Assembly (NCBI GenBank): GCA_017506865.1
Contig: JAFCMP010000525.1
Location: 124,001-188,000 of the forward strand
DNA from: Tribonema minus
Taxonomy: Eukaryota; Sar; Xanthophyceae; Tribonematales; Tribonemataceae
DNA length: 64,000 nucleotides
Reading direction: 5' to 3'
Both the position numbers and the translations under genes were made by a program. Every line of letters begins with the position of its first letter. The first letter of the stretch is position 1. The notes under the pieces were generated by a model. It worked only from the letters and a program-made list of their open reading frames with translations. It was not told the origin of the DNA and made no database searches. Positions 1 through 64,000 of the stretch are shown piece by piece.

Positions 1-1131
1 GTTACTTCAACCGTTGCTGACTTTGACTGAAACCCTGCAGCATTTTTTTGTAAGCATTTGAAAGGCGTTTAAAACAGCAGTCGAAGCAAAGGCAGCACCA
101 GCCTTGGCCTGAGGCCGCGTCAGCTCAGAGGCTGACAGCAACCATCATAGCACTCTCACATTTGCGCTGTGGCATGTTGCCGGCAACTGCTGGAGCTTCG
201 ATTGCAACACCGCGAAGAGCTTTCGCCAACATTGCACAGGTCGGCAGAGGCGGTATCGCTTTTTGAAGAGCTCACAATAGTTCATTGAGCGGCGCGTACT
301 GCTGGTCGGAAGGCACTCGCTTGAGTCAGCATCATCGCGCAGATAATATCAGTATCCTCAGTTACAGGTGCTCGAGGCACTCTTGAGGCAGCGTCTGTCG
401 AGCGCTTGAGGTGCTAACGTGAGGTTGATGAAGTGAAGATGAAGTACGTTCTTTGTGCTCCAGTTGAGTGAGAACAGCAAATGCGTAAGATGAGGTGACA
501 GCACTGGAGGTGCTTGCCAAGTGAGTGCCGGTGACAGTTTCAATGTGTTGCTCAATGCATAGACGTGTTTGGCATATGCTGCAGGTAAAAGCGCAAGACT
601 GCATACCAAATGCGTGAAGTTTCAGGCACAAGTGATATCTTTTGTATTGCGTTGAACTGATTGTTGTCGCAATATTGCTTTCTGTTGGGATTCATTACTT
701 TTGATGTCAACAGTAACATTATCAGCTGTAGCGTACTGGCGTACCTTTGTGTTTTGCCTCTATATCATATTGGCTGAAGCCAGATAATTCTTTGAACTTC
801 GAAACTGTACACTACAGTCGTCTGCAAAACGCCCGCAAACACGATTGTAAGCGAATGTGATGCCCGTAGCAAAGACCTGACACAATTCCAGTTGCAAAAA
901 CAGCTTGAAGGCCAGCAACCAGAAGACGTCCAAGTGATGGAGATGCTACAGTTTAGGCTGCAGTGATGATGTCTCATCAGCATAGCTTGAGTAGAATATA
1001 CACACTTCGCAACACACCAAAGGAATGCTGGAGAGAGTTCATTGCAGCACTGAAGGCATCCTGAATATATCAAGGGAACGCTGCAGGATGTATTGTCTTG
1101 TAATAATAATGAACCGGGAACTCTAGCCACC
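1..1131. other. no gene recognised upstream of TraB-like copy 1
   Basis: I see no convincing exon here. The open frames are short, lack flanking splice signals and have mixed base composition. The last 70 bases form the presumed 5' flank of the downstream gene. Confidence 0.5.
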
Positions 1132-1200
1132 GACTTCACCTTCAATTCGTGACGCGACACAGAACGGCGCGGTGAAGAGGAGTGAAGCCGCGAAGCCGCA
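1132..1200 (+). promoter_or_regulatory. 5' flank shared by the two TraB-like paralogues
   Basis: GACTTCACCTTCAATTCGTG starts 69 bases before the ATG. A close relative (ACTTCACCTTCAACTACGTG) lies about 66 bases before the ATG of copy 2 (from 7260). Both are followed by GGTGAAG and then by the identical start ATGCAGCGAGCC. The conservation is seen directly; a promoter or 5' UTR role is inferred. Confidence 0.35.
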
Positions 1201-4200
1201 ATGCAGCGAGCCGTGCTGAAGACTGTGGCTCGTCAGGCGCTGCTCGCAAGAACATTGCGAGGGCCAGGTCAGGCCGTATACTCAAGTTTGCACGCTAGCA
1301 GAAGCTTGCCCCATGTTGCTCCTCAGTTGACACGCTGCCTGGCGCTGGCAACAACGGTCTCCCACGACAAGAAGAGAGGCTTGAGTTGGATAAAGTCTGC
1401 AGCTGCAGCAGCTGCTGCTGCTGGTTCTTGCCTTAGCCTTGCGTGCTCTGGCACGACGCACTGTGAACAAGGCCCGAAGCAGAGTGTCGAAGGTGCTGCG
1501 GACGACAAGACTGATGGACACGGGCCCGCGACAACTGGGTGAGATTGCCGACTACTAGGTCGCATCTATAGATCATCAGAAAGAGAGAGTTGGGAGTGCA
1601 CACGAGCTTCAAATGGTGTAAAAACATTGCGGCCCATGACTTTCTGAAACTGACAAAACTCTACTGGTGCTGGCATCATTTATAAATGAGTTTGCCATAT
1701 ATGAGTTTTACTTTTTATTGATTCTCTCTCAGGGCGCGACAAAGTCCAGATGAACAGTTGGACAACTGCCTCTTCAGAAGCATTGATTGTCGTTCTTCAT
1801 GACTTACTTCACTTGGTAGTGAGCATTGGGGGCACGGACTGCAACTTTGAGTGTGATGACATGTGGTCAATGCTCATGGTACTTGCAATCGCCCAATCCG
1901 TGGAGGCTGTCAGCCATTCTGTGTCTTGAAGTGAGCATGTGTGCATGCGCTGCACATGATGCTGCCTGCAGGTACCCAGACGAGACGCTCTCGCGGCTTA
2001 CACACGGCGACGTGACGGTGTACATCATTGGCGCAGTAAAGAACAGGTACGCCCGCTTGCTTAAGCCAATTGCCAATTGGCATGCAGTGCGCATCATCAT
2101 GATGCTGCTGATTCATGAATTGCGGGTTCGGTCCCGTGCGCGCAACGCTGCCATGTCACTCAAAGCTTTCTGCGACACCGTGCATTGCTACTCAAGACAC
2201 TGACGCTTGTCGCACTGGCTCGTACGCGACCGGTACATGAGTGGTAAACGTGCGCAATCTGAGACCATATGTCACTGCCTCACCATATGTACTACATACA
2301 TAGGTAGGTAATCTAAACACTGAGTCCAGCTGCTGGGAGCGTGGCTGTCAGCCGTATGCGTGGAGCGCCGCAGAGGCTTAGTCTGCGCCCTCTGCGCCAG
2401 CTAACTCGTTTGTCTGAGGGAGCGTCTCCCTGGCAGAGCCAACATTTCCCAGTGTCGCACAACCTCCGCATGCAGCCAAATGTTTGCCATGTGTATGCAC
2501 CACTGGCAGCTGGCTTCCGTGAAGAACAAGTGGCAATACGCTGACCCAAAGGGTTAGTGCAGGTGTGAACTTGGCCTGATGGAGATCGGGGCTCACCTTA
2601 AGTACACATGCGCCGCTGCCGTCCACCGTGCCTTGCACATACACCTGCGCCTTTGCCACGCTGGTCCATGCAGCGGCGCCTGCAGTGACGCCCTGCAAGC
2701 ATTGCATGCATGCAGAAGGCACATATTGCCCCATAAGGGCATGTAGTTCATTGAGCACCCCATGACTACTGCAGCGCAATCTATCAATGACAACAAGCAA
2801 TGGTAATTGGTGATCATGGGTTTGCATAGGCGCCACACAGACACAGGGGCATGAAAAGCGTTTCTGAGTAATGACAGAGAGCCATGACAATTATGGCGAG
2901 GATGGCTTGCCACAGTTGAGTGTGCGCATCTGCAGGGCCCAGCTTCCCCTCCCCGTACACTGACACCTATGCAGACGCCTGTAGTCCTATGTCTCCAACT
3001 CACAGTGAGCACCATATGGGCAATTGTTGTTCCTGCCTGCAGCCAGAGCAGCAGCAAGCAAATTCGGCGTGTCACGGGTCAGATCAAGGTGAATGGGACT
3101 GTCTGCCTTCACATGTACTTCATCAAAAAATGCAAGGAAGATTCATGACGTCTGCTAGCATGCAAGCCGCAAGAGTTCACACACACACACCCGCCGGCTT
3201 TCTTGGTTGAAAATGAGCAGCAGCACAAGCTGCAGAGTTGTTAAATAATTGGCTGGTGATGCTGGATTCGGGAGGACCCACACTCCATTGACAGAGTATG
3301 CGAAGGTGACTTTGGACTGAAGTACAGAAGTACTCATATTGCCAGTGACTGGGAAAAGGGCTGTGCTTGTGACGCCTTTTAACCAACTATGTCCAATGAC
3401 AATGCTAATCAGTCAACACACCCAGCAGCCGCATTCTTGCACTCTGCAGAAGAACTGCAGTTCTTACTGCGAGGCAAATTTCCTTGGAGCAGCAAGAGTG
3501 ACTGTACATGCCGTGTGTGCAAAAACGTCAGGCAGGTGCAAATTACATCTCATTGTTCTTCGACGTATGATCACAACAGCCCTGACAGCATAGTTGCATC
3601 GCATAGGCTATAGACGCACTAGCGTAATTGCACAATGCCTCCCAACAAGGCAAGTGCAACTCGAAAGCACCCAAAGCTGGGCTGTGAGCACGGCAGACGT
3701 TTGCAAATGCTTAATTGAATTCATTTGCTTGAAGGGCCTCGATCTCAGTGACTTGTTTCATCCGCGCCTCTGTACCCCCTCAATCTGACCATTACCCAGT
3801 CTGAGACTTGATGCTGCGCACGCAAACTACACGCAGCCAGACGCGGTGGTCATTGACAGAGATTGGTCGCACCACATCGAACCGCGGGAGCTGACACCGT
3901 GGGACGGCAACCAGATTGCCTACAACGTCGAGTTGCTCGGCTTCCGCAACCACTGCTACTTCCGCATGTTCGACGCGCGCGGGCTGTTCAAGCGCGTCCC
4001 CGTGACGCAGATCCAGGCCACAGCGGATGCCACGTCAACATTGGAGGCCTTGTGGCTGTTGGCCGACTACCTGCTCGACGGCATTGGACTTCACTTGATG
4101 CGCGTAGGCAATGTAAGTTGATGAGTGGGCGATATTGGGAGTTTCTAAGCGTGTCACGCGCCACACTGTGGCATGACCTCCCGCTATCACGTCATGTTTG

Positions 4201-6105
4201 TGTACTTGATCTATCTTTGTTCGAGGGACAAAAGCTCTGTATCCTGTATTAATATATATTACGTGCAGTACAGACACCATGTCAGTAGCGATTCACTCCC
4301 AAAAATGATGTGTCAACACAGCATGCGGAGTCAGTAAGCATTTCCCTTGCTCACAGGCTGGCAGCGCACATGTGGTCTGTGACCCTGTACATTCAGCACG
4401 GTGCGCAGTACAAAAGTTATATATACTCGAACGACCTACCTATTGTACATACATGATGCCTGCCGCATACACTGATGAACCAGCACTGCGTGCGTATTCA
4501 GCGGATTGTATTGCTCCACCTCTGATGATGCTGTGTGCAAACCAACTGCTATGCGCGTGAGGGTACTGTAATGCTCAAGTCTGCCAGTCCAGAGTTCAAA
4601 ATAAATCTGTATACTACTACTAGTAGTATGATTGATGGATTTTCCCGTTGTGTGACCCTTCAACGGGCACAACGTACTCTCACAGTGTGATGGTATGCAT
4701 ATATTTCTTGTTGTATTACCTTCAAAGTACAGATGCAGTCATATTCATCATGAGAAGTAAAACAAGCTCCAGTTGGCACCAGTGCGCACACGGCACTCCA
4801 TATGCGTGTGTGGCCCCATTCAAGTAGCTCTTCTATGGTCTTGATGATATCAATTTCAGGTGCACATCTGTGGCGCAAGTTCAGCTAGGCTATTTTATTG
4901 GATGTCCGCCGGCAAGCATGCACTGCACGTTATGATTAGCCTGAGCGCCAAGATTCCATGGTTCGCTCCAGTGCAGGCATGGCCACTACCAGAAGACTTG
5001 CATAGTGGCCTGTTCAAGCGCAGACACGCCATGGGTGTCTCACACTGCGTGCAGCGCACGGCTCATAGACTAGGTGTGCACCACATCAAATGATACTCGC
5101 CCACGCCGCCGAATACTGGGGTGCAATGCCACTGAATAACAAGGCTGCAGGCGCGCACTGCATGCAGCGCACAGCTCATAGACTAGGCGTGCACCAAATG
5201 CCACCCACCCATACATCCGCTTAACACTGGGGCGCAATAACGAGGCTGCAGGCTTGCACTGCGTGCAGTGCATGGCTCATAGACCAGGCGTGCACCAAAT
5301 CAAATGATGCTAACCCACACCGCCGAATACTGGGGTGCAATGCCACTGATCAAGAAGGCTGCAGGCTCGCACTGCGTGCAGCGCACAGCTTATAGTCTAC
5401 GCGTGCACCATATGAATAGTCACCCACTGGTGGCACCCGCTCCGCCCAACACTGCCCCGTCTGTCGTCCGCACCGCAGTTCGCGTGGGTCCCCCTGCGCA
5501 ACTACTGGGACGAGAAGGTCAACACGGACGGCTACATCAGCCACCTCGACGGCGACGCTTTCATGGAGATGGCCATGGTGACGCCCATTGTGAGCGCGGG
5601 GCGGCCGCGCAGGGAGACGCGGCGCCGCATGGTCGAGGCGATACACGCGTCGCCAATAGGTCCGATCGACGAGCTGGCCGCGCTCATGTGCATCGGCCAG
5701 CCGTTCTGCGGCATGCCGTACTTTGTGAGCACGAGGGCGGGCGCTTTCGGCCGGCGCGACGCGGAGCGCTGGAAGGCACGCGCCGTGCTGCAGCGCGAGT
5801 ACCACGACGCCTTCCGGGCGCGCAACCCGCTGCTGTACGCGGCGTTCATCACGGAGCCGGGGGTGTACACGGCAGAGGCGCTGCAGCACTACCTGCGCGA
5901 GACGGGCGCAAAGACGGCCGTCGTGGTGGTCGGCGTCGCGCACCAGGACGCTGTGGAGAGTCACCTGTGTGGCACTTACGGCTACAGCATGCGCCTGCTA
6001 GGAACCTCTGAGGAGCTCCCTGTTGTGCAACGCACACTGGCAAAGGGCCCCCCTGGGCAGCCTGTGCTGCGCATAGACATGCCGCCACAGGCTTGGCGCA
6101 AGTGA
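1201..6105 (+). CDS. TraB/TRABD-like protein, copy 1 (intact, 5 exons)
   Basis: Exons are 1201-1538, 1972-2046, 3043-3088, 3837-4112 and 5479-6105. All junctions are GT-AG and in phase, giving 453 aa. Residues 1-60 are Arg/Ala-rich without acids (MQRAVLKTV...), like a mitochondrial presequence, followed by an alanine-rich hydrophobic stretch (about 64-80). Exons 2-4 encode the TraB N-terminal signature: VYIIGAVKNSQSSSKQIRRV, then PDAVVID. In the TraB/PrgY family this position normally reads G-T-x-H-x-S and P-D-x-V-x-x-E-L, so the usual His and Glu are replaced here. Exon 5 carries the C-terminal signature VVVVGVAHQDAVE (about 393-405) with its His kept. Eukaryotic family members (TRABD, plant TRB) sit at mitochondria; the role here is inferred. 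It is the only one of three copies without a lesion. The 3' part of intron 4 is a tandem array. Confidence 0.75.
5041..5478 (+). repeat. intron 4 tandem array next to the exon 5 acceptor
   Basis: Three to four diverged units of about 105-120 bp abut the acceptor of exon 5. Each contains variants of GCAGCGCACAGCTCATAG, ACTAGGCGTGCACCA and GAATACTGGGGTGCAATG. Units begin near 5041, 5158, 5261 and 5376; the last runs into the polypyrimidine tract. Confidence 0.75.
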
Positions 6106-7254
6106 CGCACATGGCGTCAAGGAACGAAGTGCAGGGCCTAAGGACAGAGGCAGGTTTGCTGCAAATGTCCTGTCCTCTTTCACACCACTTGACTTTGAAA
6201 TTTGCAGTCTGACGTTTGCAGCGGTCCCCACAAGTTCATGAATTTCAAATTCATGAATGTGTGGCCTTGTACACTCATCTGCAGTGCAGACGGGGCTGTC
6301 ATCAGGCTAACTTGGGCCCTGGGGTACATGAAAAATCACGGTTATCGGGCAAGTCACTCAATTTGCTGTTGTTGTCGGCTGCCAGTGCTCTTCTTCATGT
6401 ACATAGTCATGCTAAATAGAGCTGATCCCCCACAGTTGGATCCAGCTTTTGTGGCCTCTTATACGCTGAGCTGTGAACAAATCTGTAATAATTACTTGTC
6501 AGGCTGGCGCTCATGGACAAGTGCTGTCCAAAAACTTAAAGTGTGCACATGTGTCTCAGAGGCTCAAACGTGCTTGCTCATGAGCCTTCAACTTGAAGTT
6601 GATGCTGAAAGACATCACAGCCCTGGCGCTTATGCTTCAAACTTGAATTTAAGTACGATTGGGCTTCAAAGTGTCCATATAACGACGCTGATGTTGTGGC
6701 AAGGCGCAGAAAGGCAGCTGAGACAGTACCTAGACTTTTTCTGCGGACAATTGCTTCAAGCGGGGTCATTCATGCAGCTCTTTGCTGGCGTGACCGACAC
6801 ATGCCATGTCAGTGACCCGATGCTGGTTCAGATCATGTACTTGTTGTGACTGCATGCCTGTTGTTGCTTCATGAAGCATTGCCCTGCAGCTGGCGTGTTG
6901 TAGAAGTGCTGTGTGCACTCCCATGCATCATGATGGTGAAAAAATTGCTGAATAGTTGAAGTTGCTGAAAGGACCAGGAGTCTTAACACATTTGTGGTCA
7001 TCTGCACGAAACTCGGCAGCTGGCAACTCCAAAGTGGGCAGAGTATCTGCAGTAGCCTACCATCACAGACACTTGCAGATGCAAGCCGGCTTCTGTTGCC
7101 CCAATCGCCTCGTTTGATGCAGGTGTTGACAGTTTAAAGGAAAAACACAACTGGACGAGGCCTATGTAGCCTGAGCCTCTGAGACTGGACAACAGTAATT
7201 ACTGTCATAGTGTGCCGATGATCGAGACCAAACACATGTCACAAGGCCGGCTTT
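6106..7254. other. spacer between TraB-like copies 1 and 2
   Basis: About 1.15 kb without a recognisable exon. A perfect 23-bp palindrome lies at 6235-6257, about 130 bases after the copy 1 stop codon. The longest open frame (6202-6849) has no splice context or recognisable motif, and I treat it as chance. Confidence 0.5.
6235..6257. repeat. perfect inverted repeat (11-bp arms, 1-bp centre)
   Basis: TTCATGAATTT, a single C, then AAATTCATGAA. It could form a hairpin in the 3' flank of copy 1; no function is shown. Confidence 0.8.
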
Positions 7255-10200
7255 GACCAACTTCACCTTCAACTACGTGGTGAAGGGAACGCTGAAAGGA
7301 ACGAGCCGAAGCAAAGGAGTGGGCGATGCAGCGAGCCGTGCTCAAGACTGTGACGCAGCGGGCGCTGCTAGCAAAGCCACTGCGAAGGCCAGGCCAGGCC
7401 TTATTCTCCAGTGCGCATGCTATCAGGAGCTTTCAACCCCATGTCACTCCTCAGTTGACACGATGCCTGGCGCTGGCACCATCAGTGCACGGTCCCGGTC
7501 ACCAGCAGGGACGCCGGGGCTGGGAAGCGTTTGCAGCTGCAGCAGCAGTTACGGCTGTTGCCGGCGGCAGTCTTGCGTGTTCTGGCTTCGCGCACTGTGA
7601 GGAACGCGGTGATGATGATGGACATGCATCCGAGAAAACCGAGAAAACCATGTAAGTGGCTCTATGGACACGTCGGTGTGGTGTCACTAACGGATCTTGG
7701 TGTACATTTAGACAATGTGAAGCTCAGCTCAAGGTCCTGTGCACTCAAGCTCCTCATGTCTGTGTGTCACGACGAAATAACTTATTGACCACACGTCCAC
7801 GTCTGTGCACGCACTGCTCATACTGGTGCATGCAGGAATCCTGATGAGACACTGTTAAGGCTGACCAACGGCGATGTCACGCTTTATGTTGTCAGAGTGG
7901 TGCGGTTCAGGTGAGCGCGTGTTTGCTTCACATGCATATGCATATGCTAATAATATGCCTAGCCTAGGCTGTTGCATGCAGCCTTTCAGCCATTGGAGTG
8001 CCATCAAAAGTGTTTAGCGCCATCGTCCGACACGGCTACTATTTGTAAGCTACAGCATACGTTCCCGGACCACAGCCTGCAGGATGATGTACAACGTTGC
8101 ATGTGTGTTTCTGCACTCAAGCCTTGCAAGCACATACTTCTATGTAGCCTTACTGCAGCAGAGTGTGCCTGAAAGCCACGCCCACTGTGTGGAGAATGCA
8201 CCACACATGCAGCACTTGTTTTTTTGGCCTGTACTACTAGGAGACAAAGGTTGAATCGTTTCTTGCACAGTACTGTACATCTTCATGCAGCTGAGCGCTA
8301 CAGCCCTGCAACTTGGCTTGAAGTTTGAGCACACGCGTACGCTACTATTACATAGTAGTACAGTAGACCACCGTCCCGCTCATCAAGGAGGCGATGCTTT
8401 GCTTAGTTATATAGCCTTTCTTTCTAGCGTCAGCGCCTGGCGCCCAGTGACTCCCTCTGCTTATCTTTATGACATTGGGGTTACGTAGATAGCCACAATC
8501 TCCAGTTCAGGGCCCATTATGGTGACCTTGGCCTGCATGAAAACTTTGAGATGGAGTCTGCGTGGAGCTGGGTGGCCCTAAGACGGGTCTGTCTGTGGGG
8601 GGAGAGTCTTGTAGCTTTGTTTGGTATCCCTGCTAGTATGTGGGGGACAGTCGCTTGCGGGTGCTTTGTTGGGGGTGATGTGGGGGGCGGAGTGGCGTGC
8701 AAGCTTTGCATGCTACATCCAAGAGTGAGAACAAGGCGACACACCTACAACATGGCATTTCCACAGCCACAAGTGGAATATAATAAAAGTACAGTAGACT
8801 AACCATCATGTGCATATATGTTGACTATAGACTAAGTCAACTTCCAGTGCAAGTGGCTTGAAGCAGCACTTGTTTTGTTGACATACACCTGATTCCTGCC
8901 TCATTGGACAGCCTCAGGCTGTTGTGCCAACGTCTACCCGGTATGCCCCTAAAACATCAACATCATTGAGCATTGCATACACTGTCAGCTGCGCAGTCAA
9001 CGCCTATTGAGCATCGCACACACTGTCAGCTGCGCTATAAACGCCGACATGCTTTCATATTGAAGCTCTGTGGAAAGTGTTGAGCAGTTGCTAGGAGTCC
9101 GCCTTGAAGAATTTGCAACAATGAGGTTCCTCTCACCTATATATTCAATGCCAATTTGATGCGGGCGATAATGGCCCCTGAAAAAGGCAACGTGTTATCA
9201 TATGATGGCACTTGGGGTACCACGCATGCACGTGAATATAAGCTTTATGCCGGATGCCATTTTGGTTGTGTGCATGCGATTCTTGACTCAACATGGGGCC
9301 TGACTGGTCATCACAGGACTGCAGAGCACCGCAGGAGCACTGCAGCAGATACCAATATTGGAGAAAACGTTAAATGCATACCATGGTGACGGTGTTGCTG
9401 TTTGATTATGATGATTTGACACAAACGATGCATCCTGATGTTGCTGCAAGGAGTGCAAATCCCTGGGGTACAAGTAGCACGGAGCAACACCTCTCGCTGC
9501 TTTTCGCATCATACTATTGCTTCAAGTAGTACATTGAAAGCGGAAGCATATCAGAAGCTGACACCCAATAGCTGACAGAGCACATGTGTGAACCAGTCGT
9601 CATTTTTTATCTGCCCGCAGCGAGAGGAGTCGCGAGCAGACTGCGCGCGTGCTGAAGCAGGTCGAGGTACGCCCACGGGGATGTGCGACATTGGACTGCC
9701 TATGGTGGCTCAAAATCTATAAACATGTGTTTGGTGCATTCATGTGTACTTCAGAATCCACAACTGATATTTTATGAATATAAACATGCAGCGTGATATG
9801 CTAGTGCTCTGACGCACGCAGTGCCTGGTTTTCAAGTGCAACGCCAGTTGCTGGTGGGCAGCACAAGTACTAGTAGTGGCATGCGTGTCCTTGGCAGATA
9901 AATTGTAGATTTAGATAGCAGCTGCCTTCAACATACGTCGTTCAATGCTTCTGGCCTTGACGTACTTTGCCTGGGGCACAGAAAAGCGTGATGGAGACCA
10001 CATGCTTGTTGCATACATGTAATAAAGCAAAGTTCATTCAGTCTCGGGAGCAGGCAACCTGCTTGGAAGCGAAGTCCACTTAAGAGGTTGCCCCCATCAC
10101 GTCAGCACGTTCACTGATGGACCACACAAATCTGTTCACTTAGCCTACATAGTTTAAGTGCTGCATGTCATGTCCTGTGCACATGTGTTGCACAGCCGGA

Positions 10201-10456
10201 CGTTGCAGTCGTCGGTAACTGGGCGCACAGGCTAGACTTGCACCAGTCCTGGGACAACGACCAGGTTGACTACATCGTTCATCTGCCTTGGAGCGCCGAT
10301 CAGCCTGAGGGCCTGCGCATGCTTGGCATCCCTGGTCCATTGAAGCTTGTCCCTGTGACATCAGATCAGCTCAGGCTGCTGTCCAACTCGGAGGTGTTCT
10401 GTCAGGGTGCCATGTTGGATAAAGAGCGTGGGGGGCCTGAACTCCAAGCCTGAGGC

Positions 10457-10466
10457 CTTCCGGGAC
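10457..10466. repeat. 10-bp target-site duplication of family-B element (left)
   Basis: CTTCCGGGAC occurs here and at 13097-13106, exactly bracketing the family-B element. The bases flanking the pair differ (C and G before), so the duplication is exactly 10 bp. Confidence 0.9.
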
Positions 10467-13096
10467 GTATGGACTTGTATTTATAAAGGCCCAAGGGAGG
10501 CCGGGTTGCCTATGCAATCGAAAAGCTTGCGTCGACGCAGCAGCCTAGTCTGCGCTGTGCCCTAGGAGTTTGGATACCGGCGCCGCAACACAGCCCAGCA
10601 TTCGCGCTCCACGTGTGTATGCCATGACGCGCTCCGCCAACTCCCGCGCCAGCGATATGCTCAGCTCAATGTGGATCTGACGCTTAGCTAACCCGGCCTT
10701 GCGTAACACATCTGCCTTCCCCCCCCCTGAGCACAGTGCTGAGTGCATTGCCAACTCCTTAACAAAAAGGCTTGTCTGCTTGCCCAGCCGTCCGTACGAC
10801 TCCTGCACGAATGGCACAAAAGCCCAAGATGACGTCAAGGTGCCGGTGTGGTGCTTGACCTTCGCGTCCTCCCCCACCCCAGCAGCATAGCCGTCCGTGT
10901 TCGAGGCATTTGTTTTGCCTGTCAGGTACGAGCTCGCTGTGGGCGCGCGCACACTTGTGTCTAGCACTATTCCCTTGTTACGGTATGCACTGCTAAAGTG
11001 CAGACACCCTGGGTCAATGACTGTGTCCGCCCGATACCCCGGTACCTTGAAGACGCTAGCGTCCTCATTGCGGACAATAGAGACATGGTGCTGTCTCAAG
11101 ATGCGCTGTAGGCACCGCTTTTGGGCAGTGTGTGTCGCGTTGTGCCCCCGTATGTGCTGGCTGGGGCAGCTGATCGCATGCGTGGAGGTGGGGCTCACGT
11201 CACTGCACCGCCATGGGCACACCTCGCCCTGTATGCCCCACCCGTCTATAAAGATCGCAACCAAAATCATCGTGGCTGCTGCCATACTGGACATGGGCGC
11301 CGCACCCGGGCGGTCATTGGCAGCGGGTGGTACGCTCATCCACGCCATTGCCCCGGACGCACGCTGGCTGCGCAGCTGCGCCAGGACCCGCGCGCTAGCC
11401 TGTTGGCGGCGGCGGCTGGTGTCACGCGAGTCACCAATAAGTGTAGCCTGCGTCGGCTTGCCCACGGCACCAGCCGAGGCAGCCTCTAGGTCCTCCACCA
11501 GGCAGTCCTCGTATTGACGTCGAAGAACATTAGAATGGCCGGCTTGTAGTCCGTGCGTGAAGTGACCGCGCCGGCGGCGGGGCACTACCTTCCTGCAAAT
11601 CTCGTCAGCATAGGCCTCCCAGTCGTCGTCGTCGTCCTCCTGCCCGCCGCTGCAGCTGCTTTCTTCCGCGCTAGTTTGTGTTTTAGCGGGCGTGGAAGAG
11701 GCAGCCGCGGCAGCGGCTTGACGGCCAGGTACGGTCGCCGCCGCAGCGGCCGCCTCGGCGCCAGGCACAATGCCGTGGGTGTGGGGGTCTGGCTCAGTGG
11801 TCCCCGTCTCCGTGACGGCAGTTGCGGCGTAGATCGCTTGCACCGCAGTGGGGAGCGTCGACGCTGCGGCCGTCGTATCTGCTGCCCACCGTAGCAATGA
11901 TGCTGGGAGCTGCTCGGCCACAGCTGTGCGTGATTTTTCGCCGCCATCAGCTGTCAGCGCTCGCGTAGAGCGTCGCACGGCCTCGATGATTGGCGGCAGT
12001 CCCTGGTCCTCGCGTATTGCGCATGAGTGCTGCGCGAACTAGGTGACTGCGCCGTGTTCGTCAGTGCCGAGCCTCAGGGCCCCTGCTGCCACAGTGGCAT
12101 GAATTATTGCAGGCCGCAGTGTTGTGCATGCCTGGGCCGTGTATGCGGCTGGTGCCAGTAGCCCCAAAAGCGGCATGCCCAGACCGCCTCGTCGCTCCGG
12201 CAACCGTGACGCCCGCAGTGGCACTGCGATGTCCGTGAGTTCTGGCGGGCCCAAGCGCGGCAATACCAGCACGCTGCCACTGCTGGCTTCCTCATTGTCA
12301 CCAGCAGTGCAGGCGGCCAGCAGGTGTGACTTCATGACTGCCGCGGTAGCGCAGCCGTGCAGGTGCAGCATGCGTTCAAGCGTCCATGCACAGAACCCGT
12401 CAAATGCGTGCAGCCATGTCTCACTCAAAGCCGTGTCAACGACCCGAGCTAAGAAGCCCATGCGCTTCGTCAGTGACCTGCGCAGAATGAACTGTGCTGC
12501 CTGTAGGTGATGCCGCGCCATTCCAGCTAGCTGCCACGACAATCGCCATGTCCCTGCGTCAACAAGATGCTTGCTCATGGCAGCATGCACATAGGCTGGG
12601 TGCCCTACCGGTACCCCGACCGACGTAAAGCCCTGACTGGATTCTGGCATGGTGGCGTCCACAAACGGTATGTCAAGGGCGCGCAGGCGTGCTCTGGCCG
12701 CTTCATCAAACACTGTGCCGCGCATGGCGATGGCCAGCGACTTGTCTGGTCGAACGCGTAGGCCCCCTGCCGCAAGCCGACGGATCACCTCTGCCACCCC
12801 AGCGGCCGCTGCATCGTCGAAGTAGGCAGCTTGCAGCACGTTGAGGTCATCCAGGAAAGTGCAGTGCGGGGCTGGCGGTTCCGCTGTGCTGTGGCCGTAG
12901 GCCGGCATACTGCCGGGCGTCGCATTCACTCCATCAGGGTAGAAGAGTAGGAAGGCCGCTGCCACTGCAAAGTACAGCGGCCCTAGAGGGTCCCCTTGCT
13001 GGCACCCTAGGTGGGAGCAGATAATGCGAGCTTCACCGTTCACCTCCACTCGCATCTCTGGGGCAGTGTCACCACAGTATACGGACTCAAAGTGGG
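10467..13096 (-). mobile_element. family-B non-LTR retrotransposon, 5'-truncated
   Basis: A 2.63-kb element on the minus strand sits inside exon 4 of TraB-like copy 2. It starts within the reverse-transcriptase domain (5' truncation, as produced by target-primed reverse transcription). It ends in a short 3' UTR, GGGCCTTTATAAATACAAGT followed by CCATAC, which is also the 3' end of two other copies in the window (34283-34641 and 30449-30484). No poly-A tail is present. A 10-bp target duplication flanks it. Confidence 0.92.
10545..13096 (-). pseudogene. family-B polyprotein: RT C-terminal part, CCHC, restriction-like endonuclease
   Basis: A single minus-strand frame runs from 13096 to the TAG at 10545-10547, broken only by an in-frame TAG at 12039-12041. 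In order it has: the RT segment with CQQGDPLGPLYFA and the catalytic variant FLDDLNVL; thumb-like sequence; an acidic linker (QEDDDDDWEAY); a CX3C-X8-H-X3-C zinc motif (CPWRC ... HAISC); then YRADTVID and GIVLDTSVRAP followed by a Lys-rich segment and WAFVPFVQESYGRLG. The order RT, CCHC, PD-(D/E)XK-type endonuclease is that of R2/NeSL/Utopia-like non-LTR elements that lack an APE nuclease. The clade within that group cannot be fixed by eye. The N-terminal half of the RT is missing. Confidence 0.88.
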
Positions 13097-13106
13097 CTTC
13101 CGGGAC
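13097..13106. repeat. 10-bp target-site duplication of family-B element (right)
   Basis: Right-hand copy of CTTCCGGGAC. The host exon resumes with TACGTGCTCGACAACC (YVLDN). Confidence 0.9.
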
Positions 13107-14596
13107 TACGTGCTCGACAACCTTGGCGTCGCCCTGATGGTAGCAATGCAGGTAACTACTTAAGATATTCAGGCGCTACACCCACTGCCTAGGCCATCGG
13201 AAGGCCAGCTGCTTGTTTATACGAACATGAGCGCTCTTGGCACAGCGGACACATGTAGCCTCACCTTGCAGACAATCATAGGCATGTGGTTTCTGACTGT
13301 AGTATGATAATAATGCGCGAGGGATCGACGCGTGCAGATCAAGCTTTGTCGGTCGCAGATCCTTCAGGTGGGGCTCTGCCAGCTGTGGTGCCTTTTTGAC
13401 TCAAGTAAATGTATAACTGGCCCATGCACGGTTGCTACGTACTGATTGCCAATGTTGTGCTCATTTTACTTGCATATGCCAACACAGCAGTTTTAGGAAG
13501 GGTTGCGCTTTGATTGACACTCTGACGGCTAGAATGCAACAACGGCCTATCATGCCTGCTCACCATTTGTGCAGCTGAAAACAATTCCCGCATGCCGCTG
13601 CATGGAGCAACGAAAAATACTCAAGCAGAAAGCAGGAATAGTCTAAGAATACATAACGTCATTCTGCCCTCGTTGTACCATGAGCATGCATGGTCAGAAT
13701 AACGCGCAGACAATACATATTTCTTGAAGTTCATGGGCACTTCACGAGCCTCTGAGCTCCTTAACATCAACAGCGCACGCTACTGACATCGTGAGTGTGC
13801 AACAGTTTAGATGCTGCAACGCAAGTCTGATTCCGCACTGCACCAGTGCACCTCAGACACAATATATTGCTGATCACACGCAGTGCAAAGAACTTGCAGA
13901 CTGCAACAGACGTCATCCTCTCATCTGTGTCCATGGTGCACCTTCCCCCCTTCCACCCCTCCCGTCTGCGCTGCTGCCTGCTGCACAAACGGCTAGCCAG
14001 TGACAGTTGCTCTGCGCGACTACTGGGACGAGAAGGTGCTCGATACTAGGGACTTCAGCGACATCGATGCTGAAATCAAGACAGCAAGATATTTGCAACA
14101 GATCCCAACGGTGAGTGCAGGGCGGCCTTACACGGAGACGAGACGCCGCATGGCTAGGGCGATACGCACGCCGCCCATCAGCGCGTACGAAGCGCTGCTG
14201 CTGTACGCCTGCATCGGCCAGCCACACTTTGGCCTGCCCTTCATAGCAACGCTCAACATGAGCGCCGCCGACAGGCCGGACACGGAGCGCTGGAAGGCGC
14301 GCGCCGTGCTGCAGCGCGAGTACCACGACGTCTTCCAGGCGCGCAACCCGCTGCTGTACGCGGCGTTCATTACAGAGCCGGGTCAGTACACTGCGGAGGC
14401 GCTGCAGCACTACCTGCGCGAGACGGGCGCGAAGACGGCCGTGGTGGTGGTCGGCGTCGCGCACCAGGGCGCTGTGGAGAGTCACCTGTGTGGCACTCAA
14501 GGCTACGCCATGCAGCTTCTAGACGTCGATGAGCAGCTGCCTGCTGCAAAGCGCGTCGTGGTGCAGGGTCCTGGGGGCAGCATGCCCCGCGCGTAG

Positions 14597-16082
14597 ACTG
14601 ATTGCCGCAGCACATGGCGCAAGTGATGCATGATGGCAGCAAGGAGCGCGGGAGGGGGGCTACAGACATGTCATAGCCAGAGCAGGTCATCTTACCCTCG
14701 TGTCTTGAAAGGTGCTCGACATTGCAGCGTCTTGCAGTGGCCTCACATGCGCAATAATTCCTGGCCTCGCAGATTTGACTGCAGGTACAGTTGTCATCGG
14801 GGTACACAAGGGGGCAGGTGCCGGATAAATACATTTTTTGGGGGATTCCGTTTTTATGTTACTGCAAAGCTGTGTCTTCCATTCGCTGTTCCGCACCTTG
14901 ATTGCTCGGTTAAATAGGCTTGGCATTGTGCAACAATTTGGATAGTTACTGCTAAATAGCATTACCTCAGAGACCGCGTTACACTTCGTAAAGCACGGAT
15001 TTCTGAGCAGCCAGCCAACAGTACCTCAGAAGCATGCAGTTGGCGTCTCTTGGAGTAGCTTATATATATATATTTATATAAGCAGGTGAAAGGGTACACA
15101 GTAATGCCAGCAGTTCAGAGTACAGTGTACCACTCGACGGGTTCAGCGCCCAGCGGCAGGCGCCCCTTTCTGCTATGGCCAATTCCCATTTCTCACATTT
15201 GAGAACACACTGCTGGAGGTATTGTGCCCCATAGAGCCCAAATGACTCTCTATAGTCCTTGTGTGATGCAGGTAGGAATGCACCACTAGGTGGTGGCCAT
15301 GCGCGCTTACTCATGCTCATGCAAGCAGCCTTCTGGCTTACATTACTGACTATAACCACATGGCAATCGCCTGCCTGCGGATACATTCTGCAGCAAGCTG
15401 GTACACCATGTCCACCACTGCATGCAATGTGCACTGTGCTCCCTGCGCACTTGATGCCTGGGTTGCTTCGAAGTGAGTGTGCGCACAGCGGTGTTGTGGT
15501 TTCTGAGCAGTGTGTACAATCGGTGATGGCGCTTTTCCTCGTCTCACAACGGACATTCATTGATGTTACCACAGGGCTACCATCTGCCAGCCTGCAGCAC
15601 ACCGCACATATTAAGCAGCACTATGTGCTGGTGCAGGTGCGTTGGCTTGCAGCAGCCAGGGCGTGAACAGCACACAACCCATGTTCTGAGAAATGGTCAC
15701 TGGCTGTTATCCTCAGCTGTTTATAGGGTCCATGTAGCCAAATGGCACTGAGTACCCGCAGTGTGCTGGTTTGCCCCAACATGCAACCATGAAGCCATAA
15801 GTTGGTGTTGTCTCTTCATTACCATGTAATGTACGCTGCGCACGTACCGTACGTACATTGCGCACGGAGATGTCATCATGTGCAGCATTGGGATGCAGGC
15901 CATGCGCTCCTACTCACCATCCACAAATGCACCACTGAATTCTCAATTTGCGGTTGCAGCCTATCACCTGCACAGTCGTCAAGAGCAGTCAGGTCATGCT
16001 TGCCCCACGTGCAAGTACTTAAAGAAAGATATTGATATGTGCTGTATTTACATATTTCGGCATTGCAATGTACATGAGAGCT
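14597..16082. other. spacer between copy 2 and the glycosylase 3' end
   Basis: The two genes converge here. There is a short TA-rich run at 15060-15079 and nothing coding that I can support. The 180-aa minus frame (15060-15602) has no family motif or splice context. Confidence 0.45.
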
Positions 16083-19000
16083 TTATGATGCACTGTCATC
16101 AACCGCTAAGAACGACGCACCGAGCAGCTCATCATATTTTCGCCGAACCTCCTGCGCGTCTACCCACGTCAGCCACTTGGGGCCGCCCTCATCCTGCTCA
16201 GCAAAAGGAACAATAGAGCACCAAGGCAGGGCAAATGTATAATAAAGTTAGCCAATGTACTCATTGTTAATGCCGGGCGCACGCACTGTGACCGCAATAC
16301 GTCAAGCCTGAAGTGCTCTTGCACCGTCATGCTTGACTCAGACAGTGCACTTTGAAGCACAAGGACACAAGAAAAAAAATTGCCGTCTGCTGGTAGGCCA
16401 CTAAAGTGCGGGCAGCCCTGAAGCACGGAGAACCTGCTGAGCTCATCCTTCTAACGGCACAGGCTGCAACAAAGCAAGAGGCCGCATCAAAGGTGATCCT
16501 TGCGCAATGAACGAGAATAAATGTGGCCAAACTCTGCTCCAAGCAGCAATTGAGGGAGTATTTCAGAACGGGGGCTCCAAGAATCACGCTGGGCAAGGTC
16601 CGACTTCAAACTCTCCAGTAGCAGAAGTGGGTGTGAAGTACTTTGAAATGTTGGAGGCAGTGCATCCTTGGGACTACTTTCCGTTGGTGGGGTTGCGCAG
16701 AAGGTACAAGTGATGGGACAAGTGCAGGATTCACATGGCTGTAGGACTGCGGTTTCTTGGCTTGGCGGAACACACGGAAGACCCTCAACGCATCAGCGGT
16801 TCTGGGCTCCCTCTGGACAGTACTTTGCCTTTCCAAATGTCCTTCTGTGTGGTGGCAAACCTTTCACCAAGGCCCTGCCATAAGGTGGCTGCAGGGCAAA
16901 CGCACGGGCAGCCGGTGTTTGTAGCGCACTCGACCGACACCTGCAACTCCCTGGCTGCCAGTCAGAATCTTCTTCATTGTTATTTCTAGGCAAATCCGTT
17001 GCTGGCGGTCTCACGTACCTTGGTGGGATTTCGCAGAAGGTAGGAGGGGTGAAACCACGGCATCGCCCACGTGGCCGCGGGCAGATCGGGCGTGGTGCCC
17101 GGCGCGTACCACTGGCCGCGCACCTTGGTGATCCCGCGCCGCTCGTTGAGCACTGCTCGCATGCTCCACCTGCCACGTGCACAAGCGTAGATACGCATAC
17201 TATAGTAAGACGCAATGACGCAAAGGCGCCGTAGGGCTGCAACTAACAACTTGAAGTACATTCATCAACATCCCGCACTGAGATGCTGCACCTGCCACGT
17301 GCACAAGCGGTACAGACGCATAAGACGCATTGCTCAGGCTGCAGCTATTATGTGGCTTCCTCAAGCGGTTTGTGGGGAGTTGCACCGAAATGCTCCACCT
17401 GCCACGTGCATGAGCGGCACACGCGCATACTAGTAGTAAGACGCACTGCTACAGGGCTGCCACTGACAAGTGCCTTCCTCAAGCAGGCTGTGGGATGTGG
17501 CACCGAAATGCTCCACCTGTCCCGTGCATGAGTGGTACATACGCATACTGTAGTCAGACGCATTGCTATAGGGATGCAACTCACAAAGATGCACTGACAT
17601 GCTCCACCTGCCACGTGCACGAGCGGTGCAGGCGCATATGAAGATGCATCGCCAAGGCTGCAAATAACCAGTGGCTTCCTCGGGCAGGTTGTGGGATGTC
17701 GCACCGAAATGCTCCACTTGCCATGTGCACGAGCGGTACAGACCCATAAGAAGCGTTGCTGAGGCTGCAGCTGACAAGTGACTTCCTCATGTAGGTTGTG
17801 GGATGTTGAACCAAAATGTACCACTGAGAGATGGGTTGCATCGTGCGCTTGTATGAGTAGTGGAGCAAGAAGATGACACCAACTCATATACATGTTCTGG
17901 CTTCCAGTATGTGATGGCATCGAACACATGAGCAGACCTTAAGTAGACAGTGATACACTTAAAGTATAGACTCACTGGTGACAGTTGCAAAACATCCGCA
18001 TGCAGTCAGAATCTGCTGCAGCACATCATGCATGCACAGGCCCCAAACCTGCTGGTATGACACCTTGGAAGCACCATGCCTTTCAAAACACTGCGGCCCC
18101 AGTTCTAGGAATTTTCTGAGTGTGAGGCTTTACTTCCAACCACCTGCCAACGTGCGCGCAGCACGCGCATCTCCAGAACACTCTATGCACTTATCCCTAT
18201 GTTCCCGTGGTGATGATGATGGCAGAATTCACCAGCCAATGAAGTGCATGCGCGGTTCACCAACCGCCTTAACAGAATCAAAGCAACATTTTAAATGCAT
18301 ACTTCGAAGTATGGTTTCCTGCCAGCAGGTTCTGACATACCTAACACGCTTTGCCGATGACTACATACCTGCCCGTTGTAATTATGATGGCAGGATTTAC
18401 CAGCCGAATCTCCTCCAGCAGCCACGGCCGGTAGTACGCAATCTCTGCAGTTGTGGGGTCCCTGTTCTCCGGGGGCCGCCTGCGCACGATGTTGCTCACA
18501 TACAGGTCGGTTTCCGGATCGAAGCCCGCTGCCTTTAAAATGGCATCCAGCAGCTGCAGGGGCGACAGGAGCAGGGTGGCGCGCGTGGCGTCACAAGACA
18601 AGAGCGGTGAGTGTTGATGCAGCATGTGATTGTAAGCTGCGGGGGCGACGGGAGCACGGGTGGTGCGCGTGGCGTCACAAGGCGAGAGTGGTGAGTACTG
18701 ATGCAGCATGCGATTGTATGCTACTTTCACAGAGCGGCGTTCCTGCTCCCTAGCAGCAGCCTGTATTGCCGGCGTGGACAATTGTGTTTGAGTTGGGTCA
18801 CAGATTCTTGCAGGGGCAATAAGATGCCACGGGCGGCACACGCCATGGCGCCACAGGAGTTGATAGTTGAGCCGTGATAGACACTGCATGTGCTGCGCAG
18901 CCACAGTCGCGATGCCTCTCTCCATGGTCTCCAATGTTTGCCACTTATAAACGTGCGCCACGCCACACAACTACATTTGAGCGAACCTGGCGGCAACGGG

Positions 19001-20050
19001 CCAGTCATGGATGGCGTGCAATTGCGCTGCGCTTTGAGCGCCTGCCCTCAGCGGCTAGTCAGCGCCCTACGAGCAGCTTGCGGCCCCGCCACTGGCCCAC
19101 CAACGCTGCTGCAGTGCAAACACTGCCACGCGAAACGTGCGGGTCCCACTTGGATGCTGAAATGTATGTGATCGAAGAATCCATCTGCACCTCACAGCTG
19201 ACTCGCTATCTGCCGTCTACTTCGCCGCACTGATCAAGTTTAACTCTGGGTCCCCACTGTTCGCTGTGAGCCTCTCTGTGTGTGCGCATGCGCCATAGCA
19301 GTCTTGCTGGGTAGTAGGGTCAGTGACTGTAGGGTCAGTGACTGGATGAAGTGATCAAATGCCGTGAGATCTGACGGCCTCTAAACCACATGCACCTGCT
19401 GTGAAACCTAATGCATTTGCCCTTCCAATTTCATGCTCCAACGGCTCAGCAGCCTTGCATGCCAAATTCATGAACTGCAGCTACAAAATTACCTGTGTAC
19501 TGCATCGCCGCCTGCCTGCGCCGATGCAGGATTCAGCAAACGATATGAATGATCAAGTCACTGATGTTGCCCCTGCTTCACACATGTAACCCGACGCCTT
19601 GGTTGTCAAGGTTCATGAGCTTCGACTACAAGGTTTTCTGTATACGCTGCTGCCGTCCGCGTGCGTGGACGCACAGTTCAGCACCTCACATGAACGATCA
19701 CGTCATCGACATCCCCTGTGCTTCACACACGTGTATCTCAAATCACATACCTGCCCTGACCGCCCCACAAAAGGCTTGCCAGTTTCATCCTCCATGGCCC
19801 CGGGTGCCTCGCCAACGACCATGAGCTTCGCCTGTGGGTCCCCCCTGTACACCACAATGCGCCCCCCTGCCGGCTCCAGGGGGTCCCCTGTCAGCGCCAG
19901 CAGCGCCGCTGTCATCTCCGCATGGTCCTTGAACTGCGGAATTTTCTGCTGCACTGCTGCCGAAGCGCCTGCAGAACAAGAAGGTAGTGGCGGCAATGAG
20001 ATGTCAACTGTAATGGCGAGCACCGTCGGCGCAGCGCCTGAGAGCATCAT
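16083..20050 (-). CDS. family-4-like uracil-DNA glycosylase (4 exons)
   Basis: Exons, in transcript order: 20050-19751, 18553-18369, 17169-17019 and 16193-16083, all GT-AG and in phase, about 248 aa from the first in-frame ATG pair. The enzyme removes uracil from DNA in base-excision repair. Motifs in order: [20 protein letters not shown] (motif 1), [61 protein letters not shown] (motif 2) and [20 protein letters not shown]. The last segment is typical of cyanobacterial and plastid-lineage members. The cysteines that bind 4Fe-4S in classical family 4 are absent: VKCRPP is VRRRPP, AACRPFL is AYYRPWL, and no N-terminal CxxC is seen. The N-terminal 40 residues are unlike the family and may be leader. 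An upstream exon encoding more leader is possible, since an AG precedes the ATG. Introns carry tandem arrays next to splice sites. Confidence 0.9.
17140..17830 (-). repeat. intronic array of seven 3' splice-site copies (glycosylase intron 2)
   Basis: Read on the minus strand, the real junction CACGTGGCAG|GTGGAGCAT of exon 3 is followed upstream by about six further copies of acceptor plus exon start, at intervals of roughly 90-125 bp (near 17290, 17395, 17515, 17606, 17716 and 17822 on the plus strand). Each unit also carries TTGTGGGATGTSGCACCGAA-like and GCTTCCTCAAGCAGG-like blocks in plus orientation. The final copies are more diverged. Confidence 0.85.
18299..18312. repeat. palindrome ATACTTCGAAGTAT (one of three)
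   Basis: TACTTCGAAGTAT also occurs at 28347-28359 and 29818-29830. Role unknown. Confidence 0.85.
18556..18727 (-). repeat. two ~87-bp units beside the glycosylase exon 2 acceptor
   Basis: Units 18556-18640 and 18641-18727 share GGCGCGCGTGGCGTCACAAG, GATGCAGCATG and GATTGTAWGCT. They lie directly upstream (in transcript sense) of exon 2, so this is a second acceptor-proximal array in the same gene. Confidence 0.8.
19440..19745 (-). repeat. two diverged units beside the glycosylase exon 1 donor
   Basis: Two units of roughly 150 bp share, in order, TTCATGARCT, CTACAA, CTGTRTAC, GCCGYCYGC, ATGAAYGATCA, GATGTTGCCCC/GACATCCCC and GCTTCACACA. The second ends at the donor of exon 1. Confidence 0.65.
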
Positions 20051-20054
20051 ACAT

Positions 20055-20983
20055 CCTGTTTGAATGCACTGACGTGGGGGCTAGAGGCAAGCGATCTCAT
20101 AGAATAAGTGGAGGCAACAGCAGAGAACTACAAGCTAGGAGAGCTCCAGATGCGCTTTACCCTCACAACAACACCATGGCACACCCAGTGCTGCCAGCCT
20201 GAATGGACACACTCTGGAGTGCATTGCCAGTTCTCGTACGCTGCTGCAGCTTTGGCGTGGCCGACTGCACGTGTGGGTATGTACGTGAACGCGGCGCATG
20301 CAACCTCAAATATGTCCACGCGCCAGCAGCGATTCAAGATACGCTCAAATATTGAGCATGCGTTGTTATATCTGACCGCAGTACAATCATACTTGTCATG
20401 ACCATTAGCAGTGTCGTGTTGTCGACAGCAGGTGAAAGTGCGCATGCGGCGCAAATTTATTTGTTATTTTATGCTAAAGACTATGAAGCGATGCTTGCGT
20501 AGATCAGGTGACTCGCTAGGCGACGGCAAATCAAGGCCCATTGCAGTACTTGGTATGCTTGGACAAATTGCTGGCTCGTCATGCAAATAGGCAGATCATA
20601 TGAAGCTATCTAATGCATCACTGCAATGCAGTACTGCGTGGCAAGGCGTGACTTTTTGCTGACGCTTCAAGTACGTCCTTTGCAAGATAATAAGACACAC
20701 CTTTAGCTCCAGCTGCCATGTGAAGTCTCGAAGTACACGGCCCAAGCCGCGCAATGATCCCGTGGGGCATGTTCAGCTGCATCATCCTCCCCATGTGCGC
20801 AGAAGCAGCGGTGCGCAGTAGTACAGCAGTCATCAGAAAGATAAGGCAACAGCACCAAAGCTGCGACATCGGCCTACAGCTGCACACAAGCGCGCTTTCT
20901 GAAGCTAAGTTCAACATCAACTTCAATCAGAACTTCACAGGTTGAAGTTGATCACCAGGCTGTGTGTATACAGCGTGGCGAAC
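20055..20983. other. divergent intergenic region
   Basis: This stretch separates the minus-strand glycosylase from the plus-strand plastid-type gene and may hold both promoters. I see no clear TATA box or other element, and no exon I can support. Confidence 0.4.
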
Positions 20984-23450
20984 ATGCAGCTCCTGCAGAT
21001 CTTACAACTGCTGGCTGCAGCGCAAGCGTTTGTCGTTCCGAGCCCATGCCGTTCCAGCACAGCGCTACAGGTACTTACTTGGCCTCATACATCTGGTAAC
21101 CCCCCTCTGTCTGTGCGCGATGGTATAGATATGCGTCGTGTTGCATCAGCCCACCTGGGCAGCTCAAGGGGGCTGTCAAAAGCTGCTCACGAGCAGCATG
21201 AGCACTACCACAGTGCGAACATGATTATCTGCAGATGGTCGAAGGTCAACATTACAGTGTCTGCAATTCTGGCGCTTCTCTAAAATAAAGCACATTTTAC
21301 CTTCAGTCTGTGCCCTGCGACTAGCCACGCCACTGTGATTGATGAGATGTGCATCAGATTGCACATCCTCACTGGCCACAAGTTGATTCACTTTGTCTCG
21401 CTGAACCACTCTGTGTACTGCAGTATGTACACAGCCTTTTCTTTTTCAGTGTGGATCACACTGTGACATGTACAGCGTTCCCGCTGCAATCTCCATGTCA
21501 GGGAATCAAGCGGGACATGAAGGTGGAGACGCACTACGGGCTGGTGATAGGGGGCAAGCCGGGGGAGGGAGCAGGCGGCGGGCTCTTCGGAAACGACATG
21601 GTGCGCACAAAGCTGACACCCTATCTGCAGAATGACCTTACATCTTTGCAGCCATTTGCAAATGCGGAGCATGATTCTGGATGGTGTGAGAAAAGAGGGG
21701 CATTTGCGCCAAATACTGAGCTGCTGTTTGCAACAGCAGGCCATATAAAGTGCACCTGTTTTACAATAGGGATTGCTGTGTCGGCTGAGCACGCAGCTCC
21801 CCGCCGGGGGTATGAGATTTACCAAGTGAATCATGTGCTCTACCGTGTGAGAGTGTAGTGTCTGTACGTGAAACCCCTAGGACCCGGCTCACTGCATGCA
21901 TGTGCAGTGCTGCTGCGGTATGCGCACTAGGTAGTACAACAAACGCAGGCGCGCGTGTTGCACAAGCTCTGGGCCAAAGGGTGCGCTGGCGCTCGTCGAG
22001 TGCTAAGCACGGAACGTGACATCACGAAGGGTGCCTGCGCGCGATGCTCACCCCAGCAGGCAAAGGCAACGCTGACTTGCATGGTCTGGCAACAATGGGC
22101 GTCATGGTGCATGTGCGTCACTCTGCGGCGTCTGCAGCGCCAAGTTGCTCATGCGGTTGCAGGCGCATGTGGCACGAGGCGGTTGATTTGCATGCCATAC
22201 GCATTGCCAGATGTGGCAATGCAGGAGGGCATGTGCTGCGCGTGCACGCTGATGATGCAGGCAACGTTGTGAATGCCTCAAACCTGTAGCGCTCCTCATC
22301 GTTTCGTGTTGGCAAGGGAGTTGCAAGGCGCGTGTGCTGCCGCATAAAAATTGAGTGCATTCATCATTGACGTGCGCTTTGTGTTCGTGCAGCAGATTAT
22401 GCTGCATGACGTGATGCAGCGCGACCACGCGCACTGCTTGTCATCACCTGCTTAAGTAAGATTCGTGTTGCAGTGGAGCTCCCAATTTTGGGCATTAAAG
22501 CCACAGTGCAAATTTAACTTACGGCCACATGAGTTCAACTACCTGGTGCTGCTGCCTTGAAGTGTGTGTCGTTACTTGCAGTTGTTGGGCGTGCAGTCTT
22601 TGCTTGTCATATACTGGGCATATGATGGGCAGTGTCGTGATCGGACACATGACGATGGCAAAAATCAATGATTAGCCGCAGCAGCGCAGCAGCGCACGTA
22701 GCGCTAAAACGGCCATGAGTAAGGCGGCGACTTCTGGGCATTCAGCTGTCCTTTGCTCGCGGACTTTTATGAAGCAGTGTATTATGCCTGTGTGGGCAGC
22801 TTGGACTCCCGTCAGCATCAGCTGGCAGTCATTCCAGCAAGTCAGCCCCAATCGTACATAGCAAGTGTGTAGGGGCGATTTGCATGCAGGCGTTGTGTGC
22901 ATGCGCAACATGCACAACATTACGCATAAACACTTTGCTACTTCCTGTCATTTCGAGCTGCACGTCAGCATACGAGCAACCGTTGTAATCCCTTGCAGCA
23001 CTCCAATGCCTCACACAAACTTCAGAAACGCTTGGCACGCTAGATGTGGCTGAAGACTTGATGCAATTGTCTTCTCATAAGAGCAGGACATGCTGGCGAC
23101 CATACAGGCGAACGCATAGACCCAGGTCCTTTTCCCCTCCAAGTCGCTGCCACTTCCTGTCGTTCCGTTTCGCACGTCAAGAACTGGTGGCCGTCTTGAG
23201 CACACGTGATAGTGCCTTGCAAGTCTCCAACGCCTATCATACAAACCTCAGTCAGCGCCAACTTAGAGGCATATGAGACTGATGTGACGAAACACTTGGT
23301 GCTATTGGCTTCCGTTGTGAGCAGGACATGCTGGCGACCATTCAGGCAAACGCACAGGCCAAGGACACAAAGGAGGAGAAAGACGACAAAGAGGAGGAAG
23401 GGGAGGGGGGCGCAGCAGCAAAAAACAAAAAAACTGGGGCGAAAAAGTGA
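20984..23450 (+). CDS. probable plastid-targeted protein of unknown function (partly resolved)
   Basis: Exon 1 (20984-21070) encodes MQLLQILQLLAAAQAFVVPS and ends STALQ. This is a signal peptide followed by A|F, the signature of plastid import in algae with red secondary plastids. Exon 2 (21502-21600, phase 0) encodes GIKRDMKVETHYGLVIGGKP and a glycine-rich GEGAGGGLFGNDM. The terminal exon is 23325-23450: DMLATIQANAQAKDTKEEKD, then a Glu/Lys tail ending KKTGAKK and TGA. Exons 1 and 2 join in phase. Sequence between 21601 and 23324 must supply at least one more exon or a direct join. A candidate at about 22475-22546 (WSSQFWALKPQCKFNLRPHE) is unproven. That the charged tail belongs to the same gene is inferred from strand and order. 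I do not recognise the family. Confidence 0.5.
22975..23450 (+). repeat. two ~238-bp units spanning the acceptor of the charged-tail exon
   Basis: AGCAGGACATGCTGGCGACC plus ATWCAGGCRAACGCA occurs at 23083-23118 and again at 23321-23356, the true exon. Shared upstream blocks (CCTTGCAGCACTCCAATGCC versus CCTTGCAAGTCTCCAACGCC) place unit starts near 22994 and 23214. The first copy has a TAG in the exon-like part and is decayed. Confidence 0.75.
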
Positions 23451-25968
23451 TGCATCGCATCCAATTCAGCGGTGCCATGCCACCAACACTTTACAGTTCC
23501 ATTGTCATAATGTTTGACAGGGAAACAGACGAGCCATGCAGTGCAGCAACTAGACTTGAGTGAAGTTATACAGTCGACCCATCCCTACAGGACGCCAGAT
23601 GACTGATGCTTTTGGGCCCTGTTTGCTTGAATGCTGCTGAGCACTCAGTGAGCATTTGCAATGGCGGCGCGTTAGGCACCACGGGCTTTGGGCAACAGTT
23701 GCTCACACTAACTGTTCAGCATAGACAATCATAACCAATGCATAGTCTCCATCGGTGAACTGAAACTATGGCGCACTATTTGCTGCCAGGAAATGTACTC
23801 ATGCACTTGCCCATCGTGCAGTCATCATTCCTTGCATGCTTCATGGTTGATAATTGCTTCTTCGGCACCATGCCACCCACTGGCACCAACCAATTGTGTT
23901 GGCATACGTATACACACCGTGTGCTGTGGCAGTGTCGCACATGCTTAGGTTTGCTGAAGTCGGAGCGTCACCGCACTTGCCTTGAAAACATGAATCACTC
24001 TTGCACGGATTCTGGTGGCGTGTTTATTTTGTTTTCCAGTGGGGGCCTCCTGTTGGCTGCAAGGCCCCAGGCTTTACCTGTACATCACCATTTCAAGACA
24101 CAAGCGCAGCTGCTGGTGACCCAGGTTGCAGAAGACCCGGCGGAGCAGCTCTGCAAAGTCGCAACGCATTTGCATACAGCTTGGTGCATATTGTGTGTGC
24201 TGTCATTAATTCATGCGACACATGGAGCGTTGCTGCTTCTTGCACATGCTGCCTCTTTTTTCACAATTCAGTGAGGCTGCAAGAAGAGGTCCAAGCTTCA
24301 TTTTTTCAAAAGTTGAAACCAACAGGCTTGTTTGAGACGGCACTGCCGTTGCCTTATTTGTGACGCCACATGAAGGCGTGTCGGTAGTGCACAGGCACAG
24401 TGATGCTATGGGAAAGACAGTGCTTTTTGCTGTTGACAGCACTTCAACTACTCTGCTCCCCCCCCCCACACACACACCCTTCCTGGCCTCTTTAGCCTGA
24501 AGTTTGATGTTGAAGTTGAGGACGTGCCGCCCGCGGTCATGCCCGCCGTGCGCGCTGGACCGCCAGTGGAACCACATGAGCTTCGGCAATGTCAGCAGCT
24601 GTCACATGGTGCATATGGGCAAATATACTTTGAGTGTGTGTGTAGTAGCCTAACGCAGAGCCCGCTCCTCCAGTTGAATTTGAACTTGAACTTGAAGCTC
24701 GAACGGTCTGCAGTTTACCCGAGGGCGGCCCTAGGTCCCACACAGCTGAGGTCGCCGAGGCTGCGAGCCAGCCAATTACTGTGCTGATGTCTCGTGCAAC
24801 GAAAATGACCGAGCGCACCTCTCTCACAGCGAGAGCATTTAATTGACACTCTCAACCCAGTAGCTGACACTTCATGCTCACGTCCACATTACTGGCGTCA
24901 GTGTACCCTGCCATCCGGCCCGCTGTGGGGCGCAAGTACGGGCGCCAACACCGCAAAACCTTTGCTTTCAGGGCGGCTGCGCTTGTCTTCAAGAACGCCT
25001 CCGACGCTACCAGCTCATGGTCAGGGAGCGAAATCAGAGCGCGATGGTGGTATGGCCTGTACGGCAACGTGGAGGCCAGGCCGTGCTTCAGGAGGAGGGA
25101 CACGATTATTCAAGGATTTGGCGCAGCACATCAATGGTAAGACACGTCCTTATTGATTTCAATACATCCAGCCAGAACGTCTTGACATGATAGCGTCTGC
25201 CCTCCTGTACCAGTGTACTGTTAGAGTGCAGCTGGTACAGTTCTTGAGTACACCATCTGTTGCCCAACTTCATGAATGAAGACCCGATGAGCAATTCAGC
25301 TTGTTTTACTGCCACCTTCAATGCCAAGGCAGGCCACAGTAAAGGCGCGAGCACAACATCTTTGTATCTGCAGTACGCTATTATTGTTGAACAGACCGAA
25401 CTTCACTGTCGATGTACACCAAAGTCATATCCAGTGCACACACCCTCCACCTTCAGGATAATTTCAAAGTTTTCGGCAATTTTGGCACAAAATGAAGCCA
25501 AAAATCAGGAATCAGCAAGGGGCATGAGGAGGAGGGGGGTGATGGTCTTGGTGTGCAGTCACACGCGGCGCAGTCTCTGGCTGACATGCAGCAGTCGCAC
25601 CAACGTGGCCCAAGGTGGCACGTGGAGCTTGCAGCTTAGGCGGAGACTGATTGCAAAATCCTCCTACCCACCCGGGCGTTTTGTGTGGCAACCCATTGCG
25701 CGGTTGCGACCATGCGTTCCCTGTGAGGATGGTTTTCCCCCCACCACACAGTTGTTAAGCTGTCTGTTGCACTTGTGCTGCTGCCTAATAGTGCTCGCGC
25801 AAAATTGATTATGTGCGCTTCACATCGCATCCCGTCGTCCAGCCCACAGCTAGCTCTATTCGAAGAGTATGATGAACATATCAAAGAGTATGATGAACAT
25901 ACAGGCAAAAGCAATTTTTCAACCTGCATCATTTTCTAGAAGCCATTGTATGCTGAAGCCTCGTGCAG
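23451..25968. other. unresolved stretch with a possible plus-strand internal exon
   Basis: The best exon-like segment is 24972-25137, between CTTTGCTTTCAG and a strong donor ATG|GTAAGAC. All three frames are open. The frame with the highest third-position GC reads ALVFKNASDA and RWWYGLYGNVEARP. Another weak candidate starts at 24497 (LKFDVEVEDVPP). I cannot chain these, so no gene model is given. Confidence 0.25.
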
Positions 25969-26106
25969 GACCAGCAGACGCGCGTGTTTGTTGCAATTAC
26001 GCCCGCAACGGGATCGAACTTTTTCGGAACCAACATTAAACCAGACCCCTCGCCTTTGAGCGAGCACCAGAAGAAGTATTTACGCCTAAACTTCAAGTGG
26101 CGTTGA
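25969..26106 (+). CDS. terminal exon of an unrecognised plus-strand gene
   Basis: After CTCGTGCAG the frame reads DQQTRVFVAITPATGSNFFG, TNIKPDPSPLSEHQKKYLRL and NFKWR, ending in TGA (45 codons). The coherent composition, clean acceptor and proximal stop suggest a real 3' exon. I do not recognise the family, and the upstream exons are not identified. Confidence 0.35.
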   Translation, partial: DQQTRVFVAITPATGSNFFGTNIKPDPSPLSEHQKKYLRLNFKWR

Positions 26107-28763
26107 CTGCAAGGCTCATCAATTTACAAGGTATACTATTGAACAACCGGATGCTGTTCGACAACAAAATGCCATGTGGATATCGCACACACTGTGGCGT
26201 GCAGCCACGATGGAGTGGCTGTCATCGCTGCTTATTATTATCTGAAAGAGCCATTGTCACAGGGAGTACATAGTCTACACAATACGGCCCCTCTACACAC
26301 CTTTCACAGACGGTCATCACCAGCTGCAAGCCCTGAGTGCGTTATGCTTTGCGTGACTTTGTTCAAGGTTGAAGTGGCACATTATTTATCTCTGACGCCA
26401 TCATGATTGGCCATACTTTATCTAGCCGATCTCACAGCCTTAGGTATTCAACCGTAGTTCTCAGTATCAGTGTAACACTTGTAGTATGTACTCATTGTAT
26501 GGTAGTAGCTCTGTTGCTGTCATCAACGTATGAAATCCCGGGGTGTTGCAGAGTTACGCCATCTACATTGCTATACCTCTATACTTCTATATACCTACCT
26601 GAGCAACAAGGCATAAAGGCTGGAGCAGATTACCTACGGTAGCACAATTAGCAGACACATCATTCCATTAGAGCATGACGCCGTGATGCATACAGGCTCC
26701 TTTACCTGCCGGCATTGGCACTTGTGCAAATTTCAATTGTGTCAACCAATAACGTTGTTGCCGACACTGTGGCTGCCACCGCTCTCGCTTCGAGCAGGAC
26801 ATACACGCCCGGACTACTTTTGAACAATCGCATGGGCGTCAGCGCCAAGAGCGGTATCAAGGGACGTGTACAAGAAAACGAGAAGAAGCAGCCTAGGCTT
26901 CAGAAGAACAGTAACAATAAGGCTGGGTGCAGGACTCTGGTGCTTCTTCCTCTGGCGCCTGTACTGAAGCAGCACACTACAACGCACCACATCTTTGGTC
27001 ATGTAAATGCCTCACACATCGACACACATGAGGCGTTTCAAACTTCCAGGGACCTAGCTGGTGTCGCTCGCGCCATGGTGCTGGGCGCGCTGGTAGCAGC
27101 AATACACATTAGGACAGACAGTTGTACAGAAACCCATGGAGACGATTAAAGCGCAGGGCTCCTGAGTGCAATCTGTTGTGAGCGCAATGGAGTGGCATAT
27201 TGAGTTTTGATTACTAGCGGTTCAATTCACCCCAGCACAGCGTGTCCTTCCAGTTTTAGTAGCGAGCGATGACAGCTTCACTCATTAAATTGAATTTCCC
27301 TCCCGCATTTTACTTGTGACCGACAGCATGCAAGTGTCCTGGTGCCAACTCCTCTGCTCTCTGCATGTACACTGGAGAACACACTTTTATCATGCACTTA
27401 TCAGAATCCTGTTTTCCCAGCTCCTACAGATCAACTCCCGACTATAAGTACTGTAGTTTTGAAGTATATGTTTTTGATGTTGAACATGTGCATTTTCATT
27501 TTTCAACGCCCACCCATCTGTCTTGTGTGCAATGTGTTCCTGCAGTTGTCACATCTGCAACCTTGCCTGTGGCATCTCACTAGCGCATTTCTGAAGTCAC
27601 TGTGCACTGTGCTCATAATGTCGCACTCAAAAACAAGACTCTACCAGAGATCTGTATGTGCACTGTAGTAGTTTGTTGGCGGCATCAATGTACTATGCGA
27701 TGTCTGGCGTGCGACTATGGTGCTGTGCGCCTGGTGTGACAAACATGTTGCGCCTGCGGTACTTAATATTAGCATTCATGATGCTGGCGCACGCGTGATC
27801 TGACACACGGTATTGCTGGCCCACTGGTTTGCAACAAAGGCGGCAGAGTATCTACTAATAGCTATTGCGGCATTGTGCCTTGTCGTAATGATTGGCATGT
27901 GTAGGACAATTGTTCAAGTGGCGTTGCGGCACACTTGTTTCTACGTGTGCTGAGGGACCCGGTGCAGTCAACAGGGGCCGTGTTGCGCAGTGCAACAGGC
28001 ATGTTGCTACGTTGCAGGCTTGCAATGTTACAGTCAATCACCTACTGTAGCATATGCTCATGAGTTTGCAGTTGACGTGCCACACTTGTTTCTACGTGTG
28101 CTGAGGGACCCGGTGCAGTCAACAGGGGCCGTGTTGTGCAGTGCAACAGGCATTTGCTATGTTACAAGCTTGCTATGTTACAGTAGCAATTAGGCCTACA
28201 TATGCTCATGAGTTTGCACATCAACTGCAATGAGAGAACTCGAGTGTTGTTGGCTGCCAGTTGCGTGCATGACTACTCCACAGCACTGCCATAACAACAA
28301 CTATGAAGCCATTGCGATGTCATGACTTAGGTACAAGTAACCATACTACTTCGAAGTATAGTAACTTAAACAAGTACATGGCATTGGCAATGATCACCTG
28401 AGTGGTTGCACGCAAAACTTTGAAACATGTGCAGACTAAGTCGGGGAGGTGCCTGAAGCCACTGCGCAGCAGCTGCCTGATGCGTTGAGGCCATTGCAGT
28501 AGCAGGCTTCTGGCGTCTACAAAATACTTAATGTGCAGACTGCAGTCATGACTGAAGTGGCACACAATCTGCCAGTGGCCTGAGGTCATCATGATGCTGA
28601 ATTCACGCTCGGACTTTAGAAAGCATACATCGTGTGCACACGCATAGCAGTACCCTCGAATCAACCGAGATCGGCTTCACGCCTTCATTTTCTTGTTCAT
28701 ATATGTATTACTTGTGCTCTTCAAGGTCCATGCTCAGACACCTTCAAGTTTTCGTGCCATGAG
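26107..28763. other. gene-poor spacer
   Basis: It holds a 144-aa frame (26715-27149) with an alanine/threonine-rich start but no start or splice context, and a 151-bp tandem duplication at 27930-28231. Nothing else is supported. Confidence 0.4.
27930..28231. repeat. 151-bp tandem duplication
   Basis: CACACTTGTTTCTACGTGTG starts at 27930 and at 28081. The units stay nearly identical through GAGGGACCCGGTGCAGTCAA, then diverge slightly near GCATATGCTCATGAGTTTGC. This indicates a recent duplication. Confidence 0.9.
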
Positions 28764-30448
28764 TCACAACTTGGTCTGAGAGTCTGACTGCCCAGTGCCC
28801 TCAGGCTGAGGCTCATGATCAGAAGGAGCATGTGCCTCCAATGCATCCATGAGGAACTGTTCCGTCGTGGGCATGCTTAGGGTATAACCGTGTGCTGCAC
28901 ACAGGTGCTGCTCCACCGTGCTTTGGTGTGCCACGCCACCACCAGCATGGCAGTCTGATTCGCGTGATTGCGCATGAAATGCTGCGTTGCCTCAGCTGCG
29001 TACACGCCCTGCTCGGTAACAAACGCCCTGTACAACAGCGGGTTGGTGGCTTTGAACACGGTGTGGTAGTCCCGCTGCAGCACATCGCGCGACAGCCAGC
29101 GCGATATCTGCAACGTGCGGCCCAGATGCCGCCGGTGCTGTGCCCACAGCGCCAGACGCTCCTGCCACTCAATATGTTTTCCTTCCTTCGATTTTTCCAC
29201 CCACACATACTCCGCTGCTTGATCAAGTCTCTTGTGTGGGTGCCACACGGCGCCTGGTTCCTGCACCAGCACGCCTGCAGCAGCTGGAACAAGTTGGCAT
29301 TAGAAGACTCCACAATTGCCCTGGCCATTGCCTGAGCCGTATGCATATAAGGTCTCCCCACGTACACTAGCGGTCGATGGAGAAAGGCTGCCGCTGCAGA
29401 TGCGCCTTGGGCGAAGGCACTCGTTGTTATTGCCGCGTTATTGTTGACCTTCTCGTCCCAGTACAAGCGTGTTGCATTTGATCCGAACTGCACACAAGGG
29501 GGGGGGGTGGGCCCCGGCCCGGGGGTAGGTATACAGGTGCAGCAGGCAGCACATGAGCCTGAACACCTGTGCATTGGTGAGTTGCTGCTTGGCTCAGCAA
29601 ATGGGTTTGGCAGTCTTACAGTCTAGAGCTGCTAACTTGAACAAGCAAGGGCCCAAAGGAATGAACAACATGCTTAAGCAACTGTCTTGTGATCATGTGT
29701 CACGATCTGCACAAAATGCCTGCAGCTGCAAGCATGCTTGACACTGGCTGCCTTCAAGTTGCTGGCAGCGGCTGCGCTATGAACACCGGCATTTCTGCTC
29801 CTCTCTGTGTATACATGTACTTCGAAGTATATGACTTGTGACTTCAAAACTTTTAGCCTGACATATGTTTGCATTAGGACGCACTTTGCGCTGTGTCTTG
29901 TGTCAAACACCCATATGTACAGTGCCTTGAAGTTCTGATTTCTGTCCAAATATAGGAGACTCACGTTACACCAGCCGAGGCTGACTGATCAGCCCGAACA
30001 TAACGGGCATCAATGACACACAATTGGTACCTTAAGATATTGTGAACCATGATGCTGGTTTTGTATCCATGAGTCACTTGTGATGCTACTGCCATAACAA
30101 TGCTGTGAATGCAACTGAGTTACAGCTGAAATATTATGCTGTGCACGTAACATAATAATGTGTGTTGTATGTAACAGGTCTGCCTTCAAGTTGGCGCACC
30201 TGTGCAATGTCTAGGATGACTGCGGTCATGCGAGTAAGTGCATACTTCGCCATGTACCGCAGCGTTTCCAGCGTGACGTCAGGACAATGGCCTGGCTTGG
30301 TCCCTGGCGCGTTGTTGTAAGCATCCCGGAATGTGACAGGGTCGGGCCTGATAAGTCCTGTCACCTCCGATCTCCAGACATCAGCGTCATTAACGTGAAT
30401 CTTGCCCCCCTCCTGGCTTGAAACTTTCAACACGCAGTACCCAATGCG

Positions 30449-30484
30449 GCCTCCCTTGGGCCTTTATAAATACAAGTCCATACA
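30449..30484 (+). mobile_element. 36-bp 5'-truncated family-B remnant in exon 4 of copy 3
   Basis: GCCTCCCTTGGGCCTTTATA plus AATACAAGTCCATACA matches the last 36 bases of the family-B elements. It is flanked by TACCCAATGCG at 30438-30448 and 30485-30495, an 11-bp target duplication. The net gain is 47 bp, which shifts the host frame. Confidence 0.85.
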
Positions 30485-33400
30485 TACCCAATGCGTCCCT
30501 GGTACCAGCCTGAGGTCTGGGTGCCAGGAATGGCGTCGCTTGCATCGTCGCATAATACTGCACCTGGCTGCGCCAACAGAGGGCACACATTCAAATACAG
30601 GCAACATCAGCCAGGCGTTTGCGGCTTGCAGCCGACGCCACTTCGGAGACCAGCACCCTTCAGCAGCTTGAGACCTCAGCTCAGCTGAGGCATGACTACG
30701 GTAACTTTACAATGATGTTTGAATGAATTTCTATCCACACCTTGTTGAAATGACACAGAATCTGACTATACCTTATTTTTGTCATGCGAGAGTGCAGCTG
30801 GTAAAGAGCACTCTGACAACCTTTCGGCCTCAACACGCAGCTGTGTGCACATACATTGTAATGGATAGTATCCATATGTTTGCACACGGCAGTCATATTT
30901 TGCCGGGCACTTTTTGTGACAGCTAGTGATGCCGGTTGAAAGACTTTCTGGCACTTGCAAGGCTCCACCTCATAAGACTGAAGATTTGCTGCAGAGTTGC
31001 ATCGCTGAGCATCATCAGACACTGCATCGTCTTGTGCACACAATTGTTAACATCATCGGAGCTAAACACTGTGTTCAGGAAGAAACAAGAAATCTAACCA
31101 ATCTTCACTGCGTCAATGCACAATGTCTTGTGCTGTGCTCGAGCGTGAGCCCGAGTGCTCGTTCCAAAGCTCATGGGGAGGTGCATTTTATCGCATGAAT
31201 CAAGCAGCACTCACATGCTATGGAATTGTGGGGAGGCATAATGTCTCTAAAACATGGCATGCACTCTGATGTGGACGACGTTCAAAGTAGAGTGATGCTG
31301 CGAAGGTCAAGCAGCAATAGGTCAAGCTGCAAGAGGCACTTACTATTAGCATGTAAGCTTCCAAGGCTGTGAAAGCATGGCATTGCCATGTTGCCAACAA
31401 AGACCTCAGAGTACTGTTACAGTGCATTACGGAGACAACATCCCTGGTGCTGATGCTGACGGCAACTTTCTCATAGGCTGCGCGAGCTGGCTTGATGTGA
31501 AGCACTCTGAGGGGTGATGCGTCATACGAGCAGTAGGTAAGATAATATCCAGGCTCAACTCCAAGGCGTGCACCATGATGGTTGAATTCAAGCACCTAAG
31601 TAGCTATAGGCATAATATTATACTATGAGATCCTTGCAGACTGAGTGCTACACTGAACTTCAATGAGAGGGCGCACTCCTTGTGCCTAAGACAACTTAAG
31701 TCTGACAGATATCACATGTGTTTGTACTGTCAACAGCGGAATCCGTGCCGCCTTACTGCACAGGATCGACTGCTTTGCGGCTGGCTTTGCCCAAATGTGC
31801 GCCAGCAGGCTGTAGGACGGTGTTAGTAATACTTAGCAGCAGTTCCTGCTTTGGCCTACTACTACGGCTGTCTAGGGTTCAAACTGCGCAGCAACATTTA
31901 TTTCATATAAAAAGTGGCACATTGTGCAACAGCATACTATGATTATATGGGAAAGCATTAAGTGTTCGGAAACTACCCTCTGAATTGAGGTGCGCACACC
32001 CAAAGCTACTTGTACAACTGATCGCCAGACCTCTTAAAACCAAAGGTAACGAGTCATACAACTTGAATATGATACTCGAAGTACTATACTATGGCCCACG
32101 GGTGAACTGTATCTGCGTGGTTGTCACGGCCGGTCAGACCTGCATACCAGGAATTGAGCAGACGTTGCTGATGTGCACGCGTGAAGCCTCTCCCAGAGAT
32201 GACTCACCTTGAGGAAGAGCCCCATCTTGAAGATTTCCCACTTGTCTTGTATGCTGCACCAGCAATTAAGGCAGCCAAAGTCCAACATGTAGCCAAGTAA
32301 TGCGCATTGCTATCCTGTCCACAAAGCGGCACATAATGTACTACCAGTAGATTTGCATCGCCGCACAAAGCAGTCACTTGTCGCACTGGCAGGCCACGAT
32401 GTTTCAATTGAAGCAGTGCTGCCGGTCTGGATTTTTATCTTAAGACAATTGTCAACGGCAGATCCAGAGTGATGTATGAAATTGGAGGTTTATGCATGCA
32501 TGCATGCATGCGTGTGTGTTTGAAAAAGACTTTTGAAGGTCTGATTAGGCAGCAAACAAGTGTCCGATGTTTCTTTAACAACTGTGATCACTAATGGTTG
32601 TGTCAGTGAGCCTAATAGTATGCATTGTGCAATCAACGGAGAAACGGAATGACTATGAGGCATGTGACATTTGTGTTTTCCTCTCCGTTACTGTGCATGA
32701 CGTCCTGGGTTATGGTCCACGTTGTACGGAAGTTGCCAAACACCTTGATACAGAAAGTAAAGCTATACGTTTTCATACAGTAGATCAAGTGGAACGCACA
32801 ACCCACTGCTAAAAAACAACACATATTGTGTGCGTTGTGTGTACCGTATCCGGCGGCATGCATGCATCACGTACGCATACGTGCTGCGGTGGCACATGCC
32901 TTCAAATCATGGGAAGAGCATATTTTTGAATACTTGGTGGACGCTTTATGCAAAGTTCTCCCACCAAAAACATACAAAGCCTATGCCTACATATGCTTGC
33001 ACAGCTGGCAATCTGCAACTTCATGTTTGACACAAGTGCAAAAAACGAGTTGACAGCAGCATCAAGTCTCTGGATAGTGTTGAGACCAAAACTGCGTGCG
33101 GTTTTTGATTACTGGACACCCTTCGCTAGAACATGAATGCGCCCCTTACTACACCGAAGGCATAGGCATACATCTGATCTGAATATCCAAGGACCACTGT
33201 GTGTACCCAGCATTTGATGGGACATAATTGTGTGTGCGCATGCAAAAGTGTAGACTATATTAATGCGATACATTTTGAAAGTTCAGTTGTCGGTGACATT
33301 AAGATCATCATCATGATGCTGCAATTTGCTTAAACTTAAAGTACTTTATTATAAGGTATACGTACACCCTTAGCAATTAAGCTCAAGTCAATTGACATTA

Positions 33401-33730
33401 AACATCTGGGCTATTTGCACAGTGCCCTATCTCTAGAATTAATCCCAGCGATATCTAAAGAGGCGTTCTAACTACAGTATGGGTCGCCCACGAAGATTGC
33501 TTTATTTAAAACTCGAAAGTCACCGACAGTCGCAACCTTGCAAAGCATGTTGGTCATCAAAGATGATTACACTTTCGATGAGGGGAAGCTTACCATCCCT
33601 GCACCACACCGAAGATGTAGAGTGTCCTGTTGCCATCTGTGAGCCGCAACACAGTGTCACGTGGGAGCCGGGGAAGCCTGCATGCAAAGCACGCATGAGC
33701 AAAATCAATGTGTACGTGCACTTGAGTGAT

Positions 33731-33750
33731 TAATTATAATATTATAATTA
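33731..33750. repeat. 20-bp perfect AT palindrome in intron 1 of copy 3
   Basis: TAATTATAATATTATAATTA is its own reverse complement. It lies 54 bases upstream (transcript sense) of exon 2. Role unknown. Confidence 0.9.
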
Positions 33751-34282
33751 GAAAGCAGCTGAGGCATGGTGCAGCAGAGGTCTACCCATTCATGGTGATA
33801 TCAACACTTGAGAATTCCAGGCATAAGTAAAACATTTGTGATGCCAACTGGCAACAGCTGTAATATGCTGATGCATAGTATTACACATGTATGTGCACCT
33901 AAAGTTACTGTAACTTTAGAAGTGCTACTGCGGTAGTACGCATATATGTGTTCATAAACCGCTGATGGTGATGCTGCAGCAGTACATGTGGTGTTTTCAA
34001 GAGCTAATCATTAAAATAGATGGCACGCAGTGCGTTGTAGCGCTACCTCACTATTGTAACTTGAAGTTGACAATTGCCACCAGTCACTGGTGTCGACAAC
34101 TCAGAGCCTCGGGCTCCATCGACGATCCAGGGACCATTACAATTGTGCAATGGCGGTTCCCTCTGTCTGATGTAACAATGCTCCATCGCTGGAAAGCAGG
34201 TGTCACCTCTGTTGCATGCCTAGATGGTTGCGTCATTACGCAGAATGTATAAGTTAGTACTACGATGATCAGTACTAGTAGT

Positions 34283-34641
34283 TGGGCTTTTGTGCCATTC
34301 GTGCAGGAGTCGTACGGACGGCTGGGCAAGCAGACAAGCCTTTTTGTTAAGGAGTTGGCAATGCACTCAGCACTGTGCTCGGGGGGGGGAAGGCAGATGT
34401 GTTACGCAAGGCCGGGTTAGCTAAGCGTCAGATCCACATTGAGCTGAGCATATCGCTGGCGCGGGAGTTGGCGGAGCGCGTCATGGCATACACACGTGGA
34501 GCGCGAATGCTGGGCTGTGTTGCGGCGCCGGTATCCAAACTCCTAGGGCACAGCGCAGACTAGGCTGCTGCGTTGACGCAAGCTTTTCGATTGCATAGGC
34601 AACCCGGCCTCCCTTGGGCCTTTATAAATGCAAGTCCATAC
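34283..34641 (+). mobile_element. family-B non-LTR fragment in intron 1 of TraB-like copy 3
   Basis: A 359-bp 5'-truncated copy, antisense to the host gene. It contains the last part of the family-B protein (WAFVPFVQESYGRLGKQT to VSKLLGHSAD and TAG) and the full 3' end CAAGTCCATAC. An 11-bp duplication GTACTAGTAGT flanks it (34272-34282 and 34642-34652). One base is missing in the CTC-G run near 34380, so the coding frame is broken. Confidence 0.92.
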
Positions 34642-35138
34642 GTACTAGTAGTCTTTAATGGAATGATTGTCCGTTGTTTAACTTTATGCTTAGTGCTAGT
34701 CTGGCAGACACTGCTTGTGCCGGCATCCATGACTGTAAGCCCAAATGCCTGGCATTTAACGTTACATACAATACGTTTGACACATCTTGAACCAAGCACT
34801 CACTTGTCCAGGCGCCAGTGCTCATCCAACACATGTCTTCTGGCATCTTCATGATCAGCAGCTTCAGCCCCGGAAGCTCCTGCACTTCTTGAACCGGCGT
34901 CCGCAGCAGTTGTGATATGGCGCACAGAGCCAGCAATAGCACTTGCAGGAGCAACCGCACGCCACGCGGGGACTGTCTGCTTGGCGAGGTCTGCTGCTGC
35001 CAGAGACATCAATCGTATCAATTGGCCACGACTTGGGCCCTGCAAAGTCCGGCCAATGTGCAGCCTCGCGTAGGCCAACTGGCTTGCGTTTTGTATGATA
35101 CGCATGCGGAAGCATGGCACAGCCATTAAGCTCTGCAT

Positions 35139-36603
35139 CACTGGTGGTGTGAAGTATGGCTATCAGCTAGTTCAACTTTTGTTTTTTTCATGTTGTAGAC
35201 CCTTGCGTTCAGGTGAGAAAGTTGATGTTGCAGCAGTTTTTTTGAACGCAACTTTCGCGGATGACACGCAGCCGGAAGAGGTAGAAAAAAAACGTGACTG
35301 CCTGCTAGAGGCGACTGCCTCAATCAGTTTAACTGCGCGCCACACACATACTGATCCAGCATCAGCAGGGCAGCAAAAACTACATTGGCGCCATGCCTTC
35401 CGTCTGCTCATGCGTTGGTGAGAAAGTTGAAGTCTGCGCCTCTCGACGTGATCACGGGCTGCAGCACACACTTGATTGCTGAACTGACGGGAGGTAGACG
35501 TGCTGCTGCATGTCAAATTGCCTGTGAATTTCGCTGCGGATAAGTGAAACCGCCGACTGAACAAGTACGCAACTCTCAACGACGCGGGGCACTGGGCACC
35601 CACCGCTTTTGTGGGAGGAAAGATGCAATGCTATGCGATGCTCGGCATACAATACGCTGGCAGCTGCATATGCTCGTACCATAAGAGACCATTGCAAGAT
35701 TGGTCAAATGTGATTCTTGTATCCTTCTTCGAACTTTGTTCAGAATTCAGCTGGCCAAGTGGTCGCCACATGACGTGCTGCAGCTTGATTCATGTCCCTA
35801 CCAGCCTGGCTATCAGGCTGACAGATATAATGCCAGCCTGCGGGTCCTATACAAGCTTAAAGCGCTCAGTATGCTTCCATATTCTCACACTGTCACCATA
35901 TCATGATAGCTCAGAATCTGTTCGAGGCCCAGGCAGAAATCATTTTGTTAAGTAAGCGCCACAGCAATGGCGCTGCCTCAGCTTCTTGTTTGAATTGGCC
36001 ACACCGCAGCAGTGCCATCAACAAGTTCAATCATGAAGTCCGTCTGAACTTCAAGAGTTCCATGAGCGCATGGTGTAGTCTAGATGACATGTCAGACACT
36101 TGTCCAAGCTTGTACTGTAGCAATCAATTGACGTCAATTGGCACGCCTGCAGGCTGCTTTGCAGAAAGGCAGTAAGACACCGAGAGTGCCTGCACGTGCA
36201 GCTGTAACTGCACAAATCTGGTCAATCGGTGCTGGGGGCGGACCATCTCATGGGCGCGCTCAATAAAAGACTACTACTAACATCATAGCTTACACCCTGC
36301 CAGCAGTCACTGCGCCAGCCTGCTGAGCTTTTGCAGATTCTGACCAATTGACCTGGTGTTGTCTTTCATCTATTTCAAGTTGCCAACCTTGCTTATGAAT
36401 GTGACTGTTGTGCAAGCTGGCTAGTCAGCAGCTGTTGTGGGTAGCGGGCCAATGATTTTGCGAATGACTGCAACAGGGTGCTGCAGGGTGCACTGGCAGG
36501 GGCCTGGAGACTGTATCATGAGCGTACAGATCTGCTTTTAATATCACTGACAGGTAGACTTTGGTCAATTGACTTAAGCGGCAGCTCATAGCAAGTTGCC
36601 GCT
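35139..36603. other. spacer upstream of TraB-like copy 3 and family-A element
   Basis: No gene is recognised. One plus-strand segment (about 35199-35325, GEKVDVAAVFLNATFADDTQ) looks protein-like after TGTTGTAG, but I cannot link it to a model. Confidence 0.4.
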
Positions 36604-39600
36604 GTGCGTTGTCAGAGGGGGAGGGGGGCAAGCCTTCACATTCAGCCATGGTGCACCTCTGTGAGTGCACACACTGCACTGTATCTTGAGTCAGCCTGGA
36701 ACACTCAAGGCGGCGCGCGCGGCCCCGGCGCCCGCGCAGCTGCCGCTGTGGCTGCGGCAGGGCCAACATGGCGCAGCGCGCTTCCGCTCTGGACGCTGGC
36801 GCCGCTCTCGCCCGCGCGCGCAGCGCTTGACGACCTCTCCTTTGACTATGTTCTGCAGCAGCAACTGGTGGTCGGCCGCCGCATTCGGCTGGAGCACCGC
36901 TCGGACTTCACAGCCGCCATGACGGCCACGCTGGCGGGCCTCCGGGAAGCGCAGACGGCGGTAGCGCAGGCACACGGGGTTGAGGCAGCGGCAGAGGCGT
37001 CCGCCACAGCCAGTGCATGGTGCAAGCTGCTGCATCTGCTGCCGTGCCTGCTGCTTGTACCCGACGGCTCCCTGCCGCGGGCGCACCGTTTTGCGGCCTT
37101 CGTGGCAGGCGACCTGGACCTGCTCACGCGCACAGCGCTGGCCTTCTGCCGCCGCGGCGCCGCCCGTGCGTGCACGCGCCGCGCTAGGTCTATGACGGAG
37201 GCGGCGGCGGCAGTGCGGGAGCGCGCGGCGGCGACGGCGCGGCAGCCGGGCGGCGTCGGGCGCGCCGCGCGGCTGCTGGCGGAGGGTGCTGACACATCTG
37301 CCCCCCGCGACTCCGCTACCTTGCATAAACTGCAGGCTAAACACCCAGCTGGCGATGCGTCTGCGAAGCTGGATGCCGCGGCATCGCGGGCGCGCAGCTT
37401 GGTGGCGGCGGCGGCGCTGGCGGCGCCGGCACCACTCAACTGCGCTTCATTCACGGCGGACGGGGTAGTAGTACGCGAGGCCATCCTCGCCGCCAACCCT
37501 GGCTCGGCCGCCGGTCCCTCTGGGCTGCGCAACTCCCACCTCCAGCAGTGCGTCCGGCACACGGCGCACACGTCGGGGCGCACGGTTGACTGGCTCCTTG
37601 AGCTGCTGGCGTGGCTGGGTACCGCGGTGTACTCCACCCCCGCCGCGCTGCCCGCCCCCTTTTGGCGCCTTCACGCGGCCGCGCGCCTCAGCGCTGTGGG
37701 CGAGAAGGCGCGTCCCATCGCGTGCGGCGACACCATCCGCCGCCTGTTCGCGCGCACCTTCTGCACGGACACCCGGGACCGCGTCTCCGCGCTGCTGGAA
37801 CCAATTGGCCAGTTTGGGGTCGGCGCGCGGGGGGGCGCAGAGAGAGTGGCGCTCATGGCGCAGCTCACGCATGAGTGCGGCGGCGTGCTGCTTGCCATTG
37901 ACGGCAGCAACGCCTTCAACGCGCTGTCGCGCTCGGCAGTCCTCACCGCGGTGGCCGAGCATCTGCCTGGCCTGTACGGCTACGTCGAGCACATCTAGGG
38001 CCCCGGCCGGGCCCCTTGGCTACAATTTGGCCTAGATGGGCACGCCGACGCCGCCATCATCCTCTCCCAACAGGGCGTGCAGCAGGGCGACCCATTGGGG
38101 CCGCTGCTGTTCGCGCTGGCACTGCGCGGCACCATGGTGGCTGCCCGCGCCAAGTTCCCGCAACTGGCGCTTCCGGGCTACCTCGATGACCTCACCATCA
38201 TGACGCCCAGCTGTGACGCGCCAGTGCTCGGCCACGTTGGCCGCGCGTTCTGCTTCATACAACAGGCGCTGAGCGAGCTCAACATTCAGGTCAACGTCAC
38301 GAAATGCGCGGCGCTGGTGCCGGCCTCAGGCGGCGCCCGCGAGCGCGCCGCCGCCGTCTTTGCCGCCGCCAATGTCCCCGTACCAGTATGTGACGACGGC
38401 ATCACGCTGATGGGGGTGCCGGTCGGCACCGAGGGCTTCGTGCGCGCGCAAGTGGCGGCGACCCTTCGTGCCCCCGGCACCGACCGCCTGGTTGCGGAGC
38501 TTGTGCAGATGGAGGATGTGCAGGCTGCCTTCTCCATTCTGCGTCTTGCCGTCCCCGCCCGCGCAGGGCATGTCTCGCGCAATACAGCGCCATCCCTCAC
38601 GCACGAGGAGCTACGGCGCTTCGACGCCATCACGCTAGCGGCCGTGGCCGCGCTGGCGCAGGAGCCATCGGCGGGTCTTACGCCGCCGGCCCACCAGGGC
38701 GCGCCGGCGGCGGGTGACGATTGCCGCGGCCCGCCGGCGGTTTCGGCGGCGGCGGCGCCGCCCTCTCTGTGGGCGGCGGCAGTGGCATGGGTACGCGGCG
38801 CCGACTGGGGTGGCGAGGCCCCAGTGACGCTACCAGCACATCAGCAGGTACGCGTGCATCTGCGGCTGGGGAGTGGTGGCTTTGGCGTGCTGGGCGCGGC
38901 GCCCCGTGCATGTGCCGCATTTGCTGCACGTTCCCTCGAGTGCATGGGGCCGGCACTGGCGGCATTTCCAGTCGCGGCACGCAGCCGCGTCCTAGAGCAT
39001 GCCCGCTATGGCTTCACCTTCACCCAGATAGCTACCTGCCTGCAGCAGCTGCGCAGCGGCAGCGATGAGGCTGCAGCGACCCTCGCGCTGCTCCTGTTCA
39101 CGGTCTGGTACCAGGACTGGCGCCAGGACGACGGCGCATGGCGGGCGCTGCGCGATCTGCTGCAACGGGCAGGCGGAGCTGCGGGGCCGGGCATGCGGAC
39201 TCGCGCCGGCGCGCGCCGCGCTGCTGCGCCAGCGGTGGCGCGCGAGCCAGGCTCTGCCCAGGCCCCGCCGGCCGCCGTGCTGCCGCGGCGTCAAGCGGCG
39301 CTATCACGGGTGCTAGACGCAGTGCTCGCCGCCACGCAGCTGCGTCGGCTTGAAGCAGCAAATGCGTTGGAAGCAGTCGCGGCGTGGCGCAGCGGCGCCT
39401 CTAAGGGGGCCATGGGTTTCTTGGCGCAATTGCCGAGCACTGACCCAGCGGAGACCATGTCCCCGCCGGAATTCCGCGAGACGCTGCGGCGCCACCTGGG
39501 CGTGGAGCGCCCCGCCCCCGCTGCGGCGCGGTGCCCCAAGTGCCATAGACCAGTGGACTCGGGTGCCCACCTGCGCCGCTGCACACAAGGGCTTAACGTC

Positions 39601-40296
39601 ACGCGACACAACTTGCTCGCAGATGCGCTCTTTCAGCTGCTCAAGCAGGTGGCCCACCTCCGCGGTCTCGACCGGGACACCCTTGCCCCCTTCCGCCGCT
39701 ACGCGGCGCGCCACGGGTTCAACAAGTTCATGGACATCGTCTTTGGCAGCAACAAGGTCTGCCTTCCAGTCCCTAAAGTGCAGCCGAGCGCCGACGCGGT
39801 AGCAGCAGGCCGGTGCACTAAACTGCGCGGCGGCTTTGAAGTAGCTTGTTGCATAGACGTCACCATACGTGACAGCTCATGTCCCTCCCGCCTCCGTCAG
39901 GCTCAGGGGGGCGCACGCGATGTGCAGCGCGTGCTTGAATCGGCTTCGCAGGAAAAGATAGACACATACGTAGTCTCAGGGGCCCTGGACCCCACTACAC
40001 ACACCCTATTTTCCGCAGCCTTTGACCACTTCGGCGCTATGTCACGCGACACCCAAGCGCTGCTACACGCACTCGCCGAGCAGAGCTCGCAGGGCAGCTA
40101 CAATCTCGCGCAGCGCGTTGCCTTCTGGCGCCGCCGCACCTCCCTCGCGCTACAGCGCGCGCTCACACGTGTCGTGATCGACAACTGGAACGCAGTCATT
40201 GCCCCTGATGGCGACGTCAGCGCTTACCGCCGCATCGCACTGTTGCAAGTGCCGCGGCCCTCGCCGGCCAGCGCCGAACCGCCGGCCCCTCCGTAG
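36604..40296 (+). pseudogene. family-A polyprotein: RT, CCHC, restriction-like endonuclease (one in-frame stop)
   Basis: One frame of about 1230 codons is interrupted only by TAG at 37996-37998. The true start is uncertain. RT motifs in order: GSAAGPSGLRNSHLQQCV; VGEKARPIACGDTIRRLFAR; GQFGVGARGGAERVA; LLAIDGSNAFNALSR (catalytic Asp); stop; GVQQGDPLGPLLFALALRG; and GYLDDLTIM (YADD variant). Downstream come a CX2C-X8-H-X3-C motif (CPKCHRPVDSGAHLRRC) and VTRHNLLADALFQLL. The nuclease follows, with EVACCIDVTI then QEKIDTY; this D...K-X3-Y spacing is as in R2-type restriction-like endonucleases. Known members insert by target-primed reverse transcription. Copy 2 shares the natural end codon TAG at 40294-40296. 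Confidence 0.88.
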
Positions 40297-40359
40297 ATTT
40301 ACTTATTGCAAGCCCAATTTATCGTGCGCGCAGCCCATGCGGTCCAGGACATAATATAC
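36690..40359 (+). mobile_element. family-A non-LTR retrotransposon, nearly complete copy
   Basis: A GC-rich block of about 3.7 kb. The 3' end is defined by comparison with a second copy: both end GGTCCAGGACATAATATAC, at 40359 here and 49276 there. The 5' limit is approximate, set by the change to GC-rich coding sequence; no matching target duplication was found. Confidence 0.88.
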
Positions 40360-40524
40360 AACTTCGAAACCGAAAACCAACCGAGCGACAGTAGCAGTAG
40401 CAGCAGCCGCAGCGAGCAGCAGTAGCACTTCGGCCGTCGCATCAGAGCAGCGAGGTCGCAAGCGAGGAGGTAACAAGAATGGCTAGTCGTGGATAGAGCA
40501 TCGGGAGCAACTGCTGTTGACCGT

Positions 40525-40735
40525 ACAGGCGGTCTACGCGAGAGACACCAGCGCAGCGTGAGCAGCGATGTGCTGTTCACAGTGCTAGGTGATCTGTGCG
40601 AGAGACACCAGAGCAACATAGGCAACGACTCGCTGCAGATCGTGCTAGGCAGGCTGATGCTCGTGCGTGAGAGACTCCACGGCAGCGTGAGCAGCGACTT
40701 GCCTGCAGATTGTGCCAAGGCGGCTGTTCGTAGAG
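40525..40735. repeat. three tandem units of about 66 bp
   Basis: Each unit contains CGAGAGACACCAG (or GTGAGAGACTCCACG), a GCAGCGTGAGCAGCGA-like block and GTGCTAGG. They lie directly downstream of the family-A 3' end. Confidence 0.75.
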
Positions 40736-41264
40736 TTGCTACTAGTCATGCTTCTCTGAAGCAACATGCACAGAGGGTGACGGCTGAACGCAAGAGGCAA
40801 TCCAATCAAAGAGCTGCAACCATTGCAGGTTGTCGCAGCATATGTGACACGAATGCGTCAGTGAATGCCTGGGCCGAGCGGCTCACCCCGAGGACGCATT
40901 CAGTCCTGGTAATTTATAACGTGCGGAGCTTAGGACTGCACATTTGCAGTTGCCACGTGGGCAACAGCTACAGGAGGATTACCGGGTGGGCTGCCACCAC
41001 ATGCAGATTTGGTCTAGAGTCCTCGTGCTTTAGGGTTCAACTTGGCAAACTTGAAGGTTTTGTATGACCGTTTGTATTCCTATTAGTAAGACTCTTAGGT
41101 CATGTGTGCGTCGTGATGCATTGCATTATGTTGCCATGGTCTGCTCACTGCTATGCCATACGCTCTCACACGGCAACAGGATTGCTGTATACTTTGCTAT
41201 TTGCTGCATTGCCCACATTATTATTTCCTGGGCATTGTGTGGTAGTTCAAGTTGCCTGTTGCCC

Positions 41265-41334
41265 CAGGGTCAGGGTTGTAAAGCAGTGAAGATGGAGTCC
41301 AGGGTCAGGGTTGTAAAGCAGTGAAGATGGAGTG
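41265..41334. repeat. 35-bp perfect tandem duplication
   Basis: CAGGGTCAGGGTTGTAAAGC plus AGTGAAGATGGAGTC is repeated at 41265 and 41300, differing only at the final base. Confidence 0.95.
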
Positions 41335-41599
41335 TCACTGCATTGCTTTTCACCGATCAATCCGTGCGCTGTGCCCCATCGCAGGTATGACTTCTCTTAC
41401 GGTGGGCATGAAATGATCACTTTTGGGTGGATCTGGTGGTGCGCGGTGTCCTGCTGCTTGCACAGCGCGGTTTTGCTGGCCCAGAGCGCCTGAGGCCTTT
41501 TTTCAACATTGGAGGAGTCTGAGGCTTACGGCGCCTCACGCCACCCCACCAGCCGGGAGTCTGCATCCGGGACACACCGTTGGAGAAATGCGAGATCGC

Positions 41600-43244
41600 A
41601 GAATGAATGGGCTCGCAGCTTGCACCACAGATGGTGACACAACTGGCGCAATCAGCAGCAACACAACGCGAGCTGCTGGACCGCCTCGCAGCACAGCAAT
41701 TGGAACGCAAGGAACGCCTAGTCGCGGCAGCGCAAGCACGCATGGCCGTAAATTAACGCGAGCGTGAGCAGCGCATGATTGCAGAACAACGCGAGCGTGA
41801 GCAGTACCTGGTAGCGGCACAGCTGGAACGCGAGGAGCGCCTCTCGCACACTTTGCACGGACGCTCGGCAGGAACAGCGAGCTACGCAGTGGCCATGGCG
41901 GCGACAACGGCAGCAGCATGGCCACGGAAGCAGCCGCCGCACGCGCCGCAGCCAGTATACTGATGAGCTCGGCGGCGGCGGCGGCCGCCACGACAGCGAC
42001 GGCAGCGGCCGCGAAAGCAGCGGCGGTCGCGGCAACGGTGGCGGCGGCAGCAATGGCGGTGGCGGCAGCAACAGCGGCGGCGACGGCGGTGGCGACGGTG
42101 GAGATGACAGCGGCGACAGCAGCAGCGACAGCAGTAGCTGGAGCAGTCACTCTTCCCGGGGTACCGAGGAGCGCCACACTGGCAGTTCTGGCCACAACAG
42201 CTCTGGCGGTCTGCGCGGCAGTCGCAAGGAGCCAATGCCGATGCCAACGCGCCACAGTTCCTCATGCGCCTCTAGGACGCCTGGCGCATAGGCCGGCCCC
42301 TTGACGGCTACTCAGGCTGTCCACCGCATGCTGGACACCAAGAAGCTGGCGCAAGCCTTGAAGCACCCAAGCTATGGGGTGCCAAGGGTGTCGGCGCCAA
42401 CCGCAGTGCCAAGATATCGCTCAGTGGGTGGGGGAGCTTCACCAATTCTTTGTCAGCAACAAGGTCACTGAGCACAGCGACTTCCTCCACTACATGATGG
42501 AGCGGGTCGCGGAGGGCGAAGCTGCCAGCGTCATCACAGCTTTGCGGCGCGACAACGCGTGGTCGGGGGACTTCGCTGAGGCGGTCATGAAGATTACTCA
42601 TCAATTCACGCCGCCTACCAGCTTCGACGCTGCGCTGCAGGAGCTCATCAAATTTCAGCAGCAGCCTAACATAAACATCGGCAACTACATGGTGCGCCCG
42701 CGCCGCCACGTGCAGGCTGTAAAAATGCTCTACTGGCAAGCAGTGGCACAGGCGCGCGACAAAGGGCGGAAGCTACCGGACCTGATCAAATGCGTAGCCA
42801 TCACGCTGCTGGAGCGCGGCTTCGCGGGGTTCTTCAAGCAGCAGTACCACCTTTTTAATGTGCCGCGGTTTGACCTATAGGAAGGAGATGCGCACCGTGC
42901 TTAAGGGCGTGGAACGCACCGTCGAGCTGCGCAAGCGCGAGAAACGTGCCGCTGCGGCAGCAGTAATCCCTACCCGGTTTGGCAGCGGTAACAGCCGGCA
43001 CAGCAGATGCAGCAGCAGCGGACCTGACTCTGGCCCGGCGGGGGAGGCACTGGCAGCAGAATCGGCAGAACCAGGTCACAGGCAGCAGCGCTTCAAGGAG
43101 ATTTTGGTTTGGAGACAAAGCAAGCTGGATTCACCTACAGACGATAATCCAGTTCTCTGCCACAACTGTGGCCACACAGGCGACCACTGGTGGCTCGACT
43201 CTCCAGAGAGCTTAAACCCCCAGAACTGGCGACAGGCCGTGTAA
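41600..43244 (+). pseudogene. decayed retrotransposon Gag-like region
   Basis: The segment starts with Glu/Arg/Gln heptad-like sequence (QREREQYLVAAQLEREERLS) and then a GCG/GGC-rich low-complexity tract (41970-42130). A capsid-like frame at 42374-42880 reads QWVGELHQFFVSNKVTEHSD, AVMKITHQFTPP and FDAALQELIKFQQQ. The frame then shifts near 42875 into YRKEMRTVLKGVERTVELRK, ending in CHNCGHTGDHWW, a damaged zinc knuckle that lacks its last Cys. This order (coiled coil, capsid, zinc knuckle) suggests an LTR-retroelement Gag. No protease, integrase or RT of that kind follows. At least two frameshifts and several stops make it non-functional. Confidence 0.55.
41970..42135. repeat. GGC/GCA trinucleotide-rich tract
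   Basis: An imperfect run of GCGGCGGCA-like triplets inside the Gag-like region. It generates long spurious frames on both strands. Confidence 0.9.
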
Positions 43245-46200
43245 AAATACCCAGAGCTGAACAACTTGCCAGCGCTCCCTCGCACACAGCGGTTCTATGA
43301 CTGGATGCGGTGCAGGTTTCGAAGCGGCGCTCACATGGCCCAAAACTAGGCGCTGCTTCTGGAGCCCTTGGAATTTGGCGGCAGCGCGCGCACGCGTCGC
43401 TGCTCCCTTCACGGCGGCACGCCTACGCGTCCAACGCTGCGTATGCAGGAGGCGGCGGCGTGCGCACACGTCGTTGCCCCCCCTGTGCAGCGGCGCGCCT
43501 GCGCGTCGCTGCGCACGCAGCAGGCGGCGGCGCGCTCACGCGTCGCTGCCCATGCAGCGAGCGGCGGCGCGCGCACGCGCTGCTGGTCGGCGTTGGTAGT
43601 GACAGCTGGCCGATGTGGGTGTTCTGGACGTGCTCCAGGTAGGCCTATACTTGCCGGTTTCCTTTTGCATGCTAGCAGCCCAGCATAGCGCATTCAGGCC
43701 TTTGGCACAATAACTGGTTTGAGCGTCCCCTATGCAACTCGCTGGTCCGGCGCGACTCGCTAGGAGCCGGGGGTGGGGGCATAAGGTGGCATCGCGTGTA
43801 CCCTATGCTTAGGGCTTGCTGAGCAGCGACATGTGGGAGCGTCGCCTGCCTTGCATGCACTGCACTTGCACAATGAATCACTCTTGCATGGATTTGGTGG
43901 TGTGTGGTGTACTGCTTCTTGCAGCGCAGTTCTGCTGGCCCAGAGATGGAGATGCCTTGTTTCAACTTTCGTATTATTCACAATACATCCCTGCTGATTT
44001 TGACACTGGTGAATCCTACGTCAATCTTTTCTTGATTGACCGAAGGTCATGGCCTCGAGCAGGCTTGTGCCCTTCACACACTGCTGCATTGCCATCGATA
44101 CCCTCAGGCTGCAGCATTGACCGCAGTTTGCCCTGTCATGGGTTAGGTTTCGGTTACGTGTGACGCCCGCCGTCGAACATCATTCCCTTGTCATGTCACA
44201 GTGCCGGTGTCGGCAATGCCACCCAACAGTGTTGGTCATGACCGGTCACAAATACTAATTGCAATGCACATTATACTGGTATATTTGCTTTAATCTGCTG
44301 CAGCATGAGCATTTGCGATGATTACATGATGCAGCAGCCATTGCAATTTGAAAGCACTTATGGGCAGGTGCACTCCTGTTAAGGTGTGGACTGCGGCATG
44401 CGATTGACTTCGCAGAATGCATCCATTTACGTCATGACACACTGTCAGTGATAGGCTGTTGTGGAGATGAATTGCACAGTGACTATGGCACCTCTGCTGC
44501 GTAATCGCACCTGCCATACATTGTTGTGGCAATGTTTACTCAGTAAGGCTTGCAAGCAAAAGTACAACATAGCTCAGCCTGGCTGCACACAGGTTTACTT
44601 GGCATGCAACTGCTGGATCATAATTTTGCTCTGTGTACGTGCATATATAGCAAAACGTGTTTCGCATAAAGTGATGATGCACATTCAGGATGCCAAGACT
44701 TGGTGCACAATGCATTCATGGAGCGTCAACGCGTCGCCACTCTGTTCCATTGGCTCACTCGCACTCAAGATGATAAGCATGGAACAACTGACTATGGGCC
44801 TCGCGTCAATGGTGTCACAACGGTTGCACAGCATGAGAGCACATGGATCTGTCACTGGGCATTGCAATGATGTACAGTATGTATTGGTTGAAGTTGACAG
44901 GCATGGAGCACTGAGCTGATGCCTTGCAGTCGGACAGTGCTACTGCAGGCGTCCACCTGGAATGTACAGAATCTGATGTCAAGTGGTATGTCGCATTTAA
45001 AGGGTGTCACAGTGCTGACTGCGGTGTATGTGGATCGCCAGCAGCCCTCCGAGAGGCCAGTGACTATCATGATGTCGCTGAGGTCATGACATTAAACGAC
45101 CTGGTGTGAAATGAAAAGGGTCTGTGGTAGTCGTAGGCAGCTACTTGTACTACGACGACCGGCTGTACAAGAAGAAACGGCATGCATAATAGCTGCATGA
45201 TGGCGTAAATGATGTCCTTGCTGCGCGACGTACTGATAGAAAATCCATCATGCACTGCATAGCATGGATACTGACAGGCAAGGGTCTGGCGCATCAACTT
45301 GAACACAGTCCGTGCTGCTTGGACGGTCGCTAAGTGTTCTTACTACATATATTTGTGGAGCTTGAGACCTGCGTTTTCTCTGACACGCACTCAGTCTGGT
45401 GAAAGTTAAGTTATGATGGCACCGCTGAGGGCTGATGCGTCATGCAGTCACCCAGATTTTCTTGTGTCACGCCCGTCCTCTTCGTCCTTCCATTAATCGG
45501 CCTCGTCGTCCTCGTCATCCTCCATACTCTTGGCCTGTGTGTGTGCTCGAAGGCGGCCAGCAAGTCCTGCTCATAAGAGAAGGCAACGGATGTAGCTATA
45601 GCTTACTCGTGACGATTCAGCTATGCGTGTACACCTCCGAAAGTGCACCAGGTGACAATTTTTGTAATGTACGCCTCCATTTTGCACGGAATTCTTGTTA
45701 ACATGTTGTCCAGATACACCAAGTGGGCACCGTCAATCAAATGTCATTGCCTCTGTGGCCACTGGCCGGGCTTCCAGCTTAGAATTGATTGGCAAGCACT
45801 AAATGGCACACGGAATGCACGCTCTCCCGGATATCGTGTCCGACAAGTGTTTGTAAGCATGGCATGGGAATGGGCCGGGCAACCAGGATTTGCAACCAAG
45901 AAGTGGCAATTCTAAATTAATGCACAACCCCTTCGGTGCTCTACTATGCAGGGCAGCAATGTCCTTGCCTGCTGCCTTCAAGTTGAGTGTTTGTTCAGAA
46001 CCACCATTCCTGGTATGAACCCTGCAGGGCCCTGAGGCACTGACATGCTCAGCACGCAAAAGCCGGTGCAACTGATTGTAAAGTTGACCAGGCAGAGTGT
46101 GCAAACAAATCAAATGCTTGAGCGGTCACCGGTGGCACGTGATCTACTTGCCAGTTAGCAGGCCTGCGGCAGCAGAGAACACGCGTGCTAAGGGGCGGTG

Positions 46201-47663
46201 AGATACAGGCCCCAGGTTGATGTACTTTGTATGCTACATTAAGTCTAGTACACTCTCACAAGCCAGATCTCCGCACAGCTTACTTTCTTACCTTTTGAGG
46301 TGAGTTGTGTACGTCAGATGCTGCTGTAAGTCTCTATGACATGCCAGAGGCAGTGCATATAAGGACGACCCAGCCGCGCTGCTGTTCAAGTTGTAGACAG
46401 CAGCTCTAAGTCAGTGATTGCCATTAAGCAATTGTCATCCTGTTGTCACACCATCCATGAATATGCTGAATGCGTTGCAGATGTACTGCATACAGAGAGT
46501 CCGTTTTTGTGCGTACCGGGTCATTTGCGAATGGATCACTGTGTAGTACTCCCATCCGGTTGTTCATCAGAAGTCGCAAGCACTCGTCCGCCGTCATGTC
46601 CTGAAGCTGCAGTGGGGGTCGCCAATGATATTGCAGTGTTATCCGTGGCTCGGAAACTGCATGCACTGCTGCTGTTGTGTAAAGGCTACAGGTCTTCCGA
46701 GCAGACTACCTCTCAATGGGTGAGGTGAAGTGAGGTGTGGCAGGTGAAGTTGTGCAACGGTACTAAACGACATCATCAGAGATATGGCATGGTGGGGTGC
46801 CTTTGGGGAAAGGAGGTGAAACCAGGTTTTGAGGGCAACACCGCCTTGGTCGTGCAGCTACAAAGGTTAATAAATGTTTGCTTGCCACTCGTGAACCGAT
46901 GCTGCCAGATTAGCCTGCCATGCGTCATGAAGAACACGATTAGAGCAGCCCCAAACTTCAAGTGTCATCAAAAATTCCAGGTCATGCTGAGGCATCGCAT
47001 CGCACCGCGGCATTTTTTTTCATGGCGAGAGCCTCGGCTGAATGCATGAGGACGGCAGATTATGAGGATTTGAACAAGTGTGCTAAGGTCATGCACTTAA
47101 CAAGGCAATAATGGTGACCAGCATCATATGCTGTCACTAACATGGCATGAGAGGCCATGTACATCATAAGGTATCAGCCCATCATGCTTGCACCACAAAG
47201 AAACTCTGAGCTTGTGTTGTACATATGCAATCATGCGATGAGCACATGAGTGCATCTGGCACTTCAAGCTGTTGTATCACGCGCCATGTGCACTTGTCGA
47301 GAAAAAAGAATTGCTTGGCGGGACCACCAGCTCCCAACCCAAATGAGTTCTTGCCGCGCTTGCAGACTGGCACGGTGACCGTTGTAACCATGATGGTAGC
47401 ATAAAAAGGTGCAATTGCTTCGACCATCGCATGGCATGCTTCGCTAATGACATGAGTTGCAGGGCATAGCTGCAGCGGAATGCGATTGGTTAGGGAGCGC
47501 GTTTTCGAAGTTCCTAAAGCGCACGTTATGCAAAGCTGCGAGACACAGGATATCAAGATGACTTGGCATAGTGACGCAGTTGGGTGCATGCATATGTTTG
47601 AAGCAACGAAGCAGATGCCCCTGTCGATTATCATCATCGTCAAGCTGACGTGCAGCCATCATG
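43245..47663. other. gene-poor stretch between Gag remnant and second family-A copy
   Basis: A GC-rich minisatellite sits at 43375-43600. A possible short 3' exon at 45781-45915 (LRIDWQALNGTRNARSPGYR ... KKWQF then TAA) follows CTTCCAG but has no partner exon. Frames at 44461-44919 and 47182-47643 lack motifs. Nothing else is supported. Confidence 0.4.
43375..43600. repeat. GC-rich minisatellite
   Basis: Six or so imperfect units of about 30-35 bp built on GCGGCGGCGCGCGCACGCGT and CGCTGC. Open in several frames, so frames here are not evidence for genes. Confidence 0.8.
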
Positions 47664-47674
47664 AACTTCAACAC
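47664..47674. repeat. 11-bp target-site duplication of family-A copy 2 (left)
   Basis: AACTTCAACAC here and at 49277-49287 brackets copy 2. Confidence 0.9.
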
Positions 47675-47683
47675 ACGCAGCAG

Positions 47684-49213
47684 CGATGACGCCGCAGCGG
47701 CCCTCGCACTGCTCCTGCCCTCGGTCTGGTACCGGAACTGGCGCCAGGACGACGGCGCATGGCGGGCGCTGCGCGATCTGCTGCAACGGGCAGGCGGAGC
47801 TGCGGGGCTGGGCATGCGGACTCGCTCCGGCGCGCGCCGTGCTGCGCCAGCAATGGCGCACGAGCCAGGCTCTGCCCAGGCCCCGCCGGCCGCCGTGCTG
47901 CCGCGGCATCAAGCGGCGCTATCGCGGGTGCTAGACGCAGCGCTCGACGCCACGCAGCTGCGCCGGCTTGAAGCAGCAAATGCGTTGCGTAGTGAGGCAA
48001 CCCTAGGTGGAGCAGTAGTTGAAGTAGGGCTTGCAGTGCGAATGCCTTTTGTGCTATATATAAGACACCTGACACCATGACCTCCTGACTGGACTTCTTT
48101 CCACTGCCTTGGCTGCTGGCATTGCTTCCATTTCATATGGGCTTGCACACAGTACATGGGCGTGTGGAACTAAGGTCTCAGGAGTGCTGAGGTGTGTAGT
48201 TTTGTAGCAGTAGATCATCTACACAGCAGTGAGGAAACTCATGCTAAATATGGCGATCTCGGCAGGACCGTTGGAAGCAGTCGCGGCGTGGCGCAGCGGC
48301 GCCTCTAAGGGGGCCATGGGTTTCTTGGCGCAATTGCCGAGCACTGACCCAGCGGAGACCATGTCGCCGCCAGAATTCCGCGAGACGCTGCGGCGCCACC
48401 TGGGCGTGGAGCGCCCCGCCCCCGCTGGGGCGCGGTGCCCCAAGTGCCATAAACCAGTGGACTCGGGCGCCCACCTGCGCCGCTGCACACAAGGGCTTAA
48501 CGTCACGCGACACAACTTGCTCGCAGACGCGCTCTTTCAGCTGCTCAAGCAGGTGGCCCACCTCCGCGGTCTCGACCGGGACACCCTTGCCCCCTTCCGC
48601 CGCTATGCGGCGCGCCACGGGTTCAACAAGTTCATGGACATCATCTTCGGCAGCAACCAGGTTTGCCTTCCGGTCCCTAGAGTGCAGCCGAGCGCAGACG
48701 TGGTAGCGGCAGGCCGGTGCACTAGACTGCGCGGCGGCTTTGAAGTAGCTTGTTGCATAGACGTCACCATACGTGACAGCTCATGCCCGTCCCGCCTCCG
48801 TCAGGCTCAGGGGGGCGCACGCGATGTGCAGCGCGTGCTTGAATCGGCTTCGCAGGAAAAGATAGACACATCCGTAGTCTCAGGGGCCCTGGACCCCACT
48901 ACACACACCCTATTTTCGGCAGCCTTTGACCACTTCGGCGCTATTGTCACGCGACACCCAAGCGCTGCTACACGCACTCGCCGAGCAGAGCTCGCAGGGC
49001 AGCTACAATATCGCGCAGCGCGTTGCCTTCTGGCGCCGCCGCACCTCCCTCGCGCTGCAGCGCGCGCTCACACGTGTCATGATCGACAACTGGAATGCAG
49101 TCATTGCCCCTGATGGCGTCGTCAGCGCTTATCGCCGCATCGCACTGTTGCACGTGCCGCGGCCCCCGCCGGCGCCGGCCAGCGCCGAACCGCCGGCCCC
49201 TCGAGATCCGTAG
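47684..49213 (+). pseudogene. family-A C-terminal coding fragment (copy 2)
   Basis: The frame carries LPSVWYRNWRQDDGAWRALR, then is interrupted by the 281-bp insert. It resumes at 48274 as EAVAAWRSGASKGAMGFLAQ, with CPKCHKPVDSGAHLRRC, EVACCIDVTI and QEKIDTSVVSG (the Tyr of K-X3-Y is Ser here). An extra T near 48943 (GCTATTGTCACG versus GCTATGTCACG in copy 1) shifts the frame before RDTQALLHALAEQ. The copy ends at TAG 49211-49213. Confidence 0.88.
47988..48268. mobile_element. 281-bp unidentified insertion inside family-A copy 2
   Basis: Copy 1 reads AATGCGTTGGAAGCAG. Copy 2 reads AATGCGTTG, then 281 unrelated bases, then CGTTGGAAGCAG. CGTTG is duplicated (47983-47987 and 48269-48273), giving a 5-bp target duplication. 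The ends (CGTAGTGAGG and TCGGCAGGAC) are not inverted repeats. No coding capacity is seen, and the class is unknown. Confidence 0.85.
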
Positions 49214-49276
49214 ATTTAGTCATTGCAAGCCCGATTTATCGTGTGCTCAGCCCATGCGGTCCAGGACATAATATAC

Positions 49277-49287
49277 AACTTCAACAC
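49277..49287. repeat. 11-bp target-site duplication of family-A copy 2 (right)
   Basis: AACTTCAACAC directly follows the element's 3' end ATAATATAC. Confidence 0.9.
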
Positions 49288-49804
49288 CAGATGCAATGTT
49301 CTAATGGACTGTCAACTGACACAAGCGCCAGAGGAGCAGAGGTGAATAGTGGCACTCACCTCCATCATCCTATGTGTCTCATGCAGTGCAGGCAATAGGT
49401 CAGCTCCGGCACTATCGGCTCCCGGGCCACAGCTGAATTACCAGAAGCCAGAAAGCAATCACCATCGTAACCCCCTTGTCTCTCCTTATGGTGTTCACTG
49501 AAAGCGGTGCCCGAGACAAGTCTGCATCGCGCGCCCGCCTGGTGCGGCGGCGCCAGGTTGAAGTTACCTTAGGAGTTGAGGTTGAGGTTTCGACTCTGCG
49601 TGTCGTTAACGTGTGCCTAAGCAAGAGCAGTCATCGTGTCATCACTGTGGAGGGACAGGAGATTTCAGGCGCCCAGAGGCATCATGCGTGTGTCATACAC
49701 CCCGCTGCTCCTCACAGCGATCGCAGCAGTGGTGCACGTGGCGCAGGCTCACTGAGGCCCAAGCCGGGCCCTGCATCGTGAACAGCAGCTCGCAACGAGC
49801 TAAC
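49288..49804. other. spacer upstream of the intronless membrane-protein gene
   Basis: The frame of the downstream gene is open back to 49613 and includes QSSCHHCGGTGDF, but no ATG precedes 49805 in that frame. I treat this as 5' flank. Confidence 0.4.
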
Positions 49805-50506
49805 ATGCTACGAACAGTCAAATCGCTTGCTGGAGGTGGTGGTGGCCGCAGCAGTGTCGCCAGCAAAAAATGTCAGCCCAAACATTCGTTTGAGCATGCC
49901 GCTGTGCAAGCTGTGGCCAAAATGTTTCGAGTCGCCGTGTACCGGGCCATCGTCGTCAACATCGCAAGCTGCCTTGGCATGGACGCCCTCTGCGCTCACT
50001 CGCTGGAGTGGAGACCTGACGGAGCAGCTGGAAGCTTCGCTGTCTCCGCGATCCTTGGCAGGATCGTGTCAACTGTGGCTGCATGGGCCATTGTTGTGCC
50101 AATCCAGCCCATCGACATGACGCAACCGCTCCCCAGCCTCTACGTTCAAGCCATGGGTCTCACCAACGGAACCGGGCTTCTTGCAGCGGTAAGCGGGGGG
50201 GCAGTGGCTGTGCTCATAGGCGAGCTGGCGCATGCTACGTCTCTGGCCCCACCAGTGCGTTTCCTCAGGCGCTGCAAGGAAGTGTTGATGATGGGCATTG
50301 TGATTGGCAGCTTCAATGTTGCACACAGCAACGGAGTTTTGCCAACCAGAATTGACGATGCAGGGGTCTTGGGCGCGGTCCTCGCCGTAGTGTGGTGGTT
50401 CTCGGAGGATCTGCCGCTGTTGATCTCGGTGATCTATTTTGTTGGTTACGCGGCGTGCGCGTACTTGTTCATGCAGGGCATATCGTCGTCATTGGAGCTT
50501 GATTGA
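49805..50506 (+). CDS. intronless polytopic membrane protein, unknown family
   Basis: ATG at 49805, TGA at 50504-50506, 233 aa. The N-terminus is basic (MLRTVKSLAGGGGGRSSVAS). Four or five hydrophobic segments follow: VAVYRAIVVNIASCLGMDAL (about 41-60), SAILGRIVSTVAAWAIVVPI (about 80-100), GLLAAVSGGAVAVLIGELAH (about 120-140), VLMMGIVIGSFNVAH (about 160-175) and GAVLAVVWWFSEDLPLLISV through YAACAYLFMQG (about 190-228). Third positions are GC-rich, as in the other genes here. No family is recognised. The start could lie in a missed upstream exon. Confidence 0.55.
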   Translation: MLRTVKSLAGGGGGRSSVASKKCQPKHSFEHAAVQAVAKMFRVAVYRAIVVNIASCLGMDALCAHSLEWRPDGAAGSFAVSAILGRIVSTVAAWAIVVPIQPIDMTQPLPSLYVQAMGLTNGTGLLAAVSGGAVAVLIGELAHATSLAPPVRFLRRCKEVLMMGIVIGSFNVAHSNGVLPTRIDDAGVLGAVLAVVWWFSEDLPLLISVIYFVGYAACAYLFMQGISSSLELD

Positions 50507-51970
50507 CTTCAAAGAGTGCGCAGGCAATGACAGCCCGTACAGTGTAGCATGTGTTGTTGCGCAGTTAATGTCACGGGAAGCTCACAAATGTGGGGGCCGA
50601 TTGGTGTATGCATATACGCTCCACACTTTGAGCATCGATGCGTCATGACCATCATGCTGCATGCATGATGCGTATATACTTTTATGACCGAAGAGGCTGC
50701 TCCAAAAAGTACATGTATACTGGCGGCTGCTGCATGCTGACATTGTGCCTCACAACTTCATGTCCTGTATACTGCGTCACATGGGCAGTACAGGCACACT
50801 GGGGCCTGGCTCCGGGATGGCAGACGCTGCTTGATGTACACAAGCCTGAGGACTGCCACGTTGAATGATCACAAGCAATTCAAAATTACGTGCACTTTGT
50901 TTGGCGTTCGCTCATGCCTTGGTCTGCAGTGTGCAACATGCCATTCTTGGCTGGTGTGATATGTTTAGTGGCGTTCAATGTTATCAGATAGCGTGGTCAG
51001 GCGATAGTCGACCCTTAATCGAGCTGCTGACCTGACCCACACGCATCATGATCTTGATGTGATTACATCATCATGGCCCTGCTACTTACAATTCTGCCAT
51101 GCTCGTACGCTACGCTCTGCATGTTGGAGCATTTGCCAGCATGGTCATGCTAGCTTGAGAGCTCAGATACTTACCCGTGTGCGCAAGTCCTGTTACTACT
51201 CCACCATTACAAGAAAACTGCAGGGCACAAATGCCATTGCTCTATGGTGCACACTAGAGCACGCAGTAGAAACTGCATGAGCGCTCTCTGGCTGATTACA
51301 GATATGGTACACATGATATGCAGACTTGCCGCTTGAGTAAGTCAAAGGGGACGTTTGGCAGCTTGTGCTGCAAAGCAGGTAGCATGACACACCGGCTGTG
51401 CCAGGTTCAAGTTGGTGTTGCGTCTGGCATCAGTGCATGGCGCAGAGCCGCAGGCAACACAATATATGTGCATGCACTGGCACTGGCAGGTGCATGGATG
51501 AAGCTACAGCATGCACTCTAACCACAACCATCAGTTGAAGTCCTGGGCATGCATGCATGCTCAGCTGGCTGCCTGAGCCACATAGCACCGTGATGAGCTG
51601 CTCGCAAGTGCAGTGCAAAGCTTAGTAGTAGTCTCTCTCGAGCCACTTGAAGCTGCACATCGAGCGAAGTTAGAACTGCATGCAGAGCCTTAAGTGCATG
51701 CTGCATGATGCAAGTGCATGCTGACATCACGCAAAATATGTATGACTTTCTGGGCTTTGTTTGCATACAATCAGGATGCGTGATGAATCACAGCAGAACT
51801 ATTGCCATTGGTATACCACAGCTCACTTGCACATGGTCGCGGTTGGCCATTGCAAACAGTGTATGGGATGTCAGATGGTGAATCAGAGTTGCAGGAAAGT
51901 TGCATTCAAGTTGTCTTGACGGTGATGTGCATGCAATGCATCATGTATCTGCCTGCATTTCATTTTCGTG
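50507..51970. other. gene-poor spacer
   Basis: About 1.5 kb of mid-GC sequence with short open frames only. No exon, repeat array or element is recognised. Confidence 0.45.
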
Positions 51971-51974
51971 AATT

Positions 51975-53345
51975 TGGCCTCATTTTTTGTTGATGGTTTC
52001 TTTTATGTCTTGGACCGCATGGGCAGAGCACATGATAAAACGGGCTTTGCGGTTACTATATCTACGGGGGAGCGGCGGCAGATTGGCGCTGGCAGGCGAG
52101 GGCCATGGCGCCTGCACCAGTGCAATGCAGCGATAAGCGCTGACATCGCCATCAGGGGTTATAACTGCGTTCCAGTTGTCAATCACAACACGTGTGAGCG
52201 CGCGCTGTAGCTGAGCGCGAAGGAGGTGCGGCGGTGCCAGAAGGCAATGCGCTGCGCAAGAGTGTAGCTGCCCTGGGAGCTGTGCGAGTGCGCATAGCAG
52301 CGCCTGGGTGTGGCGTGACATGCCGCCGAAGTGGTCAAAGGCGGCAAAAATGATTAGGGTGTGTGCAGTAGTGGGCCCTTGAGGCTATGTATGTGTCTAT
52401 ATTTTCCTACGAAGCCAGGTCAAGCACACACTGCACATTGCGCGCGCCCCCCTGAGCCTGACGGAGTTGGAAAGGGCAAGAACTGTCATCTACATGACAT
52501 CTATGCAACAGGCTGCTTCAAAGCCGCCGCGCAGCCTAGTGCACTGCCCTGCCGCTACTGCTTCTGCACTCGGCTGGCTGCACTTTTGAGACCGGGAGGC
52601 AGACCTGCCACTGGCAGTGGTTGCTGCCGAAGACGATGTCCATGAACTTGTTGAACCCGTGGCGCGCCGCGTAGCGGCGGAAGGGGGCAAGGGTGTCCTG
52701 GTTGAAACCGCGGAGGTGGGCCACCTGATTGAGCAGCTGAAAGAAATCGTCCGCAAGCAAGTTGTGTCGCGTGACATGAAGCACTTGTGTGCAGTGGCGC
52801 AGGTGCGCGCCTGAGTCCATTAGTTTATGGCACTTGGGGCACCGCGCGGCAGCGGGGCGGGGCGCTTCAAGCCCAGGTGGCGCCGCAGCGTCTTGCAAAA
52901 TGCAGACGGCGACAAGTCTCCACTGGGTGGGTGCTTGGTCATTGTGCCGAGAAACCTATGCCCCCCTTAGATGCGCCGCTGCGCCAAACCGCGACTGCTT
53001 CCAGCACATTTGCTGCCTCCAGCCGGCGCAGCTGCGTGGCGGCGAGCGCTGCGTCTAGCACAAGCGAGAGCGCCGCTTGACCCCGCGGCAGCACGGTGGC
53101 GGGGGGGGGCTGGGCAGAGCCTGGCTCGCGCGCTACCGCTGGTGGTGCGGCGGCGGCCGCCGGCGCGCGCGTCCCAGTCCCGCCCCGCGCTCCCCGCCCG
53201 TTGCAGCAGATCGCGCAGCGCCCGCCATGCACAGTCGTCCTGGCGTCAGTGCCGGTACCAGGCCGAGGGCAGGAACTGTGCAAAGGCCGCCGCGGCGTCT
53301 TCCGCCGCAGCACAGCTGCAGGCAGGTAACTCTGTGAAAAGGAGC
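51975..53345 (-). mobile_element. family-A non-LTR retrotransposon copy 3, decayed
   Basis: A minus-strand, 5'-truncated copy covering the same part as copy 2 but more diverged. Recognisable blocks: LPAAVLRR with DARTTVHGGRCAICC (other frame), VAREPGSAQ, CPKCHKLMDSGAHLRHC, RHNLLADDFFQLLNQVAHLR, RYAARHGFNKFMDIVFGSN and RVVIDNWNAVITPDGDVSAY. Several frameshifts break it. The 3' end reads GGTCCAAGACATAAAAGAAACC. The 5' flank contains GAACTTCAACAA, like the target of copy 2. Confidence 0.85.
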
Positions 53346-53543
53346 AACGCTTGTTGAAGTTCATGCATCTACTTCAACAACTGCTACTTGGAAAAGGTGT
53401 TCGGACTAGAGGGCAGTGGAGTGAAAGTGCGTGTGCGGTGTCCTGGCACTCTGTCACTCATCGTGGGGTGGTGACGGTGCCGCTGTGAGCAGCTGCGGAG
53501 CACGCCTCATTAAGCCTTTTCATCAACATCAAGTGAGAGCAGA

Positions 53544-56500
53544 ATGAAGAGAACAGAGATGGTGGAGTGCTGGTCCTGCGGAGGGCCGCACCACGAGGAC
53601 GACTGTCCTCGCCGGGTGGTGCTGCTCCCACGACAGGCAGTGACTCGGGCGTCTGACGCTGAGGATGCCGGTGGTGCGCTGATGGTGGATCCTTGGGAGC
53701 TACGCTCGCGAACTGCTCGGGAGCCGCGGCCGCTGCTGCTGAGCGACAGGGAGGAAGCGTCGGGATCATCACAGCTGATTTCCTCAACTTCTTTCACAGC
53801 GCGAACACCAGGTCGGTGTTGTGCTCGGCACATCAGAAAATCTCAAGACTGCATGTCTCACGGTCATTCTGACATGACACACACCAAGAAACACAGCTGC
53901 TTGGCAGCAAGTGACAGCTGTGGATCAGTTGCAGTATGCCTCGGACGCAAATTTTTATTTTGAGTGCGCGTTTTTACGTGCTTTGAAGTCAACTAAGTCC
54001 AGTATTCCAGCACGTCGCTCACGGATTACCAAACAACAGCTGCTGCGTGGCTTCTATTTGGGGTTTACCGAGACGTTGCGAATTAGTTTATTGTCAGAGG
54101 TTTTGTTATTGACAGTTGATTACACATATGTCATACATACTAGACAAAAAAGACGGATTGCGGCCAATACTATGTCCCTGAGCAATGCTAGGCAAAGTTG
54201 AAGTGCCAGTGACATTTGACAACATCAGGCAGACATGTTGCTGTGGCGATGAACACTCTCCAGGAGCATTGAAGGCGTGAACGCTGCACTGCCAGCCTCT
54301 GCCATGCATCATGTCATTACTGTGCACTGTTGTGGCATGGGAGAACTGGCACACAACAGCAGAGCATTGTGTCGATGGAACGCTTAGGTCCAACGCACGT
54401 GCTCGCGCCAGACACGTTCGCTGTGCGTCCACACCGCTATCAGCAGCGCTCAACAGCCATCTGACGTCACGCGCGGGGGCAATAATGCGCGCGGCCAGTT
54501 TTGCGTGCAGGACCAGCACCTCAGCGCGCTCCACGCGCAGTGCATATGCTCTATTCTTGAACAAGCGTCACAGGTCGCTCTTCACAACATGCTCACGGAT
54601 CAGACGCGTTCGCTGTGACGCACTTTACAACAGCGCTCAGCAGCCAGCTGGCGCCGCGCAGCGGCCAGCGTCGCGTGCACGAGCAGCGCCTCAGTGCGTT
54701 CCACGCGGCCGTGCGCGCGTCCGTGGACCTGCCGGCGATCATCCGCGCGGCAGCGCTCCACGCGCTCGGCGACCTCGCGGCGCTGCCTCAGGTATGAACG
54801 CTGTCACGTTGTGTTCTGCTGGCAGTAGCGTGTGGTAGGCGTAGAGTTCTGCTGAAATCTTGTTGATGTAGCGAACTTGACCCGCACAGTCAGCGCTCCA
54901 TGCGGCGACCTCGCGGCGCTGCCTCAGGCATGAGTGCGCTGTCGCGTGCGTGCTGCGCTGTTTTGTGCTCACAGCAGTGTGTGTGCTCGGCGAAGAGTCT
55001 GCTGAGATTTTGCTGATGTAGCACGATGGACCGCACGTGTCTGTGCGTCAGGGCTCCACGCGCTCGGCGACCTCGCGGTGAGCGCTTTCGCGTGCGCGCT
55101 TTCGCGTGCGCGCTGCGGTGTCTTCTCTGCTGGTAGTAGCGTGTGTGGTAGGCGCATACATAGAGTCTGCTGGAATTTTGTTGTAGTCGCGCGATTGACG
55201 CGCACGTGAGCGCTCGACGAGGCTCTGCATCAGGTACATGTGAGCATGAAGAGTGTCTGCCGCGTGGGCAGCGCAGCGCGAGCGCGGCGTGGACCAGTCT
55301 TAGCTATCAAAACTTGCGTACATACCGCTGGCGCGCGGTGACGCCCGCACATCCGCCGCAATGCACCGCGCCCTTGATCATGATATCATGTTGGTGACGT
55401 CATATGACTTTGCTGGCGGTGCGAGACGGATGCCGTCGCAGCGTCGCGCGCCCGCCCAGCCTGACATGCGCGGCCCTGCGCCACCGCGCGGCGCTCGTTT
55501 CTGACAGCCTGAGGAAGGCGCACTGAGACATGCGCATGGTGGCTTCACACTGGCGGGCTCAGCGGCGGCCGCAGCGGCGGCCGCGCTCGTCTCAATCGAA
55601 AAACACAGGCACATGCACGCCTCGGGCCCTTTGCAACACTGTGTACTGGACTTGCTCGCGTCGCTCAATGCACAAAAGGCTGAGCGCTGCAACGAGCGAA
55701 AGCGCACGCGCGCGCAGGCGCGCCACCCTCCCACGGCGGCGGCGCTCTTGCAGTCTCTCCCGCATGCGCATGCGGACGGGGCCACGCACAACTGCGCACA
55801 ACAGTCGTCCATGCAGAATCATCAATTGAATAGCACCGAGCATATATGTATCGTCACTGATGCGCTGCGCACAACATTCATCCGTACGGAAGTACCAACA
55901 GCTGGGCTTTTTCGCGCCCTGAGCGAGAATTAATAAAAGTTACTAATGGAACTGATCCAAAAGACCATAGAGCCCTAGGTGACAAGGTGTGGTTAGCCGT
56001 AAGTGCCTTCCACAATGACCGGGGTCGCCGCTGCTGCAGCCATCGGCCACGAGTCAATCAGTGCCACCATATCCACTAATGGTATTGACCGTCTCTGTAT
56101 CGTTGGTGCGCGTACGCAGGTGCGCCGCGCGGCGGGAATGGCGGCGGCGGCGGCGGCGATCTGGGCGTGGGGGCACCCGAGCGTGGCGGCGCTGCTGCTG
56201 GTGGCCGCGGGGGGGGTGCTGGTGGCGGCGGGGCGCGGGCACGCACGCGGAGCGCAGGATTGGGCTGTTGAGGCAGTGCTCAACGCCCTGACGCGAGGTA
56301 TGATGGGCCAGGATTCACAAGCGTGCTGTAATGTGTGCCGCAGCCGTGCACTTTGATTTGGCGGCGGCGGGGTGCGGGCTCGGCGCGCAGGAACGGGCCG
56401 TTGAGGCAGTGCTGCTTAACACCCTGACGCGAGGTGGGATGTTGGGGGGTACACAGAAGAGTGTACTGCCGGGGCTATCGCAGGCTTGTACTTCTGACGC

Positions 56501-59500
56501 ACGTACTCAGAATAGATGCTTCACAGTTCACTACTTGAAGTATACGTTGAACGGCGTTGAAGTGTTCGCTCGGCCGATATGGGTACGTTCATAATGAGGG
56601 GCTGCTGGCGGTCGCGGGGGGGGCGCTGTTGGCGGCGGGGCGCGCGGCGCGCAGAACGGGGACGTGGAGGCAGTGCTCAACGCCCTGACGCGAGGTAAGA
56701 AGCATGTGAAGACTTGAGTGTACTTCAGAGTACACACTACGGTGTCATGGTGCTGTAGCCATGCGCTTCAGTGCACCGTGTGCTTCATTCTGTATGTGGA
56801 ATTTACAGGGCACGTTGAGGTGCGGACGATCGCTCAGTAGATGCGCGCAGTTGCACGCTGCCGCGCTGCTGCTGGTGGTGGGGCGGGGGCACGCGCGTAG
56901 TGTGCGAGAGTGGGCTGTGGAAGCAGCGCTTATCGCCCTGGCTGAAGTTGCGATGCTGAGAGCCATTGATAAGCGTACTGCCGTGTGTACCGCAGGCATA
57001 TGTGCTTCGATGTACATGCTTGGAGTATGCGCTTCACGCAGTATTGTAGCTACAATGTACCTCGAAGCATGTTGAATTGAGGGTAGTTGCTCAGTATATG
57101 TGTGTAGTTGCGCGTGGGTGAGGGGCCGCTAGTGGCCGGGGGGGGGGGGGGGGGGGGGGGGGGCTGACGGCGGCGGGGCGCAGACGCGCGCGCGGCGCAC
57201 AGGATTGGGCTCATCTCCCTCTTGCACGGCTTGATGCCGATGTGTGTTAGGGCAATGAGTACGGCGTGGGCACGTAATTCAGTGTACCTTGTATGCTGAA
57301 TACTATTATGTTCGCAAATGTATTGGCAATGAGGCATTTTCAGGCAGCCGCAACTCTGCTGTGCCAGGTAAAACTTGGCGCTGCCCGTTCAATGCGGCGT
57401 GGCAGTGAAGGAAGCGCGCGCGTGCAGTGCTGGCGGCGCGAAAAAAGTGGAGCGCTGTCTGGGTTGAATGGCTGCTGCTTCTTTCACGCATGCATGGTCG
57501 GCCCATGGGATACATACCCATTCACTGCAAGCATCTCATCACGCACTGAGGCCGCGCATGTCAGCCCTGAGCGCGCCTGCGCGCAGCGCGCAATTCCGCA
57601 GCAGCAGAGGGCGAGAGCGACACTTTCTGCTGCCTATTTGCAATGCAGCAGTGGACTGTGATGCTGACCTCACTAAGGTGCTGAGCACTGTGTCTGTATG
57701 CATGTATGTGTGTATGCACCTGCGGCGGTTGCAGGCAAGGACCTGGACCTGAACTCTCTCTGTCCCTAATAACCGGGTCAACCATGTCATCTCATGCTGC
57801 TGGTGCATCACTCACGTGCCTGCGGCTGTGGCACTGTGGTGCGCGGCATGCATTGGAAGAACGGTAGTACGAGTGTCATTGATGTCGCCGCGGTGCATGA
57901 CACTCAACATACCAACAGTAGAAGAAGTTTCAATGATGGTATTGACGAAATGTTGAGCGTTATGTACGGTGCCATATTTGCAGGCAAGGACGTGTGGATC
58001 TGAACTCTCGCCTATTGCCGCTTCAACCATGTCATATCATGCTGCTGGCTTACGCATGAGTCCTGCGGCCTTGCCATTGTGGTGCGCTGTACACATTGCG
58101 AACAACAGTAATAGTAGACTCAATGATGACATTGAGAATGCATATGGTGCGCATGCGACGTTTGCAGGCAAGGATGATGTTCACAATGCTGATCTCTGCG
58201 CCGGTTTGCTGCGAACACAATGACGACAGGCAAGGACGTGGACCTGAACTCGCTGCGCGCTACTCGGCGTGCGGCCATGGCGCTCGCCGCCGCGCCCACG
58301 CTGCTGAGCATTGCTGGCATGGTGACGCTCATGGACACCATTGGCCTCATAGGTGCGCACTCACATGGAAACGGATCAAAAGATCGTAGAGCGCTAGGTG
58401 ACAAGGTGTGATTAGCCGCAAATGCCTCTCACCAATAACCGTGGTTGCCGCTGCTGCATGTTTCACCATTACGTGCAGTACCACATACTACATCAAGTAG
58501 AGTAGGGGCAGCATTTGTCTTGCTCGTGAACACCATTGGCCTTATGGCTGCGCGTGGGCCTTATAGGTGTGCATGCCATTGTTTGTCACTGTCGTGTGCA
58601 GTCTTGCATACCCATGAAGTGGGAAAGAGGCCACTGGCAACCGTGCTTTGATCGTCATGTGACTTGCGTTTACCCTCATGCTGCTGAGCGTTGCCGGCAC
58701 GGTCATGCTCAATGAACGCCATTGAACTCATAGGTGCGCACTGCCCAGACAATGATGCTGGTGTGCCGCGCGCCGTTTGTAAAAATGAAAAACAAATCAA
58801 AAAGATCGTTGAGCTCTAAGTGACAAAGGATGGTTAGCCGCAAGTGCCTTCCACCAATAAGCGTGGTCGCCGCTGCTGCAGGCATTGGCCACGAGTCAAA
58901 CAGTGCCACCATAACCACAGTAGGCAAAAAGACTGCTGTGTGCAAGCTTTTTAGCGTTCGAGGCATGGGTGTTCAGTATGGACAGGTCTCACGTGTTTGG
59001 TAGGCCAGCTCCAGCCGGCAGCCCAACATAAAAATGTTATGTTTGGAGTACTGCGTATTTGTGAATACTGAAGAAAACTTCTTTTTTCCGTCATCAGTGG
59101 TCATGCCGCTGAGCGTTACTGGCATGATGATGCTCATGAACTCCTAGGTTCGCGGGTGCGCACTGCTGAGATGATGGCCGTATTGCTGATACTGTCGTGG
59201 CGCACATCGTGTTGAAAACTGCCATTTTCAGAGTGCTGCATATCTTTTGAACCAGATGTGCTGTGCATTGGCATGGTGACGCTAATGAACATTCTGGGCC
59301 TTATGGCTTGCACAGGCAGTCTTTCATACTACATGAAGTAGGCAGCATGCATTAGTGCTTGTAAGCCGACACTGTTGAGCATCGCCACCATGGTGATGCT
59401 CATGCGCTCATGAACCATACTGGCACTGCTGCGACTACAATGATGTTGTTCTGCGCGTCACTTTCGAAGTACTGCGCATTTTGTGAACTAGTGTGGTGTG

Positions 59501-61885
59501 CTAGTTGTGGTGTGCAAACCCGCGTGAACACCATTGGCCTCCTCCACGCGCATTGCGTAAATGTTGCGATTGTTCAACACACCGAGTTCGCCATCTTGCA
59601 TTGATATTGGCACGTTCATGCTGGCGGGTACCACTGACCTCATACGTGCGCGCCGCCGCCCTAACCCTAACTGCAGACACAATCCTGCATCACACCATTG
59701 CATTATGTTGCTTGAAATACTTCACTGAAGTAGGTACAGCATGTAATGTACCCTTGACCTAAGCCTCTGCGGTTGACCTGCTCTGTGAACTACCACCGCT
59801 ACTGCCACTGCCAGCTCTGGCTTCAGTACATTTCACGTGCTTGCGCTGGCTGCAGTGCTCTGCGCGTTGTCTGCATGCGCAGTGGCAGCACAGAACGCAT
59901 GCCTGCGTGACTGCCGAATTGTGGGTGCATGCGCACCCCGTCGCTCACAGCATCGCCAGCGCTGCTGTGCTCTGTAGCACACACCGCCTGCATGATGTCA
60001 ATGCGCACTCACGGACTTGCAGTTCTTGTTTTTGATTGTTTTACAGTCGTGCTCACAATGCTTGACCTGACAATGCGCACTCACGGACTTGCAGTTCTTG
60101 TTTTTGATTGTTTTACAGTCGTGCTCACAATGCTTGACCTGACAACACTGTGAGCGAGATATTTCAGCTTGTCATATTTGCTCAATACAGCCATGGTTTG
60201 TATGCGCATGCGCAGGTTCGGCATCAGCGGCGGCCGCTGTGTCCGCCGCCATGACGCTGGCGGCGCTGGCGTACTGCGTCGCGGCATGCGCGGCAGCACG
60301 GCGATTGAATGCACCGCCCGGTCCCCACTCGCTTCACCTGCGCATTCTGAAGGTACTGGATGCAATGCTCTTTGAAAAGCATGCGTTCCGTGTCATCCTC
60401 TACCATGCGCTTTGCTGAACATACTTCATACCCTGTATTTTATCCTTCATTAGCACTGGCGCGGCAGTCGAACGCAGCGCCTGGGCCTCTTCCTGGGCAT
60501 GTTCAAGGTGCTGGATACTTCTTGAAGTACTCACCATGTATGCGTTTCATCACACCCTCTACCATACGCTGTACCAGACATGCGCCGTACTCCCTACGCT
60601 ATACTTCACCTGTGTTGGCGCAGTGATCGAACACGGCGCACTCCCTCTACCTGGGCACGCTCAAGGTACTGGGCACATGCTATGCATTTCGTGACGCCCG
60701 CTACCACATGCTGTGCCAAACATATGTTGTACTTGAAGTACCCCCTATGCTATACTTGTGTTGGCGCGGCGGTCGAACGCGGCGCGGCCTCGCCCCTCTA
60801 CCAGCGCATTCTGAAGGTACTGGATGCAACACTCCTTCAGAAGTGATGCATCTTGTCGCACCCTACCATACGCTGTGCCAGACATATCTCCTCTACCCAT
60901 CACTGACATTGATGCGGCGATCGCACATGGCGCCTGGGCCGTCTATCTGCGCATGCTCACTGTGCTGGACACTCTCACTCTCCTTCCAGCGCGCTTGTCC
61001 CGAATCGTCATGCACAGCGCTCAGCCGGCAGGCGGCGCCAACTGCACGCCGTGATTTGCCGTGGCACTTGCGGCATAGTTGCTCAGAATAGGCTGGCATC
61101 AGCACGCCAGCAGTGCTTCCGTAACTACCACCTTGCGCCACGCGCAAAGTTCCGCTCAGACCTTCGTACGACACTGCTGCGTGCACATGTGCAGTTGCGG
61201 GCGTGACACTATAAGTGCTCAACACGCGGCCTCGTGCCCGCGTGGCACAGCATTCCTCTGCAGCGCTGAACACAGTCTCCCCCCCCCCCCCCCCTTCCAG
61301 GCAGCTGTCCTGGTACTCCTCATCAGCGCCCTAGCACTCGGGCACGGACACGTGCATGCCTGGCATGACCCACACTACAAAGTATTCTGAGCACTATCTC
61401 ACTGTGCCCGCCAAACCGCCCTGGTGCTCCGCAGCTGTCCTGGTACGCGCCTAACCCTAACCCTAACCCTCATCAGCGCCCTCGCGGCGGTCGCGCTCGG
61501 CCGCGGCCACGTGTAACAGCATCCCTCTGCAGCGCTGAATACAGTCTCAGCCCCCCTCCCCTCCCCTTTCCCTCCCCCCCCCCCCCCCCCCCCCGGCAGC
61601 TGTCCTGGTACGCCACCCCCCTCACCAGCGCCCTCACTCCCCGGAATGACGCATACTCCGGAGTATTCCAAGCACCACCTCACTGCCCCCCCCCCCCCCC
61701 CTTCCCGCGCGCAGCTGGCCTGGTACGCCATCCTCCTCACCAGCGCCCTCATCGCCCTAGTCCTCGGCCACGGCCACCTGCACGCGTGGGACTGGGCCGT
61801 TGCGCGCCGCTTCGCCGTGTCAGCGCTCCTCACAGGCGCGCATCACGCGCTCGCGACTACAGTCTCACCCCCCCCCCCCCCCCCC

Positions 61886-61926
<41 letters not shown>

Positions 61927-64000
61927 AGCTCTCCTGGTACGCCATCCTCCTCACCAGCGCCCTCATCGCGCTAGCCCTCGGCCACGGCCACCTGCACGCA
62001 TGGGACTGGGCCATTGCGCGCCGCTTCGCCGTGTCAGCGCTCCTCACCGGCGCGCACCACGCGCTCGCGGCGCTGCCGCAGGGCGCCGCGACGGGCGCCG
62101 CGCGCCGCGGCCTCGCGCGCGCGCTCGATGACGCGTTCACGGGCGTGCGCGAGCAGCTGACGGCGGATGCGCTGCTGCAGCTGGCGCTCGTCAGGTGAGA
62201 GATGGTGACATCTGCAGTACTTCCAGGTACTTGATGTACAATTGTGATTAAAGGTCGATGCTGCGATACGCCGCGCGCCGCGGCCTCGCGCGTGCGCTCG
62301 ATGATGCGTTCACCGGCGTGCGCGAGCAGCTGATGGCGGACGCGCTGCTGCAGCTGGCGCTCGTCAGGTGAGAGATGTCAGTCGATGGCGGCTTCGTGCT
62401 CTCCGACGCCCCGCCCCGCGTGGTGGTGGTATCGCGAGTGCACATGTGACGTGCCCAGTCACCTATGGCCTCACACTGTAGGACTACACGTTGCTGTAGA
62501 GCTTTAGGTTGTACCTTATTAAGAAGATGTTGTGCAATGTTGATTTGGGCCAATGCTACGGCTGCCGCGCGGCGCGCCCTCGCCCGCGCACTCGATGAAG
62601 CCTTCACGAGCGTGCGCGAGCAGCTGCCGGCGGACGCGCTGCTGCAGCTGGCGCTCGTCATTGCGAAGAGTTTGGTGATGGCAACGCCCTGCTCGCTCAG
62701 GTGCTGCGATCGCGGCGCCCAACGCGGCCAGTCGTCTATGGTTTCGCATTGAAATTGACATACCGTATTATCTATAATTAAGCCCATGGGGCGAGTTTTT
62801 TATGAGTTTCCGAGCCCTCATGAATTGACGCCCCACCCTTAATTTTCGCTCATATAAATATGCCCCCCCCCTTCATTCTCACATGCATACGCAGCATGTA
62901 CCCTCTGCGTACGTGTACTATGCACACTCAGTGACTCATGCTACATGACCACATTATGTGTGCGCCTGCATGCGCTGTCAGCAACGTGCAGAGCAGACAT
63001 AAAGGCAGCCAACAATGTAGCCAGACCCACAAAAAGGCTCCGAGAGGCAGCAGCTGGCTTTCCGAAAGTTGAACTGGTTTCAGGAGCGGCTCAGAAGCAT
63101 GCTGGCACCTCATGATGGTGTCAGATGAGCTAAAATGGCTCAAACATTAAATCACCCCACCCTTTTTTTCTCCAAATATTTAATGGCGCCCCACCCCCCT
63201 TTTTTCGCTCTCATAAAAAACTCGCCCCATGGGCTTAATTATAGATACTACGATAGTTCTTGAAATTCATTCTACACCTCTAGTTGTAAAACATGACTGC
63301 AATTCTGATTTGGGTCAATGCTACGATGTGACGGGCGCCGCGGAGTGCTTGCTCTTGCGGTACCTGCGAGAGGGGGACCATCGGTTGCTTGCCATCGGGG
63401 GGCGCGCCACAGAGTGCATCACTACATTAGTATGCGCTGGCGCAGTGACTGGGCCAGGTTTTCAACCTTACAGTGACGGCATCAACGCGAACTCAAATTA
63501 TCTTTGCAAGTTAGAGCGTAGTGCAGCGCATGCAGCGCCCTCTTCTGGCAGGCGTGTTGGCTGCCCCCCCGCCTCCCCCCCCCCGCGCTCCAACCTCCCC
63601 CCCTCCCGCCCCCCCCCCCCCGTCTTGACCTCACTGCCCCCCCCCCCCCTTCCTCCGGCCCCTGCCCCCCCGCCAGGTGGCTGGTGGACTTCTGGGCGGC
63701 GCCGGAGGAGTTCAGCTGGGACGACATGCGGGCCATGCTCGCGCAGGCCGTGGACACCGTGCGCACAGAGGTGAGCGCTGCTGCTGCTGCTGCTGCTGAG
63801 CACTGCTGCTGCAGGCGAGCAGCGTCTATGTATTGTATTTGCGACATAAGCGCCATGCTCGCACGGGCTGTGGATACCGTGCGGGCAGACGTGAGCACTG
63901 CTGCTGCCGCTGAGCGCTGCTGCTGCAGGCGAGCGGTGTCCACTGTATTTGCGACATAAGCGCCATGCTTGCGTGGGCTGTGGACACTGTGCGGGCAAAG
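53544..64000 (+). CDS. multi-exon polytopic membrane protein of unknown function (continues past window)
   Basis: Exons 54634-54791, 56120-56297, 58230-58352, 60216-60352, 61929-62194 and 63677-63770 join in phase across five GT-AG introns (phases 0, 1, 1, 0, 2) with no stop. They encode, in order: LSAFHAAVRASVDLPAIIRA and LHALGDLAALPQ; hydrophobic SVAALLLVAAGGVLVAAGRG; KDVDLNSLRATRRAAMALAA and LLSIAGMVTLMDTIGLIG; AAMTLAALAYCVAACAAARR; SWYAILLTSALIALALGHGH with WDWAIARRFAVSALL and LARALDDAFTGVREQL; and WLVDFWAAPEEFSWDDMRAM. That makes about five membrane segments. A possible first exon (53544-53811) starts MKRTEMVECWSCGGPHHEDD, a zinc-knuckle-like CX2CX4HX3C, and also joins in phase, but is weaker. 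I do not recognise the family. Each intron is filled with decayed copies of neighbouring exons. Confidence 0.65.
54415..55205 (+). repeat. decayed copies of exon 54634-54791
   Basis: Upstream, 54415-54560 repeats CGTTCGCTGTG, CAGCGCTCAACAGCC and CACCTCAGCGCGCTCCACGCG in exon order. Downstream, the exon end plus donor recurs at about 54893-54928 (GGCGACCTCGCGGCGCTGCC) and 55050-55085 (CTCCACGCGCTCGGCGACCT). Between them are three copies of an intron block (GAGTCTGCTGAGATTTTG and variants) about 150 bp apart. Confidence 0.75.
56360..57240 (+). repeat. four decayed copies of the 3' part of exon 56120-56297
   Basis: Copies lie at about 56360-56432, 56600-56698, 56853-56950 and 57113-57215, spaced roughly 245-260 bp. 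Each keeps pieces of GGCGGCGGGGCGCGGGCACG, GAGGCAGTGCTCAACGCCCT and, in the first two, the donor context GACGCGAGGT. Divergence increases with distance from the exon. Confidence 0.82.
57138..57163 (+). repeat. G26 homopolymer
   Basis: An uninterrupted run of 26 G lies inside the last decayed copy of exon 56120-56297. It corresponds to the shorter G runs of that exon (GCGGGGGGGGTGC). Confidence 0.95.
57720..59650 (+). repeat. decayed copies of exon 58230-58352 on both sides
   Basis: Upstream 5'-end copies (GCAGGCAAGGACSTGGACCT-like) lie near 57726, 57978 and 58164. Downstream 3'-end copies (CTGAGCRTTGCYGGCAYGGT, ATGCTCATGAAC, CATTGGCCTCATAGGTGCGC-like) lie near 58680, 59103, 59263, 59366, 59523 and 59605. 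The upstream series carries the acceptor and the downstream series the donor. Confidence 0.78.
59659..59671. repeat. short telomere-like repeat CCCTAACCCTAAC
   Basis: Two CCCTAA units directly follow a decayed exon copy (CTCATACGTGCGCGCCGCCG). Confidence 0.8.
60006..60143. repeat. 68-bp perfect tandem duplication
   Basis: CACTCACGGACTTGCAGTTC through GTGCTCACAATGCTTGACCT occurs twice in direct succession (60006 and 60074), with no differences seen. Confidence 0.9.
60290..60990 (+). repeat. exon 60216-60352 plus four decayed tandem copies of its 3' end
   Basis: Units of about 145-165 bp start near 60290, 60455, 60612, 60757 and 60910. Each carries GGCGCGGCGGTCGAACGCGG-like sequence, TACCTGCGCATTCTGAAGGT-like exon end plus donor, then CTACCATACGCTGTGCCAGA in the intron part. 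The first unit is the functional exon. Confidence 0.88.
61240..61858 (+). repeat. four decayed copies upstream of exon 61929-62194
   Basis: Copies of the acceptor and 5' part (CAGCTGTCCTGGTACGCCAT, CTCATCAGCGCCCT, GGCCACGGCCACCTGCACGC) lie at about 61292-61355, 61430-61520, 61600-61650 and 61708-61858. Most are preceded by GCGCTGAACACAGTCTC-like sequence and a C run. The copy nearest the exon is the longest and best preserved. Confidence 0.88.
61450..61470. repeat. interstitial telomere-like repeat (CCCTAA)3
   Basis: CCTAACCCTAACCCTAACCC and one more T replace ATCCTCCTCAC between TGGTACGC and CATCAGCGCC of a decayed exon copy. Confidence 0.9.
61868..61926 (+). repeat. near-pure C59 tract ending at a 3' splice site
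   Basis: Eighteen C, one T and forty C run directly into the acceptor AG of exon 61929-62194, so this homopolymer is that intron's pyrimidine tract. Shorter C runs precede the decayed copies at about 61279, 61576 and 61687. Confidence 0.9.
62262..62680 (+). repeat. two copies of the 3' half of exon 61929-62194
   Basis: 62265-62372 repeats GCCGCGCGCCGCGGCCTCGC through GCTGGCGCTCGTCAGGTGAG, nearly unchanged and with the donor. 62555-62670 is a second copy whose donor is lost (GCTCGTCATTGCGAAGAG). The first could act as an alternative exon end if an acceptor is present. Confidence 0.88.
62771..63245. mobile_element. 475-bp MITE with 36-bp terminal inverted repeats
   Basis: Left TIR 62771-62806 starts TCTATAATTAAGCCCATGGG; the right TIR 63210-63245 is its perfect reverse complement. 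TA lies on both sides (62769-62770 and 63246-63247), the target duplication typical of Tc1/mariner-type elements. There is no coding capacity. Subterminal GCGCCCCACCC / TTTTCGCTC blocks occur near both ends. It sits in the last recognised intron of the membrane-protein gene. Confidence 0.87.
63846..64000 (+). repeat. decayed copies of exon 63677-63770
   Basis: 63851-63891 (GCCATGCTCGCACGGGCTGT ... GTGCGGGCAGAC then GTGAGC) and 63961-64000 (GCCATGCTTGCGTGGGCTGT ...) repeat the exon end with its donor. The array continues past the window. Confidence 0.85.

Follow-up and report, generated by a model that had tools for sequence, protein, structure and literature searches.

Tandem duplication is an accepted route of intron gain (PMC3443670), and a gene of potato acquired a new, spliced intron when a single tandem duplication crossed one of its intron-exon boundaries, as shown by RNA and outgroups (PMC4974935). 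Break repair offers a second point of comparison, as a summary of work in rice describes insertions of 10-1000 bp that are tandem, partly tandem, or templated by sequence no more than 200 bp away from the break (Vaughn and Bennetzen 2014, via PMC7407515). Exon arrays are described for the LRR genes of Tetrahymena as well; these are arrays of whole 90-bp exons (PMC6564038), unlike the copies considered here.

Here we describe a gene of Tribonema minus (Xanthophyceae) in which exons are accompanied by partial, decayed copies of their own edges in the adjoining introns. As in the potato gene (PMC4974935), direct tandem duplications cross an intron-exon boundary and carry splice signals with them, but instead of a single duplication there are many per gene, decayed and in several genes, and instead of a new intron we see enlarged existing ones, with no sign of new introns. 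A first-pass annotation of this DNA knew no standard name for the pattern, which is only partly right, as the potato duplication is a known relative. Single duplications of this kind are already known; the density across genes appears to be new, in that no report of genome-wide decayed exon-edge copies in introns was found among the literature matches listed, with most subscription papers outside the scope.

Results

The window, a stretch of 64,000 nucleotides, is part of an assembly of 158 Mb in 554 contigs, and positions 52500-64000 together with 8 kb beyond were read for exon chaining. Chaining by hand gave a gene of 11 exons, all GT-AG and in phase, with a predicted product of 1698 residues; seven exons lie inside the window (Table 1) and four past its end. 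The only stop is the terminal one, in agreement with the first-pass annotation, which had the exons joining in phase without internal stops. A start of exon 2 at 54662 broke the frame and was dropped. By eye, exon 1 contains a CxxC..H..C motif. For the first 657 of the 1698 residues, a protein search of limited sensitivity returned no relative at E 0.001 among the 7994 candidates sharing most words, and no Pfam family was matched by the same residues. The case for a real gene therefore comes from its reading phase, from its splice sites and from the codon-position test given below.

Table 1. Exons of the window gene and copies of their edges, with one intron-only duplication. Scores are from alignment with the gene's own intron; positions are those of the window.
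Feature	Position	Strand	Observation
Exon 1	53544..53811	+	in-phase chain; start codon
Exon 2 acceptor-side copy	54397..54537	+	85% identical; score 67, control maximum 32
Exon 2	54634..54791	+	in-phase chain
Exon 2 donor copy 1	54882..54956	+	score 76, control maximum 26
Exon 2 donor copy 2	55045..55154	+	score 66
Exon 3	56120..56297	+	in-phase chain
Exon 3 donor copy 1	56359..56441	+	score 85, control maximum 25
Exon 3 donor copy 2	56625..56700	+	own-intron alignment; GTAAGA kept
Exon 3 donor copy 3	56868..56995	+	own-intron alignment; donor lost
Exon 3 donor-side copy 4	57169..57211	+	weak; score 36
Exon 4 acceptor copy 1	57732..57759	+	score 46, control maximum 34
Exon 4 acceptor copy 2	57981..58007	+	score 38
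Exon 4	58230..58352	+	in-phase chain
Exon 4 donor copy	58522..58553	+	score 39, below that junction's control maximum of 60 (dispersed repeat)
Exon 4 donor copy	58677..58742	+	GTGCGC kept; score 75
Exon 4 donor copy	59102..59164	+	score 51
Exon 4 donor-side copy	59259..59304	+	score 43
Exon 4 donor-side copy	59365..59404	+	score 40
Young intron-only duplication	59999..60145	+	period 72; 100% identical; 3-nt overlap at join
Exon 5	60216..60352	+	in-phase chain
Exon 5 donor copy	60639..60681	+	score 37
Exon 5 donor copy	60800..60874	+	score 66, control maximum 26
Exon 6 acceptor copy	61303..61363	+	score 44
Exon 6 acceptor-side copy	61468..61513	+	CCCTAA run (61450-61470) abuts its start
Exon 6 acceptor copy	61598..61636	+	score 55
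Exon 6 acceptor copy	61713..61855	+	about 95% identical; own-intron alignment
Exon 6	61929..62194	+	in-phase chain
Exon 6 donor copy	62269..62377	+	exon part 95% identical; GTGAGAGATG kept
Exon 6 donor-side copy	62555..62660	+	donor lost
Exon 7	63677..63770	+	in-phase chain
Exon 7 donor copy	63842..63940	+	GTGAGC kept; homology continues into intron
Exon 7 donor copy 2	63952..64000	+	runs 7 bp past window end

We aligned each junction (80 nt of exon and 60 nt of intron, less where exons are short) to its own intron, and 11 of 20 junctions, in 9 of the 10 introns, gave scores of 37-142 and matched that intron better than every control run for the same junction. None of the dinucleotide-shuffled introns (50 x 20 trials) reached 36, the highest score being 34, so that similarity does lie above that of shuffled sequence, as the first-pass annotation required. 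Introns at least two away, or the reversed intron, gave a median of 21.5 over 164 comparisons, a 99th percentile of 34 and a maximum of 60, the last of which we attribute to a dispersed repeat common to introns 2 and 4. The weakest matching junction, the acceptor of intron 8 outside the window, is close to its controls (37 vs a maximum of 35), and at the exon 1 donor alignment with its own intron found no copies. A single mobile element as the source of the copies is unsupported by the comparisons with other and reversed introns; nor do we see one element common to many introns, as with introners, since the copies are local and only the one dispersed repeat occurs in introns 2 and 4. This repeat lies at 55890-56000, 58378-58458 and 58800-58880 and has at least 43 other matches in the genome. 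A 25th match, at 58790-58826, consists of intron sequence only and is part of it, and was excluded from the 24 copies counted within the window.

These 24 copies are partial, 67-96% identical, and affect all of exons 2-7, much as had been described (about 20 copies beside six exons). Other parts of the description need correction. The copies were said always to span the splice junction; 14 of 24 reach 5 nt or more past it in each direction and so, together with the head-to-tail arrays given below, fit the boundary-containing direct repeats expected of tandem duplication across splice boundaries, while the other 10 end about 3 nt or less from the junction or contain exon sequence only, some having been shortened by poly-C masking. 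A fall of similarity with distance is not supported, the nearer copy being the more similar in 12 of 23 pairs from two genes, the less similar in 9 and tied in 2. Periods of 100-260 bp describe the spacing of neighbouring copies often enough, but the distance from copy to true junction ranges from 120 to 1071 bp. Finally, to call the introns exon debris is too strong, with 14% of intron bases of this gene in copy units that include exon sequence and 28% in any local direct repeat.

Across the window as a whole, repeats no more than 1 kb apart are direct rather than inverted (45 vs 1 at 40 bits or more, 18 vs 0 at 80 bits or more). Outside the gene, tandem arrays at 17275-17825 (about 107-118 bp) and 18552-18722 (84 bp) have a similar style of local duplication. 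Long poly-C runs stand directly before exon 6 (61868-61926) and before one of its copies (about 61575-61597, by eye), and a poly-G run (57138-57163) precedes an exon 3 copy. Intron 6 holds 46-bp inverted-repeat arms (62761-62806 and 63210-63255, 96% complementary, 403 bp apart) that look like those of a small transposable insert. Elsewhere in the window, the ORFs at 5416-6105, 13997-14596 and 28819-29622 have similar protein stretches in common by eye and are perhaps copies of one gene; the first of them has no Pfam match.

Local duplication is not confined to this gene. In a genome sample of 20 10-kb stretches on 11 contigs, taken at round-number positions and thus not a true random draw, local direct repeats were present in 18 of 20 stretches (mean cover 12% of bases as a hand average, range 0-48%) and inverted ones in 3 of 20. 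The stretch with the highest cover, L013, contains a myosin gene on the minus strand, recognised by its matches to PDB myosins and Pfam. Its exons were set by homology, and five algal and metagenome relatives are consistent with those joins that they cover, apart from small gaps. Of 120 listed relatives, two JGI metagenome proteins rank first (67-68%), followed by brown algae (about 50%); judged from this one gene, the genome is probably of a photosynthetic stramenopile close to brown algae. In this gene 11 of 12 tested junctions match their own intron, with scores of 52-131 against a control maximum of 36. Exon sequence is included at 10 of the 11, the matches at the exon E acceptor covering the intron side only, and 38% of intron bases are in copy units with exon sequence, 56% in any local direct repeat. 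Own-intron copies also occur at 3 of 8 junctions of an ABC-transporter gene (L021) and at 2 of 2 junctions of a TBC-domain exon (L030). The myosin, TBC and ABC loci were picked for high repeat cover (48%, 42% and 16%), so their junction counts are no unbiased rate, to which the segment counts below come nearer. Pfam scans of the plus strands of L013 and L016 and the minus strand of L017 returned no family.

To obtain such counts, 82 coding segments in 24 stretches were picked by a codon model that made no use of repeats; its training set was the window gene plus the myosin gene, the former being left out of the sidedness test and the latter kept. Copies of the last 60 nt lay downstream of the segment in 14 of 71 cases and upstream in 0 of 73. 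For the first 60 nt, 10 of 71 segments had a copy upstream and 2 of 70 had one downstream, and for the segment middle 4 of 71 had one downstream and 0 of 72 had one upstream, whereas reverse and reverse-complement controls gave 0 or 1 of about 70 each. Edges were thus copied on their own side in 24 of 142 cases and on the wrong side in 2 of 143 (Fisher p 2e-6), which extends to other genes the earlier observation that acceptor copies lie upstream and donor copies downstream. A looser coding threshold gave 19/152 vs 4/153. Without the myosin locus the contrast between sides holds (14/129 vs 2/130; 5' edge 6/65 upstream and 2/63 downstream, 3' edge 8/64 downstream and 0/67 upstream), but that between edge and middle is weak downstream (middle 4/64 downstream, 0/66 upstream).

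This sidedness follows by itself whenever a duplicated stretch reaches from within an exon into the intron. A rival reading is that breaks or duplications are targeted to exon edges, for example by DNA damage coupled to transcription or splicing, with a preference for splice junctions built into the process. Local repeats do cover more sequence within 600 bp of coding segments (15.3%) than farther away (9.9%) or within the segments (6.5%), and exon-intron pairs exceed the number obtained with rotated exon positions both in the window gene and in the myosin gene, taken as two genes (18 vs 8.6 and 18 vs 12.4, reached by fractions of 0.008 and 0.05 of rotations). The excess is nevertheless modest, and part of it is what one would expect from selection and from the fact that pairs with one frozen half stay visible for longer; junction-containing pairs alone are weakly enriched (fractions of 0.07 and 0.11), and L014, with no coding segment at threshold, has 27% cover. 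Exon-exon pairs number 0 in the myosin gene against 5.4 expected by rotation, and 1 against 1.7 in the window gene, where there is no clear depletion. Arrays that ignore splice junctions had been named in advance as an observation against the exon-edge pattern, and such arrays do occur, with 9.9% cover far from coding segments. Because arrays occur away from coding segments, the process is probably not, or weakly, aimed at exon edges, and we consider targeting unlikely. We prefer a general process, in which much of the apparent concentration at exon edges is due to selection and visibility.

If a copy is neutral and the exon beside it is constrained, mismatch rates at the three codon positions should be 1x, 1x and nearly 2x. 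The rates in 37 copies from the window and myosin genes are 8.7, 8.8 and 15.6% (p 1.4e-5), and the excess at position 3 is present in each gene alone (p 5e-4 in the window gene, 4e-3 in the myosin gene). Among indels in the same copies 19 of 22 are frame-shifting, and 12 of 37 copies carry a frame-shifting indel or a stop. Judged from these sequence comparisons, the copies appear to decay near-neutrally while the exons stay constrained, in keeping with the earlier view that the gene is alive, and the position-3 excess is the best evidence that the chained frame of the window gene is translated.

Might the copies instead be used as alternative splice sites or exons, selected for protein or regulatory variety? 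In 17 copies that reach the junction and are readable, by eye, GT or AG is kept in 13, and in-frame stops are rare (1 of 37 copies). Few stops are expected in short GC-rich copies, however, and the retention of GT or AG is about what neutral decay alone gives at about 90% identity. Divergence at positions 1 and 2 is roughly half that at position 3, as it should be if only the exon is constrained, most indels disrupt the frame, and the five aligned myosin relatives show no such extra pieces at the joins. Donor copies, moreover, start mid-exon and lack an acceptor, which rules them out as exons in their own right. Tandemly duplicated exons that are spliced in a mutually exclusive way are complete, with a splice site at each end and a frame that stays open. 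Exon sequence repeated within an intron is common to both situations, but the copies here are partial, one-sided and apparently neutral, and in view of their mostly frame-shifting indels we reject whole exons as alternatives. We regard alternative use in general as quite improbable; the duplications lengthen introns and leave spare splice sites, as had been proposed, and these sites probably go unused.

The anatomy of the repeats points to events at the level of DNA. Within 1 kb there are 245 direct and 10 inverted local pairs, as expected of patch-mediated break repair, in which copies are direct and close to their source. Several arrays align over at least one full period (period 140 over 326 columns, 149 over 345 and 138 over 229), and these, together with copies in which homology continues through the junction into the intron (at least 40 nt of it in 9 of 31), identify DNA-level, often head-to-tail duplication, repeated across splice junctions in a living gene as the first-pass annotation had it. 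Among 37 high-identity pairs, some of whose alignments are shortened by strict scoring, 3 have clean head-to-tail joins with an overlap of 1-3 nt; many other young copies are separated by unrelated sequence, for which plain tandem duplication needs filler or later deletion.

Copying through RNA would have pieces of pre-mRNA or mRNA reverse-transcribed into the intron of origin. The window does have long ORFs at 36592-40296, a probable retroelement, the second of which matches reverse transcriptase (PF00078), and 14 of 31 copies have at most 10 nt of aligned intron, some only through indels. The copies that run far into the intron and the arrays that exceed one full period nevertheless require DNA or unspliced sequence, intron-only arrays and arrays far from coding segments exist, and none of the copies was noticed to cross a join of two exons; we hold this route to be very improbable. 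An assembly artefact from collapsed or mis-joined haplotypes or reads, to which the few pairs of 99-100% identity might point, is hardly credible for partial copies of 67-96% identity with codon-position structure and for direct local repeats that recur in nearly all sampled stretches on 11 contigs.

Discussion

We consider it likely that the introns hold the debris of many short local direct duplications that originated in break repair and were filtered by selection. A stretch of roughly 50-300 bp would be copied in direct orientation, either head to tail with the original or at a short distance from it, most likely through the filling-in and end joining of a staggered double-strand break, and the process would be active in many parts of the genome. 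Where one end of the duplication falls in an exon and the other in an intron, the gene would survive, as the intact exon retains its own junction and the extra partial copy falls on the intron side, upstream for acceptor copies and downstream for donor copies. Copies wholly within exons would be removed by selection. Exon-edge copies should also remain recognisable longer than intron-only ones, as selection keeps the exon member of the pair from changing. Introns may thus lengthen as fragments of their own exon edges accumulate in them, fragments that are dead as coding sequence though often still with GT or AG.

As in the rice summary (PMC7407515), the copies are tandem and partly tandem, direct, and drawn from within a few hundred bp. 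Unlike there, a repair origin is read here from the anatomy of one genome, where three clean joins are too few to prove end joining, and the pile-up of present copies at exon edges is unmentioned in that summary (PMC7407515).

Short telomere-type runs are a mark of break repair in mammals (PMC7215372). Our sample of 292 kb has 48 TTAGGG/CCCTAA runs in 17 of 24 loci. Telomere-type 9-mers are the most over-represented of those seen at least 40 times, with a count of 281 against 7-70 for nine other units of the same composition. Runs lie within array spans in 14 of 48 cases against 6.2 expected (p 0.0025, which is optimistic since runs cluster). Spacers between copies are not enriched in them (7 of 101 vs a mean of 5.0 and a maximum of 11), so spacers as their carriers are unsupported. 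In the window there are runs at 61450-61470 and 59659-59671, and in the reverse complement of L013 near 5946 and 2767. Two coincide with true myosin splice sites, a donor GTTAGGG after one exon and an acceptor CCCTAACCCTAG before another, and some true splice sites look telomere-derived. Such short runs inside chromosomes resemble the interstitial telomeric sequences inserted at breaks (PMC7215372). It is a tentative idea, which we think rather doubtful, that in this lineage a single mode of break repair, local direct duplication with telomere-type filler, is a main source of intron growth and a supplier of splice signals, its products repeatedly rewriting exon edges while leaving genes intact.

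To our knowledge, intron lengthening without transposons is poorly documented, because inserted DNA usually cannot be traced to an origin. In the present case the origin is the exon next to it; the frozen sequence of that exon is an aid in dating each copy and sets the copy's frame, and such density lets the duplication rate, the decay and the tolerance of splice decoys be measured directly. The presence of near copies allows one to ask how the spliceosome selects the true site, and it carries the warning that in genomes of this kind gene prediction may string decoy pieces of exons together. Local duplications that cut across exon edges show one way in which introns grow.
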